Source: Oscillospiraceae bacterium
GTDB lineage: Bacteria; Bacillota; Clostridia; Oscillospirales; Oscillospiraceae
Assembly: GCA_902798545.1 (NCBI GenBank)
Contig: CADBWQ010000004.1
Coordinates: 48,129-112,128 of the forward strand
Direction of reading: 5' to 3'
Length of the DNA stretch: 64,000 nucleotides
The notes under the pieces are model-generated. The model was not told the origin of the DNA and ran no database searches. It worked only from the letters and a program-made list of their open reading frames with translations. Position numbers and translations under genes: made by a program. This document shows, one piece after another, positions 1 to 64,000 of the stretch (position 1 is its first letter; every line of letters starts with the position of its first letter).

Positions 1-2
1 GT

Positions 3-662
3 CCGAAGCAGTTTACACTGGTTCATGATCGTCCGCTTTTCTCCTACATTCTGGAAAAAGCCAATCAAATTCCGGAAATCAATTATATTACCGTTGTCTC
101 ACATCACTCCTGGTTGGACTATGTTCAGGAATGGTGCCGGAAGGTTGTGACCAATGTTCCGTTTCATGTTGCGGGTGGTGGAGACACCCGTTCTGAATCT
201 GTATTCAACGGTCTTCATTCTCTCGAGGAAGTTCTGTCACCGGCAGATGTTGTCCTGATTCATGATGCGACACATCCTTACCTTGACCCGGATGCGGTTC
301 GTCGGGTAGCAGAGGCCGCTTCCAAGTATGGCGGTGCAACCGTAGCGAGCAAAAATTATGACACCGTCTATCGAACAGACCAGGAAGGCTTTTTGGAAAA
401 GGTTGAGCCACGTGAACTGATCGTCGCCGGAGCATCTCCTGAGGCTTTTCGCTATGGTGATATTCTGGATATTTATCAGAATTCAACCCCGGAAGAACTG
501 CAGGCAATGACCTCTGCCGGGGCGATCGCGCTTGCGCACGACATTCCCATGCAGGTGATCCCGACATCCGTTCTGAACTTGAAGATAACATATCCCCCCG
601 ATATGGAGCTTTTCCTGCAGCTTGCAGACCACTACTTTTTCCCCGATCATTCAATGGATTAA
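3..662 (+). CDS. IspD/TarI-family cytidylyltransferase, 5'-truncated by window edge
   Basis: The reading frame is open from base 3 and ends at TAA 660-662 (219 residues visible); the N-terminal nucleotide-binding loop lies outside the window. The visible part begins with PKQF, the end of the IspD/TarI signature, followed by GGDTRSESVFNGL, an IHDATHPYL segment corresponding to the HDA-R-P motif, and LKITYPPDMELF, corresponding to the NLKIT-P-D motif near the C-terminus. Family members transfer CMP from CTP to a polyol phosphate: methylerythritol phosphate for IspD, ribitol 5-phosphate for TarI. The TagF-type genes downstream favour a TarI-like role in making a CDP-activated polyol for an envelope polymer, but this is inference. 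The usual QTPQ-F stretch reads GASPEAF, which is atypical, so the substrate may differ. Confidence 0.85.
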   Translation, partial: PKQFTLVHDRPLFSYILEKANQIPEINYITVVSHHSWLDYVQEWCRKVVTNVPFHVAGGGDTRSESVFNGLHSLEEVLSPADVVLIHDATHPYLDPDAVRRVAEAASKYGGATVASKNYDTVYRTDQEGFLEKVEPRELIVAGASPEAFRYGDILDIYQNSTPEELQAMTSAGAIALAHDIPMQVIPTSVLNLKITYPPDMELFLQLADHYFFPDHSMD

Positions 663-684
663 AGACTGGAGGACGATTTTTATT

Positions 685-2019
685 ATGCAGAATCCGCTGA
701 AAGAAATGGTGATTAAGCGTCAGAATGGCATTCACTGCGGTATTCCTTCCTTTTGCTGCGCAAATAAGATTGTTATTGAGGCAATACTCAGCCAGGCGTT
801 GCGATTTGGTGATACTTCTTTGATTGAAGCGACGTCCAATCAGGTGAATCAGGAAGGCGGCTACATGGCCATGACGCCGCAGGATTTCACCGATTACGTT
901 TATCATATTGCAGACAAGCTTGGCATCGCACGGGAGAAAATCTACCTGGGCGGCGATCATATGGGTCCTCTCCCCTGGATGGATCTGCCTGCCGCTGAAG
1001 CAATGGAACGCGCGAAGGTGCTTGTCACCATGTGTGTGAAGGCCGGATATAAGAAAATCCACCTTGACACAAGCATGCGTCTGGGCGATGACTCCCGAAC
1101 GGAGCGTCTCTCGGATGAGGTAATTGCCGAGCGCGGAGCCATTCTTTATCAGGCATGTGAAGAAGCCTGGCTGGAGATGAAGAAAACGAATCCGGATGAG
1201 ATGCATCCGGTATTCGTCATCGGCAGCGAGGTTCCCGTTCCCGGCGGAATCAATGAAGAAGAAGCCGAGGGAATGGCCCTGACAAAACCGGAGGATTTCG
1301 AGAACACACTTCTGGCCTACAAGAAAAAGTTCCGTGAACTGGGCCTGGAAAGTGCATGGGAGCACATCATCGCAATTGTCGTGCAGCCCGGCGTGGAATT
1401 TGGTGACGACACGATTCATAGATATAACCGTTCTGAGGCGGCCGCTCTCTGCAACACATTGAAAAAGTATCCCGATATTGTTTTCGAGGGGCATTCGACC
1501 GATTACCAGTCTCCGGTCAGTCTGAAGGAGATGGTAGAAGACGGGATCGCCATCATTAAGGTCGGACCGGCCCTTACATTTGCACTTCGTGAAGCGCTCT
1601 TCTCACTCTCTATGATAGAGGATGAACTCATTCCGGATCCGGAGAAGCGCTCCCATTTCCGCGATGTACTGGAAGCTGAGATGGTTCAGGATCCCCGGCA
1701 TTGGATAAAATACTATTCCGGCACAGAGGATGAGAAAGCCATAAAGCGGAAATACAGTTTCTCAGACCGCAGCCGCTATTATATGTCGCGCCCGACTGTT
1801 GAGAATGCACGCAGGAAGCTCTTTGAGAACATCGACACACTGGATATTCCTATGAGTATGCTGAAGCAGTATATGCCCATGCAATACATCAAGGTGAGGG
1901 ACGGCGTGCTCCCCTTGAAAGCCAGAGAACTTGTCAAAGACAACGTGGTCACTCTGGTGGAAGACTACAATTATGCAGTCAAATACAACTATATGATCAG
2001 CGGTGTGTTCATTCGATAA
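685..2019 (+). CDS. GatZ/KbaZ-like protein (tagatose-bisphosphate aldolase subunit family)
   Basis: 444 residues from ATG 685, preceded by GGAGG about 12 bases upstream; an earlier in-frame start at 622 would overlap the previous gene and lacks a ribosome site. The sequence is clearly of the GatZ/KbaZ family: IEATSNQVNQEGGY near the N-terminus, GGDHMGP, KIHLDTSM and FEGHSTDYQ. In galactitol or N-acetylgalactosamine operons these proteins accompany the catalytic aldolase GatY/KbaY; no GatY-like gene is visible here. The conserved Asp-His and later His could coordinate a metal in a TIM-barrel, so an independent catalytic role is possible. It sits between a cytidylyltransferase and a CDP-glycerol transferase gene, suggesting it helps make a sugar or polyol phosphate for the polymer. 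Family assignment is firm, function is open. Confidence 0.85.
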   Translation: MQNPLKEMVIKRQNGIHCGIPSFCCANKIVIEAILSQALRFGDTSLIEATSNQVNQEGGYMAMTPQDFTDYVYHIADKLGIAREKIYLGGDHMGPLPWMDLPAAEAMERAKVLVTMCVKAGYKKIHLDTSMRLGDDSRTERLSDEVIAERGAILYQACEEAWLEMKKTNPDEMHPVFVIGSEVPVPGGINEEEAEGMALTKPEDFENTLLAYKKKFRELGLESAWEHIIAIVVQPGVEFGDDTIHRYNRSEAAALCNTLKKYPDIVFEGHSTDYQSPVSLKEMVEDGIAIIKVGPALTFALREALFSLSMIEDELIPDPEKRSHFRDVLEAEMVQDPRHWIKYYSGTEDEKAIKRKYSFSDRSRYYMSRPTVENARRKLFENIDTLDIPMSMLKQYMPMQYIKVRDGVLPLKARELVKDNVVTLVEDYNYAVKYNYMISGVFIR

Positions 2020-2050
2020 GACACTATTAATGCCGAAGCGGGTGGAATAA

Positions 2051-3787
2051 ATGCTAAAGCTTCAAGCCATACAGTGGGAACGGATTTATCTCAAACCGGT
2101 TATCACTGCAGATAATAATGAATACGAAGATACAGATCTTCATTTCTATCTCGTCAATTCATTCGACGAAGTCCGGGCAGAATTCAGTATTCTTGATGTG
2201 AAGGATAACACCGCATCTCTGCTCTTGAATATAACGAATGACGGCACAAATCAGTGTATCGAAAATGGTAATTATCGTATCATTCTGTCCTCAGGCTGTT
2301 CCGTCATCGGTTCTGTACTATACGATGGTGGGAATGAAACACTGTCCCTGTGGAATAATCATTTCTTGTATGGCAATAATTCCGGCTGTTACACCGTCAC
2401 ATTCATGACGGATCAGTTCAAGGATGATCCTGAGTTAAATATTATTATTCTGGATACTTCTCGAAAAGGGGCCATCTTATCACAGCAAGCAAAACAAGCG
2501 GTTAATCAAAGCTTTCAGAAGAGGAAGCAAAAACTGATTAATCATCTGAAAAAAACGCGCAGTACTCTTCGGAGACTACTGTATCGTCTTATGCGATCAA
2601 AGACAAATAATACTATTTTATTCTTGTCAGAAATGGATGACCATCTTGCTCCTAATATGTCCGCCATATATGAACGGATGAAGGAACGCGGGTTAGATAA
2701 AGAATTCAAGATATCTTTTTTTCTTGAGCGCAAAACCGAAGAGCACTACTCCGTTCGCAGCGCAATAAAAAGGACCTTGGCCGTCTGTAAAGCCGACATA
2801 ATCTTAATCGACGACCATGTTTCATTCTTTGATAATTTTAAACTTGCTGATAATGTCAAATTAATCCAGATCTGGCACGCAGGAGCGGGATTTAAAGGTG
2901 TCGGATACAGTCGCTGGGGGCATTATGGCTGCCCGCCTCCCTTTTCCTGTCACAGGCAATATACTTACTGTATCTCCGGGTCCAAATCTATCAATCATTT
3001 CTTCTCTGAGCAGTTCGGTATTCTGGATGAGCAGATCATTCCCACCGGCATGCCCAGAATGGATCAGTATATGGATCCCGCCCGGAGGAAGGAAGTAACC
3101 GATCAGCTTTATCAGAACTACCCGTTCTTTAAAGGGAAACAGATCATTCTGTTTGCACCGACCTATCGTGGCCAAGGAAGAAAAACCGCGTATTATCCTT
3201 TCAACCTGATTGATTTTCAAGCTCTATATCAGTATTGTACAGAACAAGACGCTGTTGTGCTGTTCAAAATGCATCCCTGGGTCTCTGATCCTGTGCCAAT
3301 TCCTGAGGAACTACATGACCGTCTCTTTGATATGAAGAGTGATGCAAACATCAATGACCTGTTCTACATTACGGATCTACTGATTACCGACTATTCCTCC
3401 AGCATGTATGAATTCTTGTTGATGAACAAACCAATGTTGCTTTTCCCGTTTGATAAAAACCAATATTCTGTATCACGGGGTTTTCATCGAGATTATGACA
3501 GTAACGTTCCCGGTAAAATCTGCATGTCCTTTGATGAATTGATGACAGCACTTCGAAATAGAGACTATGAATATGAGAAAGTGTCCTCATTTCTCTCCTA
3601 CTATTTCGATCAGGTTGATACTTCCAATTGCGACCGAGTAATTGACTGGTTAATCCTGGATCAGCTGCCAGCAGAGTATAAGACTGCCCTGACCAGCAAA
3701 AGAGAGCACATCAACAATGTTAGAAATCTGATTATTCATCGTTCTAATTCTTCACCTTTGAACGATGCTGTTGTTACACATAATTAA
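2051..3787 (+). CDS. CDP-glycerol glycerophosphotransferase family protein (TagF-like)
   Basis: 578 residues. An N-terminal region of about 150 residues resembles the beta-rich accessory domains found before TagF-type catalytic domains. After a basic stretch, the glycerophosphotransferase domain runs from roughly residue 180 to 530. Visible family motifs are QIWHAGAGFKGVG (about 273), FAPTYRG (about 367), LFKMHP (about 405) and LLITDYSSSMYEFLL (about 442). These enzymes polymerise glycerol phosphate or ribitol phosphate from CDP-polyols onto a lipid-linked or glycan acceptor at the cytoplasmic membrane face. The gene starts 31 bases after the GatZ-like gene with a GGTGGA ribosome site, so both are probably on one transcript. 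Which polyol is transferred cannot be read from the sequence. Confidence 0.9.
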   Translation: MLKLQAIQWERIYLKPVITADNNEYEDTDLHFYLVNSFDEVRAEFSILDVKDNTASLLLNITNDGTNQCIENGNYRIILSSGCSVIGSVLYDGGNETLSLWNNHFLYGNNSGCYTVTFMTDQFKDDPELNIIILDTSRKGAILSQQAKQAVNQSFQKRKQKLINHLKKTRSTLRRLLYRLMRSKTNNTILFLSEMDDHLAPNMSAIYERMKERGLDKEFKISFFLERKTEEHYSVRSAIKRTLAVCKADIILIDDHVSFFDNFKLADNVKLIQIWHAGAGFKGVGYSRWGHYGCPPPFSCHRQYTYCISGSKSINHFFSEQFGILDEQIIPTGMPRMDQYMDPARRKEVTDQLYQNYPFFKGKQIILFAPTYRGQGRKTAYYPFNLIDFQALYQYCTEQDAVVLFKMHPWVSDPVPIPEELHDRLFDMKSDANINDLFYITDLLITDYSSSMYEFLLMNKPMLLFPFDKNQYSVSRGFHRDYDSNVPGKICMSFDELMTALRNRDYEYEKVSSFLSYYFDQVDTSNCDRVIDWLILDQLPAEYKTALTSKREHINNVRNLIIHRSNSSPLNDAVVTHN

Positions 3788-3800
3788 GGAACTGTTTTGT

Positions 3801-5228
3801 ATGCCATACTATTCTGATCTTAATAGTCATCTTTTTACACAGTTTTATTCCAAATGGGAAAATGAAATCAATAAGTCTGAAGAATTGAACGCGCCACTTT
3901 GTGCCCCTGTCTATGAAAATGCAGTATTGCTCCCGCTAAGACCTCGTACTGATGTATCTGTACAGAATGTCTGTTGTGAAGGCGGAGTCTGTGCTCAAGA
4001 CGGGACTTTTATTACTGGTTTAACTCGCGCTCTTGATTCCAGAAATCCGGATTGGTCTTGCAAAAGGGGCTATGAAATCCCTGACCAAGTCAATTTTAGA
4101 GACGAAACAGTAATGTATGGCGGCGTGCTGATTGCTCATTTTGGGCACACTCTTTTGGACAGCATGTCACGTATGTGGTGGTGGGTAAAAAATCGGGACC
4201 AGAAGATTAAGATTGTATTTCTCCGTATTCCTGGGCAAAAGAAAGTATACGATTGTTTTCTGCAAGCAGCTGGCCTGAGCGAAACGGACTGGGAGATAAT
4301 TGATGAGCCTACTAGATTCTCAAAGCTAATTGTGCCAGACGAAGCGATGTTTGCTGTCTCCATGAAGGCTCACAAAGACTGGCTACTTTTCTTCGATTTA
4401 ATTAGCGAATCTGCAAAGAAAAAGTGTCGCCCCAATACATACAAAAAAATATATTTAACGAGACGGCAACTCCCAGAGTCGGAAGGTGTTAATGAAGAGT
4501 ACTATGAAGATTTTTATGCTCAACGAGGATATAAAATCATTGCTCCAGAAACACTCCCCTTTGAAGAGCAAATTAATTATATATCAAATGCAGAAGAGAT
4601 TGTCTGCCCAATGGGGACTCTTTCTCATTTTGCTGTTTTTGCGCAACATGATGCCAAATTAACCATTCTTCTCAGGGTAGCAAGTTCCACTATTCTTCCT
4701 CAAATAATTATAAACCGAATTTGTTCTAATAATTGGTATATTGTAGAGGCATGTGTTACACCGTTACCAACGAGCCATTCACATTCGTTTTCCATATATG
4801 CGCCGACTAAATATTTTAGATCATATTTAGATTCTCGTAATATCCCTTATTCCATGGAAGAATTATGGGATCTCCAGATACCTGACGCACTGTATGTCGA
4901 TTATTTTCGAAAGTATACAGATGCATATTCACAACCTAAAAGATTTAAACTAATAAAAAAAGCAGATATGTTCGACGTCCTCAATTCTTTAAACAGGACA
5001 TTTTCTGACCGTTCTTTATCCAGAAATGATTTTGAAACGGATTATGAAACAGTAAAAGCAAATAATAGAGCTCTTAGACAAGACCTCAATACTGCAAGAA
5101 ATAAACTGTATAGAGCTGAAAAAGAGTTAGCCCAGATCTACAACTCAAAAGCTTGGAAGTGCATTACTCGCTATAGACACAGCCTTGTTTATAAACTATT
5201 CCAGAGAATTGCTCATTTATTCCGATAA
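3801..5228 (+). CDS. Glycosyltransferase family 61 (DUF563) protein
   Basis: 475 residues from ATG 3801, preceded by AAGGA about 10 bases upstream; an in-frame start at 3765 would overlap the previous gene. The core GT61 features are visible: GGVLIAHFGHTLLDSMSRMWWW near residue 105, KIYLTRRQ in the middle, and a final segment with EQINYISNAEEIVCPMGTLSHFAVF. Members are retaining or inverting sugar transferases acting on glycans; the acceptor here is presumably the envelope polymer made by its neighbours. The last 60 residues form a basic coiled-coil tail with an IYNSKAWK stretch often seen at the end of bacterial glycosyltransferases. The gene is visibly richer in A and T than its neighbours, consistent with recent acquisition. 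Confidence 0.85.
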   Translation: MPYYSDLNSHLFTQFYSKWENEINKSEELNAPLCAPVYENAVLLPLRPRTDVSVQNVCCEGGVCAQDGTFITGLTRALDSRNPDWSCKRGYEIPDQVNFRDETVMYGGVLIAHFGHTLLDSMSRMWWWVKNRDQKIKIVFLRIPGQKKVYDCFLQAAGLSETDWEIIDEPTRFSKLIVPDEAMFAVSMKAHKDWLLFFDLISESAKKKCRPNTYKKIYLTRRQLPESEGVNEEYYEDFYAQRGYKIIAPETLPFEEQINYISNAEEIVCPMGTLSHFAVFAQHDAKLTILLRVASSTILPQIIINRICSNNWYIVEACVTPLPTSHSHSFSIYAPTKYFRSYLDSRNIPYSMEELWDLQIPDALYVDYFRKYTDAYSQPKRFKLIKKADMFDVLNSLNRTFSDRSLSRNDFETDYETVKANNRALRQDLNTARNKLYRAEKELAQIYNSKAWKCITRYRHSLVYKLFQRIAHLFR

Positions 5229-5697
5229 CTTTCCATTGTTTGCCCCAATCATTAGCTTTTTGAAGCTTCCCTCTTCTTACTCTCAATACTATTTCTATGT
5301 TTTTGTGATAATCATGCTTATCATTGGTTTGGCTGTTCGTCGGCGTTCTTACTGTGATATTCTCTTTTTTTACCTTGTGTCCCTTGTATGCTTTTCCTCT
5401 GCAATCGCTAATCAATACTTAGTAATCCCTATGGTTGTATTGTCTGTGTATCAGAAAAAAACCTACTATTGGGCATATGTTGTTTTCGGCGGCATTTATT
5501 GTCTCCTGAATAACGCTGAACTACATCTGCTGCAAAAGTTTCAAAACCATCTTCCTGAATTCTCACATGAACTACTTGCGAGTTTATCCAAGACAGGTGG
5601 TATTACCGTAACTCTTATGACTTTGGTTCTGTTCCTGCTTGTTGTTGATATGAAGCTTTCTAAGTCGCAGCCTGTTTCTTTGGATAGTTTTCAATAA
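5185..5697 (+). pseudogene. Remnant of a polytopic membrane protein, possibly a GT-C glycosyltransferase
   Basis: An open frame of 170 codons overlaps the end of the GT61 gene in another frame and would have to start from a TTG without a ribosome site; the first internal ATG (about 5313) also lacks one. The product is strongly hydrophobic with about four membrane segments and contains SSAIANQYLVIPM, which resembles the ANQY-L-P segment near the C-terminus of DUF2029/GT-C type mannosyltransferases. It therefore looks like the C-terminal end of a larger membrane enzyme left after a recombination that brought the GT61 gene in. Alternatively it is a small intact membrane protein translated by coupling. 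Confidence 0.5.
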
Positions 5698-5872
5698 AAC
5701 AAATATTTAATATGGATAATATTTCACTCGTTCTGATACAATCTATTAATTATTTTCCCTTTGATGCTGAGGCGCAGCCGCCAGCACGAGACGAATTAAT
5801 ACTGAACACCCATGTGGTTATAACTCCTCTACATACAATATCTTTACCTGCCTGTCAATACCGGAGGATAGG

Positions 5873-6850
5873 ATGAATAAAAGAATTGCTCTCTGGGATA
5901 ATCTCAGGTTCTTTCTGATTCTTACCGTTGTTCTCGGCCACTTCTGTGAAGCGCAGTCATTTTATTCGTACCAGCGGCTGTTCCTCTTCATCTATTCTTT
6001 CCATATGCCTGCGCTTATTTTCCTCTCCGGTCTTTTCCATCGGAACACACAGATCAAAGAGAAAACCGCGATGTTTTTTTCATTGTATCTGATCATGAAA
6101 GCCCTGATCTACCTGGTACAGCTAAGTATCGGGAAATCACCTTCGTTTCATCTCTTCCAGGAAGCCGGTCTCCCTTGGTTTATGTGGGCAATGGGTATAT
6201 TTGTACCCCTGACCTATTTACTGCGAGGCAGCAGAAAAGCAGTTGTTTTGACAACAGCTCTGGTACTTTCCTGTATCACCGGCTTTTTCTCTTTTGTCGG
6301 CGACAGGTTTGTTCTTTCGCGGACGATTGTTTTCTTTCCTTTCTATTATCTGGGAAGTTTTGTTTCCAGAGACTCACTGACTTCGTTGAAAAAAAACAAA
6401 CTGCTTGTTTCTCTTGCTTTTCTAATTCTTCTCTCCTGGTTTATTTTCTGCTTCGCTTTTCCGGAGCTGTATCACCTGCGTCCTTTCTTTACCGGGAGGA
6501 ATCCCTATGGTGCTCAGCTGCGGCAATGGGGCTGGGCCGTGCGTATGTGTTGTTACCTCATTTCTTCTGTTCTCTGTTTCAGCTGGATTCTGGTAATGCC
6601 TTCTGCGCATTTCTTCTGGACCGTTTGGGGATCTCGCACGTTGCAGGTCTATTTCTGGCACCGTGTTGTTCTGTATTATCTGTCATATTTCAATATTTCT
6701 GCTGTTTTATGTGTCACACGTGTGGGAAAACTACTTTGGCTCCTTCTGGGTATATGCACGGCTGTTCTACTATCCCTTCACAGGATTTCTTTTCCCACTG
6801 AAATCGCACGCGATTTCTTTCTTCATTCAAAACATAACTCCTGGAGGTAA
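5873..6850 (+). CDS. Acyltransferase family 3 (OafA/WecH-type) membrane protein
   Basis: 325 residues with about ten hydrophobic segments, starting at ATG 5873 after GGAGG. The N-terminus WDNLRFFLILTVVLGHF matches the hallmark of acyltransferase-3 proteins (D-LR---I--V---H), followed by FIYSFHMPALIFLSGLF, the second conserved block. Such proteins transfer acyl groups, most often acetyl, to sugars or polymers on the outer face of the membrane. Within this locus it would decorate the teichoic-type polymer or a glycan. The stop is two bases before the next start, so the two genes are translationally linked. The 175 bases in front (5698-5872) are AT-rich and hold no convincing promoter. Confidence 0.85.
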   Translation: MNKRIALWDNLRFFLILTVVLGHFCEAQSFYSYQRLFLFIYSFHMPALIFLSGLFHRNTQIKEKTAMFFSLYLIMKALIYLVQLSIGKSPSFHLFQEAGLPWFMWAMGIFVPLTYLLRGSRKAVVLTTALVLSCITGFFSFVGDRFVLSRTIVFFPFYYLGSFVSRDSLTSLKKNKLLVSLAFLILLSWFIFCFAFPELYHLRPFFTGRNPYGAQLRQWGWAVRMCCYLISSVLCFSWILVMPSAHFFWTVWGSRTLQVYFWHRVVLYYLSYFNISAVLCVTRVGKLLWLLLGICTAVLLSLHRISFPTEIARDFFLHSKHNSWR

Positions 6851-6852
6851 CT

Positions 6853-8136
6853 ATGCTACGTCTTCTGGCTTCTGGTCCGATTTTGTATATCGATCCCGGT
6901 ACCGGGAGTATGTTGTTCAGTATTCTGATCGGCGTTCTCGGTGCTGCTTATTATTTCTTCCGTAGCGCCTTTATTAAGCTGAAGTATTCTGTATCCAACA
7001 ACAAAACAGAGGTGAAGAGCGCCTCCCGTCTGGACTATGCGATCTTTTCTGATGACAAACGGTATTGGAATATCTTTAAACCGATCTGTGAAGAATTTGA
7101 AGCCCGTCAGGTTGAGCTCACTTATTTCACCGCCTCAGAAGATGATCCTGTGTTAAATCAGGATTTCCAATATGTCCACGCTGAATACCTTGGTCCCGGA
7201 AACAGAGCTTTCACCCGCCTGAACATGTTAAACGCGGTAATTGTTCTCTCAACAACACCCAGTCTGGATGTCTATCAGTGGAAGCGTTCAAAGGATGCTC
7301 AATTCTATGTCCATATTGCTCATATGCCGAATGATATCTCTGCTTATGAAATGTTTGGACTTGATCATTACGACGCGATTCTTCTCTCCGGTGAATACCA
7401 GATTCGTCAGATTCGAGAACTGGAGCGTCTGCGAAATTTGCCAGAGAAAGAGTGTGTCCTGGTCGGGCTTCCCTATATGGATGATCTGAAAAGGCAGTTG
7501 GATGCTGCTCCTCCGAAACATTCCGAAAGAAAGACCGTTTTATTGGCGCCCTCCTGGGGAAAAAACGGAATACTGCGGAAATATGGTTCAAAGATGCTCG
7601 ACGCCCTGATCGGTACAGGATATGATATTGTGGTCCGTCCGCACCCTCAGTCCTGGTCTTCGGAAAAAAGTATGATGGAAGCACTGATGGAAAAATATCC
7701 GGATTCAGAACACTTTCACTGGAACCGAGACACCTCCAATTTTGAGGTGCTGCGTTGTTCCGATGTTCTGATCTCTGATTTTTCCGGTGTAATCTTTGAC
7801 TACACTCTCGTTTTCGATAAACCGGTAATCTATACTGATATCTCTGCATTTGACAAATCTGCATGGGATGCTGCCTGGATTGACGAGGAACTGTGGACCT
7901 TTCAGGTATTGCCCAAATTGGGTGAGCAACTGGAAGATGACAGGCTCGATCACATCAAAGAAGTCATCGACCGAGTTACGGATGAACCGAAATATCAGAT
8001 TGCCCGGAATACCGCACGCGCTGAAACCTGGGTTTATGCCGGAGAAGGTGCCCGCCGGACAGCTGATTACCTGATTGCCAAACACACCGCACTGACAGGC
8101 GCTTTCTCCGGCCAGGAAGAGTCTGATCTCAAGTAA
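6853..8136 (+). CDS. Membrane-anchored CDP-glycerol glycerophosphotransferase family protein
   Basis: 427 residues, ATG 6853 with GGAGG eight bases upstream. The first 45 residues hold a short motif YIDPGTGSMLFSILIG running into a membrane segment, then a cytoplasmic TagB/TagF-like domain. Within it, FYVHIAHMPNDISAYEMFGLD replaces the usual WHG block, LLAPSWGKNG matches the FAPT region, VVRPHPQSW matches the K-HP block, and CSDVLISDFSGVIFDYTLVFDKPVIY is the classic donor-site motif. It is the second such transferase in the locus and more likely acts as a priming or branching enzyme than as the main polymerase, because it lacks the accessory domain of the first. The fixed N-terminal helix suggests tethering next to the following membrane protein. 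Confidence 0.85.
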   Translation: MLRLLASGPILYIDPGTGSMLFSILIGVLGAAYYFFRSAFIKLKYSVSNNKTEVKSASRLDYAIFSDDKRYWNIFKPICEEFEARQVELTYFTASEDDPVLNQDFQYVHAEYLGPGNRAFTRLNMLNAVIVLSTTPSLDVYQWKRSKDAQFYVHIAHMPNDISAYEMFGLDHYDAILLSGEYQIRQIRELERLRNLPEKECVLVGLPYMDDLKRQLDAAPPKHSERKTVLLAPSWGKNGILRKYGSKMLDALIGTGYDIVVRPHPQSWSSEKSMMEALMEKYPDSEHFHWNRDTSNFEVLRCSDVLISDFSGVIFDYTLVFDKPVIYTDISAFDKSAWDAAWIDEELWTFQVLPKLGEQLEDDRLDHIKEVIDRVTDEPKYQIARNTARAETWVYAGEGARRTADYLIAKHTALTGAFSGQEESDLK

Positions 8137-8153
8137 AGGAAGATAGTGATACA

Positions 8154-10919
8154 ATGTCTGTTCTGACAGCTCTCTATACTTTGTTGATCCGTCCCCTGGA
8201 GCTGGGATTTGAAGTTGTTTATGTGGTTGTCAACCGTGTCATCAACAATCCCGGTCTTTCCATCATCGCCCTCAGCCTTGCAATGAACTTTCTGGTACTT
8301 CCTCTTTATCGCAGGGCCGATGCGATGCAAGAGGAAGAACGCGCGCTGGAAGCCGGAATGGAAAAATGGGTTACTCATATTCGCAGGACCTTTACCGGTG
8401 ACAAACGGTTCATGATTCTTCAGGAGTATTATCGCCAGAATCATTATAAACCGACATATGCCTTGAGGGGTTCCTTCTCCCTTCTTCTCGAGATCCCTTT
8501 CTTCATTGCTGCTTACCGTTTTCTTTCCGGCCTGGAGCTTCTACATGGAGTATCCTTCGGCCCCATCATAGATTTGGGTGCCCCGGATGCTCTGATCTGT
8601 ATCGGTGAATTACGGGTCAATCTGCTGCCCATTCTGATGACCCTGATCAATGTTGTTTCCGGTGCAGTCTATACCAAAGGGATGCCTCTGAAATCGAAGG
8701 TGCAGTTGTACGCAATGGCACTGGTCTTTCTGGTTTTTCTGTATTCTTCTCCTTCCGGTCTGGTATTCTACTGGACATTGAACAATATTTTTTCGCTGGT
8801 CAAGAACCTGTTTTATAAGCTGCGAAACCCTCGGGCGGTTCTCTATGTTCTTGCCTCTGCTTTCGGGTTAGGGCTGATCGCTGTTTTCGGCTTTCTCTAT
8901 CCCGTTAAACTGAAACCGAAACTGTTCTTTGTAGCTCTCGGAGGTATGCTGCAGCTTCCTCTTCTGCTGCGGTTGATCCCCTTTCACTTCAGCTTTGCTG
9001 GTCGTCGTATAGATCCCGGTTCTGATAACCGGCTGTTCATCATTTCTGCGCTCATAGATACCGTTCTGGTCGGTGTCATGATTCCTTCGGCGGTGATCTC
9101 TTCCTCTCCGGCAGAGTTTATCAATGATGTCTCTCACTTCTCTTCCCCGTTGTCCTATACCCTCTATTCCGGGCTTATCGCACTGGGAACATTTATGCTC
9201 TGGGCCGGTCTGTTCTATTATCTGATGACACCTCAGAGTCGGTCTATCTTCAGTAAGATCTACTTTTCTCTCTCCTGTGTTTTTCTTTTTGATTATCTGG
9301 TGTATGGAAAAGGTCAGAGTAATCTCTCTGCGACGCTTCAGTATGAGAAACAACCCTGGTTTCCACGAGATCTCCAGCTCCTGAATTTATTTGTTGTCTT
9401 CGTTCTGGTTGCTGTCATCTATTACTGTGCTGTACGTCTTCCCAATCTCACCAGGGTGCTGTCTGTATCAGCGCTCCTTGCAGTCTGCGGAATGAGTGTT
9501 CTGAACATCAGAAATACAACTGTTACTCTCCGTTCTTCTCTTTCATATATCAAAGAACAGTCTGACACTGCTGCGAAAGTGCAGGAAAACGGTCTCATCC
9601 ATCTCAGCAGGAATGGGAAGAATGTTGTCTTTCTGATGCTTGATCGTGCAATGGGCAGTTACACGCCTTTTATTATGGATGAGAAGCCTGAACTGATTGA
9701 GAAATTTGATGGATTTACGGCTTATCATAATACTATTTCCTACGGTCGCATTACGATCTATGGTGCCCCTGCAATGATGGCAGGATATGAATACACTCCT
9801 GCTGCCATCAATGCCCGGTCAGAGGACACGTTTCTGCAGAAGCACAATGAATCCTCTCTTGTCATGCCGGTTCTGTTTGATAGCAATGGTTTTCAGGTAA
9901 CTCTCTGCGATCCCCCGCTCGCTGGTCTTGAGTATGTCCCGAACCTGACCATTTATGATGATTATCCGAACATCAAGACTTATATGATCAACAAGCGTCT
10001 TCAACTTGTTGATAACGATATCTCTGATTTTACGGAGCCAATCCGAAAACGTAATTTTTTCTTTTTCGGTCTGACGAAAGTTGCTCCTCTGCTCTTCCAG
10101 AGTTCCCTCTATAATGCGGGTTTATATAACGAGGCCATTCCATCTGATTCTCCGGAGCGTATGACAGAGCAGATTCGATCCGGCTTGTCCACGGCCAAAG
10201 GCCTTTCCAAAATGTTTATGAACACCTATTCTGTCATGCACGAACTGAAATCTCTCACGCGAATTGATGACACCAGTGAAAACCACTTTTTCTTTATGTG
10301 CAATGAGATGACCCACGAGGTGAACATGCTCCAAGAGCCGGATTATGTTCCAAGCCTGGTCGTGGACAATACCCCCTTTGACGACGATCTGTCCACACGT
10401 TACAATATCAACGGGCGCCATATGAGGATGACCACACCGGGACAAGTTGCTCATTATGACTCGAATATGTCTGCCATGATTCAGCTAGCAGCATGGTTTG
10501 ATTTTCTCCGTGAAGAGGGCGTCTATGATAATACGCGCATCATTTTGGTGTCGGATCATGGAACAAGTGCCGGGCAGTTTGACGCACTTGAAATTGATGA
10601 TGTGTTCGATGCCCAGGAGGTAGCAGCGCTTCTGATGGTAAAAGATTTTGATGCCACAGGCTTCTCTTTCTCAGAAGAATTTATGACCAACGCGGATGCT
10701 CCTCTCATTGCCATGAAAGATCTGATCGAAAATCCTGTAAACCCCTTCACAGGGAAAGAACTGAATGATGAGGAAAAATACGCCCATGACCAGGAGGTTC
10801 TCCACTGTAAGATTGCCATGCCGGAGTTCAGAGACGGTTTTACCTACCCTGACGGTGACTGGTATTCGGTCCATGGTAATATTTATGAGAAATCCAATTG
10901 GACACACATTGAAAAATAA
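8154..10919 (+). CDS. Fusion of YidC/Oxa1-like domain and LtaS-like (sulfatase-fold) phosphotransferase
   Basis: 921 residues. Residues 1-230 have the YidC/Oxa1 layout: GLSIIALSLAMNFLVLPLY followed by a charged amphipathic hairpin, a hydrophobic hairpin with EIPFFIAAYRFLSG, and SSPSGLVFYWTLNNIFSLVKN, the family's C-terminal signature. Residues 235-450 add about six more membrane segments. Residues 485-921 are an alkaline-phosphatase/sulfatase-fold domain with likely metal ligands D497 (FLMLDRAMG) and D801/H802 (VSDHGT), and T534 (YGRITIYGAP) as candidate nucleophile, arranged as in lipoteichoic acid synthase. The enzyme domain should lie outside the membrane and transfer a phospho-polyol or phospho-amine group. 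The YidC groove arginine appears replaced by N45, so insertase activity is doubtful. No frameshift interrupts the fusion. Confidence 0.85.
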   Translation: MSVLTALYTLLIRPLELGFEVVYVVVNRVINNPGLSIIALSLAMNFLVLPLYRRADAMQEEERALEAGMEKWVTHIRRTFTGDKRFMILQEYYRQNHYKPTYALRGSFSLLLEIPFFIAAYRFLSGLELLHGVSFGPIIDLGAPDALICIGELRVNLLPILMTLINVVSGAVYTKGMPLKSKVQLYAMALVFLVFLYSSPSGLVFYWTLNNIFSLVKNLFYKLRNPRAVLYVLASAFGLGLIAVFGFLYPVKLKPKLFFVALGGMLQLPLLLRLIPFHFSFAGRRIDPGSDNRLFIISALIDTVLVGVMIPSAVISSSPAEFINDVSHFSSPLSYTLYSGLIALGTFMLWAGLFYYLMTPQSRSIFSKIYFSLSCVFLFDYLVYGKGQSNLSATLQYEKQPWFPRDLQLLNLFVVFVLVAVIYYCAVRLPNLTRVLSVSALLAVCGMSVLNIRNTTVTLRSSLSYIKEQSDTAAKVQENGLIHLSRNGKNVVFLMLDRAMGSYTPFIMDEKPELIEKFDGFTAYHNTISYGRITIYGAPAMMAGYEYTPAAINARSEDTFLQKHNESSLVMPVLFDSNGFQVTLCDPPLAGLEYVPNLTIYDDYPNIKTYMINKRLQLVDNDISDFTEPIRKRNFFFFGLTKVAPLLFQSSLYNAGLYNEAIPSDSPERMTEQIRSGLSTAKGLSKMFMNTYSVMHELKSLTRIDDTSENHFFFMCNEMTHEVNMLQEPDYVPSLVVDNTPFDDDLSTRYNINGRHMRMTTPGQVAHYDSNMSAMIQLAAWFDFLREEGVYDNTRIILVSDHGTSAGQFDALEIDDVFDAQEVAALLMVKDFDATGFSFSEEFMTNADAPLIAMKDLIENPVNPFTGKELNDEEKYAHDQEVLHCKIAMPEFRDGFTYPDGDWYSVHGNIYEKSNWTHIEK

Positions 10920-10941
10920 CTGATACTTTGGAGGAATGACT

Positions 10942-11838
10942 GTGTCTCTGACAAGAAAGCAATTTGACATTCTGGAAAAGCTGATTGACGAAGAAAAGCC
11001 TCTGTCACAGCGTCAGCTCGAAGAGTCTACGCCTTATTCTCTGGGAACCGTAAACCGCACAATCAGAGAACTGACAGAAATGGGATACTTACGTTCCGGT
11101 CAGATTACCAAAGCAGGTTTGGATTCTCTTGAGCCATATCGGGTAAAACGAGCAATCATCGTTGCGGCTGGCTTCGGCTCCAGAATGGTACCCCTGACTT
11201 TTAACACACCAAAACCACTGGTTCGTGTCCACGGCGTCCGGATTATTGACGGCCTGATTGACTCCTGCCTGGAAGCGGGGATCACCGAGATCTATATTGT
11301 CCGCGGTTATCTGGCCGAACAGTTTGATCAGCTGCTTTATAAATATCCTATGCTGAAGTTTCTGGAGAATCCGATCTATAATGAGGCCAATAACATCAGT
11401 TCTGTGATGGTTGCCCGTTACCTGCTCTCCAATTCCTATGTCTTTGAGGCAGATCTTCTCATTACAAATCATGACCTGATAAAGCGATATCATTACTGCT
11501 CCAATTTCCTTGGAATAAAAGTCTCCCGGACAGATGACTGGTGCGTCCGTGTCAAAGATGGGGTCATTCTTGAAGAGAAAGTTGGCGGTGAGGGAGAAGA
11601 TATCTGGCAGCTGGTTGGTATTTCTTACTGGAGTGAAGCCGACGGGCACAGACTGGCTCAGGATATTCAGGATGTTTATCAGTCTCCCGGAGGCAAAGAG
11701 CGCTACTGGGAACAGGTCCCGCTGGTCTATAAGCAGGAACATTATAGCGTAGAAATACGGAACTGCCTGCAGGAGGATATCATTGAAATTGATACGTTTA
11801 ATGAACTGAAAGCGATCGACCGAACCTACGATGTATAA
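10942..11838 (+). CDS. HTH-fused LicC-like nucleotidyltransferase (phosphocholine/aminoethylphosphonate cytidylyltransferase type)
   Basis: 298 residues from GTG 10942; GGAGG lies seven bases before it, whereas the ATG six bases earlier would be only one base from that site. Residues 1-65 are a winged helix-turn-helix (SQRQLEESTPYSLGTVNRTIREL). The rest is a sugar-nucleotidyltransferase fold: AIIVAAGFGSRMVPLTFNTPKPL binds the nucleotide, and NPIYNEANNISSVMVARYLL with VGISYWSEADGHRL and the final IIEIDTFNELKAID match LicC/PntC enzymes that form CDP-choline or CMP-aminoethylphosphonate. It may activate a small phosphorylated head group for attachment to the polymer. The HTH fusion suggests control by substrate or DNA binding. 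Whether choline, ethanolamine or a phosphonate is used cannot be decided here. Confidence 0.85.
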   Translation: MSLTRKQFDILEKLIDEEKPLSQRQLEESTPYSLGTVNRTIRELTEMGYLRSGQITKAGLDSLEPYRVKRAIIVAAGFGSRMVPLTFNTPKPLVRVHGVRIIDGLIDSCLEAGITEIYIVRGYLAEQFDQLLYKYPMLKFLENPIYNEANNISSVMVARYLLSNSYVFEADLLITNHDLIKRYHYCSNFLGIKVSRTDDWCVRVKDGVILEEKVGGEGEDIWQLVGISYWSEADGHRLAQDIQDVYQSPGGKERYWEQVPLVYKQEHYSVEIRNCLQEDIIEIDTFNELKAIDRTYDV

Positions 11839-11917
11839 GCCCGTAGCGGTCGTTCCATTATGTTCTGTTAATTTTCATTTTTGAACATTTAAAGATCGAT
11901 ATTCGAGAGTTTCCCTC

Positions 11918-11946
11918 TTGACTTTTGTTCATCAACTAAGTATAAT
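11918..11946 (+). promoter_or_regulatory. Sigma-A promoter of the ABC importer operon
   Basis: TTGACT and TATAAT are separated by exactly 17 bases, and transcription would begin about 35 bases ahead of the binding-protein start codon. The match is nearly consensus, so the promoter should be strong unless repressed. Confidence 0.8.
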
Positions 11947-11965
11947 CTTTTCGTTCCTGAACAAA
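11923..11965. promoter_or_regulatory. Candidate operator: inverted repeat around the -10 box
   Basis: The arms TTTTGTTCA (11923-11931) and TGAACAAA (11958-11965) face each other across the -10 box and the start site of the importer promoter. A further TGAACA lies at 11882-11887. Position and symmetry suit a repressor site; the regulator is unknown, though the HTH domain of the preceding gene product is one candidate. Confidence 0.4.
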
Positions 11966-11989
11966 CTTAAGAATGGAGAATGATGAACG

Positions 11990-13012
11990 ATGAAACACAT
12001 AATGGCTTTTGTACTCTCTGCCCTTTTGCTTATGGCTTCCGGCTTTTCTGCCTTTGCAGAACCGGCTGTTCCTGTTGCACCTGAAAGGACGGCAGAACTG
12101 AACACCGACAGCAATAAAGTTGTGATCTACTCCGGTGCCGAAGAGTATCGCAATGAATATTTTAAGCAGAGACTGTCTGAAGAGTTTCCTGATTATGATA
12201 TTGTCATTGAATACATGCCCACGGGGAATCTGGCTGCCAAATTGGCCGCAGAAGGCACCGATACGGATATGGACATCTTCTATGATCTCGACTTCAGCTA
12301 TGCGGGGTTGGTTGAACAGTACCTCGCAGATGTTTCCGATTACGATCAGTCGATCTATGTTGACGACTGCAAAGTAGCAAGTGGAAAGTACCTGGCCGCT
12401 ACCAGAAACGGTGGGGCAATTATTGTTAATCCTTCGGTCCTGGAAGCAAAAGGTCTCGATCTCCCGACTTCCTATCAGGATCTGTTAAAACCGGAATACA
12501 AAGGCTTGGTTTCCATGCCGGATCCAAAATCATCCGGAACAGGTTATATGTTTGTGAAGAGTCTCGTGAATGTCTGGGGTGAAGAGGAAGCTTTTGATTA
12601 TTTTGAAGCACTCTCTGAGAATATTCTTCAGTTTACTTCATCCGGCTCTGGTCCGGTAAACGCGCTGATACAGGGAGAAGCTGCAATTGGCCTCGGAATG
12701 ACGGCGCAGGCTGTTACTGCGATCAATGAAGGCGCAGAACTGGAGATTCTTTTCTTTGAGGAAGGCTCTCCGTACTCACTTTATGGCTATGCAATGCCGG
12801 AAGGCAAGGAAGTGCGCAAGGCTGTCAAAGATGTTTTTGATTTCTTCTATACAACGCTTGTCCTTGAAGATAAGGCTCTTTTCTATCCTGAGCAGGTCTT
12901 TATCGGACAAACGAATGAGATTGAGAATTATCCGACAGATATCGCATATGCAGACATGAGCAACAATACGACCGCCGAAAAGACAAGACTTTTAGAGAAC
13001 TGGGAATTCTGA
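11990..13012 (+). CDS. ABC importer extracellular solute-binding protein, family 1 (iron/aminoethylphosphonate type)
   Basis: 340 residues, ATG 11990 after GGAG. The first 22 residues form a signal peptide ending FSAFA-EP with no lipobox cysteine, unusual for a monoderm binding protein. The mature part resembles FbpA/PhnS-type proteins: VVIYSGAEEYRNEYFKQRLSEEFP at the N-terminus, YNLAA-like cleft residues NGGAIIVNPSVLE, and SGSGPVNALIQGEAAIGLGMT in the second lobe. These proteins bind ferric iron, thiamine, putrescine-like or phosphonate ligands. The nearby LicC/PntC-type gene makes an amine-phosphonate or phosphocholine ligand an attractive inference. It heads an operon with an ATPase and a fused permease. 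Confidence 0.85.
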   Translation: MKHIMAFVLSALLLMASGFSAFAEPAVPVAPERTAELNTDSNKVVIYSGAEEYRNEYFKQRLSEEFPDYDIVIEYMPTGNLAAKLAAEGTDTDMDIFYDLDFSYAGLVEQYLADVSDYDQSIYVDDCKVASGKYLAATRNGGAIIVNPSVLEAKGLDLPTSYQDLLKPEYKGLVSMPDPKSSGTGYMFVKSLVNVWGEEEAFDYFEALSENILQFTSSGSGPVNALIQGEAAIGLGMTAQAVTAINEGAELEILFFEEGSPYSLYGYAMPEGKEVRKAVKDVFDFFYTTLVLEDKALFYPEQVFIGQTNEIENYPTDIAYADMSNNTTAEKTRLLENWEF

Positions 13013-13029
13013 TTTCTAATAAAGCAATT

Positions 13030-13063
13030 AAAAGGGAGGAAGGTTTTCCTTCCTCCCTTTTTG
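13030..13063 (+). terminator. Attenuating terminator between binding protein and ATPase genes
   Basis: A perfect hairpin with arms AAAAGGGAGGAA and TTCCTCCCTTTT is followed by a short T run. It lies within the operon, so partial termination would give more binding protein than ATPase and permease, as is common for ABC importers. Confidence 0.8.
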
Positions 13064-13101
13064 TAAACCGGTCCACAATCTGAAAAAGGACAGCATCTGA
13101 T

Positions 13102-13887
13102 ATGGATAAAATAATCGTCGAAAACCTTTCAAAAGCCTTTGGTTCATCGGGTGTTCTTCATGATCTCAGTTTCAGTATCCGCGAAGGTGAGTTTCTTTCC
13201 ATTCTAGGTCCATCGGGCTGCGGTAAAACAACCATCCTGAGAATTCTGATTGGCTTGGAATCGCCCGACAGCGGGGCAATATATAAGGACGGCAAGGAAA
13301 TCACCCGCCTTCCGCCTTATCAGAGAAACATGGGAATTGTTTTCCAGAACTATGCGCTCTTTGAAAATATGTCCGTCCTGCAAAATGTGGAATATGCACT
13401 TTTGAAAAGTTCTTCCACCAAGGCGGAGTACAATCCGAGCACCGCACGCTCCAAGGCAAAACTGATGCTTGATATTGTCGGGTTAACCGACCATCTCTCC
13501 AAGAAGCCACGGGAACTTTCCGGCGGCCAGCAGCAGCGTGTAGCAATTGCCCGTACGCTCGCACTGAACCCGGATGTGATTCTGTTTGACGAGCCGATGT
13601 CCGCATTGGATGTTGATACCAGACTCTCTCTCCGCAGCGAGCTGAAGGAGCTTCAGAAGCATTTCGGCACAACCATGGTCTATATCACACATGATCAGGA
13701 AGAGGCCTTTGCGCTTTCCGACCGTATTATGGTGATGGACGCCGGGGTCATTCATCAGCTTGATACACCGCACAATCTGATTCACCACCCTGCTGATGAT
13801 TACGTAAAATGCTTTGTTATCAAGAACATTGACATTAAGATTAACAGCCTGATTCAGTATGCCCAGCGCAGAGAGGAGTTCTTATGA
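13102..13887 (+). CDS. ABC importer ATP-binding protein
   Basis: 261 residues. Walker A GPSGCGKTT lies near residue 36, the Q-loop in NMGIVFQNYALFENM near 80, the signature LSGGQQQR near 140, Walker B VILFDEPMSALD near 160 and the switch histidine in YITHDQEEAFALSDR. It belongs to the FbpC/PotA-like import ATPases; the regulatory C-terminal OB fold of PotA/MalK is absent because the protein ends soon after the ATPase core. It energises the permease whose start codon overlaps its stop by four bases (ATGA), showing coupled translation. Confidence 0.93.
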   Translation: MDKIIVENLSKAFGSSGVLHDLSFSIREGEFLSILGPSGCGKTTILRILIGLESPDSGAIYKDGKEITRLPPYQRNMGIVFQNYALFENMSVLQNVEYALLKSSSTKAEYNPSTARSKAKLMLDIVGLTDHLSKKPRELSGGQQQRVAIARTLALNPDVILFDEPMSALDVDTRLSLRSELKELQKHFGTTMVYITHDQEEAFALSDRIMVMDAGVIHQLDTPHNLIHHPADDYVKCFVIKNIDIKINSLIQYAQRREEFL

Positions 13888-15476
13888 GGTCCGGCGGTCT
13901 CTCAGTGAGAAAATGGTCTCCAGCGGCTTCTTTAAAACTATTGCTTTGCTGTTTCTGGCTCTTTTCCATCATACTCCCTTTATTGCGGATGCTCTCCACT
14001 ATCGCTACTGTGGATGTTGCTTCCGTCATCACCGCCAGAAAGTTTTCCCGAGCTTTTTCTCATTCCATTGCCGCTTCAACCGTTTCTACAATGATTTCGG
14101 TTGTCCTCGCCGGCATTCTCTCCTGGTGCGTCGCCCGTACCAACATCAGACATAAAACGATTTTGAATACGCTCATCACCGTGCCTATGCTCATTCCTTC
14201 CATCTCTCACGGGATGGGACTGATCATCATTCTGGGTGCCAACGGCTGGCTGGCGAGACTCCTGGGGCTGACCGGTGGAATCTATGGCTTCTGGGGAATT
14301 GTTATTGGGTCTGTCATGTACTCCTTCCCTGTTGCCTATCTGATGCTGTATGATGTTCTTCTGTATGAAGATGCCACCCCTTATGAAGCTGCGGATGTAA
14401 TGGGGTTGAAAGCTGCAGACAGGTTTTTTGCCATTACTTTTCCCTATCTACGCAAGCCTCTAATTTCTGTGGTGTTTGCTGCTTTTACGATGATTATTAC
14501 CGACTACGGTGTCCCGCTTATGGTCGGGGGAAAATATACGACACTTCCTGTCATGATGTATCAGGACGTCATCGGCATGTTGGATTTCGGCAAGGGGTCT
14601 GTTATTGGCATGATTCTGTTGATTCCGGCGCTGATTGCCTGTATTCTGGATATGGCAAACAGAGATAAGGGAAATGCAGCTTTTATCGGCAAGCCCTACA
14701 CCCCAAAAGATAATCGGTTGAGAGATACCTGTGCCATTCTGATCATAGGTTTTCTCATAGTTCTGATTTTTCTCCCCATCGGTTCTTTTGCAGTTCTCGG
14801 ATTCATTAACAAGTATCCGATTGATATGACCCTGTCTCTCAGTAATATTACGCAGGCGGTTCACATGGGTGCGTTAAAGTACCTCTGCAATTCCCTCGTA
14901 ATCGCATCGGTTGTCTCTGTCTTTGGAACCGCACTTGCCGTTTTTAACGCGTATATGACTGCACGCAATAAAACGAAAATGAGCTATGTCCTGCACCTTA
15001 TGTCTATCACCTCACTGGCAATTCCAGGCATCGTTCTTGGCCTGTCCTATGTCATGTTCTTCAAAAAATCACCGATTTATGGTACATTTGCCATTTTATT
15101 TCTCGTTAATTCAATGCACTTCTTCGCTTCTCCCTACCTGATGGCTTACAACACCTTTGGTAAAATTAACGAGAATCTGGAAGATGTCGGCTCCACACTC
15201 GGTATTCCTCACTTTCTGATCATCCGTGATGTCCTTCTCCCCCAAGCTGCCGGAACCATTCTGGAAATGGTGAGTTATTTTTTTGTAAACTGTATGATGA
15301 CGATCTCCGCGGTCTCTTTCCTTTCGAATGTAAACACGAAGCCGGTCGCCCTAATGATCACACAGTTTGAAGGCCAGATGCAGCTCGAGTGCGCGGCGTT
15401 CGTTTCTCTGTTGATTCTGGTTGTGAATATTATTATGAAGTATGCAATCTTCCTGATAAAGAAAAAGCTTTCCTGA
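13884..15476 (+). CDS. ABC importer permease, two fused transmembrane halves (FbpB/PhnU-V type)
   Basis: 530 residues, starting at ATG 13884 with GAGGAG close upstream. About twelve membrane segments in two homologous halves each carry a binding-protein-dependent permease loop: YEAADVMGLKAADRFFAITFPYLRKP in the first half (EAA motif) and NLEDVGSTLGIPHFLIIRDVLLPQA in the second. One polypeptide therefore supplies the whole membrane channel, as in the iron and 2-aminoethylphosphonate importers of this family. The substrate is unassigned. Its stop is followed by convergent genes on the other strand, so the locus ends here. Confidence 0.92.
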   Translation: MRSGGLSVRKWSPAASLKLLLCCFWLFSIILPLLRMLSTIATVDVASVITARKFSRAFSHSIAASTVSTMISVVLAGILSWCVARTNIRHKTILNTLITVPMLIPSISHGMGLIIILGANGWLARLLGLTGGIYGFWGIVIGSVMYSFPVAYLMLYDVLLYEDATPYEAADVMGLKAADRFFAITFPYLRKPLISVVFAAFTMIITDYGVPLMVGGKYTTLPVMMYQDVIGMLDFGKGSVIGMILLIPALIACILDMANRDKGNAAFIGKPYTPKDNRLRDTCAILIIGFLIVLIFLPIGSFAVLGFINKYPIDMTLSLSNITQAVHMGALKYLCNSLVIASVVSVFGTALAVFNAYMTARNKTKMSYVLHLMSITSLAIPGIVLGLSYVMFFKKSPIYGTFAILFLVNSMHFFASPYLMAYNTFGKINENLEDVGSTLGIPHFLIIRDVLLPQAAGTILEMVSYFFVNCMMTISAVSFLSNVNTKPVALMITQFEGQMQLECAAFVSLLILVVNIIMKYAIFLIKKKLS

Positions 15477-15558
15477 TTTGATACCAGTTACATTCATTTA
15501 GTCAAGACTTCCGGCTAAGCCAGAAGCCTGATTAAGCCCTGGAAGGGCATTTTACCAG

Positions 15559-15624
15559 CAGCCCCTAAAGAGTGCCCGAAAGGTTTACTAACCTCAGTTT
15601 TTTCGGGCGTCCCTTAAGGGGCTG
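15559..15624. other. Nested inverted repeat in convergent intergenic region
   Basis: Outer arms CAGCCCCTAA and TTAAGGGGCTG, middle arms GCCCGAAA and TTTCGGGC, and an inner hairpin AGGTT-TACT-AACCT form one 66-base stepped stem. On the plus strand the inner hairpin is followed by CAG and six T, so part of it may terminate the importer transcript; the outer stems are not explained by that. The rest of 15477-15762 holds only the terminator of the opposite gene. Confidence 0.6.
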
Positions 15625-15707
15625 TTCATATGCTTCCTTTTTCGTAAGCGGTAAATAGCCGGTACTCTATATCGTGAGTTCTGCTGCTTTTTCTTTGATA
15701 TTGGGTG

Positions 15708-15752
15708 TAAAAAAGGAGCTGCGGCAAAAATTCATTTTGCTACAGCTCCTTC
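15708..15752 (-). terminator. Terminator of the 13-repeat Fn3 gene
   Basis: On the minus strand AAGGAGCTG and CAGCTCCTT flank a 21-base loop that can itself pair partly, and a run of T follows. It lies ten bases beyond the stop codon. Confidence 0.8.
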
Positions 15753-15762
15753 CATAAAGATT

Positions 15763-18700
15763 TTATTTTGCTTTTACGCTGAGACCGGATTCGTATGGAC
15801 TTGTGAAGATTGTTCCGGCACCGTTTATACAACGTATCGTATACACATAGGTGTTTCCGGCTTTGGCGGTCTTGTCCTCAAAGGACAGGCTTGTTGTATC
15901 GGCCAGTCTCTTCCAGCCTCCGTCGCCCAGCTTTCTGAAAACACGGTACTTTTCTGCACCAGAAACAGCATTCCATTTGACGGTCACCTTTCCGATGGAT
16001 GCGCTCGCGCTGACAAGTTTGGGTGCTGCGAGCTTGAACGGTACTGAAACTTGCAGGCCGGTGGAATCATAACCAGTGATGAAGTTGCCGTTCTCATCGA
16101 TGCCTCTTACGGTGAAGTAATAGGTATGATTCACGGTTGCAGTTGGGTCATCATAGCTGGTTCCCTTGACATCCGCCAACTTCTTCCATCCACTGTTAGC
16201 AGTTCTCCAGAAGACCCGGTATTTTGTTACTCCGGAGACAGCCTTCCAGGTAATCCTGACGGTTGCTTTGGAAGCCGTGGAAGATACAACCTTTGCGCTG
16301 ATCAACTGAGGAGAACCATAGAACACAATCTCCTTGCTGCCGGACGCAGAGCTCTTCTGCGATCCCTTCAGTGCAAAGATCCTGTAAATATAGCGTGTTC
16401 CGGAAGAGGCGGTGGTGTCTGTGTATGTAGTACCGGAGGTTGTACCTATCGTTGACCAGCTCCCACCGTCCAGTTTGCGGTCAATCTGGTAACTTGTTGC
16501 TCCTGAAACGGCAGACCACTTCAATACAACGCCGCTTGCTCCGTTTGAGATGGAAGAAATCGTCGGCGTTGACAAGCCATTTGTACTGAATGACTGGGTA
16601 ATTCCACTGGCTCTGTACCCGCCCATGTTATTGCCATTTTCGTTATAGGCACGAACAGTATAGGTATATTTGTAGTCTTTCAGAACATCTGTATCCGTCC
16701 AGGTCAGCGTTGTATATCCACTGACTGTTTTAACGTGTGACCAGCTTTGTGCACCTTCGAGCTTTCTGTAAATGCGGTATCCCTCGGCACCATCTACACT
16801 CTTCCACTTGACGGTAATACCGTTGGTGACGACAGCCGGCGTGACCAGATCCGGTGTCATCAGGAAGTTGACTGTGAGGCCGGTTCCATTATAGTCGCTG
16901 ACCCTCTCCCCGGAGGCATTCAGGCAGCTTACCGTATAAGTGTACTTGACTCCGGATTTTGGCGGTGTATCCGTATAACTGGTTCCGGCAAAGCTGCCAA
17001 CCAGTGTGCTGTTCGACCAGCTTTTTCCAGCTTCCTTTCGGTAGATACGATAGTTTGTGATGCCGTCACAGGCCCTCCAAGAAAGTGTAACTGTACCCGT
17101 TCCGGAGGCAATTGCACCGTCCACTTTGATCTCCTGCAGGATTGGCGTCACATGACGTGTAAAGGGATTTTTCGTCGTTGCCGCAAAATAACTTAATTCT
17201 GTCTTGCCATCGTTGTCGACACACCTGACGGAATAGTAGAAGTCCTCATTATCCTTGTTCTTGATCGATTCATCCACAAAGCTTGTCCCATGCACTGTCT
17301 TGACAAGGGCGTAAGCTTCTTCTGTGGTATTTCTCTCGCGTCTGTAGACATTGTAGTATTCGACTCCGTCTACTTTATTCCACTTGACGTAAATGCCTTC
17401 CGTCTTGTTTTCACAGGAGATTAACGTCGGACCATTCTTGATCGATGGGTCTTCATTATACCCATAATAGGTTGCTTTCAGTCCGACAGCATCATACCCG
17501 CTGACCTGTTTGCCACCTGACTCGCAGGAAACAGTATATGTATACGTCGTTCCGCTCGTCACCTTTGTATCAGTATAGACAAGATATTCTCCGTCTTTGG
17601 TTCCGGCAGTCTTTTCATGTACACTCCAGCTGCCATTCTCCGTTTTCCGTAGAATTCTATACGTAGTGATATCCGCTACCGGAATCCATCTGATCTTGAT
17701 GCCTTCGGATACGACTTCGATATCCTTAAGCTTAGGAGGTCCGTAGTAAAGGGTCGCAATACCGACAGTTCCATCCGCCTCCATGCTCGAGACCTTCCCG
17801 TCCTTATTCAGTACGCAGACCGCATAACGATAAGTTACGCCGGAAGTCAATTCCTTATCGTTGTCTGTGAAGACCGTATCCGTGGTAGTCCCGATTGCAA
17901 CATAGGCTGCACCCGGCTTATCAATTTTGCGGTAAACCTGATACTTCGGTGCTGTCGGCACGATCTCCCAAGTGATGTTGATACCTTCGGGAACCGGCTC
18001 TGCCTTTGTCAGATTCGGGCTGGGATAATACATGCCCTTAATCCCGTTGGCATCATAAGTGCTCTTGTATTCCGCCCCTGTCGAATCGACACAGCGCACT
18101 GTGTATATGAACTCCGTTCCGATAAATCCTGTTGCCCCGGTATCCACATAGGTGATCTGTGCAGAAGAATACGGACCATAGGCTTTTTCGATGCGAATCC
18201 ATTCTGTATCGCCGACTGCCTTGCGGTAGATCTGATAATACTCTGCTCCTTCGACCTTCTTCCAGGTAACCGTAATACCCTCATCGCCGCTTATTCCATC
18301 TACACCAATGCCGGTCTTGACCAGAATCGGGTAGTTCGTATATCCTGTTGATATTCCAGCAGAATCAAAACTGCTGATAAAGGCACCCGAAGCATTCACA
18401 CAGCGGACAGTGTAGACATACTCGCTGCCTGCGGCCGCATTCTTATCCGTATAAGTCGTCGTTGTAACATCTGCAAGTTTCTTCCATCCGCCGCTGGGCA
18501 TTACTTTGCGGAAGACTCTGTAATAAGTTACACCCTTGACGGCATGCCAGTTAATTGTTACACCATCTTTTGTAAGCGTCGGCTGCTTATCAAGTTCCGG
18601 CGCATCATAGAAGGCTATTGTCTTTCCTGTCTCATCATAGATTCCTATGATGCTGTTGCTGGAATCCACACACATCACGCGGTAGGTATAGGTGTTGTCT

Positions 18701-20118
18701 GACGAGACATCCTTATCTGTCATCGAGGTTGTGTTGGAGAAGTAGAAAGACTTGATGGTGTTGCTGTTCCAAGACTCATTCGAAAGTTTTCTCTGAATCT
18801 TGTACTTGGTGCATCCAGGCACGTCTGTCCACTTAATTTTTACGCCGCCGACGACATTCTCAACCGATGTTACCTGGACCTTGGTCAAATACATTCTGGA
18901 GGTTCCGGCTTTGAAATCGCTCGTATAGCTTTTTCCATCTGCACTAATGCAGCGCACCGTATAAGCGTATGTATTTCCAGAGACGACCTGTTTATCCGTA
19001 AAGCTTGTGCCACTTACATTGCCAAGCCCAACCCAGGATGAATCTCCAGGTCCTTTATGGAATACTCGGTATTGCGCAGCTCCGACGGAATTCCATGTTA
19101 CTCTGATTCCGTTCTCTACAACCGTCACCGAACTGATCTTCGGTGTATCATAGCTCCAGTAAGTCGCCGTTTTTCCAGTACTGTCATAAGAGCTGGTGAA
19201 CTTGCTGCCATCATTGGAAACGCACCGGACCGTATAAGTATAACTGGTTCCGTTGGATACGCCGGTATCTATATAGCTCACCGCGGTTGTATCGGCCAGT
19301 TTCTTCCAACTTGATCCGTTTTTCCGGAATACACGGTATTTATTACCGCCGGTAACAGGATCCCAGGTAATTTTGAGGCCATTCCCGGACTTAGTAACCG
19401 ACCGCAGAACAGGTGCAGAGAGAGAGAACCCACTTTTTGCATCAACCTGTACATTCTCTTCAGGAGAAGTCACAACCGTAACTTCCTCTTCAGGTGCATC
19501 TGTAGTCTGAGCAACTGTCTCAGTCACAGCTTCTTCCGTGGTTTCTGTCACAGCTTCGGTATCGGAAGATGCAGTACTTTCTGCCTCGTTTGTCTCAGCC
19601 GGTGCTTCTGTATCCGAAGTTGCTTCCGGTTCCGTCACTGTTTCTTCTGTGACGATCGTCTCTGTCTGTACTTTTTCCAGGGCAACGGAAACCTGTACCG
19701 CAGAACCCGCCTCAACTGGCTGCACAGTAAACGCCACCGCTTCCTGTGCCTCATATCCTTCACAGCTTGCACTGTAGTAATATGTGCCCGGTTCCAAATA
19801 ATAGTACCCGTCGGATCCAGCCTGGATCTCTTGGAGCTCTTCATTCGCATTCTTCTGGTAGATCGTCACTTTAGCCGCCTCGGGCGTGCCCTTGACGATA
19901 ACCGGAACAGATTCAGTATTACTCCCTGTTTCGTTTGTATCATTCGTCTCTGCTGGCGCACCTTCGACGCCGTCAACGGAAACGGTCTCTTCTGCATCCA
20001 CTGTGACTTCCGTTTCCCCTTCCGCAAAAGCGGAGCTGACCGGAAGCATGGACGCGAACATCACGATGCAGAGAAAGAGCGCCATCCAACGATGAAATAC
20101 TCCTGTCCTAACCTTCAT
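15763..20118 (-). CDS. Secreted protein with 13 fibronectin-III-like repeats
   Basis: 1451 residues, ATG 20118 with AAAGGAG ten bases upstream. A signal peptide (residues 1-32, ending SSAFA) is followed by an acidic stretch, a small PEGA-like beta domain near 70-150 (GYYYLEPGTYYYSASCEGYE) and a threonine/glutamate-rich linker to about 235. Then come 13 repeats of about 90 residues, each with a W near its start, a Y-VFRK strand, a TSYTD turn and a YTYTVRCV strand, typical of bacterial Fn3 modules. There is no sortase motif, choline-binding or SLH domain; the protein simply ends in GLSVKAK. It may be an adhesin, matrix or scaffold protein. The next gene upstream encodes a smaller paralogue with the same repeat type and the same kind of C-terminus. 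Confidence 0.85.
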   Translation of the reverse strand: MKVRTGVFHRWMALFLCIVMFASMLPVSSAFAEGETEVTVDAEETVSVDGVEGAPAETNDTNETGSNTESVPVIVKGTPEAAKVTIYQKNANEELQEIQAGSDGYYYLEPGTYYYSASCEGYEAQEAVAFTVQPVEAGSAVQVSVALEKVQTETIVTEETVTEPEATSDTEAPAETNEAESTASSDTEAVTETTEEAVTETVAQTTDAPEEEVTVVTSPEENVQVDAKSGFSLSAPVLRSVTKSGNGLKITWDPVTGGNKYRVFRKNGSSWKKLADTTAVSYIDTGVSNGTSYTYTVRCVSNDGSKFTSSYDSTGKTATYWSYDTPKISSVTVVENGIRVTWNSVGAAQYRVFHKGPGDSSWVGLGNVSGTSFTDKQVVSGNTYAYTVRCISADGKSYTSDFKAGTSRMYLTKVQVTSVENVVGGVKIKWTDVPGCTKYKIQRKLSNESWNSNTIKSFYFSNTTSMTDKDVSSDNTYTYRVMCVDSSNSIIGIYDETGKTIAFYDAPELDKQPTLTKDGVTINWHAVKGVTYYRVFRKVMPSGGWKKLADVTTTTYTDKNAAAGSEYVYTVRCVNASGAFISSFDSAGISTGYTNYPILVKTGIGVDGISGDEGITVTWKKVEGAEYYQIYRKAVGDTEWIRIEKAYGPYSSAQITYVDTGATGFIGTEFIYTVRCVDSTGAEYKSTYDANGIKGMYYPSPNLTKAEPVPEGINITWEIVPTAPKYQVYRKIDKPGAAYVAIGTTTDTVFTDNDKELTSGVTYRYAVCVLNKDGKVSSMEADGTVGIATLYYGPPKLKDIEVVSEGIKIRWIPVADITTYRILRKTENGSWSVHEKTAGTKDGEYLVYTDTKVTSGTTYTYTVSCESGGKQVSGYDAVGLKATYYGYNEDPSIKNGPTLISCENKTEGIYVKWNKVDGVEYYNVYRRERNTTEEAYALVKTVHGTSFVDESIKNKDNEDFYYSVRCVDNDGKTELSYFAATTKNPFTRHVTPILQEIKVDGAIASGTGTVTLSWRACDGITNYRIYRKEAGKSWSNSTLVGSFAGTSYTDTPPKSGVKYTYTVSCLNASGERVSDYNGTGLTVNFLMTPDLVTPAVVTNGITVKWKSVDGAEGYRIYRKLEGAQSWSHVKTVSGYTTLTWTDTDVLKDYKYTYTVRAYNENGNNMGGYRASGITQSFSTNGLSTPTISSISNGASGVVLKWSAVSGATSYQIDRKLDGGSWSTIGTTSGTTYTDTTASSGTRYIYRIFALKGSQKSSASGSKEIVFYGSPQLISAKVVSSTASKATVRITWKAVSGVTKYRVFWRTANSGWKKLADVKGTSYDDPTATVNHTYYFTVRGIDENGNFITGYDSTGLQVSVPFKLAAPKLVSASASIGKVTVKWNAVSGAEKYRVFRKLGDGGWKRLADTTSLSFEDKTAKAGNTYVYTIRCINGAGTIFTSPYESGLSVKAK

Positions 20119-20184
20119 GACATCACAACTCCTTTGCCTTGTCTTTGCAGAACATAATAAGCCCTGCCACTTTGCACGTCATTT

Positions 20185-20213
20185 ATTATACAACACCATT
20201 TTGTAAATATCAA
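20185..20213 (-). promoter_or_regulatory. Promoter of the 13-repeat Fn3 gene
   Basis: On the minus strand TTGATA and TATAAT are 17 bases apart, about 60 bases ahead of the start codon. The spacer begins with TTTACAA, as does the spacer of the paralogue's promoter at 23179-23207. Confidence 0.8.
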
Positions 20214-20255
20214 GCAATTTTTTGTTTCCATTTCTTAACTTTTTGTTATTTGTTT

Positions 20256-23138
20256 TCACTTCGCCTGTATACTTAATCCATTTGTGTCATAGGTACTTGT
20301 ATATGTTTTTCCATTTGCGGTAATACAGCGAATTGTATAGAAGTATGTGGTTCCTACCGATGCTGTGGTGTCCGTATAACTGGTTCCTGTCACATTTGCC
20401 AGGCCTTTCCAGCCGCCGCCCTCTGTCTTTCGGAACACACGGTATTTCTCTGCGCCTGCGACTTTATTCCATTTGATCGTCACCTTCCCGTTTGATGCCG
20501 TGATGGATTTCAAAACCGGTTTTGCGTGGGGATATGAAACTGTAACCGTCTTTCCAGTGCCGTCATATGAGCTGGTAAATTTCTTGCTGTCACTGCTGAC
20601 ACACCTCACGGTATAGGTATATGTTGTTCCATAGCTTCCTGCTTTGTCTGTGTAACTGGTTCCCGTCACATCTGCCAGCCTTTTCCATCCTCCGCTTCCT
20701 GTTTTCCGGAACACCCGGTACTTGGCCGCTCCGCTCACTTTGTTCCATTTCAGAGTAACTTTGCCGCCCGAGGAAGAGATTGACGCCAAAACAGGCCTTG
20801 AAAGGGCATAATCCGCTTTGATCGTCTTGCCTGCCGTGTCGTAGGCACTCATAAACGTTGAACCTGAGCTGTTTACGCAACGCACCGTGTAAACATAGGT
20901 CGTTCCAATTGAAATTGTCTTATCTGTATAACTGGTTCCTGTCAAATCAGCCAGTTTTTTCCATCCGCTGCTTCCTGTCTTGCGGAAGACTCTGTACTTT
21001 TCTGCTCCGCTTACCTTATTCCATTTCAACTGTACACCGGATGTGGTGTTGGAGATCGACGTCATCACCGGTGTCGCCAGCTTGAATGCCGCTTTGATGG
21101 TCTTTCCTGTTGAGTCATATCCGCTCATGAAATAGGAACCGTCACTGCTGACACAGCGCACGGTATATGTGTAGCTTGTCCCCGGCGTCACTGCTTTGTC
21201 GGTATAACTCAAGCCGGTCGTGTCTGTCTGCTTTCTCCAGCCTTCGTTCCCTGTTTTGCGGAAAACTCTGTATTTCTGTACGCCGCTGACCGCATTCCAT
21301 TTTAATGTTACGGTTGCTGCAGAACTTGAAATGGAAGCGAGAACCGGAGTGTCCAGCTGAAGCTTTGCAATCTCTTTCTTTGTCCGGCTCAGTTCTTTTC
21401 CGCAGACCGTGCATTTGATGACTTCATCATAGCTTCCTGCTGCGGTGTAGGTGGCCGCAATGACATTTTCCCGGACAGGATCCCCTTCAATGTGAACATG
21501 CCCTGAGTAGGTATAGTCCAGGTCGGCCAGTGTGAGGTCGGCGGTACTGAATGTCGCCGTGCTGTTTCCGTCATACTGATATGTGATCCAGTTGCCGTAG
21601 TTGCAGTTGATGGTATATCCTGCTGATACCGATCCGCTGTCATAGCCCTGCAGGAACAGGCCATCCGGCGTCCCGATTGCGCCGGAATCACAGTTGGTCA
21701 CGTCGACGAGATAGTTTTTCCCGTCATCCATGGTGACGATGTTCCACATGTGTCCTTCCGCTCCGCCGCTGAGGCTGCTGGTCACATCCCCGGTCACGGT
21801 ATAACAGGTGATCGATCCGGTGGTGAATGAGGTCAGATCGCACAGATACTGGAATGCCTTGGCATAACCCTCGCATACCACCTTCGTGCTGTCATTTCCA
21901 TCAAATACATAAATCAGCTGCCAGGGATTTCCATAGGATACCCCTGAGCCGCCCGCCGATGTGTTGTAACTCGTCAGAGAGCAGATCTGGCTGCGGTAAC
22001 GGTCCAGCTTGTCTCTGTCGGAGAGCGAAGACGCACTGTCCACAATGCTCTTTGCTGTGTTGACGGCGTTGTTGATGGAGTCGATATAAGCGGTATTCAG
22101 CGTGTAATTACCGGCAGAGTATTCTTTCGCAACCGGGAATGTGTAATTCACACTCTTAATCGTGACCCTTTTGCTGGTGACCCCGGCGGAATAAGACGAA
22201 CTCACTCCGGAGGTTTTGTCGAACCAGTAAAGCTCATACGGGCAGTCTGCGAGGAGTGCATTCAGCAGTTCTGAGAGCTTGAACCCGCTCATCTCTGCCG
22301 CTTTCTGGATTGCTGCAGTCTGGTTGTCGGAATTGATCTCGGTGTATCCCAGCTGTTCCGCCGTCCATACCAGATTCTCGCCTGTTACATCGACTTTATA
22401 CTTTGTACTCGTCAGCGTACCGGCCGCAGTCTGTGCGATAAGTGAACGAAGCTCGGTATATGCCACGCTTTGGACTCCGGTCAGCCTTCCTCCCACATTC
22501 TTCTGTGCCATCAGGCGGCGCCGTCCGGGCAGAGCATTCTGTAAGGCCTGCTCTGCAAGCGTGTTCAGGAGCTCTTCGTTGTCCGGATCGCCTCCCGGAA
22601 TGACAGTCTCGCCTGAAACCTCAACATCCGGAAAAACTACTTCTTCCTCTTCTGTCGCTGCGACGGTCTCCTGCTTTTCCGGGGCAGAGTTGTTTTCGCC
22701 CTCATCTGCCGTTTCAGCTGTTTCGGTTTCCTGCTGAGAAACATCAGGCTGTTCTTCTACCGGTTCTGATGCTGACTCGACGATGATCTCATCCGGGTTG
22801 CTTTCCGGAGTCTCGGGAGCAGTTTCCATTTGATCCTCTGAAAGCTCCGTCTCGGATTGTTCCTCTGAGGTTTCTTCGGATTGTCCCAGATCTGCCTGCT
22901 CCGCCGAAACCTCTTCCGCCGGTGGACTCCCTGCTTCCACAGGATCCGTTTCCGTCTCCTCTTTTGAAGGATCTGTCAGAACTCCATTTGATTCTTCAAC
23001 TCGTGCTATATCGACGTCTGTAACCACATCTGTGGAACTCTCTTCCTGTTCCGCCATGACTCCAACCGGCAGGAACGAAAGACATAAGGTCAGACAAAGA
23101 AAGAAAGAGAACATCTTTTTCATCATTTCTGTCACCAC
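20256..23138 (-). CDS. Secreted transglutaminase-like protein with four Fn3-like repeats
   Basis: 960 residues if started at GTG 23138 (or 23135), which are six and nine bases from GGAG; the ATGs at 23126 and 23123 are too far from it, and the frame upstream lacks a ribosome site. A signal peptide (MMKKMFSFFLC to VMA) leads into a long acidic Ser/Thr/Glu linker to about residue 190. The transglutaminase-like domain has a convincing triad C422 (VVCEGYAKAFQYL), H463 (GHMWNIV) and D479 (YLVDVTNCD). Four Fn3-type repeats follow, closely related to those of the downstream gene product. Such domains act as cysteine proteases or protein cross-linkers on cell surfaces. No wall anchor is visible and the C-terminus is GLSIQAK. 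Confidence 0.87.
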   Translation of the reverse strand: MVTEMMKKMFSFFLCLTLCLSFLPVGVMAEQEESSTDVVTDVDIARVEESNGVLTDPSKEETETDPVEAGSPPAEEVSAEQADLGQSEETSEEQSETELSEDQMETAPETPESNPDEIIVESASEPVEEQPDVSQQETETAETADEGENNSAPEKQETVAATEEEEVVFPDVEVSGETVIPGGDPDNEELLNTLAEQALQNALPGRRRLMAQKNVGGRLTGVQSVAYTELRSLIAQTAAGTLTSTKYKVDVTGENLVWTAEQLGYTEINSDNQTAAIQKAAEMSGFKLSELLNALLADCPYELYWFDKTSGVSSSYSAGVTSKRVTIKSVNYTFPVAKEYSAGNYTLNTAYIDSINNAVNTAKSIVDSASSLSDRDKLDRYRSQICSLTSYNTSAGGSGVSYGNPWQLIYVFDGNDSTKVVCEGYAKAFQYLCDLTSFTTGSITCYTVTGDVTSSLSGGAEGHMWNIVTMDDGKNYLVDVTNCDSGAIGTPDGLFLQGYDSGSVSAGYTINCNYGNWITYQYDGNSTATFSTADLTLADLDYTYSGHVHIEGDPVRENVIAATYTAAGSYDEVIKCTVCGKELSRTKKEIAKLQLDTPVLASISSSAATVTLKWNAVSGVQKYRVFRKTGNEGWRKQTDTTGLSYTDKAVTPGTSYTYTVRCVSSDGSYFMSGYDSTGKTIKAAFKLATPVMTSISNTTSGVQLKWNKVSGAEKYRVFRKTGSSGWKKLADLTGTSYTDKTISIGTTYVYTVRCVNSSGSTFMSAYDTAGKTIKADYALSRPVLASISSSGGKVTLKWNKVSGAAKYRVFRKTGSGGWKRLADVTGTSYTDKAGSYGTTYTYTVRCVSSDSKKFTSSYDGTGKTVTVSYPHAKPVLKSITASNGKVTIKWNKVAGAEKYRVFRKTEGGGWKGLANVTGTSYTDTTASVGTTYFYTIRCITANGKTYTSTYDTNGLSIQAK

Positions 23139-23178
23139 TTTCTGCTCCTTCTTTTTCGCCAATACATATTCAATTAGT

Positions 23179-23207
23179 ATTATACAGGAACCGCTTGTAA
23201 ATGGCAA
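23179..23207 (-). promoter_or_regulatory. Promoter of the transglutaminase/Fn3 gene
   Basis: On the minus strand TTGCCA and TATAAT are separated by 17 bases, about 40 bases ahead of the start. Its spacer shares TTTACAA and the final TG with the promoter of the downstream paralogue. Confidence 0.8.
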
Positions 23208-23332
23208 GAAATAAATTGTTTTTATTTTGTAACATTTACAGGGGGCACTCTTCTCTCTTTAATATAAGTATAATAAAAGGAATACCATTTTATGTTTGTC
23301 TTCTCACTTGGCAAGAAGCGGTGTTTTATTCG

Positions 23333-23361
23333 TTGTGTTTTGACCTTGACTGTGATATGCT
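23333..23361 (+). promoter_or_regulatory. Possible promoter of the O-antigen-ligase-like gene
   Basis: TTGTGT and TATGCT lie 17 bases apart, about 58 bases ahead of the chosen start codon. The match is moderate; nearby TATAAT at 23272 lacks a good -35 box. Confidence 0.45.
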
Positions 23362-23418
23362 TTCCGCAGATAACTCGTTATCATGATGTCCGGTTGTAAC
23401 AGGAGAGGGGGGATTTTT

Positions 23419-25131
23419 GTGCGCAGACAGGGCTCAGACCGAATCCGGCGGCAGAGCACAGGCTCGTCCCGTGAGATCGCATCTGTGACCATTGTCCTGG
23501 AGTGGACCCTGCTGCTGTGCCCCTTCCTCTTTGGGCTGTTTTTTCCCTGGGGCTCCGCTGTTGTCAGCGTCGTACTGTCCACGCTGCTTTTTCTTCTGCT
23601 GCGGCAAAACCGCTTACGTGTTTCTGCCTCCCCGGCATTCCTAACCTCTGCCTCCATCATTCTGTTTCATCTCGGTGGAATGCTTTGGGGCACGGATCGC
23701 GGCATGGCGCTCGTCGGCGCTGTTCAGTTTCTGCCGCTCCCCTTGTTTGTTCTTCTGCTGGAGCAGTTTCAGCTGGACGCGCGCATGAATCTTCTGCGCA
23801 GGATCCCCTATGCCGCCTCCGTCATGGTTGTCCTGTCCTTCCTTCTGAGCCGATTTGTGTCTCTTGAGGGGTGGTTTCTGGTTGCCGGGCGGCAGGCCGG
23901 GTTTTTCCAATACCCGAATACTTACGCGGTTTATCTTCTCTTTGCTGTCGTCCTGCTTCTGTTTGGCGCTCCGATCCGTTTCGGCCGTCTCCCTTGGCTG
24001 ATCATTCTTCTTGCGGGGATCGCGCTCTCCGGCAGCCGGACGGTCTTTGTTCTGCTTTTCGGCGTACTTCTGGTATATCTGATAAGGGAACCGTCTTCCA
24101 AAGCCCGGCTCTCTGTCCTTCTGACTGTCGGTCTGCTCCTGGTGTCTGCCTTGCTGATTACCTCCATTGCAGGAAAACAGGGCGCTTTTTCCCGCTTTCT
24201 CACAATCTCCCTTTCCTCTTCCGAATTTCTTGGGCGCCTCCTGTACGCCCGGGATGCGCTTCCGGTCATTCTGAAACACCCTCTCGGCCTCGGATATACC
24301 GGGTATCGCTGGCTGCAGGGTTCTTTCCAGACCGGCGTCTACTCCGTGCAGCACGTACACAATGAATTTCTCCAGCTTCTGCTGGATGTCGGCTGGGTCC
24401 CTGCCGGGTTGTTCCTGTGGGCACTGCTCCGCGGTCTTCACTCCCCCCAGGGCGGTCTCTGCCGCAGGATGCTTCTGGCGGTTCTGGTGCTGCACTGTCT
24501 CCTTGACTTCGACACGCAGTTTGTCTCTGTCGCCATGCTCCTGTTTCTCGTCATGGACGCGGAGCCGGCCGCGGTTCATCCAGTCAAAGCGCCCCGCATC
24601 ACCGCGGGTGTTCTGATGATTGTTTCTCTGCTCTCCCTCTGGATCGGCGCCGCTTCCTTCTTCTATTATCTCCGGAAGCCTTCCGTCGCTGTAAAGATTG
24701 ACCCCGGCTACACCGCCGCTTTGGTTGATCTTCTCCCGTCTGCCTCTGAAGAGGAGATGGGCCCGCTTGCCGACCGGATTCTTCGCTTGAATCAGAGTGT
24801 TGCCATTGCCCATGATGCGAAAGCCCGTTCCGCCTTCTATGACGGGAACCTCGAAGAGCTGGTCCGCTGTAAGCAGCGCGCTCTTCTCCTTTCCCGGTAC
24901 AGTCTCCGCGAATATCTGGATACCTTTGACATGCTGCGGCTCTCCTATGAACGCAGTTTGCAGCAGGGCAACACCGCGGATGCAGAACGCTGTCTGGAGC
25001 TGATGCATCAGATTCCGGCCATACTTGAGACCGTCCGGGCGCAGACCTCTCCCCTCGGCTGGCGCATCCAGGACCAGCCGAACCTGGAACTCACGCCGGA
25101 CCGGCTTGCCTGGCTGCGTGCGCATCAATAG
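23419..25131 (+). CDS. O-antigen ligase/polymerase-like membrane protein (Wzy_C family)
   Basis: 570 residues from GTG 23419, chosen because a purine-rich AGGAGAGGGGGG lies directly upstream, while the ATGs at 23383 and 23386 have no such site. About ten to eleven membrane segments precede residue 430. The conserved periplasmic-loop block of O-antigen ligases is visible: ILKHPLGLGYTGYRW and VQHVHNEFLQLLLDVGWVPAGLFLWALL. A soluble C-terminal part of about 140 residues is helical and could be TPR-like. Family members join or polymerise lipid-linked glycans on the outer membrane face; some glycosylate proteins or teichoic-type polymers. The neighbours are secreted proteins, so protein glycosylation is conceivable but unproven. 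Confidence 0.82.
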   Translation: MRRQGSDRIRRQSTGSSREIASVTIVLEWTLLLCPFLFGLFFPWGSAVVSVVLSTLLFLLLRQNRLRVSASPAFLTSASIILFHLGGMLWGTDRGMALVGAVQFLPLPLFVLLLEQFQLDARMNLLRRIPYAASVMVVLSFLLSRFVSLEGWFLVAGRQAGFFQYPNTYAVYLLFAVVLLLFGAPIRFGRLPWLIILLAGIALSGSRTVFVLLFGVLLVYLIREPSSKARLSVLLTVGLLLVSALLITSIAGKQGAFSRFLTISLSSSEFLGRLLYARDALPVILKHPLGLGYTGYRWLQGSFQTGVYSVQHVHNEFLQLLLDVGWVPAGLFLWALLRGLHSPQGGLCRRMLLAVLVLHCLLDFDTQFVSVAMLLFLVMDAEPAAVHPVKAPRITAGVLMIVSLLSLWIGAASFFYYLRKPSVAVKIDPGYTAALVDLLPSASEEEMGPLADRILRLNQSVAIAHDAKARSAFYDGNLEELVRCKQRALLLSRYSLREYLDTFDMLRLSYERSLQQGNTADAERCLELMHQIPAILETVRAQTSPLGWRIQDQPNLELTPDRLAWLRAHQ

Positions 25132-25166
25132 CTTTTGCATTCCGTTACTAAATTGTAACTATTTTG

Positions 25167-25195
25167 TTGACATTTTGATTTTCTTGTGGTAGACT
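25167..25195 (+). promoter_or_regulatory. Promoter of the CAP-domain gene
   Basis: A consensus TTGACA and a TAGACT -10 box are 17 bases apart. The transcript would carry an 80-base leader before the start codon at 25282. Confidence 0.75.
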
Positions 25196-25281
25196 ACGGA
25201 TGTCGCAAGAGATTGCGGCTTCCTGCGCGCATATGTGAAGGCATCTGCGCTCTTTACTCTCAGAAAAGAGGTTTCTGTCAT

Positions 25282-26040
25282 ATGAAAATGAAAAGAACTG
25301 TTACGGCGCTTCTGCTGTGCCTGGTGCTGTGTGTTGCTCTCCTCTCCGTCTCCGCGTTTGCGGAACAGACCGTTGTGATCATCGGCGGCGCGATCAAGAA
25401 CGAGGCTTCCGTTGTGACCCAGGGCACCGCCGGTTCTCAGGGGGCAACGGTCATCACCGGCGGTACCGGCACGGCAACGACCGTTATTTCCGGCACGGGT
25501 TCCGCCTCCGCCGCACAGAATAACGCTGCTTCCTCCTCCACTGGCTCCGTCATTGTGATGCCGGATGGGTCTGTCGTTACTTCCAGGCCCGCTCAGACCA
25601 CCCAGACCGTTGTCACGACGACGGCAGGCGAGGCTGCCCAGACACAGGCGGCTCCCTCCGCCGCCCAGAATACGCTTCTCAACGAGATCTATAATCGGAT
25701 CAACCAGGAGCGCACGGCAAACGGGCTCGGCATTCTCGGCTATGACACCGCACTGCAGGCCACTGCGGATCTCCGCGCCAAGGAGAGCGCCAGCGTCTTC
25801 GGCCACACCCGTCCGGACGGCAGCGCCGCCGTCACCGCTGTCACCGTTGACTACAACGTGGCGGGCGAGAACCTCATCCAGGTCACCAAGGAGTACGCCA
25901 CCGTCGGCATCATTGTTGAGACCTGGCTGGCTTCCGAATCCCACAAAGCCAACATCATGCTGGCGGACTTCTCCCAGACCGCGCTCGGCATCTATGAGTC
26001 CAACGGTAAGATCTTTATCTCCCAGATTTTCACAGACTGA
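25282..26040 (+). CDS. Secreted CAP/SCP-domain protein
   Basis: 252 residues from ATG 25282, with AGAGG about ten bases upstream. Residues 1-27 are a signal peptide ending VSAFA. A low-complexity Gly/Thr/Ser/Ala/Gln region runs to about 125. The CAP domain follows: LLNEIYNRINQERTANGL, LRAKE with HTRPDG, then GENL and a final H-ANIM block with a beta strand KIFISQIF. The family's conserved His and Glu positions are present. Bacterial CAP proteins of this YkwD type are secreted, often by spore-formers, with largely unknown roles. There is no wall anchor. The gene ends before a strong terminator and stands alone. Confidence 0.88.
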   Translation: MKMKRTVTALLLCLVLCVALLSVSAFAEQTVVIIGGAIKNEASVVTQGTAGSQGATVITGGTGTATTVISGTGSASAAQNNAASSSTGSVIVMPDGSVVTSRPAQTTQTVVTTTAGEAAQTQAAPSAAQNTLLNEIYNRINQERTANGLGILGYDTALQATADLRAKESASVFGHTRPDGSAAVTAVTVDYNVAGENLIQVTKEYATVGIIVETWLASESHKANIMLADFSQTALGIYESNGKIFISQIFTD

Positions 26041-26070
26041 TTTTCAATCCTTCCTCTCATCTGTTTCAGA

Positions 26071-26106
26071 AAGAGCCTCCGCCAACCGGCGGAGGCTCTT
26101 GTTATT
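26071..26106. terminator. Bidirectional terminator between CAP gene and rfbB
   Basis: A perfect 13-base stem, AAGAGCCTCCGCC and its complement, closes an AACC loop and is followed by a T-rich tract on the plus strand. It can serve both convergent genes. Confidence 0.85.
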
Positions 26107-26150
26107 TTATCAGCACTTTAAACCCAATCGGGGGGATTTCAGGCCAGGTT

Positions 26151-27173
26151 TTACCGGTTTCCGTACATTCTCTCGTAGTAATTCCGGTATTCTCCCGTAA
26201 CAATGGGCTGCCACCAGTCCTCGTTTTTCAGGTACCAGTCGATGGTCTTTTCGATCCCGTCGGCGAACTTTGTCTCAGGGAGCCAGCCCAGTTCGTTGTG
26301 GATCTTCGTCGGGTCGATGGCATAGCGCAGGTCGTGTCCCTTCCGGTCTGTCACATGGGTGATGAGGCTCTCCGGCTTGTGCAGCTTGTCGCAGATCAGG
26401 CGAACAATCTCAATGTTCTGCATCTCGTTATGTCCGCCGATGTTGTACACCTCACCAACGCGTCCGTTATGAATCACCAGATCGATCGCCTTGCAGTGGT
26501 CCTCGACATAGAGCCAGTCGCGCACGTTCAGCCCGGCGCCGTAAACGGGCAGCGGCTCGTCATGCAGCGCATTGATGATCATCAGGGGGATGAGCTTCTC
26601 CGGGAAGTGATAGGGGCCGTAGTTGTTTGAGCAGCGGGAGATGCTCACCGGCAGGCCATAGGTCCGGTGATACGCCAGGACGAGCAGATCCGCGGAGGCC
26701 TTGCTGCTGCTGTAGGGGGAAGAGGTGTGGATGGGTGTCTCCTCCGTGAAGAAAAGATCCGGCCGGTCCAGCGGCAGGTCGCCGTAGACCTCGTCGGTCG
26801 ATACCTGATGATAGCGCTCGATGCCATACTTCCGGCAGGCGTCCATCAGGACGGATGTGCCGATGATATTCGTCTCCAGGAAGATCGACGGGTTCTCAAT
26901 GGAGCGGTCCACATGGCTCTCCGCCGCGAAGTTCACTACGATGTCCGGGTGCTCCTCTTCAAAGATTTTGTACACCGCCTCACGGTCACAGATGTCCGTC
27001 CTGCAGAAGCGGAAGTTCGGCTGATCCATGACCGGCGCCAGGGTAGACAGGTTGCCGGCATAGGTCAGCTTGTCAACACAGATGATCCGGTCCTCGGGGT
27101 GTTTATCCAGCATGTGGAAAATAAAGTTGCTGCCGATAAAGCCGGCGCCGCCGGTTACAATGATTTTTTTCAT
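26151..27173 (-). CDS. rfbB: dTDP-glucose 4,6-dehydratase
   Basis: 340 residues from ATG 27173 with GGAG seven bases upstream; an extension to a TTG six bases earlier is not needed. The NAD-binding GGAGFIGSNF, the STDEVYGDL strand with the catalytic Asp/Glu, and YSSSKASADL with the Tyr-Lys pair are all present, along with GLNVRDWLYVEDHC. It converts dTDP-glucose to dTDP-4-keto-6-deoxyglucose, the branch point to rhamnose and other deoxysugars. RfbA, RfbC and RfbD are not in the window. It has its own promoter and lies downstream of a terminator, so it is transcribed as a single gene. Confidence 0.95.
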   Translation of the reverse strand: MKKIIVTGGAGFIGSNFIFHMLDKHPEDRIICVDKLTYAGNLSTLAPVMDQPNFRFCRTDICDREAVYKIFEEEHPDIVVNFAAESHVDRSIENPSIFLETNIIGTSVLMDACRKYGIERYHQVSTDEVYGDLPLDRPDLFFTEETPIHTSSPYSSSKASADLLVLAYHRTYGLPVSISRCSNNYGPYHFPEKLIPLMIINALHDEPLPVYGAGLNVRDWLYVEDHCKAIDLVIHNGRVGEVYNIGGHNEMQNIEIVRLICDKLHKPESLITHVTDRKGHDLRYAIDPTKIHNELGWLPETKFADGIEKTIDWYLKNEDWWQPIVTGEYRNYYERMYGNR

Positions 27174-27210
27174 ATTCAATCTCCTGATTCCAGTTCATTC
27201 TGACGTTCTC

Positions 27211-27243
27211 ATGATACCACAGCCCTGTTGTTTTCACAACAGG
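27211..27243 (-). promoter_or_regulatory. rfbB promoter with overlapping palindrome
   Basis: On the minus strand TTGTGA and TATCAT are 17 bases apart (27239 down to 27211). A palindrome with arms CCTGTTG and CAACAGG around six bases (27224-27243) covers the -35 box and could be an operator. Confidence 0.6.
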
Positions 27244-27249
27244 AAAACA

Positions 27250-27276
27250 AAAACTCCCTGCCGAAGCAGAGAGTTT
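27250..27276 (-). terminator. Terminator of the phosphoribosyltransferase gene
   Basis: On the minus strand AACTCTCTGC-TTCG-GCAGGGAGTT forms a stem with one mismatch and a stable TTCG loop, followed by TTTTGTTTT. Confidence 0.85.
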
Positions 27277-27313
27277 TGTCGTTCCGTTTCCGGTATCCTG
27301 TCCCTTTTATCCC

Positions 27314-27868
27314 TTATGCCTTCGGTGTTCCGTCCGCGTTGAACAGCGGCAGGGGGGCCAGGACGATAATATCGTCGCGCTTGGCTGCGTCGCCTTCCGC
27401 AAGCACCGCCATCTTTCCGGCAATGATGCCGCCGGCCTGATGGATCAGCTCCTCCATCGCGTGGAGAGACTCTCCGGTGGAAATGACATCGTCGATGACC
27501 AGCATCCGCTTGCCGCGAATCAGCTCCGCATCCGCCGTGTCGATGACCAGCTTCTGCACGCCCATGGTGGTGATGGACTTGACATTCACCTCAAAGACAC
27601 CGCTCATGTAAGCCTTCGGGCCCTTGCGTGCCAGGAAGTACTTGTCCGCGCCGCTCTGTCTTGCCATCTCATACAGCAGCGGAATGCTCTTGGCTTCGGG
27701 AGCGATGATATAATCATACTCCGGCGCGAGCTTCAGAAGCTCCGTGGCGCAGTGCACTGTGAGCTCCACGTCGCCGAACATCACGAACGCACCGATATAG
27801 AGATCGTCCGATACTCTGCAGAGGGGCAGGTCACGTTTTAATCCGGCAATGTCAATTTCATAAGTCAT
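27314..27868 (-). CDS. Type I phosphoribosyltransferase (adenine/xanthine-like)
   Basis: 184 residues, ATG 27868 with AAGGA upstream. The PRPP-binding loop MLVIDDVISTGESLHAM is near residue 120, and IIAPEAKSIPLLYEMARQSG near 55 plus YFLARKGPKAYM resemble adenine and xanthine phosphoribosyltransferases. It would salvage a purine base with PRPP. The N-terminus (CRVSDDLYIGAFVMFGDVEL) is typical of a clostridial Apt-like subgroup, so the exact base is uncertain. It lies at the end of a minus-strand gene group with glycosyl transfer functions, 35 bases after GtrA. Confidence 0.85.
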   Translation of the reverse strand: MTYEIDIAGLKRDLPLCRVSDDLYIGAFVMFGDVELTVHCATELLKLAPEYDYIIAPEAKSIPLLYEMARQSGADKYFLARKGPKAYMSGVFEVNVKSITTMGVQKLVIDTADAELIRGKRMLVIDDVISTGESLHAMEELIHQAGGIIAGKMAVLAEGDAAKRDDIIVLAPLPLFNADGTPKA

Positions 27869-27903
27869 GATTTTGATTCCTTTCGATCCGAAGATCCTTC
27901 ATA

Positions 27904-28359
27904 TTATTCCGCTTCCTTCTGTTCAGCGGTTTTTTCCTCTTCCGTCTCCTTCTGCGAGAACACCCAGTACTTCTGGATAAAGAAGCTTGCCACAAACAGT
28001 CCCCCGTCGACAATCACCTTGATGACGGTAGATCCCTGGGACGTCTCAACGTGAAACAGATTTACCAGCAGCGTCAGGAGCACTGTCGATGCCGCGAGCT
28101 GCGGCACCGCGAGGCAGTAATAACGCAGAAGCGCTTTTCCGTACGGTCCTGTGTTCTGAAAAACAAGCCTGTTGTTCAGATTGAAGTTGAAGAACGAAGA
28201 AACGACACGCGCCGCCACGTTGCAGACCGGCTCCCGGTAATTGCCGAGTACGGCTCCGAACACCAGCGACAGCAGGAAGAAGCCCCCCGTATCCACCACC
28301 CAGGATGCCACGGAACTGACCGCATACAGGATTGGCTGCTTCCCCTTCTGCATGCTCAT
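27904..28359 (-). CDS. GtrA-family membrane protein
   Basis: 151 residues with four membrane segments: LYAVSSVASWVVDTGGFFLL, a second and third helix around RVVSSFFNFNLNNRLVF (the family hallmark NF--NR--VF), and a last helix ending FIQKYWVFS. GtrA proteins are thought to help flip or present polyprenyl-phosphate sugars. The start overlaps the stop of the GT2 gene by four bases (ATGA), the usual partner arrangement: the GT2 enzyme would make the lipid-linked sugar and GtrA would handle it in the membrane. A charged Glu-rich tail closes the protein. Confidence 0.88.
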   Translation of the reverse strand: MSMQKGKQPILYAVSSVASWVVDTGGFFLLSLVFGAVLGNYREPVCNVAARVVSSFFNFNLNNRLVFQNTGPYGKALLRYYCLAVPQLAASTVLLTLLVNLFHVETSQGSTVIKVIVDGGLFVASFFIQKYWVFSQKETEEEKTAEQKEAE

Positions 28360-29072
28360 TTCCGGTGTACCAGATCCTTGAACATAATCCTGAAGATGCG
28401 CCAGGAGTCTTTCACCGTATTATAATGGGATCCGGAATTCTCATCCTCATAAACCGTCTCGATCGGCTGTTCCGCGAACTCGATTCCTCTCCGCTTCATC
28501 TTCAGGAGCATGTTCGTCTCATACTCGAAGCGTTCCCCCTCGATGGCGCAGAACCGGCTTAAATAGCGCTTCGGAATGGCACGCAGGCCCGTCTGCGTGT
28601 CGGACAGCCGGATCCCGTAGAGGCGGAACATCCGGGATGTCGTCTTGTTTCCGGCGACACTCCGTGCCGGAACACCCGGCAGGTCGAAGTCTCTGCACCC
28701 AAGTACGATTCTGTCCTCCTCCAGCATCCGGTTCCCGCAGGCGATGATGTCCTTTGTCAGATGCTGTCCGTCGCCGTCGATGGTGATGACGCCCTCCGCT
28801 TCCGGGAAGCGCTTCATGATCTCTATGAAACCATCCTTCAGCGCCCGGCCTTTTCCTTTGTTGACGGCGTGGTGGAATACTTCACACGCGGGAAACGCCT
28901 CCGCCCGGATGAAATGGGCCTGATGCTGTGCGTCGCTGCCGTCATCCACAATCATGATCTTTTCAAATCCCGCATCTCTCAGGCCGTCAATGACACGATC
29001 GAACTTTTCATTCGGGTTCAGGGACGGGAGCAGGATCGCACAGCGTTTCGTGCAATCAAATTCTTCCGGCAT
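28356..29072 (-). CDS. Family 2 glycosyltransferase (polyprenyl-phosphate sugar synthase type)
   Basis: 238 residues, ATG 29072 with GGAG nine bases upstream. The GT-A fold is evident: CAILLPSLNPNEKF, IMIVDDGSDAQ, HAVNKGKGRALKDGF and VITIDGDGQH with the metal-binding DGD, then RFEYETNMLLKMKRRG. This pattern is closest to DPM1/GtrB-like enzymes that load one sugar onto undecaprenyl phosphate at the inner membrane face, but no C-terminal membrane helices are present. It is coupled to GtrA. Confidence 0.88.
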   Translation of the reverse strand: MPEEFDCTKRCAILLPSLNPNEKFDRVIDGLRDAGFEKIMIVDDGSDAQHQAHFIRAEAFPACEVFHHAVNKGKGRALKDGFIEIMKRFPEAEGVITIDGDGQHLTKDIIACGNRMLEEDRIVLGCRDFDLPGVPARSVAGNKTTSRMFRLYGIRLSDTQTGLRAIPKRYLSRFCAIEGERFEYETNMLLKMKRRGIEFAEQPIETVYEDENSGSHYNTVKDSWRIFRIMFKDLVHRK

Positions 29073-29092
29073 ATCCGGTCTCTCCTGTTTTC

Positions 29093-30283
29093 TCAGATAT
29101 CCTCTACCCAGATCACCAGCGGGGTGCCGCCGGACATGTCGACCACGGCGCGGTAATCGCTGGAAATCACATTCGGGCCCGCCGGCTGCTGTGCGGAGGC
29201 TTCCGCATGGAACTCCACAATCACCAGCTGATCCCGGAACTCATAGGCTCTCAGAATCTCGCTGCCGTTGAACTGATAATAGGAGTTGTGGGACCAGGTA
29301 TCGATCATGGACTGCTTCAGACGGTTGTCCATTTCGGTGCCGGTCTTGATATAGGGCAGCAGCTGCTGGTAGGCGTACATCGGTTCGATGGTGTTCGAAC
29401 GCATCTGCAGGAAATAATTTGCAAAGTTGTTGATGAAGTCGGTCAGACCGTAGGTCGTCCCTTCATCCAGCTGTTTCATGAACTGCGCATCGCCCGCGTT
29501 CTCATCGATCTGGAAGACGTTGCCGTTTTCGTCAAAGACCACAACTTCGGAATCTCCCATGCCTTCCTCGAGCTTGTAGGTCACCTTGGTCGGCAGGCCT
29601 TCGTACTCATAGTAGAGGTTCGTCAGGTTGTCATATTTGATGCCGCTCTCGATGATGTACTCCGGTCCCAGCGTGACGCCGTCCACCTGGACCGAGAAAT
29701 TCTCCGGTACGGTCACACGCACGCTGGAGTAAAGTCCCAGTTCATCGAAGTCGAAGCTCTCTCCGGCCACTTTCCACGGATACAGCTCCGGCTGGATCGC
29801 GACACCCATCTTTGCCAGGACACCCACGACCGCCGACGGCAGATCAATATCCCGCACCAGATTGTTGGTGGTATCCTGCTTCAGAACCACTTCGCCGATG
29901 ATACTGGAGCCGCAGAAGAGGTTATAGGTGACGCTGTCACTGCGTGCAAATCCGGGTTTTACCGAATAGCTGAGCGTGTTCTCACGCAGCTTGGCCTGGA
30001 TCATCTCCTTGACCTCGGCATCCGTTTTTGTCGGATGCGGCATGGTGCTCACCAGCGCATCCATACCGTCACTCCACATGTTCGTCTGGAGCCGGTCGAA
30101 GTACTCCTCGATCACCGGGTCGATCTGTGTCTGATCGTAGACGCTGGCATAATTCCAGACCTCTTTGAGCACATACATGCAGCATGCCGCAAGGAACAGG
30201 ATCCAGAGGACCAGGATCACCACATAGATCGCGGTCCAGACAGCACCGGACCCTTTCTTTTTTCTTTTCGTCTTCGTCGCCAT
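29093..30283 (-). CDS. Membrane-anchored extracytoplasmic protein of unknown function
   Basis: 396 residues if started at ATG 30283, six bases from GGAG; the ATG at 30301 has no ribosome site. A lysine-rich cytoplasmic N-terminus (KTKRKKKG) is followed by one membrane helix (residues about 15-40) and a soluble, acidic, aromatic-rich domain of about 350 residues outside the cell, with no motif I recognise. A central VTVPENFSVQVDGVTLGPEYI stretch and the regular beta pattern suggest repeated NTF2- or Ig-like folds. The gene lies between the phosphodiester-glycosidase-family gene and the GT2 gene, so it may act in the same surface-glycan process. Confidence 0.75.
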   Translation of the reverse strand: MATKTKRKKKGSGAVWTAIYVVILVLWILFLAACCMYVLKEVWNYASVYDQTQIDPVIEEYFDRLQTNMWSDGMDALVSTMPHPTKTDAEVKEMIQAKLRENTLSYSVKPGFARSDSVTYNLFCGSSIIGEVVLKQDTTNNLVRDIDLPSAVVGVLAKMGVAIQPELYPWKVAGESFDFDELGLYSSVRVTVPENFSVQVDGVTLGPEYIIESGIKYDNLTNLYYEYEGLPTKVTYKLEEGMGDSEVVVFDENGNVFQIDENAGDAQFMKQLDEGTTYGLTDFINNFANYFLQMRSNTIEPMYAYQQLLPYIKTGTEMDNRLKQSMIDTWSHNSYYQFNGSEILRAYEFRDQLVIVEFHAEASAQQPAGPNVISSDYRAVVDMSGGTPLVIWVEDI

Positions 30284-30307
30284 CATATTCTCCGATCTCA
30301 TGTCAGC

Positions 30308-31363
30308 TTATCTGAACAGGAACGCGTCCGGAAGGGCGCGGGACGTGCCGCTCGCCGAAGACGGGCTGTTGATATACTGTCCGTCATAGTACATGACCGT
30401 GGAAGATCCGCCGTCCATGTTGCAGGCGTTCACCGCACCGAAGTCCAGCATGACGTCACGGGCGTCGCCGAAGCTTGCGCCGATGCTGTGTACCTGACGG
30501 CCGTCGATCGCCAGAAGCAGGATGGCGCCGTCGGCGCGCTGGCCGACTGCGGTGCGCGGATTGATGCCGCTCTCCATATGACTTCCGTATTCGCCCTTTC
30601 CGTTGATGACCAGCGCCGGGCCGAAGCTAACACCGTCACGGATTTCTTCCTCAACAGCGTCTGTGGATGTGTAGTCTCCGACGTGAAGAATATTATTGCT
30701 GTCCAGGCCGCAGAAAGTACGGCTTGCTCTGCCCTCGTTGAAAATCTCGCCGTCTACGACTGTCAGTCCGTCCGGATAGCCGCCGTTGCCGCCGCCCTCC
30801 GGGTCGTAGAAGCCGCCGCCATTCACTCCGCCGAGCGCACCGTATCTCTTGACCATGTCTTCCAGGGTCAGGCCGTAGCCGCCGTAGACCTCGGGCTTGC
30901 CGACAAAGACACGGCTCGGATCGAGAATGATGATCATCTTTCCGACGAAGCCCTTCTTTTTCACATCTGCGATGATGATGCCGTCCCCGTCTTCATCAAT
31001 AAACCCATAGTCATCCGCCCTGGGCCCGCTCTCCTCACCGTCTTCCGGCTGCTGAGCGGCTTTTACGGTAATCAGGCTGGTGTCAACCGCCTCGGTGTTA
31101 TTGATGGACCAGTGCTCATCGAAAATCTTCTGCGTCTCTTCTCCGGTCAGAAAGATCTGTGGGATGAAGTCAAAACGCCTTGTCCACATCATGGTCATGA
31201 CAAAGGAATCGCGCAGAGCCGGAGATGGGCCCTTTACAAGGATCCACTCCAGAGTCAGCCCAAATATGCCCAGAACAATCACTGCCGCGACAATGAGTCC
31301 GAATACCCGGTCAATGAATCTGACAACTGAACTGCCGGTTTTCTTTTTCTTTTTCTTCTTCAT
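30308..31363 (-). CDS. Membrane-anchored phosphodiester glycosidase family (NAGPA) protein
   Basis: 351 residues, ATG 31363 with AAAGG seven bases upstream. A poly-lysine N-terminus and a membrane helix (residues about 14-42) anchor an outside domain. The NAGPA core is visible: ALGGVNGGGFYDPEGGG near the middle, RTAVGQRADGAILLLAIDGRQ, and AVNACNMDGGSSTVMYYDGQYINSPS at the end. Members remove or rearrange phosphodiester-linked sugars; the mammalian relative uncovers mannose 6-phosphate, and bacterial ones are linked to wall polymers or exopolysaccharide. It leads the minus-strand group with two candidate promoters upstream. Confidence 0.9.
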   Translation of the reverse strand: MKKKKKKKTGSSVVRFIDRVFGLIVAAVIVLGIFGLTLEWILVKGPSPALRDSFVMTMMWTRRFDFIPQIFLTGEETQKIFDEHWSINNTEAVDTSLITVKAAQQPEDGEESGPRADDYGFIDEDGDGIIIADVKKKGFVGKMIIILDPSRVFVGKPEVYGGYGLTLEDMVKRYGALGGVNGGGFYDPEGGGNGGYPDGLTVVDGEIFNEGRASRTFCGLDSNNILHVGDYTSTDAVEEEIRDGVSFGPALVINGKGEYGSHMESGINPRTAVGQRADGAILLLAIDGRQVHSIGASFGDARDVMLDFGAVNACNMDGGSSTVMYYDGQYINSPSSASGTSRALPDAFLFR

Positions 31364-31435
31364 AGCCGAACCTTTCCCGTGCTCCGCACTGAGATTACTG
31401 CCGCAAAAGCAGCCAAAACCAGTAAAACAAAGTAT

Positions 31436-31464
31436 ATTTTATCATAACTGTCATACAATGACAA
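31436..31464 (-). promoter_or_regulatory. Proximal promoter of the NAGPA-family gene
   Basis: On the minus strand TTGTCA and TAAAAT are 17 bases apart, about 70 bases from the start codon; an overlapping TATACT could serve as an alternative -10 box. Confidence 0.7.
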
Positions 31465-31617
31465 GCGGTATTTCCCGGCTTTTCCCAGGCACCCGGGGTC
31501 TTTTCTGTCACCCGGATGGAACGAAGATGCCCACCGGACACATCCAGCCTGCAATCCCTGGCAGCGGGCCGCAAAGTCTTCACATTGTTTTTGCTTTGTT
31601 CCCGTTTTGTAATCTTT

Positions 31618-31646
31618 ATTGTAGCACAGGATTCCCGAAAGTTCAA
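31618..31646 (-). promoter_or_regulatory. Distal minus-strand promoter
   Basis: On the minus strand TTGAAC and TACAAT are separated by 17 bases. It would give the NAGPA-family gene a leader of about 250 bases or make a separate small RNA. Confidence 0.55.
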
Positions 31647-31662
31647 GAATAAATTGAGGGGA

Positions 31663-31691
31663 TTGTAAAACCGGATGATTTCCTTTATAAT
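31663..31691 (+). promoter_or_regulatory. Promoter of the proline/threonine-rich protein gene and nth
   Basis: TTGTAA and a perfect TATAAT are 17 bases apart. The start codon lies about 180 bases downstream, leaving a long GC-rich leader. Confidence 0.75.
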
Positions 31692-31877
31692 ATGAGCGCA
31701 TTCTCCGGTAAAGGAGCATTTGCAACGCGTGGACGATTCCCATGGCTCGCCATACCCGTCACCGCGGCCGCTGGCGCTGCCGTTTCCTTTATGAGCCGGT
31801 ATTCTGCGGGCGAGAAGTTCTGCGTCCCGTTTGAATGCGGCAGCCACTATTACCTGAACGCAAAGGAGCATGTTACT

Positions 31878-32756
31878 ATGAAAAACAATCGGACAACCGC
31901 ACTGCTGATGCTGCTGGTCTTTTTGCTGGTAGTCTCTGTGGTGATTATTTTTCTGACAGGACTTGACCGTCCGACCAGTACGGACAACCCTTATCAGAAC
32001 GTCACTTCCACCGCTGTCCCGACGGTTGCGGTTGAGACGCCGGAACCGACTGCAGAGGTGGAAACGCCCGCGCCTTCTGTTTCGCCGACATCCGCGCCGG
32101 TCTACTATCCCCCCTCCACGGCGATGCCGGTCCAGACCGCGCGGCCGGTCTCTACGTCGACGCCGCCACCAGCCGGTGTCAGCGTGCCTTCCGGGGCCGG
32201 TGCGACAACCACTGCCGCCGCAACTCCGACCCCCATTCCCGGTGCTGACAGCAATATGCTCCCGGTAGAGGAGCTGATCCCCGTCGTGCCCGGCGCCACC
32301 GTCAACGGCACCGGCACAGAAGGCGGTTCCGGTACTTCCGGTGATCTGACCATTCCTACCGGGACCACGCTCGGCAGCGGCACCTTCCGCTCTGATTCCG
32401 GCGCCGCCATCAACATCCATGCCGACTGGTCCGCCCTGGTCCGCAACCCCAATACCGTCGATATCACGGTCACTGCCTATGTTGATTCCTACAGTCTGTT
32501 TACGACCGCATCTCCCGAAGCGCTCAACGTGTCGGTGGACGGACAGTACACTTCTCTGGCGTCCCCTGCGATTGAGATTCCGACCACCACCAGCCAGGTC
32601 ACGACCCTCATCAACAGCCACACCTTCACCGTAAACCTGATCGGCGGCGAAACCCGCAGCATTCCGGTCGAGGTTGTCTGGAATTATCGTGGCTCGTACG
32701 GCAATGTGTATCTGGATACCATCGAGTGCGGCGGGAACATCACGCTGAGCCGCTGA
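31878..32756 (+). CDS. Membrane-anchored Pro/Thr-rich surface protein
   Basis: 292 residues from ATG 31878 with AAAGGAG nine bases upstream; the frame stays open back to 31692 but has no ribosome site there. One N-terminal membrane helix (TALLMLLVFLLVVSVVIIFL) is followed by a Pro/Thr/Ser/Ala/Val linker to about residue 165, likely extended and perhaps glycosylated. The last 120 residues form a beta-rich domain with no recognised family (GSGTFRSDSGAAINIHADW to the final Arg). The linker resembles cell-wall-spanning stalks. It precedes nth by 14 bases and probably shares its transcript, though no functional tie is apparent. Confidence 0.8.
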   Translation: MKNNRTTALLMLLVFLLVVSVVIIFLTGLDRPTSTDNPYQNVTSTAVPTVAVETPEPTAEVETPAPSVSPTSAPVYYPPSTAMPVQTARPVSTSTPPPAGVSVPSGAGATTTAAATPTPIPGADSNMLPVEELIPVVPGATVNGTGTEGGSGTSGDLTIPTGTTLGSGTFRSDSGAAINIHADWSALVRNPNTVDITVTAYVDSYSLFTTASPEALNVSVDGQYTSLASPAIEIPTTTSQVTTLINSHTFTVNLIGGETRSIPVEVVWNYRGSYGNVYLDTIECGGNITLSR

Positions 32757-32770
32757 GCGGAGGCATTTCC

Positions 32771-33436
32771 ATGCGCACACAGGAACAGGTAAATGAAATT
32801 GTCCGGCGCCTGCTCGCCGAGTACCCGGAGGCAGTCTGCTCTCTGGACTACGGGAAGGACTATGAGCTGCTTTTCTCCGTACGTCTCGCCGCACAGTGCA
32901 CGGACGAGCGCGTCAACATGGTCACGCCCGCCCTGTTTGAGCGTTTTCCGTCCCTGGAGGCCTTCGCAGAGGCCGATATCGCTGAGGTGGAGCGCTATGT
33001 CCGCTCCTGCGGCTTCTATCACGCCAAAGCGCGGGATATCGTCAACTGTTCCATTGCCCTTCTGGAAAAACACGGCGGCAGGGTCCCCGACACCATGGAA
33101 GAGCTTGTGCGGCTCCCCGGCGTCGGCCGGAAAACCGCGAATCTCATTCTTGGGGATCTCTATCGTGTTCCCGGTTCCGTCGTTGTGGACACCCACTGTA
33201 TTCGTATCTCCAACCGGCTCGGTCTGGTAGACAACCTCAAGGAGCCGGAAAAAATAGAAGCAGCCCTCCGGAAGATTCTGCCTCCGGAGAGCTCCTCTGA
33301 TTTCTGTCATTGTATCGTATTTCACGGCCGTGCGGTCTGTGACGCACGCAGTCCGAAGTGTGAGCAGTGCTGCGTGAAGGACCTCTGTCAGGCCTATGAA
33401 CAGGGCACCGTCACTCAGCGCACGCGGAAGGCGTAG
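32771..33436 (+). CDS. nth: Endonuclease III (DNA glycosylase/AP lyase)
   Basis: 221 residues from ATG 32771 with GGAGG seven bases upstream. The helix-hairpin-helix LPGVGRKTANLIL carries the catalytic lysine, VVDTHCIRI carries the catalytic aspartate, and CDARSPKCEQCCVKDLC gives the C-x6-C-x2-C-x5-C cluster ligands for a 4Fe-4S centre. It removes oxidised pyrimidines in base excision repair. Its last 22 bases overlap the end of the convergent galM gene, so no room is left for a terminator between them. Confidence 0.96.
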   Translation: MRTQEQVNEIVRRLLAEYPEAVCSLDYGKDYELLFSVRLAAQCTDERVNMVTPALFERFPSLEAFAEADIAEVERYVRSCGFYHAKARDIVNCSIALLEKHGGRVPDTMEELVRLPGVGRKTANLILGDLYRVPGSVVVDTHCIRISNRLGLVDNLKEPEKIEAALRKILPPESSSDFCHCIVFHGRAVCDARSPKCEQCCVKDLCQAYEQGTVTQRTRKA

Positions 33437-34437
33437 CTCGTCTCACTGTGCAGGTGCGCGCCCGCGCGTAGGACCGGGGATGGGAATCCGTAGCAGTTCA
33501 TCGCATTGGGATACAGCTGGGTCTCAAAGCAGGCCGCGTCTCTCCTGTTGATGATGCTGCCTCCCTTTCCCTTCCGTTCCGTCAGGAAGTTTCCGGAGTA
33601 CAGCTGCATACCGGGAAGGTCCGTCTCCACCGTCATCTCGATGCCGGTCTCCGGACCGTAGAGAATTGCCGCCTTCTTTCCGCAGAGCACGTAATTGTGG
33701 TCATAGCCCCCTGCACGCTTCAGTTGCTCGTCATCGGCGCCGATATCGGTGCCGATTTCTTTTTCCGTCCGGAAATCAAAGGGCGTTCCCTCCACCGGCA
33801 GCAGTCTCCCGGTGGGAAGGCAGCCGCCGTCGTTTTCGGCAAACCGTTCCGCGAACAGCTGCAGTCTGTGGTTCAGCACATCGCCGCGGCCATTGAGATT
33901 AAAGTAACTGTGGTTGGTCAGATTTACAAGCGTATCCGCATCCGTGTCCGCATCATATGTGATGCAGAAGCGGTTGTCATCGGTCAGCGAGAACAGCACC
34001 TTCACATTCAGGTTTCCGGGGTAGTTCTCTTCTCCGTCCGGAGAAACCCGCCAGCAGAGCAGGCTTTCCCCCTGGGCGGCCATCCGCCAGAACTTCTTGT
34101 CAAAGCCCTCTTTCCCGCCGTGGAGATGGTTTTCTCCATCATTTTTCGCGAGTTCATAGGTCTTTCCGTTCAGAGAAAACACCGATTTGCCGATGCGGTT
34201 TCCCACACGGCCGATGGTCGCGCCGAGATAGTCTCCGTTTTTTTCATACTCCACCGCGCTGTCATAACCGAGCACCACATCCACCGGCTTTCCGCTGCGA
34301 TCCGGGATGCACAGCGCCTGTACCGTCGCGCCGTAATCGAGCACCGTCAGGGACGCTCCCGCATGATTGGTCAGTTTCGCAGCCGTCACACTCCGCCCGT
34401 CGGAGAGTTTGCCGAAATCGAAGAACTGTACCGCCAT
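33415..34437 (-). CDS. galM: Aldose 1-epimerase (galactose mutarotase)
   Basis: 340 residues, ATG 34437 with a GGAGGGAG ribosome site. Conserved elements include LDYGATVQALCIPDR, YLGATIGRVGNRI, GENHLHGGKEGFDKKFW with the substrate-binding His, NLTNHSYFNLNG with the catalytic His, and ACFETQLYPNAMN with the catalytic Glu. It interconverts alpha and beta anomers of galactose and glucose in the cytoplasm. No other Leloir genes are near. The gene is separated from the upstream stator genes by a hairpin. Confidence 0.95.
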   Translation of the reverse strand: MAVQFFDFGKLSDGRSVTAAKLTNHAGASLTVLDYGATVQALCIPDRSGKPVDVVLGYDSAVEYEKNGDYLGATIGRVGNRIGKSVFSLNGKTYELAKNDGENHLHGGKEGFDKKFWRMAAQGESLLCWRVSPDGEENYPGNLNVKVLFSLTDDNRFCITYDADTDADTLVNLTNHSYFNLNGRGDVLNHRLQLFAERFAENDGGCLPTGRLLPVEGTPFDFRTEKEIGTDIGADDEQLKRAGGYDHNYVLCGKKAAILYGPETGIEMTVETDLPGMQLYSGNFLTERKGKGGSIINRRDAACFETQLYPNAMNCYGFPSPVLRAGAHLHSETSYAFRVR

Positions 34438-34469
34438 AATTAATCTCCCTCCACTGTTTTTTATTCTTT

Positions 34470-34500
34470 AAGCATCCTGCCCTGATCCGGCAGGATGCTT
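34470..34500 (-). terminator. Hairpin after the OmpA-domain gene
   Basis: AAGCATCCTGCC and its exact complement flank a seven-base loop. No clean T run follows on the minus strand, so it may act by RNA stability as well as termination. Confidence 0.6.
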
Positions 34501-34525
34501 ATTCGTGTATTTCGCGCTGTCCGTG

Positions 34526-35632
34526 TCAGCCGGCGTTTTCTCCCTGCGCCTGCACTGCTTCGGGCAACTCCAGTTCCAGATAGCTGTTCACGATGTTCAT
34601 GATCGAATCATCCTTCAGAATGATGGAGATCTCGATTCTGCGGTTCTGCGCCCGCCCCTCTTCGGTGTCGTTGCTGGCCACGGGTCTGGTATCGCCGTAG
34701 CCGGAGGCACAGAAGCATTCGGCATATTGCTGCAGCCTTCCGCCGCCGTTATCCAGCAGGTATCCCAGTACAGCGTTGGCACGCGCAGACGACAGCGTAC
34801 GGTTGTCCTGGCGGTTGCCCGTGCTGTCGGCATGGCCGGAGATGACGATGCTGTCTACGTAACGGATGTTGTCTTCGTCTGACAGGAACCGTTCAAACAC
34901 ATCAATCAGCTGGTTCAGCATCGGAATGGCCTCCGCCTTGATGGCCGAGGAGCCGACATCGAAGAACACGCCCTCACTCAGGACAATATTACCGTTGTCG
35001 ATCCTGACCTTGGAACTGTCCCCCATCACCGCAATCACGCTGTCCCGGATCTGTTCCAGAACAGACCGCCGCACGCCGACGATGGTCTCCATCTGGCCAC
35101 GCAGTTCCAGGATTTCCTCGGTCGCCGCATTGAGATATTCCTCCTGCTCCCCGATGAGGCTCTGCTGTCTGGTCAGTCTTGCTTCCTGGTCGGCCAGCTT
35201 TGACTCCTGCTCCGAGAGTCTGGTCTCCTGGCTGGAAAGCAGCGCCTTCTGGTCGGCCAGCAGCTTGTCCTGTTCCGCGAGGTCTGCTTCCTTCTCCTCA
35301 AGGCTCGTTCTGACCTGATCCAGATCGGCTGACACCCTGTCCAGCTCATCCTGGGCCTCACTGACCTGCTGCATGGTAAGTGTCAGAGAATCCTCCAGAC
35401 TCAGAAGCTCTTTTTCTTTTTCCGCCAGCTGGGTTCTCGTCTCCGAAAGCTGGGACTCGGTATTCTTCAGATTGTTCCCTGTAATCATATTGGAGATATA
35501 GCTCAGCAGCATCAGGAAGAACAGAATCAGCGCCACCGCCGACATCATGTCGGCATAGGACGGCCAGAAACCCTGCTCTCCTTCCTGGCTCCTTACCATC
35601 GCATCCGTACGGCCTGTATAACGCCGTTTCAT
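34526..35632 (-). CDS. MotB/ZorB-like stator subunit with long coiled coil and OmpA domain
   Basis: 368 residues. A short cytoplasmic N-terminus leads to one membrane helix, FWPSYADMMSAVALILFFLMLL, with D28 at the position of the proton-carrying aspartate of MotB-type subunits. Residues about 55-190 form a heptad-rich coiled coil (repeated SLEEKEADLAEQ-like and LLSSQETRLSEQ-like units). Residues about 205-340 are an OmpA/MotB peptidoglycan-binding domain with VISGHADSTGNRQDNRTLSSARANAV. Its start overlaps the MotA-like gene by four bases, so both form one unit. No flagellar genes are present. The coiled coil is longer than in typical MotB, suggesting reach across a thick envelope. Confidence 0.88.
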   Translation of the reverse strand: MKRRYTGRTDAMVRSQEGEQGFWPSYADMMSAVALILFFLMLLSYISNMITGNNLKNTESQLSETRTQLAEKEKELLSLEDSLTLTMQQVSEAQDELDRVSADLDQVRTSLEEKEADLAEQDKLLADQKALLSSQETRLSEQESKLADQEARLTRQQSLIGEQEEYLNAATEEILELRGQMETIVGVRRSVLEQIRDSVIAVMGDSSKVRIDNGNIVLSEGVFFDVGSSAIKAEAIPMLNQLIDVFERFLSDEDNIRYVDSIVISGHADSTGNRQDNRTLSSARANAVLGYLLDNGGGRLQQYAECFCASGYGDTRPVASNDTEEGRAQNRRIEISIILKDDSIMNIVNSYLELELPEAVQAQGENAG

Positions 35633-36573
35633 TGCTGTTTTCCTCCAACGCGGCGGTTAATCTCCCGCAGCGCCGAAGCGAGATCACGGACCGCAAGATC
35701 CATGCGCTCCACACTGCCGCGCAGGTTGTAGTCGACTTCGGAGAAGTCGTGTACACCATCGTTGAACCGCTCCAGCGCGGTGTCAAAATGCTTCAGGTGA
35801 TCCTTCTGCTCGCTGATCGCCTTGGCATATACATTCGAGGCCGCCTGTGTCGTAGCGGCATAATTCTCAGCTGAGGAGCGCAGCGCAGTACGGATCTCCG
35901 AAACGGAATCGTTCAGGGTGTCGATCAGACGGTTCACCAGATCCGCGTCGTCCTTCGTTGCCTCTGTGGTCAGTGTCGGAGCGATCTCCATATCCAGCCA
36001 GAGCTCCAGCCGGGTTTCCAGCCGTTCGCGTGCTGCCTGCGGCGAGAGGATGGTGCGCAGAATCGTCAGCAGGATGGAGCAGCCGGCTCCGAAAAGCGAT
36101 GTGTAAAATGCCACGCCCATGCCGCTCAGCGCGCTCATCAGGCCGCCCCCGACACTGTCGAGTACGCTCAGCCATTCCGAGGTATTGGACAGTCCGATGA
36201 GCTCTGTCAGTGAGGACACCGACATGCTCAGGCCGAGAAAGGTTCCGAAAAGCCCAAGCGTCACAAACAGGGAAACTGCGTTATTCAGAAAGCGCTCACA
36301 CAGCAGCAGCCCCGAAAGCCGTGATCCGATCACGTCGGAGATGATGGCCGGGGTATTGACATCCTGCCCGTACTGCTTGTACGCGGCGGTGTATTCCTTC
36401 AGGATTGCCGAGCGAAATCCTCTCGCCTCCGGATTTCCGCCTCTGGCCTTTCCCTCCAGGAAGCGATACCGTACTCTCACATAAAACAGCAGGATCACAG
36501 CAAGAACAAACAATGCTGCGATCACCGCGATGACCAGCACACCCGATACGGGCATGTTCCGCAATGCGCTCAT
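35629..36573 (-). CDS. MotA/TolQ/ExbB-like proton channel subunit
   Basis: 314 residues, ATG 36573 with GGAGG upstream. One N-terminal helix and two central helices, FVTLGLFGTFLGLSMSVSSL and GGLMSALSGMGVAFYTSLFGAGCSILLTIL, carry the family signature (GTFLGL and the G-A-----G---F/A block). The C-terminal 110 residues are a soluble helical tail, as in ZorA-type proteins but far shorter. With the OmpA-domain partner it should form an ion-driven rotary or pulling complex in the membrane. The tail could contact a cytoplasmic effector, but no candidate (such as ZorC, ZorD or ZorE) is adjacent. Confidence 0.85.
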   Translation of the reverse strand: MSALRNMPVSGVLVIAVIAALFVLAVILLFYVRVRYRFLEGKARGGNPEARGFRSAILKEYTAAYKQYGQDVNTPAIISDVIGSRLSGLLLCERFLNNAVSLFVTLGLFGTFLGLSMSVSSLTELIGLSNTSEWLSVLDSVGGGLMSALSGMGVAFYTSLFGAGCSILLTILRTILSPQAARERLETRLELWLDMEIAPTLTTEATKDDADLVNRLIDTLNDSVSEIRTALRSSAENYAATTQAASNVYAKAISEQKDHLKHFDTALERFNDGVHDFSEVDYNLRGSVERMDLAVRDLASALREINRRVGGKQQ

Positions 36574-36636
36574 TGATTAACCTCCATTTCCCATTTCCGG
36601 AAGCGGGTCTTTCTTCCCGCTCCGTCCTGGTTTTGT

Positions 36637-37746
36637 TCAGTCTTCTTTTCCGTTTTCCTCCGCGGCCAGCGGTTTCGCCGTCGCTGTGTCTTTGCTTCTC
36701 CCCGGTCTGGCATCACGCTTCTCCGCCTTCCTTGCCCGGTGTCCGGCCACGATTCTTCGGAACAGTTTCCGCAGCAGCCAGATCACCAGCCAGATGATCG
36801 GGATCAGCAGTACCAGAACCGGCAGCGCCTCCACCAGGAAGACCAACAGATCCTTCAGGAACTGGCCGGCGTTGTACAGTCCGTCTTTCAGCGCCTGGGC
36901 CAGTTCTTCGCCGAAGGTCGGGTTCACCTTTTCTTCCGGGGTATATTCCCGCACTTCCTTCACCGTCAGGCTGATTGTACTGTAGCTGACGCGGCGGTCC
37001 CAGTTGTTCAGTCTGGTTTGAAGCGACTCAATCTGATAGCGCAGTTCTGTCAGGCGGTCCTCAATGGTGATGACATCTTCCACCGTCTCCGCGAGCTCCA
37101 TCATCTCCAGCAGTCTTGTTTCCTGGGTCTGGTATGCTTTCAGATGTGCCTGGGCGTCATAGTACTGGCTGGTTACATTCTCGGTGTAAATATGAGAATA
37201 GGGGATGTTTCCGAGCCCGGACAGGCCGTCCATGAGTTCCTGGAAGCGTCCGGACGGAATACGCAGGGTGTAGCTGGCATCCCTGGTCGACGCACTGCCG
37301 CGGGACTTCTGATAATAGTTCGACCCGCTTACACTGCTGGATTCGATCCAGCCGCCGTATTCCTCCACCAGGCCGGAGATTTTCCCGATGGTCTCGTCGA
37401 ACTGTGTCGTCTCAACGGTGACGTCAGAGGAATAGATGATTTTATCCGGGTTTTCTGTCGGAGCATCGCTGCTGCCAGCTCCGCTTCCGGCGCCGGCGCC
37501 GGCGCCGTTGCCGTACGCCGCCGCTGAAGTCTCAACCGCAGAGAATCCATAGTCCCCGTCATAGTCCATCATGGCCATGGGCATCGCTTCTTCGGCAACG
37601 TCATAGGACGAGTTGTAGCTGTAGGCGCCTGCCTCTGTCTGCGCGGAAGATTTTCCGGTGCTGCTTCTGCTCGAACCGCAGGCGCAGAGGGACAGAAGCA
37701 TCATCATGGCGAGCAGTAATGCAGAAATACGTTTTACAGATTTCAT
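36637..37746 (-). CDS. DUF4349 lipoprotein
   Basis: 369 residues, ATG 37746 with AGGAGG upstream. The signal sequence ends with a lipobox LCAC, so C23 should be lipidated. A Gly/Ala/Ser-rich linker to about 95 is followed by the DUF4349 domain: DKIIYSSDVTVETTQFDETIGKI, the YTLRIPSGRFQELMD strand, a coiled coil with EDVITIEDRLTELRYQIESLQTRLN, and VSYSTISLTVKEV. A membrane helix near 305-330 and a basic cytoplasmic tail close the protein, giving two membrane attachments. DUF4349 proteins are widespread in Firmicutes and of unknown role. It lies upstream of the stator pair on the same strand. Confidence 0.88.
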   Translation of the reverse strand: MKSVKRISALLLAMMMLLSLCACGSSRSSTGKSSAQTEAGAYSYNSSYDVAEEAMPMAMMDYDGDYGFSAVETSAAAYGNGAGAGAGSGAGSSDAPTENPDKIIYSSDVTVETTQFDETIGKISGLVEEYGGWIESSSVSGSNYYQKSRGSASTRDASYTLRIPSGRFQELMDGLSGLGNIPYSHIYTENVTSQYYDAQAHLKAYQTQETRLLEMMELAETVEDVITIEDRLTELRYQIESLQTRLNNWDRRVSYSTISLTVKEVREYTPEEKVNPTFGEELAQALKDGLYNAGQFLKDLLVFLVEALPVLVLLIPIIWLVIWLLRKLFRRIVAGHRARKAEKRDARPGRSKDTATAKPLAAEENGKED

Positions 37747-37846
37747 TGGTTCCTCCTTCTGTCGTTTGCTGTCCTGTCAGTGGACTTCTTTCCGGTTGCT
37801 CTTCTTCCATTCACAGCGTTCCCGGACTCACCGGTTCCGCCGTTAA

Positions 37847-37881
37847 ACCAAAAGGGTTCCCGCCGGAGCGAGAACCCTTTT
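37847..37881 (-). terminator. Terminator of the parvulin gene
   Basis: On the minus strand GGGTTCTCGC-TCCG-GCGGGAACCC forms a stem with one mismatch followed by TTTT, just past the stop codon. Confidence 0.85.
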
Positions 37882-37886
37882 CCTCA

Positions 37887-39569
37887 TTATTTTCCGACGA
37901 AGCGGAATCCAAAGCCTTCCGTGACCGTGCAGGCCTCGTTGAGTTCGCCGGTCCAGTCGCTCATCGCCTCGCTCTGCAGCTCGCTCTTGGCTATATAATC
38001 ACTGTACAGCGGACCCTCTCCGACGTAGTAGACCACGTGGTAACCGGCATAGGAACCGCTCTCGCCATAGACAATCGCGGTGTCGCCCGGCTTGTGACCG
38101 CCGAAGCAGAAGTCGTTGAATTCCGTCACCATCTGGCCGTGATAGATGTTTTCATACAGACCGCCGTTGGTGTTGGAGCCGGTGTCTTCGGAGTACTGCT
38201 CCGCCAGCGCGGCAAAGCTCTCTTCGGTCTTGTCACCGGCATTGAACTCCGCCAGGATCTCTTCGGCGCGGGCCTTGGCCGCTTCCTTGGCCTCGTCGGT
38301 ATAGTTGCCCTCTTCATCGGCCTCTGCCTTGATCAGGATATGGCGGACGCTGGCCGTCTTATAGTGATTGTTTTCCCGCCCGAGGTACATCACCACCGTG
38401 TAGCCGGAAGGATCCTCCTCCGCATCGGCAAAGACCTCGATGTCGCCGGGCTCACGGTCGGCCTTCATCCACTCGGCATAATTCTGATCCAGGCTGCTTC
38501 CGCTGACGCCGGTGCGGTGAGAGGGCTGCGCCTCGGTCTGGGACTCCACCGCGGCTGCGAAGCGCTCCGCAGGATCGGCCGTTTCGACTTCGGCCGCTTC
38601 CGCAGCGTCGGCATTCTCCGCGTCTTCGGCCGCTTCCGCAGCGTCGGCATTCTCCGCGTCTTCGGCCGCTTCGGCTTCCGCTGTATCCCAGCCGTCCGTA
38701 TAGGCCATTACGATGGCGTCGGCGGTCGCCTTTGCCTCGGCGCGGGTCTGCTCATCGGCAACCATCTCAACGGTGTCTTCCGCTCCGTCTTCTCCGGGCA
38801 CCGTGTTCTCGATCGTCTCGGCGGTCACATAGTAGAGATCAAAGTCAAACAGATCCCGGTCTCCGCCCAGGCCCTGATAGTATTCTTCCAGTTCCTCATC
38901 GGTCCAGCTGAGACTGTTCATCTTCTCGTTGTAGGCCTTCTGGGCAAGCGCCGTATCCAGCGCGGCCTGCCGGACAATCTTTGCCGTTACGCCGCTGCCG
39001 TAGTTCATGGCATAGAGCTTGTCCGCGCTGCCGTAGCCATAGGACTTGGCCGTCTCTTCCATGCCCTCAAACTGTGCATCCACATCGGCAATTTCCTCAT
39101 CTGTCAGCGCGATGCCGTTTTCCGCCGCATAATCAAGCAGGGCACGGTTCTGCTGAACGTCCATCTCGGCCAGATTCCGGAAATAATCACGCCAGGTGCC
39201 GCCATCAGTCATGCTGCTCTGCTGGTCATCCAGGCCGGCCAGGCCCATGCTGGTGTCCAGGCCGAGGTAGGAGAGATAGTTGCCATAGGTATTCACCATG
39301 GTCAGGTATTCGTTGCCGTAGTAGTAGTTGACTTCAGCGGGCGTATACTTGACGCCGTTTGCCGTGAGCGCGGTCGTCGCCGTATACATCAGACCGGAAT
39401 TCAGAAGCAGAATGGCAGCGATCAGAACAATCACACCGATGGAGCCCCAGGTCCATTTCCGTCTGGAAATGGCTTTTTTCTTCTCTTCCTCCTGTGCGGC
39501 AAGGGTCTTCTTATCCGTGCCGGCTTCTCTCGCCGCTATGCGGTTTTTTCTTTCAGTTGATGCACTCAT
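37887..39569 (-). CDS. Membrane-anchored parvulin-type peptidyl-prolyl isomerase
   Basis: 560 residues, ATG 39569 with GAAGGA upstream. A charged N-terminus and one membrane helix (residues about 40-60) replace the lipoprotein signal of PrsA. A SurA-like helical chaperone part follows (EVNYYYGNEYLTMVNTYG onward). Residues about 290-345 are an Ala/Glu/Asp-rich spacer containing a tandem repeat. The parvulin domain comes last: SVRHILIKAEAD, SNTNGGLYENIYHGQMVTEFNDFCF and AGYHVVYYVGEGP. It should assist folding of secreted proteins outside the membrane. It has its own strong promoter. Substrates may include the many secreted proteins encoded nearby. Confidence 0.9.
   Translation of the reverse strand: MSASTERKNRIAAREAGTDKKTLAAQEEEKKKAISRRKWTWGSIGVIVLIAAILLLNSGLMYTATTALTANGVKYTPAEVNYYYGNEYLTMVNTYGNYLSYLGLDTSMGLAGLDDQQSSMTDGGTWRDYFRNLAEMDVQQNRALLDYAAENGIALTDEEIADVDAQFEGMEETAKSYGYGSADKLYAMNYGSGVTAKIVRQAALDTALAQKAYNEKMNSLSWTDEELEEYYQGLGGDRDLFDFDLYYVTAETIENTVPGEDGAEDTVEMVADEQTRAEAKATADAIVMAYTDGWDTAEAEAAEDAENADAAEAAEDAENADAAEAAEVETADPAERFAAAVESQTEAQPSHRTGVSGSSLDQNYAEWMKADREPGDIEVFADAEEDPSGYTVVMYLGRENNHYKTASVRHILIKAEADEEGNYTDEAKEAAKARAEEILAEFNAGDKTEESFAALAEQYSEDTGSNTNGGLYENIYHGQMVTEFNDFCFGGHKPGDTAIVYGESGSYAGYHVVYYVGEGPLYSDYIAKSELQSEAMSDWTGELNEACTVTEGFGFRFVGK
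38589..38672 (-). repeat. 36-base tandem repeat in the parvulin spacer
   Basis: Two perfect 36-base copies (38589-38624 and 38625-38660) and a 12-base partial third encode AEAAEDAENADA twice in frame. Perfect identity points to recent slippage; unit length keeps the frame. Confidence 0.9.
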
Positions 39570-39606
39570 GTCTTTCGTCCTTCTGTCTCTTTATTTGTGC
39601 GTCTGC

Positions 39607-39635
39607 ATTATATCTGCAAACATGACGCCTTTCAA
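39607..39635 (-). promoter_or_regulatory. Promoter of the parvulin gene
   Basis: On the minus strand TTGAAA and TATAAT are 17 bases apart, about 40 bases ahead of the start codon. This separates the gene from prfB upstream. Confidence 0.8.
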
Positions 39636-39687
39636 GAATAATATGTGAAAATTTAGAGATTTTTCAGTTTTCTGAACTGCTTTATGC

Positions 39688-40794
39688 TCAGTTTTCCGCT
39701 CTCATGGAGAGGAATGCGTTAATAAACCCGTCCAGATCTCCGTCCATGACATTCTGAATGTTTCCGTTTTCATATTCTGTCCGGTGATCCTTCACCAGCT
39801 GGTAGGGCATAAACACATAGGACCGGATCTGGCTGCCCCATTCGATCTTCATCTGGACACCCTTAATATCACTGATCTTCTCCAGATGCTCACGCTCCTT
39901 GATCTCTGCAAGGCGGGCGCGGAGCATGTTCTTGCAGTTTTCCAGATTCTGGAAATGACTGCGCTCCACCTGGCTGGAGACCACGATCCCGGTCGGAATA
40001 TGCGTCAGACGGACAGCCGAGGAGGTCTTGTTGACCTTCTGACCGCCGGCGCCGGAGGAGCGGAACACATCCATCTTGATGTCCTCGTCCCGCAGCTCGA
40101 TCTCCGTGTCGTCGCTGATTTCCGGCATGACCTCCACCGCTGCGAAGCTGGTGTGCCTTCTGCCAGCCGCGTCGAACGGCGATACCCGCACCAGCCGGTG
40201 GATCCCGTGCTCGCTTTTGAGGAAACCATAGGCGTTTTCACCCTCGATCATGATGGTCGCGCTCTTGAGCCCGGCCTCATCGCCGTCGAGATAGTCCATG
40301 ACCTTGACCTTATAGCCATGGCGGTCCGCCCACATATTATACATCCGGTAGAGCATCGAAGCCCAGTCCTGCGCTTCCGTTCCGCCGGCGCCGGCGTGGA
40401 AGGTAAGGATCGCGTTGTTCCCGTCGTATTCTCCCGTGAGCAGTGTGCTCAGGCGTGTTTCTTCCACCTTCTCCTCGAAAGCGGTATACTCGCTCTGCAG
40501 CTCTTCCAGAAGGCTGTCGTCGTCTTCTTCGATCGCCATTTCACAGAGCGTCATCAGATCATCCCAGCTGCCGCAGAGCCGGTTGTAGTTATCCCGCTTG
40601 TTCTGCAGCGTTTTCAGGCGTTTCTGTACCTTCCGGGATTTTTCCACATCGTTCCAGAAGCCCTCGCGAGCACTCGCCGCCTCCAGTTCTTCGATCTCCT
40701 TTTCTGCCGCATCCAGCTTCAGCGCGCCGCGCAGCATTTCCAGACTTGGCCTGATGGCGTTGAGCTTTTGTTTATATTCTTCAAATTCCAGCAT
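39688..40794 (-). CDS. prfB: Peptide chain release factor 2
   Basis: 368 residues from ATG 40794, matching the usual RF2 N-terminus MLEFEEYKQKL; an ATG 18 bases upstream (40812) is possible but has no ribosome site. The stop-codon-reading SPF tripeptide (VRVSPFDAAGRRH) and the GGQ loop (RSSGAGGQKVNKTSSAVRLTH) are intact, so it recognises UGA/UAA and releases the peptide. The family's programmed frameshift region reads straight through LRGALKLDAAEKE with no in-frame stop, so this copy is not autoregulated by frameshifting. Confidence 0.95.
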   Translation of the reverse strand: MLEFEEYKQKLNAIRPSLEMLRGALKLDAAEKEIEELEAASAREGFWNDVEKSRKVQKRLKTLQNKRDNYNRLCGSWDDLMTLCEMAIEEDDDSLLEELQSEYTAFEEKVEETRLSTLLTGEYDGNNAILTFHAGAGGTEAQDWASMLYRMYNMWADRHGYKVKVMDYLDGDEAGLKSATIMIEGENAYGFLKSEHGIHRLVRVSPFDAAGRRHTSFAAVEVMPEISDDTEIELRDEDIKMDVFRSSGAGGQKVNKTSSAVRLTHIPTGIVVSSQVERSHFQNLENCKNMLRARLAEIKEREHLEKISDIKGVQMKIEWGSQIRSYVFMPYQLVKDHRTEYENGNIQNVMDGDLDGFINAFLSMRAEN

Positions 40795-40841
40795 TGTTCC
40801 AACCACTTTCATAAAATCAAATCTTTTGCGCTAACTTTATG

Positions 40842-40870
40842 ATTATATACAAAAATACGGCATTTGGCAA
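40842..40870 (-). promoter_or_regulatory. prfB promoter
   Basis: On the minus strand TTGCCA and TATAAT are 17 bases apart, about 40 bases from the start codon. Confidence 0.75.
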
Positions 40871-40905
40871 TCGCTTTTTTCATACGGGTTGCAAACGTTT
40901 TTTTC

Positions 40906-40934
40906 TTCCAATTCTAATGCTTTTATGTTATAGT
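40906..40934 (+). promoter_or_regulatory. Possible prs promoter
   Basis: TTCCAA and TATAGT are 17 bases apart and lie about 80 bases before the prs start, back to back with the prfB promoter. The -35 match is weak. Confidence 0.45.
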
Positions 40935-41013
40935 TTATGTGTTGGTTTATGTGCGGAAGTAAATATATGTGATGCAGCTTGACGCATTCTATTTGATGGA
41001 GGATTATAGAAGC

Positions 41014-41979
41014 ATGATTTCTCATGGGAAAGAGATCGCCGTTTTCACCGGCAACTCCAATCCGGCCCTCGCGAAAGATATCTGTTCCGCCCTTTTTATT
41101 AATCCCGGCAACTGCAGTATTTCGCAGTTTGCAGACGGAGAGTGTTCCGTCTCTGTTTATGAGCCCGTCCGCGGCAAGGATGTGTTCATTGTCCAGTCCA
41201 CCTGCAAGCCTGTCAACGACAGCCTCATGGAACTGCTCATCATGATCGATGCCATGCGTCGTGCCTCTGCGGGCAGAATTACCGCCGTGATTCCCTATTT
41301 TGGATATGCACGTCAGGACAGAAAGGCCAAGAGCCGCGATCCCATCTCTGCAAAACTTGTTGCCAATCTCATCACTGTTGCCGGTGCCGACCGCGTTCTG
41401 ACGATGGATCTGCATGCCGCTCAGATACAGGGCTTTTTTGATATTCCTGTGGACAATCTGGTCGGCTCGCACCTCTTCATCAAGCACTTTACCAAGATGT
41501 TCGGCAAAGGGAACGAGGACGTCATGGTCGTCTCTCCCGATGTCGGAAGCACCGCCCGTGCCCGCGCTTTTGCCATGAAGCTCGGCGTCAATATGGCCAT
41601 TGTGGACAAGCGCCGCGAACGTGCCAACCAGTCCGAAGTCATGAACATCATCGGCAATGTGGAAGGCAAGATCTGCATTCTTCTTGACGACATTGTCGAC
41701 ACTGCCGGCTCCCTCTGCGGCGCAGCCAAAGCCATCAAGGAGATCGGCGGTGCAAAGGAAATCTACGCCTGTGTGACGCACGGTGTTCTCTCCGGCCCTG
41801 CGATTTCCCGTATTCAGGAGAGCTATATTGAGCACCTTCTGCTCCTTGACACCATCCCCTATCCCGCAGATCAGCCCATGCTGAGCAAAGTGAGCTACAT
41901 CTCTTCCGCCCCGGTCTTTGCCGAGGCGATCCGCAGGATCTATGAAGAGGTCTCCATTGCCAACATGTTCGAGAATTAA
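41014..41979 (+). CDS. prs: Ribose-phosphate pyrophosphokinase
   Basis: 321 residues from ATG 41014, 11 bases after GGAGG; earlier in-frame starts at 40969 and 40996 either lack or overlap that site. Conserved blocks are ISQFADGECSVSVYEPVRGKDVFIVQS, IPYFGYARQDRKAKSRDPISAKLVANL with the flexible loop, VLTMDLHAAQIQGFFDIPVDNL and the PRPP-binding LLDDIVDTAGSLCGAA. It makes PRPP from ribose 5-phosphate and ATP for nucleotide, His and Trp synthesis. The next gene, pth, follows after six bases, a pairing known from other Firmicutes. Confidence 0.96.
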   Translation: MISHGKEIAVFTGNSNPALAKDICSALFINPGNCSISQFADGECSVSVYEPVRGKDVFIVQSTCKPVNDSLMELLIMIDAMRRASAGRITAVIPYFGYARQDRKAKSRDPISAKLVANLITVAGADRVLTMDLHAAQIQGFFDIPVDNLVGSHLFIKHFTKMFGKGNEDVMVVSPDVGSTARARAFAMKLGVNMAIVDKRRERANQSEVMNIIGNVEGKICILLDDIVDTAGSLCGAAKAIKEIGGAKEIYACVTHGVLSGPAISRIQESYIEHLLLLDTIPYPADQPMLSKVSYISSAPVFAEAIRRIYEEVSIANMFEN

Positions 41980-41985
41980 GGGTCC

Positions 41986-42594
41986 ATGCTGTTTTCTTCC
42001 CGTCCGGTATCCTGGCTTGTCGTCTTTCTCGGCAATCCCGGTCTCCGCTATGAGGGGACGCGGCACAACGCGGGTTTCATGACCGCCGATGCGCTTGCCC
42101 GCAAGAAGAATATCAATATCAATCGCTCCCGCTTCCATGCTCTGACCGCCACCTGTACCATGGGCGGCGAGACGGTGATGCTGATGAAGCCCCAGACCTA
42201 TATGAATCTCTCCGGAGAAGCCGTCGGTCAGGCTGCCCGATTCTATAAGATCCCGGCAGACCATGTTCTTGTGGTCTCTGACGACATCTCTCTGCCCATC
42301 GGCGGCATACGCATCCGGACCAAAGGCTCCGCCGGCGGACACAACGGTCTGAAGAACATCATATCGGTTCTCGGTACGGAAGAGTTTCCCCGGATCCGGC
42401 TGGGTGTCGGCGCGCCGCCGCATCCCGATTATGAGATGATGGACTGGGTACTTTCCGCTTTTAAAGATCAGGATGCTGTCGACATGGCGGAGTCCGTCTC
42501 GCGCGCTGCCGACGCGGTCGAGTGCTTTATTACAGAAGGTGCTGAGAAGGCCATGAATCTCTATAGCCGGAAGAGGATCCCCCGTAACCCGTAA
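41986..42594 (+). CDS. pth: Peptidyl-tRNA hydrolase
   Basis: 202 residues. VVFLGNPGLRYEGTRHNAGFM carries the catalytic His (H27), KPQTYMNLSGEAV the substrate-binding Asn, and VVSDDISLPIGGIRIRTKGSAGGHNGLKNI the Asp and the glycine-rich block. It releases tRNA from prematurely dropped peptidyl-tRNA. No ribosome site is obvious six bases after prs, so translation may be coupled to prs. Length is normal for the family. Confidence 0.95.
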   Translation: MLFSSRPVSWLVVFLGNPGLRYEGTRHNAGFMTADALARKKNININRSRFHALTATCTMGGETVMLMKPQTYMNLSGEAVGQAARFYKIPADHVLVVSDDISLPIGGIRIRTKGSAGGHNGLKNIISVLGTEEFPRIRLGVGAPPHPDYEMMDWVLSAFKDQDAVDMAESVSRAADAVECFITEGAEKAMNLYSRKRIPRNP

Positions 42595-42652
42595 ATATCT
42601 GCAGAATTGCAGTGTTTAAATAAGAAAAATACACATTAAAAGGAGGCTGCAT

Positions 42653-43852
42653 ATGAAGAAGAGCTGTATTGCGATGCTTCTCGCCGGTGGCCAGGGCTCG
42701 CGTCTCTATGCTCTGACACAAAATGTGGCAAAACCCAGCGTTCCCTTCGGCGGAAAGTATCGCATCATCGACTTTCCTCTCTCCAACTGCGCCAACTCCG
42801 GCATCGACACCGTCGGTGTGCTGACGCAGTACCGTCCGCTCCAGCTGAACAGTTATATTGGCACCGGCCAGCCCTGGGACCTCGACGTCTCTGACGGCGG
42901 CGTGTACATTCTCCCGCCCTATCTCGGCGCAGGGGAAAAAGGTTCCTGGTTCACCGGCACGGCCAATGCCATTTACCAGAACATCGCCTTTATCGAGAAC
43001 TACAATCCCGATAACGTTCTGATTCTCTCCGGTGACCATATTTACAAGATGGACTACGCCAAGATGCTGAAAGAGCATCTGGAGAAAGATGCTGCCTTGA
43101 CCATTGCCGTGCAGCAGGTCTCCATGGAAGAAGCCACCCGTCTCGGTATTCTCAATCCCGGTCCTGACGGCTACGTGGAGCAGTTTGAGGAGAAGCCAAA
43201 GCACCCGAAGAGCGACCTTGCTTCGATGGGAATCTACATCTTTAACTGGGAGAAGCTGCGTACTTATCTGATTGCCGACGAGAACGACCCGAACTCCAGC
43301 AAGGACTTCGGCAAGAACATCATCCCGGCCATGCTGAAGGCCGGTGAAAAGCTCTGGCCCTATCACTTCAAGGGCTACTGGCGCGATGTCGGTACCATCA
43401 CCAGTCTCTGGGACGCCAACATGGATATGCTGTCCCCCACGCTGATCAATCTCTATGATCCCGACTGGCCCATCGCTTCCCGCAGTCCCGTCTGCCCGCC
43501 GACCTATACCGGTGAAAACGCCCGTGTCATCCACTCCATCGTCACCGAGGGCTGCGAGATTGACGGTCACATCGAAAACTCCGTTCTCTCGCCCTCCGTC
43601 ATCGTCGAGCGCGGTGCCAAGGTTGTCTACAGCGTCGTGATGCCCGGCACCGTAATCAAAGCCGGTGCCACAGTGGAATACGCCATCATCGGTGAAAACT
43701 GTGTCATCGAGGCCGGTGCCAGGGTCGGTACGGCCCCCGATGGCTCCGAAGGCTGGGGTGTCGCCACCTGCGGACCGAATGTCACCGTTGCTCCCGGCCA
43801 GGTGATTCCTGCCGGCGCAATGATCTATTCCGGAGAGGAGGCTAAGTCATGA
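42653..43852 (+). CDS. glgC: Glucose-1-phosphate adenylyltransferase, catalytic subunit
   Basis: 399 residues, ATG 42653 after AAGGAGG. The nucleotide loop [42 protein letters not shown] is complete, and [10 protein letters not shown]-like ([11 protein letters not shown]), [11 protein letters not shown] and [20 protein letters not shown] blocks are present, followed by a left-handed beta-helix. It forms ADP-glucose from glucose 1-phosphate and ATP, the committed step to glycogen. Its stop overlaps the start of glgD by four bases. Confidence 0.96.
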
Positions 43853-44961
43853 GTAAGTATCATGGTATTATCTTTGCGTACAAAGACGCTCCCGAACTTG
43901 GCGACCTGGTCAGAGAACGCACCGTCGCCTCTCTCCCCTTCTGCGGCCGCTACCGTCTGATCGACTTCGCTCTTTCCTCCATGAAAAACGCCGGCATCAC
44001 TGACGTCGGTGTCGTGATGGCCCGTGATTATCAGTCCCTGCTCGACCACATCGGCAGCGGCAAGGACTGGGACATGAGCCGCCGCTCCGGCGGTCTGCGG
44101 ATGCTTCCTCCCTTCGGTCTGCCCCATGCCCATACCGGCAACTACGGCGGCACCATCGAAGCGCTGAACGCCGTCTCCGACTACATCCATGACATTCCTC
44201 AGGACCACGTTGTACTGATGCTCGGCAATATGATTGCAAATATCGATCTTGCTGCTGCCATTGCGAAGCATGAGGCTGGCGATGCCGAGATCACTGCCAT
44301 CTGCTCCGATGGCCCGACAGTCGGTCTGAATCATCAGTATCTTCTGGGCGATGACGGTTATGTTACCGGAATCCATCTGGACCGCGGCGATGCCATACAG
44401 GGGCTGAAGAGCCTCGAAGGCTATATCATTGAAAAATCCGCGCTCCTCCACCTGATGGATGAGGCCGCCTCCCGCAATCACTATGCCTTTCATCGTCAGG
44501 CCATGATCGGCTTTCTGGAAGACGGCGGCAAGATGGATGTCTACACCCACAAGGGCTATGTCTGCGCTGTCCGCAATGTTGAGCAGTACTACAACGCCAG
44601 CATGGACATGCTCTGCAGCGAAAAGCGCCACCAGATTTTCCCGGCGGACCGTCCGGTTCGCACCAAATCGCATGAAGAGGTGAGCACCTACTTCAGTGAG
44701 CATGCGGTATGCAAGAACAGTCTGGTCGCCGATAACTGCATCATCGACGGCGAAATAGAGAACTGCATCGTCTTCTCCGGCTGCCGCATCGGCGCCAACA
44801 CGAAACTCCGCAACTGCATTGTAATGCGCGGGGTCACCGTTGGTGAGAACGCTGAACTGAACTACATCGTTGCCGATAAGTACGCCAGCTTCTCCGACCG
44901 CACGGTCCTCACCGGCAGTGCGAAGCTCCCGACCGTCGTGCCGAAGAATACGAAAATCTGA
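43849..44961 (+). CDS. glgD: Glucose-1-phosphate adenylyltransferase regulatory subunit
   Basis: 370 residues, overlapping glgC by ATGA. It is homologous to GlgC but the N-terminal glycine-rich nucleotide loop is degenerate ([45 protein letters not shown]), as is normal for GlgD of Firmicutes. It forms a heteromer with GlgC and raises its activity. No glycogen synthase or branching enzyme gene is in the window. Confidence 0.95.
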
Positions 44962-44981
44962 TTGTTTGCCTGTTAAATCTT

Positions 44982-45019
44982 CGCTCCCCTGCCGAGTGGC
45001 AGGGGAGCGTTCTGTTTTC
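44982..45019. terminator. Bidirectional terminator after glgD
   Basis: CGCTCCCCTGCC-GAGT-GGCAGGGGAGCG is a perfect 12-base stem with a T-rich tract on the plus strand; it separates convergent glgD and the phosphatase gene. Confidence 0.88.
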
Positions 45020-45025
45020 CATAAA

Positions 45026-46156
45026 TTATGATGTTTGTCTCAGCTTTCCGAAGTACCAGCCGGTGACTCCGCCCCGCTTGGCGAGGACACCGCGGCTGGT
45101 GTGCTCCACAATACGCAGCACATCCCCCGTGTGAACCGGCAGGATATAATCCGTCGAGTCATTGCAGCCCGTGACCTCGTCCCCGGTGAAGAGATATTTC
45201 GTCAGGATGTCCATTTCATATCCGGTGCGTACATGGCGGCAGCGGGAGAATTCCGCCCCCCTCTTCAGGACGCGCACATCGCTGTCGCCCCAGCGGATGT
45301 AGTAGGATTGTCCGCCCTCCTCCTGTTCTTCCAGTGCCACCGCCGTCGGGAAGGGATCATAGGCCACGAAGCTGAAATCCTCGCTCCGAATGTCAGGGAT
45401 GAGCAGGCAGTTGAGCTGCCCGTCGTCCTTGAGACTGCAGCCGCCGTCCAGACTGATGATTTTCCGCTCCCGGTCGATAATGGGATTGGCGCAGACCCGA
45501 TCCTCGCCGTACAGCATCACCGGCCAGTGCCCCACCACCAGCCAGCGGTCATAGTGCCGGTCTGTCTTCAGCAGTGCATCCACCCGGTCCAGCTCAGTGG
45601 GGCTGTGCTCTTCCAGAGGTTTTCCCGGCGTCATGCCCGCGTGGGCAAAGACGAAATTCCCTGCGTCGATGGCATGGGGCACATTTCCAAGAAAGCTCCA
45701 GATCTCCGCGTACGTTTCCCGAAACAGCTCCCGCATCGGACGAAAGTCCTTCAGTTCCATCGGGTCGAACCCCTGTTCCACGCACAGGTCCCACAGCAGG
45801 CTTCTTTTCCGGTATTGAAGATACTTCAGGATGTAGTCGCAGATCTCATCCCGAAAGTCCGGGAGATACATGTCCGCCCAGTCATCGCAGTTTCCGCAGA
45901 CAAGATGGACGTTCTCACGCTTTGACATCTCCATCAGCATGCGCAGCAGCTTCAGACTCTCCGTTCCCTTCTCGAGGAAGTCACCGTCGAGGATCAGCAC
46001 ATCCCGATCTGAGAAGTCCGCGAGTTTCAGTACCCCTTCAAAGTAGGGGATGTTCGCATGGATGTCCGAGATCACCAGAATCCGCCGCCCCTGCTCAATG
46101 TTCAGTTTTTGGATTCTGGCCCGCCGGCTCACCGGAGCTCTGTTGTTGTAGCTCAT
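45026..46156 (-). CDS. PPP-family metallophosphoesterase with C-terminal SH3-like domain
   Basis: 376 residues. The calcineurin-like signature is complete: LVISDIHANIPYFEGVL, LILDGDFLEKG, LVCGNCDDW, VFAHAGMTPG and WLVVGHWPV, supplying all metal ligands. Such enzymes dephosphorylate proteins, nucleotides or bis(5'-nucleosyl) tetraphosphates. The last 60 residues (LPVHTGDVLRIVEHTSRGVLAKRGGVTGWYFGKL) look like an SH3-type barrel, an addition not common in cytoplasmic phosphatases. There is no signal peptide. It lies 15 bases downstream of the cation exporter gene and is likely co-transcribed with it. Confidence 0.85.
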   Translation of the reverse strand: MSYNNRAPVSRRARIQKLNIEQGRRILVISDIHANIPYFEGVLKLADFSDRDVLILDGDFLEKGTESLKLLRMLMEMSKRENVHLVCGNCDDWADMYLPDFRDEICDYILKYLQYRKRSLLWDLCVEQGFDPMELKDFRPMRELFRETYAEIWSFLGNVPHAIDAGNFVFAHAGMTPGKPLEEHSPTELDRVDALLKTDRHYDRWLVVGHWPVMLYGEDRVCANPIIDRERKIISLDGGCSLKDDGQLNCLLIPDIRSEDFSFVAYDPFPTAVALEEQEEGGQSYYIRWGDSDVRVLKRGAEFSRCRHVRTGYEMDILTKYLFTGDEVTGCNDSTDYILPVHTGDVLRIVEHTSRGVLAKRGGVTGWYFGKLRQTS

Positions 46157-46171
46157 GCCGGGATTCCGCCC

Positions 46172-47287
46172 TCAGTCTGCAATGTCGACATCCCGCGTAA
46201 TATAGACCTTATAGTCCGGTACTGCCGCTTCGACTTCTTTCTGCAGGGTCGCCATGGCTTCCTTCGGTTCCGCGTCAAAGCTGATCACCACATCGAAGCG
46301 CAGCTCCTTTGTCTCCGGGTCCGCGTGAAACCCGTGGATCTGCAGCGCCCAGTCGTGGGACATGACAAGCTCCTGAACCGTGTTGCGGACAGCCGCAACC
46401 TCGTCACTGCTGGTGTTGTAGGAATAGACACCGACACCCGTGAGGATCACGCCCGTCTCTGAGAAGACTTTGGACTGCACCCGGCGTGTGAGGCGGTCCA
46501 CCTCTTCCACTGTCATCACATCCGGCAGTTCCAGATGGACGGAAGCGTAGTTCCGGTCCGGTCCGTAGTTATCAAGGAAGAGATCGTACGCGCCGCGCAC
46601 CTCCGGCTCCTGGACCAGGACGTGACGGATCTTCTGCGTCAGTTCTGGATCAGCCCGATGGCCGATAATGTCATCCAGCGTCTCCGTCATCATCTCGATG
46701 CCGGACTTGATAATAAAACCGGAGATGACCACGCCCACCCACGCTTCCAGGGAGAGTCCCGTGATAAGGAAGATGACAGCCGACGCCAGTACGGAAGCAG
46801 ACAGAATCGCATCGAAGCGTGCATCCTCTCCCGAGGCGATGAGCGCGCCGGAATTGGCCTTTTTCCCCTGCGCTTTCACATAGTTTCCCAGCAGAATCTT
46901 CACTACGACAGCGGAGGCGATGATAACGAGCGACACAACCGAATAGTCCGCTGCCTCCGCGTGAATGATTTTCTTGACCGATTCCACCAGAGAGGTAATA
47001 CCGGCATAGAGCACGATGGCTGCGACGATCATGGCGCTGAGGTATTCTGTGCGCCCATGGCCCAGCGGATGCTCCTTGTCCGGCTGCCTGTTGGCAAGCT
47101 TCGTTCCGATGATGGTAATGACGGAGGAAAGTGCGTCAGAGAGATTGTTCACCGCGTCCAGCGTCACCGCAATGGAGTTGGAGATCAGGCCGACAGCGGC
47201 CTTGAAAGCGGCAAGAAACAGATTCGCCACAATCCCGACTATGCTTGTCCGGATGATCAGCTTATTCCGATCCATCATTCCTTCCAT
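46172..47287 (-). CDS. Cation diffusion facilitator, manganese-type signature
   Basis: 371 residues, ATG 47287 with AGAGG about nine bases upstream. Six membrane helices are followed by a ferredoxin-like cytoplasmic domain and an extra C-terminal region. Metal-site residues are NNLSD in helix 2 (N-x3-D) and DARFD in helix 5 (D-x3-D), the pair that marks manganese exporters, rather than the D-x3-D and H-x3-D of zinc exporters. It would expel Mn2+ against a proton gradient. A promoter lies 40 bases upstream. Confidence 0.92.
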   Translation of the reverse strand: MEGMMDRNKLIIRTSIVGIVANLFLAAFKAAVGLISNSIAVTLDAVNNLSDALSSVITIIGTKLANRQPDKEHPLGHGRTEYLSAMIVAAIVLYAGITSLVESVKKIIHAEAADYSVVSLVIIASAVVVKILLGNYVKAQGKKANSGALIASGEDARFDAILSASVLASAVIFLITGLSLEAWVGVVISGFIIKSGIEMMTETLDDIIGHRADPELTQKIRHVLVQEPEVRGAYDLFLDNYGPDRNYASVHLELPDVMTVEEVDRLTRRVQSKVFSETGVILTGVGVYSYNTSSDEVAAVRNTVQELVMSHDWALQIHGFHADPETKELRFDVVISFDAEPKEAMATLQKEVEAAVPDYKVYITRDVDIAD

Positions 47288-47326
47288 ATAATATCGCCTC
47301 TTTGATATGAGATTTTCTGTTTTTCT

Positions 47327-47355
47327 ATATTACCATCCCGGGGGAGCTGTTTCAA
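47327..47355 (-). promoter_or_regulatory. Promoter of the cation exporter gene
   Basis: On the minus strand TTGAAA and TAATAT are 17 bases apart, about 40 bases from the start codon. Confidence 0.7.
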
Positions 47356-47381
47356 GAGGAAAAGCACAGCAGAAAAAACGC

Positions 47382-47410
47382 TTGCAATCTCCTTTTTTCT
47401 GCGTTATTCT
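47382..47410 (+). promoter_or_regulatory. Promoter of the HD-domain gene
   Basis: TTGCAA and TATTCT are 17 bases apart, about 34 bases before the start codon. Confidence 0.65.
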
Positions 47411-47443
47411 GTCAAAGACAACCATATGAGGAAGTGATCACTG

Positions 47444-48010
47444 ATGAGTAAGTTAACTCTCGCCCGCGCCAAAGAACTCCTGCCCAAGCACACCACCGAA
47501 AGCCATCTTTTTACCCATGCTGCCTGCGTGAGCGCCGCTATGGGCGCCATGGCGGATTATTATGGCGAGGATAAGGACCACTGGGAGGCCATCGGCTGGC
47601 TCCACGATGTGGACTATGAACAATTCCCTTCCACGGAAGAACACTGTCACCATGTGCGCGAATTTCTGGAGCCGGAGGGTGTGGACGAAGAGGACATCCG
47701 CAGCATCATCTCCCACGGCTACGGCATTACCACTGACGAAGCCGAGCCGGTGACGAACCTCGAAAAGAGTCTCTTTACCGTTGACGAGCTCACCGGCATC
47801 GTGCACGCCTATGCGCTGATGCGCCCGGAGGGCATGGACGGGATGAGCGTCAAGAGCTTTAAGAAGAAATATAAGGACCTGAAATTCGCCGCCAAATGCA
47901 ATCGTGAGGTCATCAACCGCGGCTTTGAGATGCTGGGTCTGGATCCCGCGGTTGTGATGCAGTGCTGCATTGACGGTATGACCGCACATAAGACGGAAAT
48001 CGGATTCTGA
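47444..48010 (+). CDS. HD-domain hydrolase-like protein
   Basis: 188 residues, ATG 47444 with GAGGAAG upstream. The HD motif WLHDVDYEQFPSTEEHCHHVREFL sits near residue 54 with a preceding His (HLFTHAACVSAAM) and a later Asp (FTVDELTGIVHAYALMRP), together the metal ligands of HDIG-type phosphohydrolases. The likely substrate is a nucleotide or phosphate ester in the cytoplasm; nothing points to a specific one. It appears to be transcribed alone, upstream of the PlsC gene. Confidence 0.88.
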   Translation: MSKLTLARAKELLPKHTTESHLFTHAACVSAAMGAMADYYGEDKDHWEAIGWLHDVDYEQFPSTEEHCHHVREFLEPEGVDEEDIRSIISHGYGITTDEAEPVTNLEKSLFTVDELTGIVHAYALMRPEGMDGMSVKSFKKKYKDLKFAAKCNREVINRGFEMLGLDPAVVMQCCIDGMTAHKTEIGF

Positions 48011-48091
48011 TCCAGCAGCGTTTTTCTATCACTGTCCCGGGCATCCTGTCACAGACTGTTTTTTTCGATGTCCTCGAGGAGATGATCACCC

Positions 48092-49234
48092 ATGGACAAA
48101 TACCGCCGGCATCAGCTGATCTGGCGCCTGTTCCAGCCGTCGGTCCGCGCGCTGGTGCGACAGAAGTTCAATTTTACCTGTGAGGATATTCAGGCGGACA
48201 GGCCAATTGTTCTCATCTCCAACCATGTCAGCGCCTGGGACCCGCTGTTTGTGGCATCCAGCCTGCCGAAACATCAGGTTTATTTTGTTGCGAGCGAGCA
48301 CATTTTTCGCCTCGGTCTGATCTCCCGTGTGATCGAATATCTCGTTGACCCGATCCCGCGGCGCAAGGCTTCCTCCGGTGCCGATACCGTGAAAGCCTGC
48401 CTGCGTCTCCTGCGTGCCGGCCGTTCTGTCTGCCTGTTCGCCGAGGGCGAGCAGAGCTGGGACGGGCGAAACAGCCCGATCTTCCCCGCCACCGGCAAGC
48501 TCGTTAAAAGCTCCGGCGCCACACTGGTGACCTACCGTCTGGAGGGCGCCTATCTGAGTCTCCCCCGCTGGGGCAGAGGTATCCGGCGCGGCAGCGTTTT
48601 TGGGCATCCTGTCGGCATCTACCCTCCCGAGCAGCTGAAAGCCATGACCGCCGATGAGGTCAACGCGCTCATTAACCGCGACATTGCCGAGGATGCCTGG
48701 GAGCGGCAGCGGCTCAATCCCGTCGCCTATAAGGGGAAAAACCGCGCCGAAGGCCTGGAGCGTGCCCTCTTTCTCTGTCCGCGCTGCCGCCGGATCGGTA
48801 CACTCCGCACCGGGGGCAGTCTGATCTTTTGCCGTTGCGGTCTGGATCTGGAGTATACGGAGACTGGCTTTTTCACTCCGGAAACGCCCTTTGCCGATGT
48901 GGCGGAATGGGACGACTGGCAGAGGCAGCAACTGCATGCCCGTACATTTCTCCATCCCGGGCCGGACGCCCCGCTCTTTTCGGATGAACCCCTTACGCTC
49001 GTCAGACTCTCCTCCGGCCACAGGGAAGAGCGGCTCGCCACAGGAATTCTTTCTCAGTATGAAGACCGTCTGATGTGCGGGGAATACTCCTTCCCGCTTT
49101 CCGGGATCAGCAGTATGGCCATGGTGCTCACAAATCGTCTCCTGTTTACTTTTGACGGGGCTTACTATGAGATTCGCTCCTCGGGTGGGGCAAATCTTCT
49201 CAAATATCTTGAAATCTGGAAAGGACATATCTGA
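48092..49234 (+). CDS. PlsC-type 1-acylglycerol-3-phosphate acyltransferase with zinc-ribbon-like tail
   Basis: 380 residues. The PlsC block is clear: ISNHVSAWDPLF (NH-x4-D), FAEGEQSWDGRNSPIFPATGKLVKSSGA and a later GVYP-like segment (VGIYPPEQLKAM). It would acylate lysophosphatidate or a related lipid. After residue 220 the sequence leaves the family: CPRC and CRCGL about 18 residues apart look like a zinc ribbon, followed by a beta-rich module ending at the C-terminus. The tail may bind a partner or RNA. The next gene starts directly after its stop. Confidence 0.85.
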   Translation: MDKYRRHQLIWRLFQPSVRALVRQKFNFTCEDIQADRPIVLISNHVSAWDPLFVASSLPKHQVYFVASEHIFRLGLISRVIEYLVDPIPRRKASSGADTVKACLRLLRAGRSVCLFAEGEQSWDGRNSPIFPATGKLVKSSGATLVTYRLEGAYLSLPRWGRGIRRGSVFGHPVGIYPPEQLKAMTADEVNALINRDIAEDAWERQRLNPVAYKGKNRAEGLERALFLCPRCRRIGTLRTGGSLIFCRCGLDLEYTETGFFTPETPFADVAEWDDWQRQQLHARTFLHPGPDAPLFSDEPLTLVRLSSGHREERLATGILSQYEDRLMCGEYSFPLSGISSMAMVLTNRLLFTFDGAYYEIRSSGGANLLKYLEIWKGHI

Positions 49235-50611
49235 ATGGATTATTCTGCAGCTAACCACGCGCTCTGGAACATCATAATCCAGTTCGGACTTCTGGCCGCA
49301 GCGATCCTGTTTGCCAATTTCCTTCGTCAGAGACTTCCGTTTATTCGAAAAAGCCTGATGCCGGTGGCTGTTCTGGGCGGCTTTCTTCTGCTGCTTGCCA
49401 AGTACCTCGGCATCGCCCCGGTGGATCAGGATCTGATGGAGATGCTGGTCTACCACGGGATCGCTCTGGGCTTTATCGCAATGAGCCTGCGCGTCCCGGC
49501 GGAAAAAACCGGGAAAGGTGATCTCACCGGGCTCAAGTCCGGCGCCGTTATCGTCTCGACCTATCTTGTCCAGGGTGTCACCGGTCTGCTTGTTACCCTG
49601 ATGCTGAGCTATACCCTGATGCCCTCTATTTTCCAGGCCGCCGGGCTCCTGCTTCCCATGGGTTATGGGCAGGGTCCCGGCCAGGCCAACAACATCGGCT
49701 CCAGCTACGAGGCACTGGGCTTTGCCGGTGGGAGGAGCTTCGGCCTCGCCATAGCGGCCGCAGGATATCTGGTCGCCTGTGTGGTGGGAGTGATCATTCT
49801 CAATCTTCTTTCCCGCAGGGGGAAAGTCAGTCGGCCCCATTCTTCTGCTGAAATCCAGCCCGACGCGAACTATTTCCAGAGCAGGGATGAAATCCCCATC
49901 TCTGATTCCATTGATAAGCTCTCTGTTCAGCTTGCTATGGTCCTGCTGGTCTATCTCGCAACATATTTTGCCGCCTGGGGAGTGACCTCCGGTCTCACCG
50001 CCGTCTCTGCCGGGCTCGCCAACACCCTGAACACACTGATCTGGGGCTTCAACTTTATCATCGGCTCGGCCCTCGCCATTCTCCTTCGCATTCTCCTTGA
50101 GCGCGGCCGGCGAAGCGGCATGATCCGCCGCCAGTACCAGAACAATTATCTGCTCAACCGCCTTTCCGGATTCTTCTTCGACATCATGATCGTTGCCGGC
50201 ATTGCCTCCATCAATCTCGAAGACATCCGCGGACTCTGGCTTCCCTTTGTGCTCATGGCGGTTTTGGGCGCCCTTGTTACGTGGATCCATCTGGCGTTTG
50301 TCTGCAAGGTAGTTTATAAGGATTATTACTACGAGGGGCTAATTTCCATGTACGGCATGCTCACCGGCACCATCAGCTCCGGCGTGCTGCTGCTGCGAGA
50401 GATTGACCCGGACCTCGCCACACCTGCTGCCAACAACCTTGTGGTGGGTTCAAGCTTCGGCATCATTCTCGGCGCACCGGTTCTGGTGCTGGTCAGCCTT
50501 GCTCCACGCTCCACGCGCTTCTGCTGGATCGTAGTCGCTCTCGCCGCACTGTACTGCGGCCTTCTCTATCTGTTGATCTTTAAAGCGCACCGTCACACAA
50601 ACAAGACGTAA
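49235..50611 (+). CDS. GltS-type sodium/glutamate symporter family protein
   Basis: 458 residues, with its ATG adjoining the stop of the previous gene and AAAGGA upstream. About ten membrane helices are seen. GLLLPMGYGQGPGQANNIGSSYE resembles the GFGQGPGQA selectivity loop of GltS, and a second re-entrant region holds GTISSGVLLLREIDPDLATPAANNLVVGSSFG. Members take up glutamate with sodium; the central cytoplasmic loop is longer than in E. coli GltS. The substrate could be another dicarboxylate. Gene order suggests an operon with PlsC and LysA. Confidence 0.85.
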   Translation: MDYSAANHALWNIIIQFGLLAAAILFANFLRQRLPFIRKSLMPVAVLGGFLLLLAKYLGIAPVDQDLMEMLVYHGIALGFIAMSLRVPAEKTGKGDLTGLKSGAVIVSTYLVQGVTGLLVTLMLSYTLMPSIFQAAGLLLPMGYGQGPGQANNIGSSYEALGFAGGRSFGLAIAAAGYLVACVVGVIILNLLSRRGKVSRPHSSAEIQPDANYFQSRDEIPISDSIDKLSVQLAMVLLVYLATYFAAWGVTSGLTAVSAGLANTLNTLIWGFNFIIGSALAILLRILLERGRRSGMIRRQYQNNYLLNRLSGFFFDIMIVAGIASINLEDIRGLWLPFVLMAVLGALVTWIHLAFVCKVVYKDYYYEGLISMYGMLTGTISSGVLLLREIDPDLATPAANNLVVGSSFGIILGAPVLVLVSLAPRSTRFCWIVVALAALYCGLLYLLIFKAHRHTNKT

Positions 50612-50632
50612 CACAAAAAAGGAGTTCTCCTG

Positions 50633-51928
50633 ATGCTTTCAGACAACATTCAACGCGCTTCCGACGGGAGTCTGCTTTTCGCCGGTCAGTCGGTACCCGC
50701 TCTGGCGAAACAGTACGGGACGCCCCTCTACCTCATGGACGAAGGGCGCATCCGTCACAACTGCCGTATGTACACCGAGACCTTCCGTGAATGCTTCGGG
50801 GACGGCGCACTCCCTCTTTACGCAGGGAAAGCGGCCTCCTTCCGGGCAATCTATCGGATTGCGAAAGAGGAGGGTCTGGGCATCGATGCCGTATCCCCCG
50901 GTGAAATCCATACGGCACTGTCCGCCGGCTTTCCGGCGGCGAAGATCTTCTTTCATGGGGACGGCAAGACTGATGCCGACATCCGCTATGCGTTGGAGCA
51001 CAGGATCGGCTACTTCATCGTTGACAACCCCGACGAACTCAACCGCCTCGCAGAAGAGGCCTCCCGGATGGGCATGGTGCAAAAGGTGCTGCTCCGCGTC
51101 ACCCCCGGTATCGACCCTCATACCTATAAAGCCATCAACACCGGTACCGTCGACGTGAAGTTCGGCGTTCCCATGGAGACCGGGCAGGCCTACGCTTTTG
51201 TCCAGGATGCGCTCTGTATGCCCTCATTGTCAGTGTGCGGTCTGCACTGTCATGTGGGTTCTGAGGTCTTTGACGAAACGGTTTTCGAGGACACAATCGA
51301 CGTCATGACGGATTTTATGGCACAGCTCCATAAAGGCTTCGGCTTTGTGACCGAGATGTTGAATGTGGGCGGTGGTTACGGCGTCCGCTATCTGGAAACC
51401 GACAAGCACATCGACATCCCCGAACGGATCCGCAGTGTGGCCACACATCTGAAGCAGCGCATCGAAGCCCTTGGCCTGAAGCTTCCCTTCTTTCTCATGG
51501 AGCCGGGCAGGAGCATCGTTGCCGACGCCGGCATGACAGTCTACACGGTTTCGAGCGTCAAACGCATACCCGGCTACAAGTACTATGTCGTCATCGACGG
51601 CGGCATGACCGATAACCCTCGCTTTCCGCTGTACAGCGCTCCCTATACCGTTCTGCATGCCGACCGCGAAGCCCCGTTTTACGCGGTCTACGACCTTGCC
51701 GGGCGCTGCTGTGAGTCGGGTGACATCATCCAGCCCGCTGTGAAACTCCCCATCGATACCAAACGCGGCGACCACATCGCGGTCTGCACCACCGGTGCGT
51801 ACAACTATTCCATGGCCTCCAATTACAATCGTCTCCCTCGTCCCCCTGTCGTCATGCTGACAGAGGACGGCAGCTATCTCGCTGTCCGCCGTGAAACGCT
51901 GGAGGATCTTGTCGCATTGGATCAGTAA
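50633..51928 (+). CDS. lysA: Diaminopimelate decarboxylase
   Basis: 431 residues, ATG 50633 after AAAGGAG. The PLP lysine is K66 in PLYAGKAASF, and the alanine-racemase-type barrel has GIDAVSPGEI, FGVPMETG, GLHCHVGSEVFD, NVGGGYGVRY and EPGRSIVADAG. The C-terminal beta domain has GRCCESGDIIQPAVKLP with the active-site Cys-Glu-Ser. It makes lysine from meso-diaminopimelate. The gene is followed by a strong terminator, which separates it from the D-aminoacylase/dipeptide transporter operon, though both concern wall-type amino acids. Confidence 0.95.
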   Translation: MLSDNIQRASDGSLLFAGQSVPALAKQYGTPLYLMDEGRIRHNCRMYTETFRECFGDGALPLYAGKAASFRAIYRIAKEEGLGIDAVSPGEIHTALSAGFPAAKIFFHGDGKTDADIRYALEHRIGYFIVDNPDELNRLAEEASRMGMVQKVLLRVTPGIDPHTYKAINTGTVDVKFGVPMETGQAYAFVQDALCMPSLSVCGLHCHVGSEVFDETVFEDTIDVMTDFMAQLHKGFGFVTEMLNVGGGYGVRYLETDKHIDIPERIRSVATHLKQRIEALGLKLPFFLMEPGRSIVADAGMTVYTVSSVKRIPGYKYYVVIDGGMTDNPRFPLYSAPYTVLHADREAPFYAVYDLAGRCCESGDIIQPAVKLPIDTKRGDHIAVCTTGAYNYSMASNYNRLPRPPVVMLTEDGSYLAVRRETLEDLVALDQ

Positions 51929-51947
51929 AAAGTCTTTGTTCGTTTAT

Positions 51948-51978
51948 CCCCGGGAGATGCCGTTCCCGGGGTTTTGTT
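51948..51978 (+). terminator. lysA terminator
   Basis: CCCCGGGA and TCCCGGGG pair around an eight-base loop and run into TTTTGTTT. Confidence 0.88.
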
Positions 51979-51987
51979 TATGGCACT

Positions 51988-52045
51988 TTTTGCAATTTAT
52001 TTAGCACAAATCACTATTTCTTTTGCAATTTAGTTCTGATAGAAT
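51988..52045 (+). promoter_or_regulatory. Promoter region of the amidohydrolase-dipeptide operon with direct repeats
   Basis: TTTCTT and TAGAAT, 17 bases apart (52017-52045), form a promoter with a weak -35 box. TTTTGCAATTTA occurs at 51988-51999 and again at 52021-52032, an offset of 33 bases or about three helix turns; the second copy lies inside the promoter spacer. This suits cooperative binding of an unknown regulator. Confidence 0.5.
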
Positions 52046-52084
52046 TTGCACATCTTAAAGAGGATCGAGGCTTCTTTCGCCATT

Positions 52085-53437
52085 ATGATAACTCGGATAA
52101 AAAACGGCACTGTGATTGACCCTGCCTCAGGAACACATGAAGTACGGGATCTCTGGATTGATGCGGATCGGATTACAGCTCCTTCTGACCACGCCGACAG
52201 TGTGATCGACGCCACAGGGCAGGTCGTATGTCCTGGATTTATCGATATTCACATGCACGAGGATCCGGTGGGCGCCGATGGGAATCTCGAATCTTACGAT
52301 GAGCGCTCCGTTTTTGCCTGCATGCTGCACATGGGTGTAACTACCGCCGTTGCAGGCAACTGCGGTGAGAACAAGTACCACCCTGCGGACTATCTTGATC
52401 TGGTGGACCGGGACGGTACGCCGGTAAATGTGGCGATGCTGGCCGGTCATGGTTTTTTCCGTCATGAAGCCGGATGCAACAACCGATACATTTCTGCCAC
52501 CGCCGCACAGCGTGACCGGATGGCTGGCGAAATCCGGGAAGCCCTGCAGCGTGGCTGTGTCGGTGTCTCCTACGGGCTTCGCTATGAGCCCGGTATGGAT
52601 GCCAGGGAGCTGGTAGAGACCGCCGCCGGCATCCGCGGTACCGGAAAACTCATTGCCGCGCATGTCCGCGACGACGCGGCACAGATTTTTTCCGCGACGA
52701 GAGAATTCCTTGACGCCGGCCTTCAGCTGGAAGTTCCTCTCCAGGTCTCCCATATTGGAAGCATGGCCGGCTTTGGCCAGATGGAGGAATTTCTCTCCCT
52801 GATCGATGAGTACCGCCGAATCCGCTCCGATATCTTCTGCGACTGCTATCCTTATGACGCCTTCTCCACCGGGCTTGGCTCGGCTACCTATGACGAGGGC
52901 TGGCTGGAGCGCTACAGCTGCGACTATAGTGTTCTGGAACTCTGCCTCCCTGAATATGAAGGACAGCGCTGTACCGAGGAGCTCTTTCGCCGGATTCGTC
53001 GTGAACAGCCTGGTACCACGACTGTCTGCCATGTAATGCGTCAGGCAGATGTAGACCTCGCCTATCGGCATGAAGCTGTCATGGTCGCAAGCGACGCCAC
53101 GCTGGACCATGGCCGCGGCCACCCCCGTGCCTGCGGCACCTTCCCCCGTGTACTCTCCCGTTATGTCAGGAGCGGGGTCCTTTCCCTGGACGAAGCCATC
53201 CGGCGGATGACCCTTCTGCCGGCTGCACAGCTCGGTCTTTCCCGCAAAGGCCGGCTCACCGTAGGCGCAGACGCCGATGTGGTGATCTTCGACCCGGTGC
53301 ACATCCAAGACCGCGCCACCTTCGCAAAACCGCTGACCCCTCCTGAGGGGATTTCTCTGGTGATCGTCGGTGGGAAGCCCGTCCTCCGGGACGGAGAAAT
53401 ACTGGACCGTCGTTCCGGAAAATCGGTGCGCGGATAA
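52085..53437 (+). CDS. D-aminoacylase-like amidohydrolase (N-acyl-D-amino-acid deacylase family)
   Basis: 450 residues from ATG 52085; the frame continues back to a TTG at 52046 without a ribosome site. Metal-site and family blocks are GFIDIHMHEDP, TAVAGNCGENKYHP with the bridging Cys, GVSYGLRYEPGMD, IAAHVRDDA, VSHIGSMAGFG and VASDATLDHGRGHPRACGTFPRVLSRYVR, the last diagnostic for D-aminoacylases. It should hydrolyse N-acyl-D-amino acids or D-containing dipeptides in the cytoplasm. It is followed after 24 bases by a dipeptide-binding protein gene, so the operon likely imports and cleaves D-amino-acid peptides, perhaps from peptidoglycan. Confidence 0.9.
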   Translation: MITRIKNGTVIDPASGTHEVRDLWIDADRITAPSDHADSVIDATGQVVCPGFIDIHMHEDPVGADGNLESYDERSVFACMLHMGVTTAVAGNCGENKYHPADYLDLVDRDGTPVNVAMLAGHGFFRHEAGCNNRYISATAAQRDRMAGEIREALQRGCVGVSYGLRYEPGMDARELVETAAGIRGTGKLIAAHVRDDAAQIFSATREFLDAGLQLEVPLQVSHIGSMAGFGQMEEFLSLIDEYRRIRSDIFCDCYPYDAFSTGLGSATYDEGWLERYSCDYSVLELCLPEYEGQRCTEELFRRIRREQPGTTTVCHVMRQADVDLAYRHEAVMVASDATLDHGRGHPRACGTFPRVLSRYVRSGVLSLDEAIRRMTLLPAAQLGLSRKGRLTVGADADVVIFDPVHIQDRATFAKPLTPPEGISLVIVGGKPVLRDGEILDRRSGKSVRG

Positions 53438-53461
53438 CCAACACCCAAGGAGGAAACAACT

Positions 53462-55024
53462 ATGAAGAAAGTACTCACCGTCGTGCTGGCACTCGCTCTC
53501 TGTCTCACAGTATTCACTGCCTCCCCTGCTTCGGCTAAAGCCGCGGGTGGTGTTCTGAACATTGCGCTGGACGGGCAGCCGGAGCACCTTGATGTCACCA
53601 TGAGCAGTATGGACATGGCATCTGAAGTCGTCTTCGGTTCGGTCTTCGAGAAGCTCGTCGCCTTCAACGGAGACAGCAAAGTTATTCCGGAGCTGGCGGA
53701 ATCATGGGAGATCAGCGATGACAACACTGTTTACACCTATCATCTCCGTCAGGGCGTTCTCTTCCACAACGGTGAAGAGATGAAAGCCGCTGATGTCGTC
53801 GCTTCCATGAACCGCTGGATCGATGCCGCGGCAAATGCCGGTTCTCTGGTAAACGGTGCACACTTTACCGCGGTCGATGACTACACCGTGGAGATCCGCA
53901 TGGAAAATGGCACCCTCTATCTCAATCAGATGATCGCAGGACTCGGCCAGCAGGCCGTCATCATGCCTGCCTCCGTGATCAGCGCTGTCGGCGAAGGCGA
54001 GCTGGTTCAGGAATACATCGGTACCGGCCCCTATGTCTATGACGAGTGGAAGGCTGACCAGTTCATCCGCCTGAAGGCCAACCCCAACTACCAGCCTTAC
54101 GGCACGGAGGGCGACTATTCCGGATGGGGCGGCTACAAGACCGCCTGGTATGATGAGGTGTATTTCTACTTCCCTGGTGACAATGCCACTGTCGTCTCCG
54201 GCATCCAGACCGGTGAGTTCGACATCTCCGACCGTTTGAACGGCGACGACTACGACACTTTTGTGGATGACGAGGACTTCACCATCTTCTCCGCCGAGGC
54301 GGAGCTGCCCATGCTGATCTTTAACAAGGCTCAGGGCGTCGCTTCCAATGCGCTGGTGCGTCAGGCAGTTCAGGCCGTCATCAACTGCGAGGATGTCATG
54401 TTTGCCGCCTATGCCAGCCCCGACCGCTACAAGCTCTACTCCTCCTACATGTTTGAGAGTTCCCCAACCTGGTTCACGGATGCCGGCAGCGAGAAGTACA
54501 ACCAGAACGATCCCGAGGCCGCAAAAGCGCTCTTTGAGGAAGCCGGCTGGACCGACAGCGATGTCTTCCGGATTCTGGTCCGCACCGATGTTTCCGACTT
54601 CTTTGCTCAGGCGCAGGTTATTCAGGAAGAACTTCGCTCGATCGGCGTGAACTGTGAACTTGTCGCCTATGATGCCTCTTCCTACAGCGATGTCCGCAAC
54701 AATCACCCCGAGTCCTGGGACGCCTTCATCACCAATTTCGGTCCAAAGGTTCTGCCGAACATGAACCTCTTCCTTTCCCCTTCCTGGGCAGGCTGGTGTA
54801 CTGACGAGCGTATCCAGAATGATCTCGCCGCCATCGCCGCAGGGACCGATCTGGAAGCAGCCCAGGAGACCTGGGCAGACCTGCAGGCCTACATGTACGA
54901 GGAATATGTCCCTGTCGTGAAGTTCGGTACGAACAATCTCAGCGGTGTCTGCAGCAGCGACATCACCGGCGCCTTCATCATGGAGCGTCTGGTATGGGTC
55001 GATGCCCGTCCCGTAAACGGCTGA
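53462..55024 (+). CDS. Dipeptide/oligopeptide ABC transporter substrate-binding protein (family 5)
   Basis: 520 residues, ATG 53462 with AAGGAGG upstream. The signal peptide ends ASPASAKA; LALC near residue 14 lies in the hydrophobic core and does not fit a lipobox, so lipidation is doubtful. The mature protein has the family-5 signature: VVFGSVFEKLVAFNGDSKVIPELAESWEISDDNTVYTYHLRQGVLFHNGEEM, later LPMLIFNKAQGVASNALVRQAVQAVINCEDV. It binds peptides or similar ligands outside the cell for the downstream permeases. A hairpin after the gene limits or stabilises its message. Confidence 0.92.
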   Translation: MKKVLTVVLALALCLTVFTASPASAKAAGGVLNIALDGQPEHLDVTMSSMDMASEVVFGSVFEKLVAFNGDSKVIPELAESWEISDDNTVYTYHLRQGVLFHNGEEMKAADVVASMNRWIDAAANAGSLVNGAHFTAVDDYTVEIRMENGTLYLNQMIAGLGQQAVIMPASVISAVGEGELVQEYIGTGPYVYDEWKADQFIRLKANPNYQPYGTEGDYSGWGGYKTAWYDEVYFYFPGDNATVVSGIQTGEFDISDRLNGDDYDTFVDDEDFTIFSAEAELPMLIFNKAQGVASNALVRQAVQAVINCEDVMFAAYASPDRYKLYSSYMFESSPTWFTDAGSEKYNQNDPEAAKALFEEAGWTDSDVFRILVRTDVSDFFAQAQVIQEELRSIGVNCELVAYDASSYSDVRNNHPESWDAFITNFGPKVLPNMNLFLSPSWAGWCTDERIQNDLAAIAAGTDLEAAQETWADLQAYMYEEYVPVVKFGTNNLSGVCSSDITGAFIMERLVWVDARPVNG

Positions 55025-55045
55025 TTCTCTTTCCTGATCTGACTG

Positions 55046-55069
55046 ATCCCGCCCCATCCGGGGCGGGAT
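55046..55069 (+). terminator. Intra-operon hairpin after the peptide-binding protein gene
   Basis: ATCCCGCCCC-ATCC-GGGGCGGGAT is a perfect ten-base stem without a T run. It probably protects the upstream message or attenuates read-through. Confidence 0.65.
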
Positions 55070-55075
55070 TGCGTC

Positions 55076-55104
55076 TTGATGCAGGTCATGTTTTATGATA
55101 TAGT
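55076..55104 (+). promoter_or_regulatory. Internal promoter for the permease genes
   Basis: TTGATG and TATAGT are 17 bases apart, about 45 bases ahead of the first permease gene. It could drive the permeases, ATPases and the DUF262 genes independently of the binding protein. Confidence 0.6.
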
Positions 55105-55149
55105 AATTTATTATGCTGTGTCTGATTCTGCGAAAGGAGACCTCTTTTC

Positions 55150-56097
55150 ATGCACAAGTACCTCCTGAAGCGGCTCCTGTCGCTGATTCCGGTTCTGTTT
55201 GTGGTATCTCTCGCTATCTTTCTCCTGATTCACCTGGTTCCCGGAGATCCCGCTGCCGCCATTCTGGGCGACGAGGCGAGCCCTGAGCAGATTGCCGCAC
55301 TGCGAGAAACACTCGGCTTCAATGATCCTCTGCCCGTACAGTATCTGCATTGGATCGGCGGGCTCTTCCGCGGAGACTGGGGAACCAGCTTCTTCATGGA
55401 GGGAACCATGCTGGAGATCATCGGCTCCCATGTGATCCCGACTCTCCAGCAGACATTGGTCGCCGTCGGCTTTGCGACACTGGTCGGGGTTCCCCTCGGT
55501 ATGATCGCCGCGGTACGGCACGGCAGTCTTTCCGACCGGATCATCTCCGCTTTCTCCTCGGTCGGCATCTCGCTGCCGAGCTTTCTCATGGGGCTCTGTC
55601 TGGTTCTGTTGATCTCCGTAAAGCTGCGGTGGCTCCCGTCTTCAGGGTACAAGTCGATTGCTGACTTCGGATGGCTGACACATATCCGCTATATGCTGCT
55701 CCCCGGCATCGCCCTCGGTTTTATCGAGATGGGTCTGATCATCCGCATGACCCGTTCCTCCATGCTGGAGATTCTGAACGCGGACTATATGCGCATGGCA
55801 AAGGCCAAGGGGGTCTCACGTCGAAAGATGTTTTTCCGACATGCGCTGATGAATGCAATGATCGGGATTCTGACCGTGGTTGGGCTCTCCTTCATTTCCT
55901 GTCTGGGCGGCGCTACCGTGACGGAAACGATCTTCAACATTCCCGGGCTCGGGAAGCTCACCCTCAACGCCGTCATGCGCCGTGACTATGAAGTTGTTCA
56001 GGCTGTGGTGCTGCTGGTTTCTCTGATGAATGTGCTGTGCACGCTGATCCTCGATCTGCTCTATGCCCTGGTCGACCCGCGCGTGCGTTTGGACTGA
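55150..56097 (+). CDS. dppB: Dipeptide ABC transporter permease (DppB-like)
   Basis: 315 residues, ATG 55150 with AAAGGAG upstream. Six membrane helices, the N-terminal KYLLKRLLSLIPVLFVVSLAIFLLIHLVPGDPA block typical of DppB/OppB, and the EAA loop DYMRMAKAKGVSRRKMFFRHALMNAM are present. It forms one half of the membrane channel. It is followed after nine bases by dppC. Confidence 0.94.
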   Translation: MHKYLLKRLLSLIPVLFVVSLAIFLLIHLVPGDPAAAILGDEASPEQIAALRETLGFNDPLPVQYLHWIGGLFRGDWGTSFFMEGTMLEIIGSHVIPTLQQTLVAVGFATLVGVPLGMIAAVRHGSLSDRIISAFSSVGISLPSFLMGLCLVLLISVKLRWLPSSGYKSIADFGWLTHIRYMLLPGIALGFIEMGLIIRMTRSSMLEILNADYMRMAKAKGVSRRKMFFRHALMNAMIGILTVVGLSFISCLGGATVTETIFNIPGLGKLTLNAVMRRDYEVVQAVVLLVSLMNVLCTLILDLLYALVDPRVRLD

Positions 56098-56106
56098 GGT
56101 GCGTCT

Positions 56107-57009
56107 ATGATGAGGTCTACTCTCTCTTCTGACAACAGCAGCCGCCTTTCCGTGCGGCGACGTGAGCTGTTGCGCGAACAGCGCCTGCTCAACATTCGGC
56201 GTTTCTTCCGCAACGGTCATGCCGTCGCCGGTGCCCTGATCGTCCTGATCATGATTCTTCTGGCAGTCTTCGCGCCTCTGCTTGCACCGGCGGATCCTCT
56301 GGCACAGACCGTGGTCAACCGCTTTGCAAAGCCCGGTACCGCCGGATATCTGCTCGGCGCGGACAAGCTTGGTCGGGACCTTTTAAGCCGAATTATCTAT
56401 GGTGCACGGGTCTCCATGATTGTCGGCGTGTCTTCGAGCCTGTGCTCCATGCTGTTCGGTATGATCATCGGGCTCTATGCCTGTTATTACAAAGCCATCG
56501 ACAATATCCTGATGAGGATATGCGACGGTCTCAGTGCGATTCCCTCGATCCTGCTTGCCATCGCGCTGATGGCAGTGCTGGGGCAGAGTCTCTTCAATGT
56601 CATTCTTGCGCTGAGCATTGTCTATATCCCGCGTATGGCCCGCATTTCCCGCTCCGCTGCCTTTGTGGTGAAGGAGCAGACTTATATTGAAGCGCTCCGC
56701 TCTCAGGGGGCGTCATCTTTCCGTATCATCTGGCGTCACATTGCGCCGAATATTCTTCCGGCGGTTGTGGTACAGGCATCGTACAACTTCGCCGACGCCA
56801 TCATCACCGAAGCATCGCTGAGTTTTCTCGGCGTCGGTGTTCCGGCACCGCAGCCCAGCTGGGGCAACATTCTCTCCGAAGGCCGCGAAGTGATCACGAA
56901 AGCCTGGTGGATGGTGGTTTATCCGGGTATCGCGACGGCGCTGGCTGTCATGGGCACCAACATCTTCGGTGACGGACTGCGCGACATTCTTGATCCGCAT
57001 ACCAGCTGA
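56107..57009 (+). CDS. dppC: Dipeptide ABC transporter permease (DppC-like)
   Basis: 300 residues from ATG 56107 (a second ATG follows at once). A basic N-terminus typical of DppC is followed by six helices; GTAGYLLGADKLGRDLLSRIIYGARVSM and the EAA loop TYIEALRSQGASSFRIIWRHIAPNI are diagnostic, and it ends GDGLRDILDPH as in the family. It pairs with DppB. Confidence 0.94.
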   Translation: MMRSTLSSDNSSRLSVRRRELLREQRLLNIRRFFRNGHAVAGALIVLIMILLAVFAPLLAPADPLAQTVVNRFAKPGTAGYLLGADKLGRDLLSRIIYGARVSMIVGVSSSLCSMLFGMIIGLYACYYKAIDNILMRICDGLSAIPSILLAIALMAVLGQSLFNVILALSIVYIPRMARISRSAAFVVKEQTYIEALRSQGASSFRIIWRHIAPNILPAVVVQASYNFADAIITEASLSFLGVGVPAPQPSWGNILSEGREVITKAWWMVVYPGIATALAVMGTNIFGDGLRDILDPHTS

Positions 57010-57101
57010 AGACGGCATTGAAACAGAAATACTCCGTTTCTCCCAGTCCGCGTCAGGGAGAAAGCCAAGTAATATCACCCCAGATTCCTTATGAGGACAG
57101 T

Positions 57102-58106
57102 ATGATGGCCGAAAGCATTCTTGAAGTCAATAATCTCACGACCCGCTTCCGTACGGAACGCGGCACAGTCACTGCCGTGCAGGGGGTCTCCTTCCACGTA
57201 CAGCGCGGCGAGATTCTCGGCCTGGTGGGTGAATCCGGCTGCGGCAAGTCGGTCACCAGTCAGTCGATCATGCGCCTGTATGATGAGAAACGCTTCGCCC
57301 GCTATGAAGGCGAAATCCTTTTTGACGGAAAAAATCTTCTCACACTTCCGGAAAAGCAGATGCAGGCCGTACGCGGCGGCAGGATCGCCATGGTTTTTCA
57401 AGACAGTCTGAGTTCTCTAAACCCGGTATTCACATGCGGGGACCAGATTATGGAGTCCATCCTGATTCACCAGAAACTCTCCCGCGCTGAAGCCAAAGAG
57501 CAGGCCGTCGAGATGCTGCGCCTGGTCGGGATCCCCGATCCCGAAAGACGGTTCTCCCAGTATCCCCATGAACTCTCCGGCGGTATGCGTCAGCGTGTGA
57601 TGATCGCCTGCGCATTGAGCTGCCGCCCGAAGCTGCTGATCGCCGATGAACCCACCACAGCGCTGGACGTAACCATCCAGGCTCAGATCATGGAGCTGAT
57701 CGTCGACCTCAACCGCGAACTCGACATGGGCGTGATTCTTATTACGCATGACCTCTCTGTGGTCGCTGAAACCTGCAGCCGCGTCGCGGTCATGTATCTG
57801 GGTCAGATTGTCGAGGAGGCGGATGTGCTCTCCCTCTTCGAGCACCCCATGCACCCGTATACCCGCGGTCTGCTCAAGAGTATCCCCTCTGTTTCCGAGG
57901 GGAGGCGGGAGGATCTCTACATCATTGAAGGGACGGTGCCGCTGCTGAGCCAGATCCCGCAGGGCTGCCGCTTCAGGCCGCGCTGTCCCTATGCCACCGC
58001 TGCCTGTTCAGAACGGATGCCGGAGCTTGAACCATTGCCCTCTGGGCAGAAGGTTCGCTGTTTCCGGGCGTCCGAGCTTGCGGAAGGAGGCCCCTCTCAT
58101 GTCTGA
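57102..58106 (+). CDS. dppD: Dipeptide ABC transporter ATP-binding protein (DppD-like)
   Basis: 334 residues from ATG 57102 (or 57105) after GAGG; a frame start at 57018 adds 28 residues with no ribosome site. Walker [16 protein letters not shown], signature [15 protein letters not shown], Walker [19 protein letters not shown] and the C-terminal cluster-type [21 protein letters not shown] with its cysteines are present; this oligopeptide-ATPase C-terminus binds a 4Fe-4S centre in several homologues. Its end overlaps dppF by eight bases. Confidence 0.94.
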
Positions 58107-59064
58107 TCAGCCCATCCTCGAAGCACAGCATCTCCGGACCTGGTTCCCCATCCGCGGTGTCGCCGGTCAGATTGTCGGCAACGTCAAGGCGGTGGACGAT
58201 GTTTCGCTGATGCTCTGTCGAGGCGAGACCTATGGCCTCGTCGGTGAAACAGGCTGCGGGAAGTCCACCCTCGGGCGTACACTGATCCGCTTGCTGGATC
58301 CGACGGACGGCCGTCTTTTCCTCGACGGGACGGATATCACGGAACTCTCCGCGCGGCAGCTTCTCCCGCTCAGGGCCAGAATGCAGATGGTCTTTCAGGA
58401 CCCCTACAGTTCTCTTGACGGACGGATGCACGTGGGCGAGATCCTGATGGAGACCCTCGCCATCCAGAAACGCCGCAATCGGAAAGAGAACATGGAGCTG
58501 GTCCTGCAGCTGCTGGACCAGGTGGGGCTTCTGCCGGAGCACTTCTATCGCTATCCGCATGAGCTCTCCGGCGGCCAGCGTCAGCGTGTCGGGCTCGCCC
58601 GCGCCCTTCTGCCCGAGCCGGAGCTGGTTATCTGTGATGAGCCGGTCTCCGCGCTGGATGTCTCGGTCCGCTCCCAGATCATCCGGCTTCTGCTGGACCT
58701 CCAGGAACAGCGGGATCTCAGCTATCTCTTTATCTCCCACGACATGTCCGTGGTCCGCTACATGTCCGACCGCGTCGGCGTGATGTATCTCGGTCATCTG
58801 GTGGAGGAGGCAGAGACCGATGAGCTGTTCCGCCTTCCGCTGCACCCGTATACCCAGGTTCTGCTCAGCGCAGTGCCGACGCCGGATCCCCGGACACACC
58901 GGAAACGGATTGTTCTGGAGGGTGAACTTCCCTCTCCCCTTTCTCCGCCCACCGGCTGTCCATTCCATACACGCTGCCCTCACGCGACAGACCGGTGCAG
59001 GCAGGAATTCCCCGAAACAAGAGAAGCCGGTGACGGTCATTTTGTCGCCTGCCATCTGGTATAG
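58099..59064 (+). CDS. dppF: Dipeptide ABC transporter ATP-binding protein (DppF-like)
   Basis: 321 residues from ATG 58099 with AAGGAGG eight bases upstream. Walker A GETGCGKSTLGRTLIRLL, FQDPYSSLDGRM, signature LSGGQRQRVGLARAL, Walker B LVICDEPVSALDVSVRSQ and the cysteine-bearing CPFHTRCPHATDRCRQEFPE tail are all intact. It completes the importer. The DUF262 gene begins 18 bases later on the same strand, so both may share a transcript. Confidence 0.94.
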   Translation: MSDQPILEAQHLRTWFPIRGVAGQIVGNVKAVDDVSLMLCRGETYGLVGETGCGKSTLGRTLIRLLDPTDGRLFLDGTDITELSARQLLPLRARMQMVFQDPYSSLDGRMHVGEILMETLAIQKRRNRKENMELVLQLLDQVGLLPEHFYRYPHELSGGQRQRVGLARALLPEPELVICDEPVSALDVSVRSQIIRLLLDLQEQRDLSYLFISHDMSVVRYMSDRVGVMYLGHLVEEAETDELFRLPLHPYTQVLLSAVPTPDPRTHRKRIVLEGELPSPLSPPTGCPFHTRCPHATDRCRQEFPETREAGDGHFVACHLV

Positions 59065-59082
59065 TTCTGTTCGGTGTCATAC

Positions 59083-60858
59083 ATGTCTGATGCACGGATT
59101 ACGCTGAAGTCCCTCACCCATCTCCAACGGGCACGTGTACGGTTTACGATCGCCGGATACCAGAGGGGCTTTCGCTGGACAGAGACCGAAGTCCGGGACC
59201 TTCTGGATGATATACGGGAATTCTCCCTTGCATTCCCCGCTGAGAGCGGTGCATTCTACTGTCTTCAGCCTGTTGTGGTTACCCCTCTGCCGGACGGATC
59301 GCTGGCCGTAATAGATGGTCAGCAGCGCCTCACGACGTTGTATCTTTTCTACTGCTGCTGCTCGTGGATGCTTCCTCCGGCCGCTCGCTACAATCTTCTT
59401 CCCTTCTCTCTCTGTTATGTTGGCAGGCCCCGGCTCCAGGAGTGCCTGGAAGTGCTTGCAGAGAGGGAATACACCGGGGCAGGACGCTTTTCTGCCGAGA
59501 TGGCGGAATATGAAGACGACATCGACTGTCATTATCTTCTGGAGGCCTACCGCTGCATCGGGGACTGGCTGCACAGACTCTTGAAAAGTCCTTTTGACCG
59601 CACCGGTCTCGGCAGCCTGAAACAAACCTTCGATACCCGGGTCATGCTCATCTGGTACGAGGTCCCGGATCTCAGCGCCGCAGATCAGGCGGCGCTGTTT
59701 TCCATGCTGAACACCGGGAAGATCGCTCTGACCGATGCGGAGCTCATCCGGGCCCTTCTGCTGGAGCGAAGAGCCGGATGGACCGGGCCGGTTCCGGATA
59801 CACCGGAAACAAGCCTGCAGCGGCTGCATATCGCAGACCGGTGGGACGACATGGAGCAGGGCCTTCAGGATGAGGTATTCTGGAAATTTCTCACCGGCGG
59901 CCGGGTCGGCGAACGTGCCGCTTCTTCCCCCACGCGGCTTGATTTCATCCTTCAGATTCTGGCGCTGCAGATCAATCGCAGCGTTCTCTCTGACGCGGAC
60001 CGGGCGTTCCCGGACGGGGCGCCATGGGGCGTCCCGGAAGAAGCCAACCGGGAATACTTCTCGTTTTTTGTACTCTCTGCCTGGCTGAAGCTCCTGGAGC
60101 GTCAGAATGCGAGCGGGAGTGTCGGTGATGATGGTCGGATCACGGTCTGGGACAGTCTCTGTGGGTTCTTTCGGATGGTCCGATGCTGGTATGAGGACAC
60201 CCTCTGTTACCACCGGATCGGTTTTCTGACTGCGACGTCCTCACGTCCGGTGACGGAACTGATTCTGGAACTGGCAGCGTTTGACCGGGAGACCCGGGAA
60301 GCAGCCTCTGAGGGCCCCTTTGTGGAAAAAGTGCTCGGTCTTATCCGTCGGGAACTTTTCGGCTCGGTACCGCTTTCCCCAGACAGCTTCCGGGAATGGA
60401 TAACGGGTCTGCAGTATCCCAAGGATGCTAACCAAATCCGTCAGGTTCTTCTGCTGTATAATCTCGCCTGTCTGGAGGCTTCCGATACCGGCAGTCGGTT
60501 TCCCCTGGAGCTGTACCGCAGTTCCAGGCTCAACTGGGATCTGGAGCATATCAATGCCGTTGCAGATACCGCTGCCGGAGAACCGGATCACTCCATCGGG
60601 AATCTGACACTGCTCGACGGCGGCATCAACCGTGCTTACCGGAACGATTCCTTTCATGTTAAGCGTGGAGTGATCCAGGCGCAATGCGTCCGAGGGACAT
60701 TCATTCCTCTTGGCACCAGGAAGGTCTTCCTGAAGGACTTTCCCGGTGCGGAAGACCCGACACACTGGTGTGAAAACGACAAGAAAGCTTATACAGAGGA
60801 AATCATCCACACCCTTTGTTCTTTTCTAAAGCTGGAGGATGCCCGGAATGAAAGCTGA
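59083..60858 (+). CDS. DUF262-DUF1524 (GmrSD-like) nuclease family protein
   Basis: 591 residues from ATG 59083; no clear ribosome site, so translation may be coupled to dppF. The DUF262 part has FTIAGYQRGFRWTETEVRDLLDDI and the hallmark VIDGQQRLTTLYLF (D78 onward), a ParB-like nucleotide-using fold, then FSMLNTGKIALTDAELIRALLL. The C-terminus carries a DUF1524/HNH-like block: NWDLEHINAV with H489 and SIGNLTLLDGGINRAYRNDSFHVKR. GmrSD proteins combine these parts to cut DNA with modified bases in an NTP-dependent way. Here both are in one chain, followed by a second DUF262 gene that overlaps it by 11 bases. A role in defence against phage is inferred, not shown. Confidence 0.88.
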   Translation: MSDARITLKSLTHLQRARVRFTIAGYQRGFRWTETEVRDLLDDIREFSLAFPAESGAFYCLQPVVVTPLPDGSLAVIDGQQRLTTLYLFYCCCSWMLPPAARYNLLPFSLCYVGRPRLQECLEVLAEREYTGAGRFSAEMAEYEDDIDCHYLLEAYRCIGDWLHRLLKSPFDRTGLGSLKQTFDTRVMLIWYEVPDLSAADQAALFSMLNTGKIALTDAELIRALLLERRAGWTGPVPDTPETSLQRLHIADRWDDMEQGLQDEVFWKFLTGGRVGERAASSPTRLDFILQILALQINRSVLSDADRAFPDGAPWGVPEEANREYFSFFVLSAWLKLLERQNASGSVGDDGRITVWDSLCGFFRMVRCWYEDTLCYHRIGFLTATSSRPVTELILELAAFDRETREAASEGPFVEKVLGLIRRELFGSVPLSPDSFREWITGLQYPKDANQIRQVLLLYNLACLEASDTGSRFPLELYRSSRLNWDLEHINAVADTAAGEPDHSIGNLTLLDGGINRAYRNDSFHVKRGVIQAQCVRGTFIPLGTRKVFLKDFPGAEDPTHWCENDKKAYTEEIIHTLCSFLKLEDARNES

Positions 60859-63343
60859 GTTCGGTTTCTATTCCAATACGATGCCGCCCCCTGCCTCTGT
60901 TGCCGCAACACGCGAAAGCCTCTGGAGTCTGCTCTCGACGCACGGTTTCACAATCCGCATCCCGCTGCTTCATCGGGAATATGCGCACGGGCGGCCGGAC
61001 GCAGAAACTACACGTATTCGCCGGAAACTGCTGGACGATCTGTCTGATGCTCTGCGTGAAGCCGCCTCTGATTCCAACGGTGTCTGCTGCGGTATGGATC
61101 TGGGCTTTCTCTACGGCAATCTCACAGATGACCGTGTCTTTGTCCCTGTTGACGGACAGCAGCGCCTGATAACGCTGTTCCTGCTGTACTGGCTGCTGGC
61201 CTTCCGGAGCGGCCTCCTGGAATCGGATACCTCTGTCCGGGAGGCGCTCCTTCGGTTTCGTTTTGAAGGCCGTGTTGCCGTTAATCACTTCTGCCGTCAG
61301 ATGATTCTGCAGGTTCCTTCCGGCACTTCGACCCTGCCGGAGAGTTGCGCGCTCTCCTCTGAACTCCGAAATTGCGGCTGGTTCTCGGAGGATTGCGCCA
61401 TGAGTTCTTCGGTTCAGGGTATGCTGGTCATGCTGGATGCTCTTCAGGCACGGCTTACGGCTCTCACCTCAGCGGGTTTCACAGCAGAACAGCTGTTTTC
61501 TCTTCTTGTCTCCTCCAGACCTCCGGTATCTTTTCTGTTTCTGAATCTGGATGACGCCGGGCTCACCGAAAGCACATACATCAAGATGAACGCACGTGGC
61601 AGACCACTGACCTTCTTTGAAGGTTTCAAAGCAAGTCTTTCAGGGCTTCTGGATCCCGATACCGCCGATTCCTTTCTCCGGCAGCTCAACGGGACCTGGG
61701 CCGCACTGTTTTGGATGCCGGAATACCGTGAGCACGGCCCCTTCCCGACGACGGATCGGCCGATGCTGCGTTTCTTCCGATTCGTGATCCTGACAGATTT
61801 TATTACGGGCATTGACCCCGTCCCCAACCAGCTGGCACTTCGTTCGGCAATCACTGCTCTCATGTCAGAGCCGGATGAGATATTTTTCTCCCGCCTGTTC
61901 CGGGACGGCTTTTGCACGGTCGAAGGGCTGCACTCTGAAAAGCCGCCGGTCACCGCCCGCACGTTTCAGAACATCCGTGAGCTTCTGGATCTCCTTGTAA
62001 ACCGGAAAAAACGGACCGGAAGCCTCTCGTTTCTGAAGCGCTCTGGTGAACCGGAGCTTCTCTTCGATGAAGAATCCGCCTTTCGCCGCCTGATTGGTTC
62101 CGAGGATGATCGGTCGCCCGGGTATCGGGACCTGCTCCTCCTCTATGCAGAATATCGCTTTCTCCTGCACTATGCCCGTCCTGACGGCAGCTTCCACTAC
62201 CGCGGTGCGCTGGCGCGCTGGCTGCATCTGGTTTCGAATCTGAGCGGGGCTGTTATGAACCTGCAGCCCGAAGTTTTTTTCAGGATGATCCGTGCCGTGG
62301 ACCGTCTGGTCAAGAGCGGCTTTGCGATGCATTGCCGAAAGGCACTCCTGCGATGGCCGCATCTGCCCGAATCACTCTCGGTCTTCCCCGCGCCCCAGCT
62401 CGCTGAGGAAGCAGTTAAAGCCGCCCTCATGCTAAGCTGTCGCCAGTGGAGAAGAGCGCTTCTGGATGCCGAGCACTCGTTTCTCAACGGACGAATTGAC
62501 ATGCTCTTTGCCTGTTCGGGCATCCGGGCCGACGATATTTTCCCCACATCCTCTGCATCCGTTGTTCCGGACTCCGGCGGACCGGAGTATGCTCTGTTCA
62601 TGCGCAGCTTACGCAGACTCCGGTTGCTTTTTGACAGACACGGTGTCCGGCCGGAACTGGACGAAGCCGCACTTTTGCGGCGGGCTCTTCTCTGCTACGG
62701 CGGAGAAAACAGCTATCTACTGCCGGTTGGCAGGACACGTCTGTGCTTCCTTGACAACACGGATCCGGAGCATGGCTTCCGTCGTCTGCTTTGGGACGGG
62801 AACGGCGGCAGGCGTGCTCTTCTGATGCAGCTTCTGGACGATCTGGACGAAAAACAGCCCGCTGCACCACAGCTGCAGCGCATCATCTCACAAAAGGTCT
62901 TCACCGGCAGTGAGCGCTGGAAAGAATACCTTGTCCACATGCCCGAGATTCTTTCCTCCGTGCGTCTTTTCGGCCCGGATGTGGCGGATCCCATGAGAGA
63001 ATGGGTTTTCCAGACGGAGAAGCGCTATATCCGCATGAATCATCCCGACGACATTCTGCTGCTTTCCCGAACTCAGACCAGTTCTGTCGGCAGAGAGTAC
63101 TACAGTTATGTGCTCTTTCTGAAAGCCAGGGATCTTGGCCTGCCGGTGTACTACCATGCTGACTATACGGAGAGCTCTGAAAAGTACGCCTGGTTTGACA
63201 GCGTACACGGCGCGCGGATCCGTATCCTGTACCGAAACCCGGACGGGTCACTCTGGCGCTTTCTCGCTTACCCGGAAGACAGCTCTGTGCCGCTATTTGC
63301 CGGAGATCTGGATGAGATGCTTGACTACATCCGGAGTCTCTGA
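60848..63343 (+). CDS. DUF262-domain protein, large partner of unknown C-terminal function
   Basis: 831 residues from ATG 60848, nine bases after GGAGG; the ATG at 60839 abuts that site. The N-terminal third is DUF262: IRIPLLHREYAHGR, VPVDGQQRLITLFLLYW (D102 onward) and YIKMNARGRPLTFFEGFKASL (about 244). The middle is helical and includes DAEHSFLNGRIDMLFA, seen in other large DUF262 proteins. The final 130 residues (EKRYIRMNHPDDILLLSRTQTSS and YVLFLKARDLGLPVYYH) fit no domain I recognise, and no HNH motif is visible. It is translated from within the end of the first gene, so the two products probably act together. A strong terminator ends the transcript. Confidence 0.85.
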   Translation: MKAEFGFYSNTMPPPASVAATRESLWSLLSTHGFTIRIPLLHREYAHGRPDAETTRIRRKLLDDLSDALREAASDSNGVCCGMDLGFLYGNLTDDRVFVPVDGQQRLITLFLLYWLLAFRSGLLESDTSVREALLRFRFEGRVAVNHFCRQMILQVPSGTSTLPESCALSSELRNCGWFSEDCAMSSSVQGMLVMLDALQARLTALTSAGFTAEQLFSLLVSSRPPVSFLFLNLDDAGLTESTYIKMNARGRPLTFFEGFKASLSGLLDPDTADSFLRQLNGTWAALFWMPEYREHGPFPTTDRPMLRFFRFVILTDFITGIDPVPNQLALRSAITALMSEPDEIFFSRLFRDGFCTVEGLHSEKPPVTARTFQNIRELLDLLVNRKKRTGSLSFLKRSGEPELLFDEESAFRRLIGSEDDRSPGYRDLLLLYAEYRFLLHYARPDGSFHYRGALARWLHLVSNLSGAVMNLQPEVFFRMIRAVDRLVKSGFAMHCRKALLRWPHLPESLSVFPAPQLAEEAVKAALMLSCRQWRRALLDAEHSFLNGRIDMLFACSGIRADDIFPTSSASVVPDSGGPEYALFMRSLRRLRLLFDRHGVRPELDEAALLRRALLCYGGENSYLLPVGRTRLCFLDNTDPEHGFRRLLWDGNGGRRALLMQLLDDLDEKQPAAPQLQRIISQKVFTGSERWKEYLVHMPEILSSVRLFGPDVADPMREWVFQTEKRYIRMNHPDDILLLSRTQTSSVGREYYSYVLFLKARDLGLPVYYHADYTESSEKYAWFDSVHGARIRILYRNPDGSLWRFLAYPEDSSVPLFAGDLDEMLDYIRSL

Positions 63344-63360
63344 TTCCTCCTGCGTAGAAT

Positions 63361-63402
63361 GCATCAGAAGACCCCTGCCATGAGGCAGGGGTCTTCTGAT
63401 GC
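63361..63402. terminator. Bidirectional terminator after the DUF262 pair
   Basis: A perfect 19-base stem, GCATCAGAAGACCCCTGCC and its complement, encloses an ATGA loop between convergent genes. Confidence 0.88.
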
Positions 63403-63423
63403 TCTATGAATATGTGAATGGAA

Positions 63424-63966
63424 TCAGGCTTTTGCCGCTTCCATGCCAGCTGCCAGCGCAGCCTTGTTGCCTTCGAGGAACTTCATCTTGCGCTCACCGA
63501 GCTCAATCTTGATGGCGTCGACCATCTTGTCGACGGATACGGAGTTTTCATCCGCGCCCATCATGGCACCGAGAATCGCGACGTTGGCCCCCTTCGGGTT
63601 CTTCACCGCTTCGGCAATATGGGCGGCGTTGCAGTATACCACGCGCACGTCGTCACGCTGTACCTTGCGGTCGATGATGGAGGAGTTGACAACGATCAGG
63701 CCGCCGGGCTTGACCGTGTGCTCGAACTTGTCCAGAGAAGGCAGGTTCATTGCGATCAGCACGTCACAGTTGTCCACCAGCGGGGAGCCGACCGGCTCGT
63801 CGGAGACGACGACGGAGCAGTTGGCCGTACCGCCGCGCATTTCCGGACCGTAGGAGGGCAGCCAGGAGACATGCTTGCCGTCAAGCATATTGGCCATGGC
63901 GAGGAACTTGCCGATGAGCAGCATTCCCTGTCCGCCGAAGCCTGCGAAAACATACTGTTTCATCAT
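63424..63966 (-). CDS. 2-oxoacid:ferredoxin oxidoreductase, gamma subunit
   Basis: 180 residues, ATG 63966 (or the adjacent ATG 63963) with AAGGGGG upstream. The family pattern is clear: [52 protein letters not shown], then [12 protein letters not shown] and a C-terminal helix. It is the gamma subunit of enzymes that oxidise 2-oxoglutarate or branched 2-oxoacids to acyl-CoA with ferredoxin as acceptor; the short form suggests KorC or VorC. The exact substrate needs the other subunits, of which only the end of one is in the window. Confidence 0.9.
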
Positions 63967-63968
63967 GA

Positions 63969-64000
63969 TTATTCAGCCCCCTTGTCTTTCTTCACACCCA
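63969..64000 (-). CDS. C-terminal end of upstream gene, probably the 2-oxoacid oxidoreductase beta subunit
   Basis: The minus strand enters the window in a frame reading GVKKDKGAE and then TAA (63971-63969), two bases before the gamma-subunit start. The spacing and the usual gene order suggest the thiamine-diphosphate-binding beta subunit, but the visible residues alone do not prove it. Confidence 0.55.
   Translation of the reverse strand, partial: GVKKDKGAE

Follow-up and report, generated by a model that had tools for sequence, protein, structure and literature searches.

What does a YidC/Oxa1-like module do when it forms the N-terminal part of the same polypeptide as an extracellular domain of the AP superfamily? 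The question is raised by a 921-residue reading frame in a 64,000-nucleotide stretch of DNA from an Oscillospiraceae bacterium (contig CADBWQ010000004.1; the whole stretch is referred to here as the window), in which three parts can be distinguished:

8154..8831, + strand: fusion gene, residues 1-226, YidC module (groove-centre N45 at 8286-8288)
8832..9563, + strand: fusion gene, residues 227-470, about seven transmembrane helices by model and hydropathy; the least conserved part (27% median identity)
9564..10919, + strand: fusion gene, residues 471-921, extracellular AP-superfamily domain, from its fold and invariant site residues

The fusion gene and its occurrence

The original prediction described a single uninterrupted frame with a YidC/Oxa1-like N-terminal module and expected similar fusions in clostridial genomes, and all three statements hold. 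The module matches PF02096 at 75.9 bits (cut-off 35), and structure comparison finds the YidC fold with its five-helix groove; the match to NCBIfam TIGR03592 (yidC_oxa1_cterm) reaches 73.7 bits, below the cut-off of 84.3. A scan of genome contigs gave 76 loci, from the best 80 of 126 relatives, and a family-level search of 250 genomes gave nine, the window's own among them; the counts below refer to a set of 85 loci, and they are not independent of one another because many loci are contig fragments and several come from close relatives. Copies at least 830 residues long number 118 and are spread over 81 of the 85 loci, which rules out a frameshift or assembly artefact as the source of the fusion. 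The family is found in some gut and rumen bacteria. Carriers named by record title are Butyrivibrio sp. MB2005, Clostridium punense DSM 28650 and Lachnospiraceae XPB1003, joined by many MAGs labelled Lachnospiraceae, Oscillospiraceae, Saccharofermentans, Eggerthellaceae and Coriobacteriaceae.

Two candidate unfused homologues were rejected, as the gene in L012 reaches the contig end and that in L010 starts at base 3 of its contig. The only true YidC-less form among the candidates is that of L011/L116, from a genome of the window's genus (G224), where a 704-residue homologue (L116:7174-9288) has the first 32 residues of the fusion and the YidC core is gone. This gene retains the catalytic motifs and stands alone amid housekeeping genes, and the same genome also has two YidC-GlyphosB genes of the kind discussed below.

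The strongest constraint within the fusion falls on the YidC module. Compared with the window protein, the homologues show a median identity of 59% in the YidC module, 27% in the middle and 41% in the sulfatase part, and positions conserved in at least 90% of sequences number 54 of 188, 13 of 244 and 69 of 451, respectively.

The window locus and GlyphosB, a partner of the fusion

The genes around the fusion are the following:

114..662, + strand: IspD/TarI-like cytidylyltransferase (PF01128, 78.7 bits, profile positions 61-213; the frame lacks the profile's N-terminal third)
2051..3787, + strand: TarL-like polyol-phosphate polymerase (PF04464, 240 bits; NCBIfam TarL, 332.6 bits, under the cut-off of 1000)
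3765..5228, + strand: GT61 glycosyltransferase (PF04577, 45.8 bits)
5873..6850, + strand: acyltransferase family 3 (PF01757, 52.5 bits)
6853..8136, + strand: GlyphosB, 427 residues, YIDPGTG and one membrane helix, then a GT-B domain of CDP-glycerol glycerophosphotransferase type (PF04464, profile, model, fold)
6886-6906, + strand: YIDPGTG motif of GlyphosB
10936..11838, + strand: HTH and LicC-type CTP:head-group cytidylyltransferase (pneumococcal LicC 1jyk, E 9.3e-24, residues 65-294; Pfam MarR_2, NTP_transferase)
11990..13012, + strand: ABC importer substrate-binding protein, nearest to the aminoethylphosphonate binder PhnS2 (TIGR03261, 167.7 bits, under the cut-off of 392.75)
13102..13887, + strand: ABC importer ATPase, nearest model PhnT2 (TIGR03265, 306.8 bits, under the cut-off of 457.7)
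13884..15476, + strand: ABC importer permease (BPD_transp_1, 65.8 bits)

This list bears out the surface-polymer context that had been read from the neighbours. The TarL-like polymerase (2051..3787) probably serves the polymer backbone. A GatZ/KbaZ-like tagatose-bisphosphate aldolase subunit is encoded within the polymer locus (622-2019), and a 1451-residue, secreted-looking protein with many fibronectin-like repeats (15763-20118, minus strand) adjoins it. Just upstream of the window (L118:13538-18010) are two LicD genes and an ABC-2 exporter with its ATPase, and an alcohol dehydrogenase gene also lies beside them. The gene at 10936-11838 belongs to the LicC cytidylyltransferases by its match to the characterised LicC. 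Neither a choline kinase nor a PEP mutase over cut-off was found in the window genome (92% complete), and because the locus combines the HTH-LicC gene with an importer nearest to aminoethylphosphonate systems, this gene content suggests that the head group is probably imported ready-made in the window organism.

GlyphosB is a member of PF04464 (47.7 bits, cut-off 22.1), with only 16 bits against NCBIfam TarF/TarL. A single-sequence search of the PDB gave no match; a profile search matched Cps3D and TarL, and the predicted fold is TagF-like, with UDP-GlcNAc 2-epimerases equally near. The YIDPGTG motif is invariant in 60 of 60 aligned GlyphosB sequences. In the window-type loci L014-L089 the YIDP motif occurs in 56 of 59 GlyphosB, the remaining three being fragments, and in one other frame, an unrelated one of 654 residues.

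The link between GlyphosB and the fusion is tight. In a sample of 391 genomes of the class (two draws of 391, taken as the same), GlyphosB accompanies the fusion in 11 of 12 genomes, and none of the other 379 has a match at that score; the twelfth, G489, has the fusion and no GlyphosB. GlyphosB adjoins 62 of 132 fusion genes or fragments, and was not seen in 26 of the 85 loci, within the DNA of those loci. Tandem arrays of two to four fusion paralogues per locus occur in L026, L030, L038, L043, L053, L067, L068, L070, L073, L082 and L087, frequently with a single GlyphosB, and a single GlyphosB accompanies two to four fusions in 21 of the 85 loci. Co-homogenisation of YidC modules within such arrays is weak overall, with an excess identity of 0.054 per locus (Wilcoxon p 0.035); 14 of the 21 loci show a positive value (sign test p 0.19).

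The extracellular domain

The site residues of the AP domain lie at these positions:

9642-9644 (D497), 9753-9755 (T534), 10314-10316 (H721) and 10554-10559 (D801/H802), + strand: AP site residues

Fold comparison places the domain in the AP superfamily, and the PF00884 Sulfatase match is 18.6 bits, below the cut-off of 25. D497, D801 and H802 had been named as metal ligands and T534 as nucleophile, and these catalytic residues are confirmed by their invariance: across all 119 sequences, no change is seen at N490, D497, E510, T534, Y653, H721, D801, H802 or K830. D497, D801 and H802 are aligned with phosphonate monoester hydrolase, and T534 would serve as a threonine nucleophile. The description of the domain as an LtaS-like phosphotransferase stands at the level of the fold but not as closer kinship, as phosphonate monoester hydrolases, choline sulfatase, other sulfatases, PbgA/YejM, EptC, MCR-1 and LtaP are about equally near.

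An LtaS-type polymerase is a less likely identity for this domain. We regard as improbable the specific proposal that it draws on phosphatidylglycerol as an LtaS-like polymerase or phosphoglycerol transferase, with YidC as a scaffold that docks it to the polymer machinery. The proposal is helped by LtaS and LtaP being among the nearest folds and by a window locus whose TarL-like, IspD/TarI-like and ABC-2 genes would suit such a polymerase; however, the fold is just as close to sulfatases, phosphonate monoester hydrolases and head-group transferases, and a phosphatidylglycerol-fed enzyme leaves unexplained both the tight GlyphosB link and the neighbouring head-group genes.

A second arrangement of the same modules

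The weaker matches turned out to be fusions of another type, YidC-GlyphosB, at six loci in five genomes; in all five that were scanned both Pfam domains exceed their cut-offs, YidC with 99-118 bits and Glyphos_transf with 29-57 bits. Five of the six loci contain an AP-type membrane gene within a stretch of 18-19 kb, and none was found in L142. A profile built from the middle and AP parts of the fusion matches each of these five AP genes in two segments, and two of them are over the Pfam Sulfatase cut-off, while the proteins of L145, L146 and L147, under that cut-off or with no Pfam match, are called AP from the two-segment matches. In L146, about 7 kb of DNA carrying unrelated genes separates the AP gene from YidC-GlyphosB. 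The YIDPS helix is found in five of the six loci, as a small protein in four (with no Pfam family over cut-off) and, in L143, as the N-terminal end of the AP protein; no YIDP motif was found in L145. Because the YidC-GlyphosB loci hold the YIDP helix and the AP genes separately, the two types are two wirings of the same four modules, YIDP-GlyphosB with YidC-AP in the one and YidC-GlyphosB with YIDP(-AP) and AP in the other. In L142 and L147 the YidC-GlyphosB gene lies within a phosphonate operon, next to PEP mutase, decarboxylase, cytidylyltransferase and Fe-ADH genes.

In a tree of YidC sequences the window type and the second type each form one clade (100/100), and the second type sits among ordinary clostridial YidC. 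Each partner may have acquired its YidC module in a separate recruitment; since a joint clade is not rejected (p-AU 0.127), we claim neither one nor two origins.

The role of the YidC module

The fusion is not the cell's insertase, because all 12 genomes searched encode another YidC in addition to whatever fusion they carry. When a profile of the fusion's YidC module was searched across 299 genomes of the phylum, fusion genes scored 352-380 bits and the other matches listed at E 1e-15 scored at most 72, so that no free-standing copy of the fusion's YidC clade is present among those matches.

The groove-centre position (E. coli R366, placed by alignment) is Asn or Ser in 116 of 119 rows of the window type, and Arg or Lys in none of the 118 window-type modules having a residue there. 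Arg or Lys is found in 19 of 19 other clostridial YidC, in six of six modules of the second type and in seven of the 12 housekeeping YidC of these genomes, the other five being without charge. The window organism's own housekeeping YidC (L001:970-2364, minus strand) has Asn at this position, which has been described as always positive, and passages of PMC8920935 report that E. coli YidC tolerates neutral groove-centre residues when position 517 is aromatic. As proof of altered function, the loss of groove charge is weakened by these observations; since five housekeeping copies are also without charge, it is treated as a lead.

These data bear on the idea that the module still acts as an insertase or chaperone, dedicated to the membrane assembly of its partners, be they GlyphosB, the AP protein or the YIDP helix. 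Strong conservation of the YidC core residues and the finding of YidC fused to either partner agree with it, but each of the 12 genomes searched already has a separate YidC, and we consider it very unlikely. The groove charge missing from all 118 window-type modules adds a weak point against it, weak because of the charge-less housekeeping copies and the tolerance reported for E. coli.

Neighbour genes and the likely head group

Those neighbours that are informative speak for cytidine-activated head groups of the choline, phosphonate or ethanolamine type and not for phosphatidylglycerol-fed polymerisation. Donor-type genes (CDP-choline, CMP-phosphonate, CDP-ethanolamine) lie near the fusion in about a quarter of the loci. 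LicC/PntC-type cytidylyltransferases occur in 23 of the 85 loci (62 are without one in the DNA of those loci), PEP mutase with the EDKxxxxxNS motif in nine, phosphonopyruvate-decarboxylase-like genes in eight, choline-kinase-like genes in six, and a single gene combining a cytidylyltransferase with a CobD-like (Ser/Thr-phosphate) decarboxylase in ten. This last gene, seen at L059:8185-9984 and in nine more loci, sometimes between two fusion genes, looks like a maker of CDP-ethanolamine or CDP-aminopropanol. Five other fusion genomes have a PEP mutase over cut-off, about 1-22 kb from the fusion in G383, G361, G306 and G333 and on another contig in G450. A CAAX-protease-like (Rce1) cluster is found close upstream of GlyphosB or the fusion in L019 (5985-6764), L023, L024, L049 and L050.

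A census of 94 neighbour proteins revealed no dominant family, the commonest being present in six. The 94 were taken from 115 used out of 150 listed references, which represent 238 neighbour genes. The functions given above for the neighbours are the Pfam matches of one representative per cluster, and scores of cluster members against HMMs built from the same clusters are circular.

A different use of such head groups would have LicD attach them to the unfinished polymer inside the cell, leaving GlyphosB and YidC-AP to another step such as terminal polyol phosphate addition, polymer attachment or export. LicD is present in 15 of 20 fusion carriers, two copies lying beside the ABC-2 exporter just upstream of the window, and passages of PMC6697681 describe LicD-like genes with phosphonate clusters. 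It is absent, however, from five carriers, including G084 (100% complete) and G383 (97% complete, PEP mutase about 1 kb from the fusion), and does not appear among the 25 of 117 matched families listed for the census of 94 proteins; the YidC-GlyphosB gene, moreover, sits inside phosphonate operons. We judge this explanation unlikely.

A proposed head-group relay

The single GlyphosB with two to four fusions, the pairing with GlyphosB and the reshuffling of modules together suggest a head-group relay of which the fusion would be the half that spans the membrane and acts outward, a reading to which we assign a little short of an even chance. Inside the cell, a LicC/PntC-type enzyme would make a cytidine-activated small head group, for which choline-P, aminoethyl- or hydroxyethyl-phosphonate and ethanolamine-P are candidates. 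GlyphosB, anchored by its YIDP helix, would take the phospho- or phosphono-head group off its cytidine carrier and load it onto a membrane lipid. The hydrophilic YidC groove would offer the head-group lipid a passage to the outer leaflet, and the AP domain would use its threonine nucleophile and metal site to pass the head group from the lipid to a surface polymer. Folds, invariant sites, partner co-occurrence, module reshuffling and neighbour genes are observed; we infer the chemistry of GlyphosB, the lipid intermediate, the crossing through YidC and the acceptor. The original suggestion that YidC had become a scaffold or lipid-substrate channel agrees with the reshuffling and the high conservation of the module, and stays a proposal.

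Some published observations are relevant here. Lipid scrambling by E. coli YidC in liposomes is described in passages of PMC10491306. According to parts of PMC10434233, other phosphocholine pathways use a lipid donor while LicD instead uses CDP-choline, and PptA belongs to the AP superfamily.

Several findings count against the relay. LicD, present in most carriers, could carry out the transfer inside the cell; within the DNA of the 85 loci, GlyphosB was not seen in 26 and a LicC/PntC-type cytidylyltransferase not in 62, and G489 is without GlyphosB. The AP protein of G224 has no YidC core, the importer scores lie under the aminoethylphosphonate cut-offs, a 7-kb gap separates the genes in L146, and the array co-evolution test of the YidC modules is weak.

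In its full form the proposal is a four-module machine of YidC fold, YIDP helix, GT-B head-group transferase and AP-fold transferase, in which the YidC-type module has specialised in flipping lipid-linked phosphocholine, phosphonate or phosphoethanolamine, for the decoration of surface polymers in commensal Clostridia and Coriobacteria; this we offer more tentatively, as possible and rather doubtful. If it is true, the Oxa1 superfamily has a physiological job beyond protein insertion, the scrambling of lipids by YidC in liposomes gains a natural, testable setting, and the missing transfer step in phosphonate or phosphocholine decoration is named for bacteria that abound in the gut and rumen. 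The existence of two wirings provides a built-in test of which modules touch.

Comparison with known systems

No description of either fusion was found in titles or abstracts across the open-access literature searched; a passage search found neither 'fusion' nor 'fused' in PMC2706819, on YidC family phylogeny, and no 'YidC' in PMC6697681, on phosphonate cytidylyltransferases.

The fusions share sequence family and five-helix groove fold with the YidC/Oxa1/Alb3 insertases (PF02096), and differ from them in being joined to a transferase (AP in the window type, GT-B in the second) and, in the window type, by the absence of Arg or Lys at the groove centre. As in LtaS/LtaP, MCR-1, EptC, PbgA/YejM and PptA, membrane helices are followed by an extracellular AP domain with an Asp/Thr/His site; unlike LtaS/LtaP and the AP-type head-group transferases, the fusion falls under the Pfam Sulfatase cut-off, has an extra N-terminal YidC module and is linked to genes for cytidine-activated head groups. 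GlyphosB has the family domain and TagF-like fold of the TagF/TarL CDP-polyol phosphotransferases (PF04464), but is short, has a single N-terminal helix with YIDPGTG and is the partner of the fusion.

The LicD and Pnt decoration pathways, as presented in parts of PMC10434233 and PMC6697681, have the same donor-making genes as the fusion neighbourhoods, whereas the transferase proposed here would be GlyphosB with YidC-AP, instead of or besides LicD. A parallel in logic is three-component teichoic acid glycosylation, which PMC7389260 describes as a cytoplasmic glycosyltransferase, the GtcA flippase and an extracellular glycosyltransferase. None of the three proteins is homologous to those of the fusion system, as far as families were tested, and the present system would handle a phospho- or phosphono-head group and no sugar, with a YidC fold in the place of the flippase. 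The two would nevertheless be alike in plan, with a donor lipid made inside, flipped and used outside, an order that is proposed here from gene composition and linkage.
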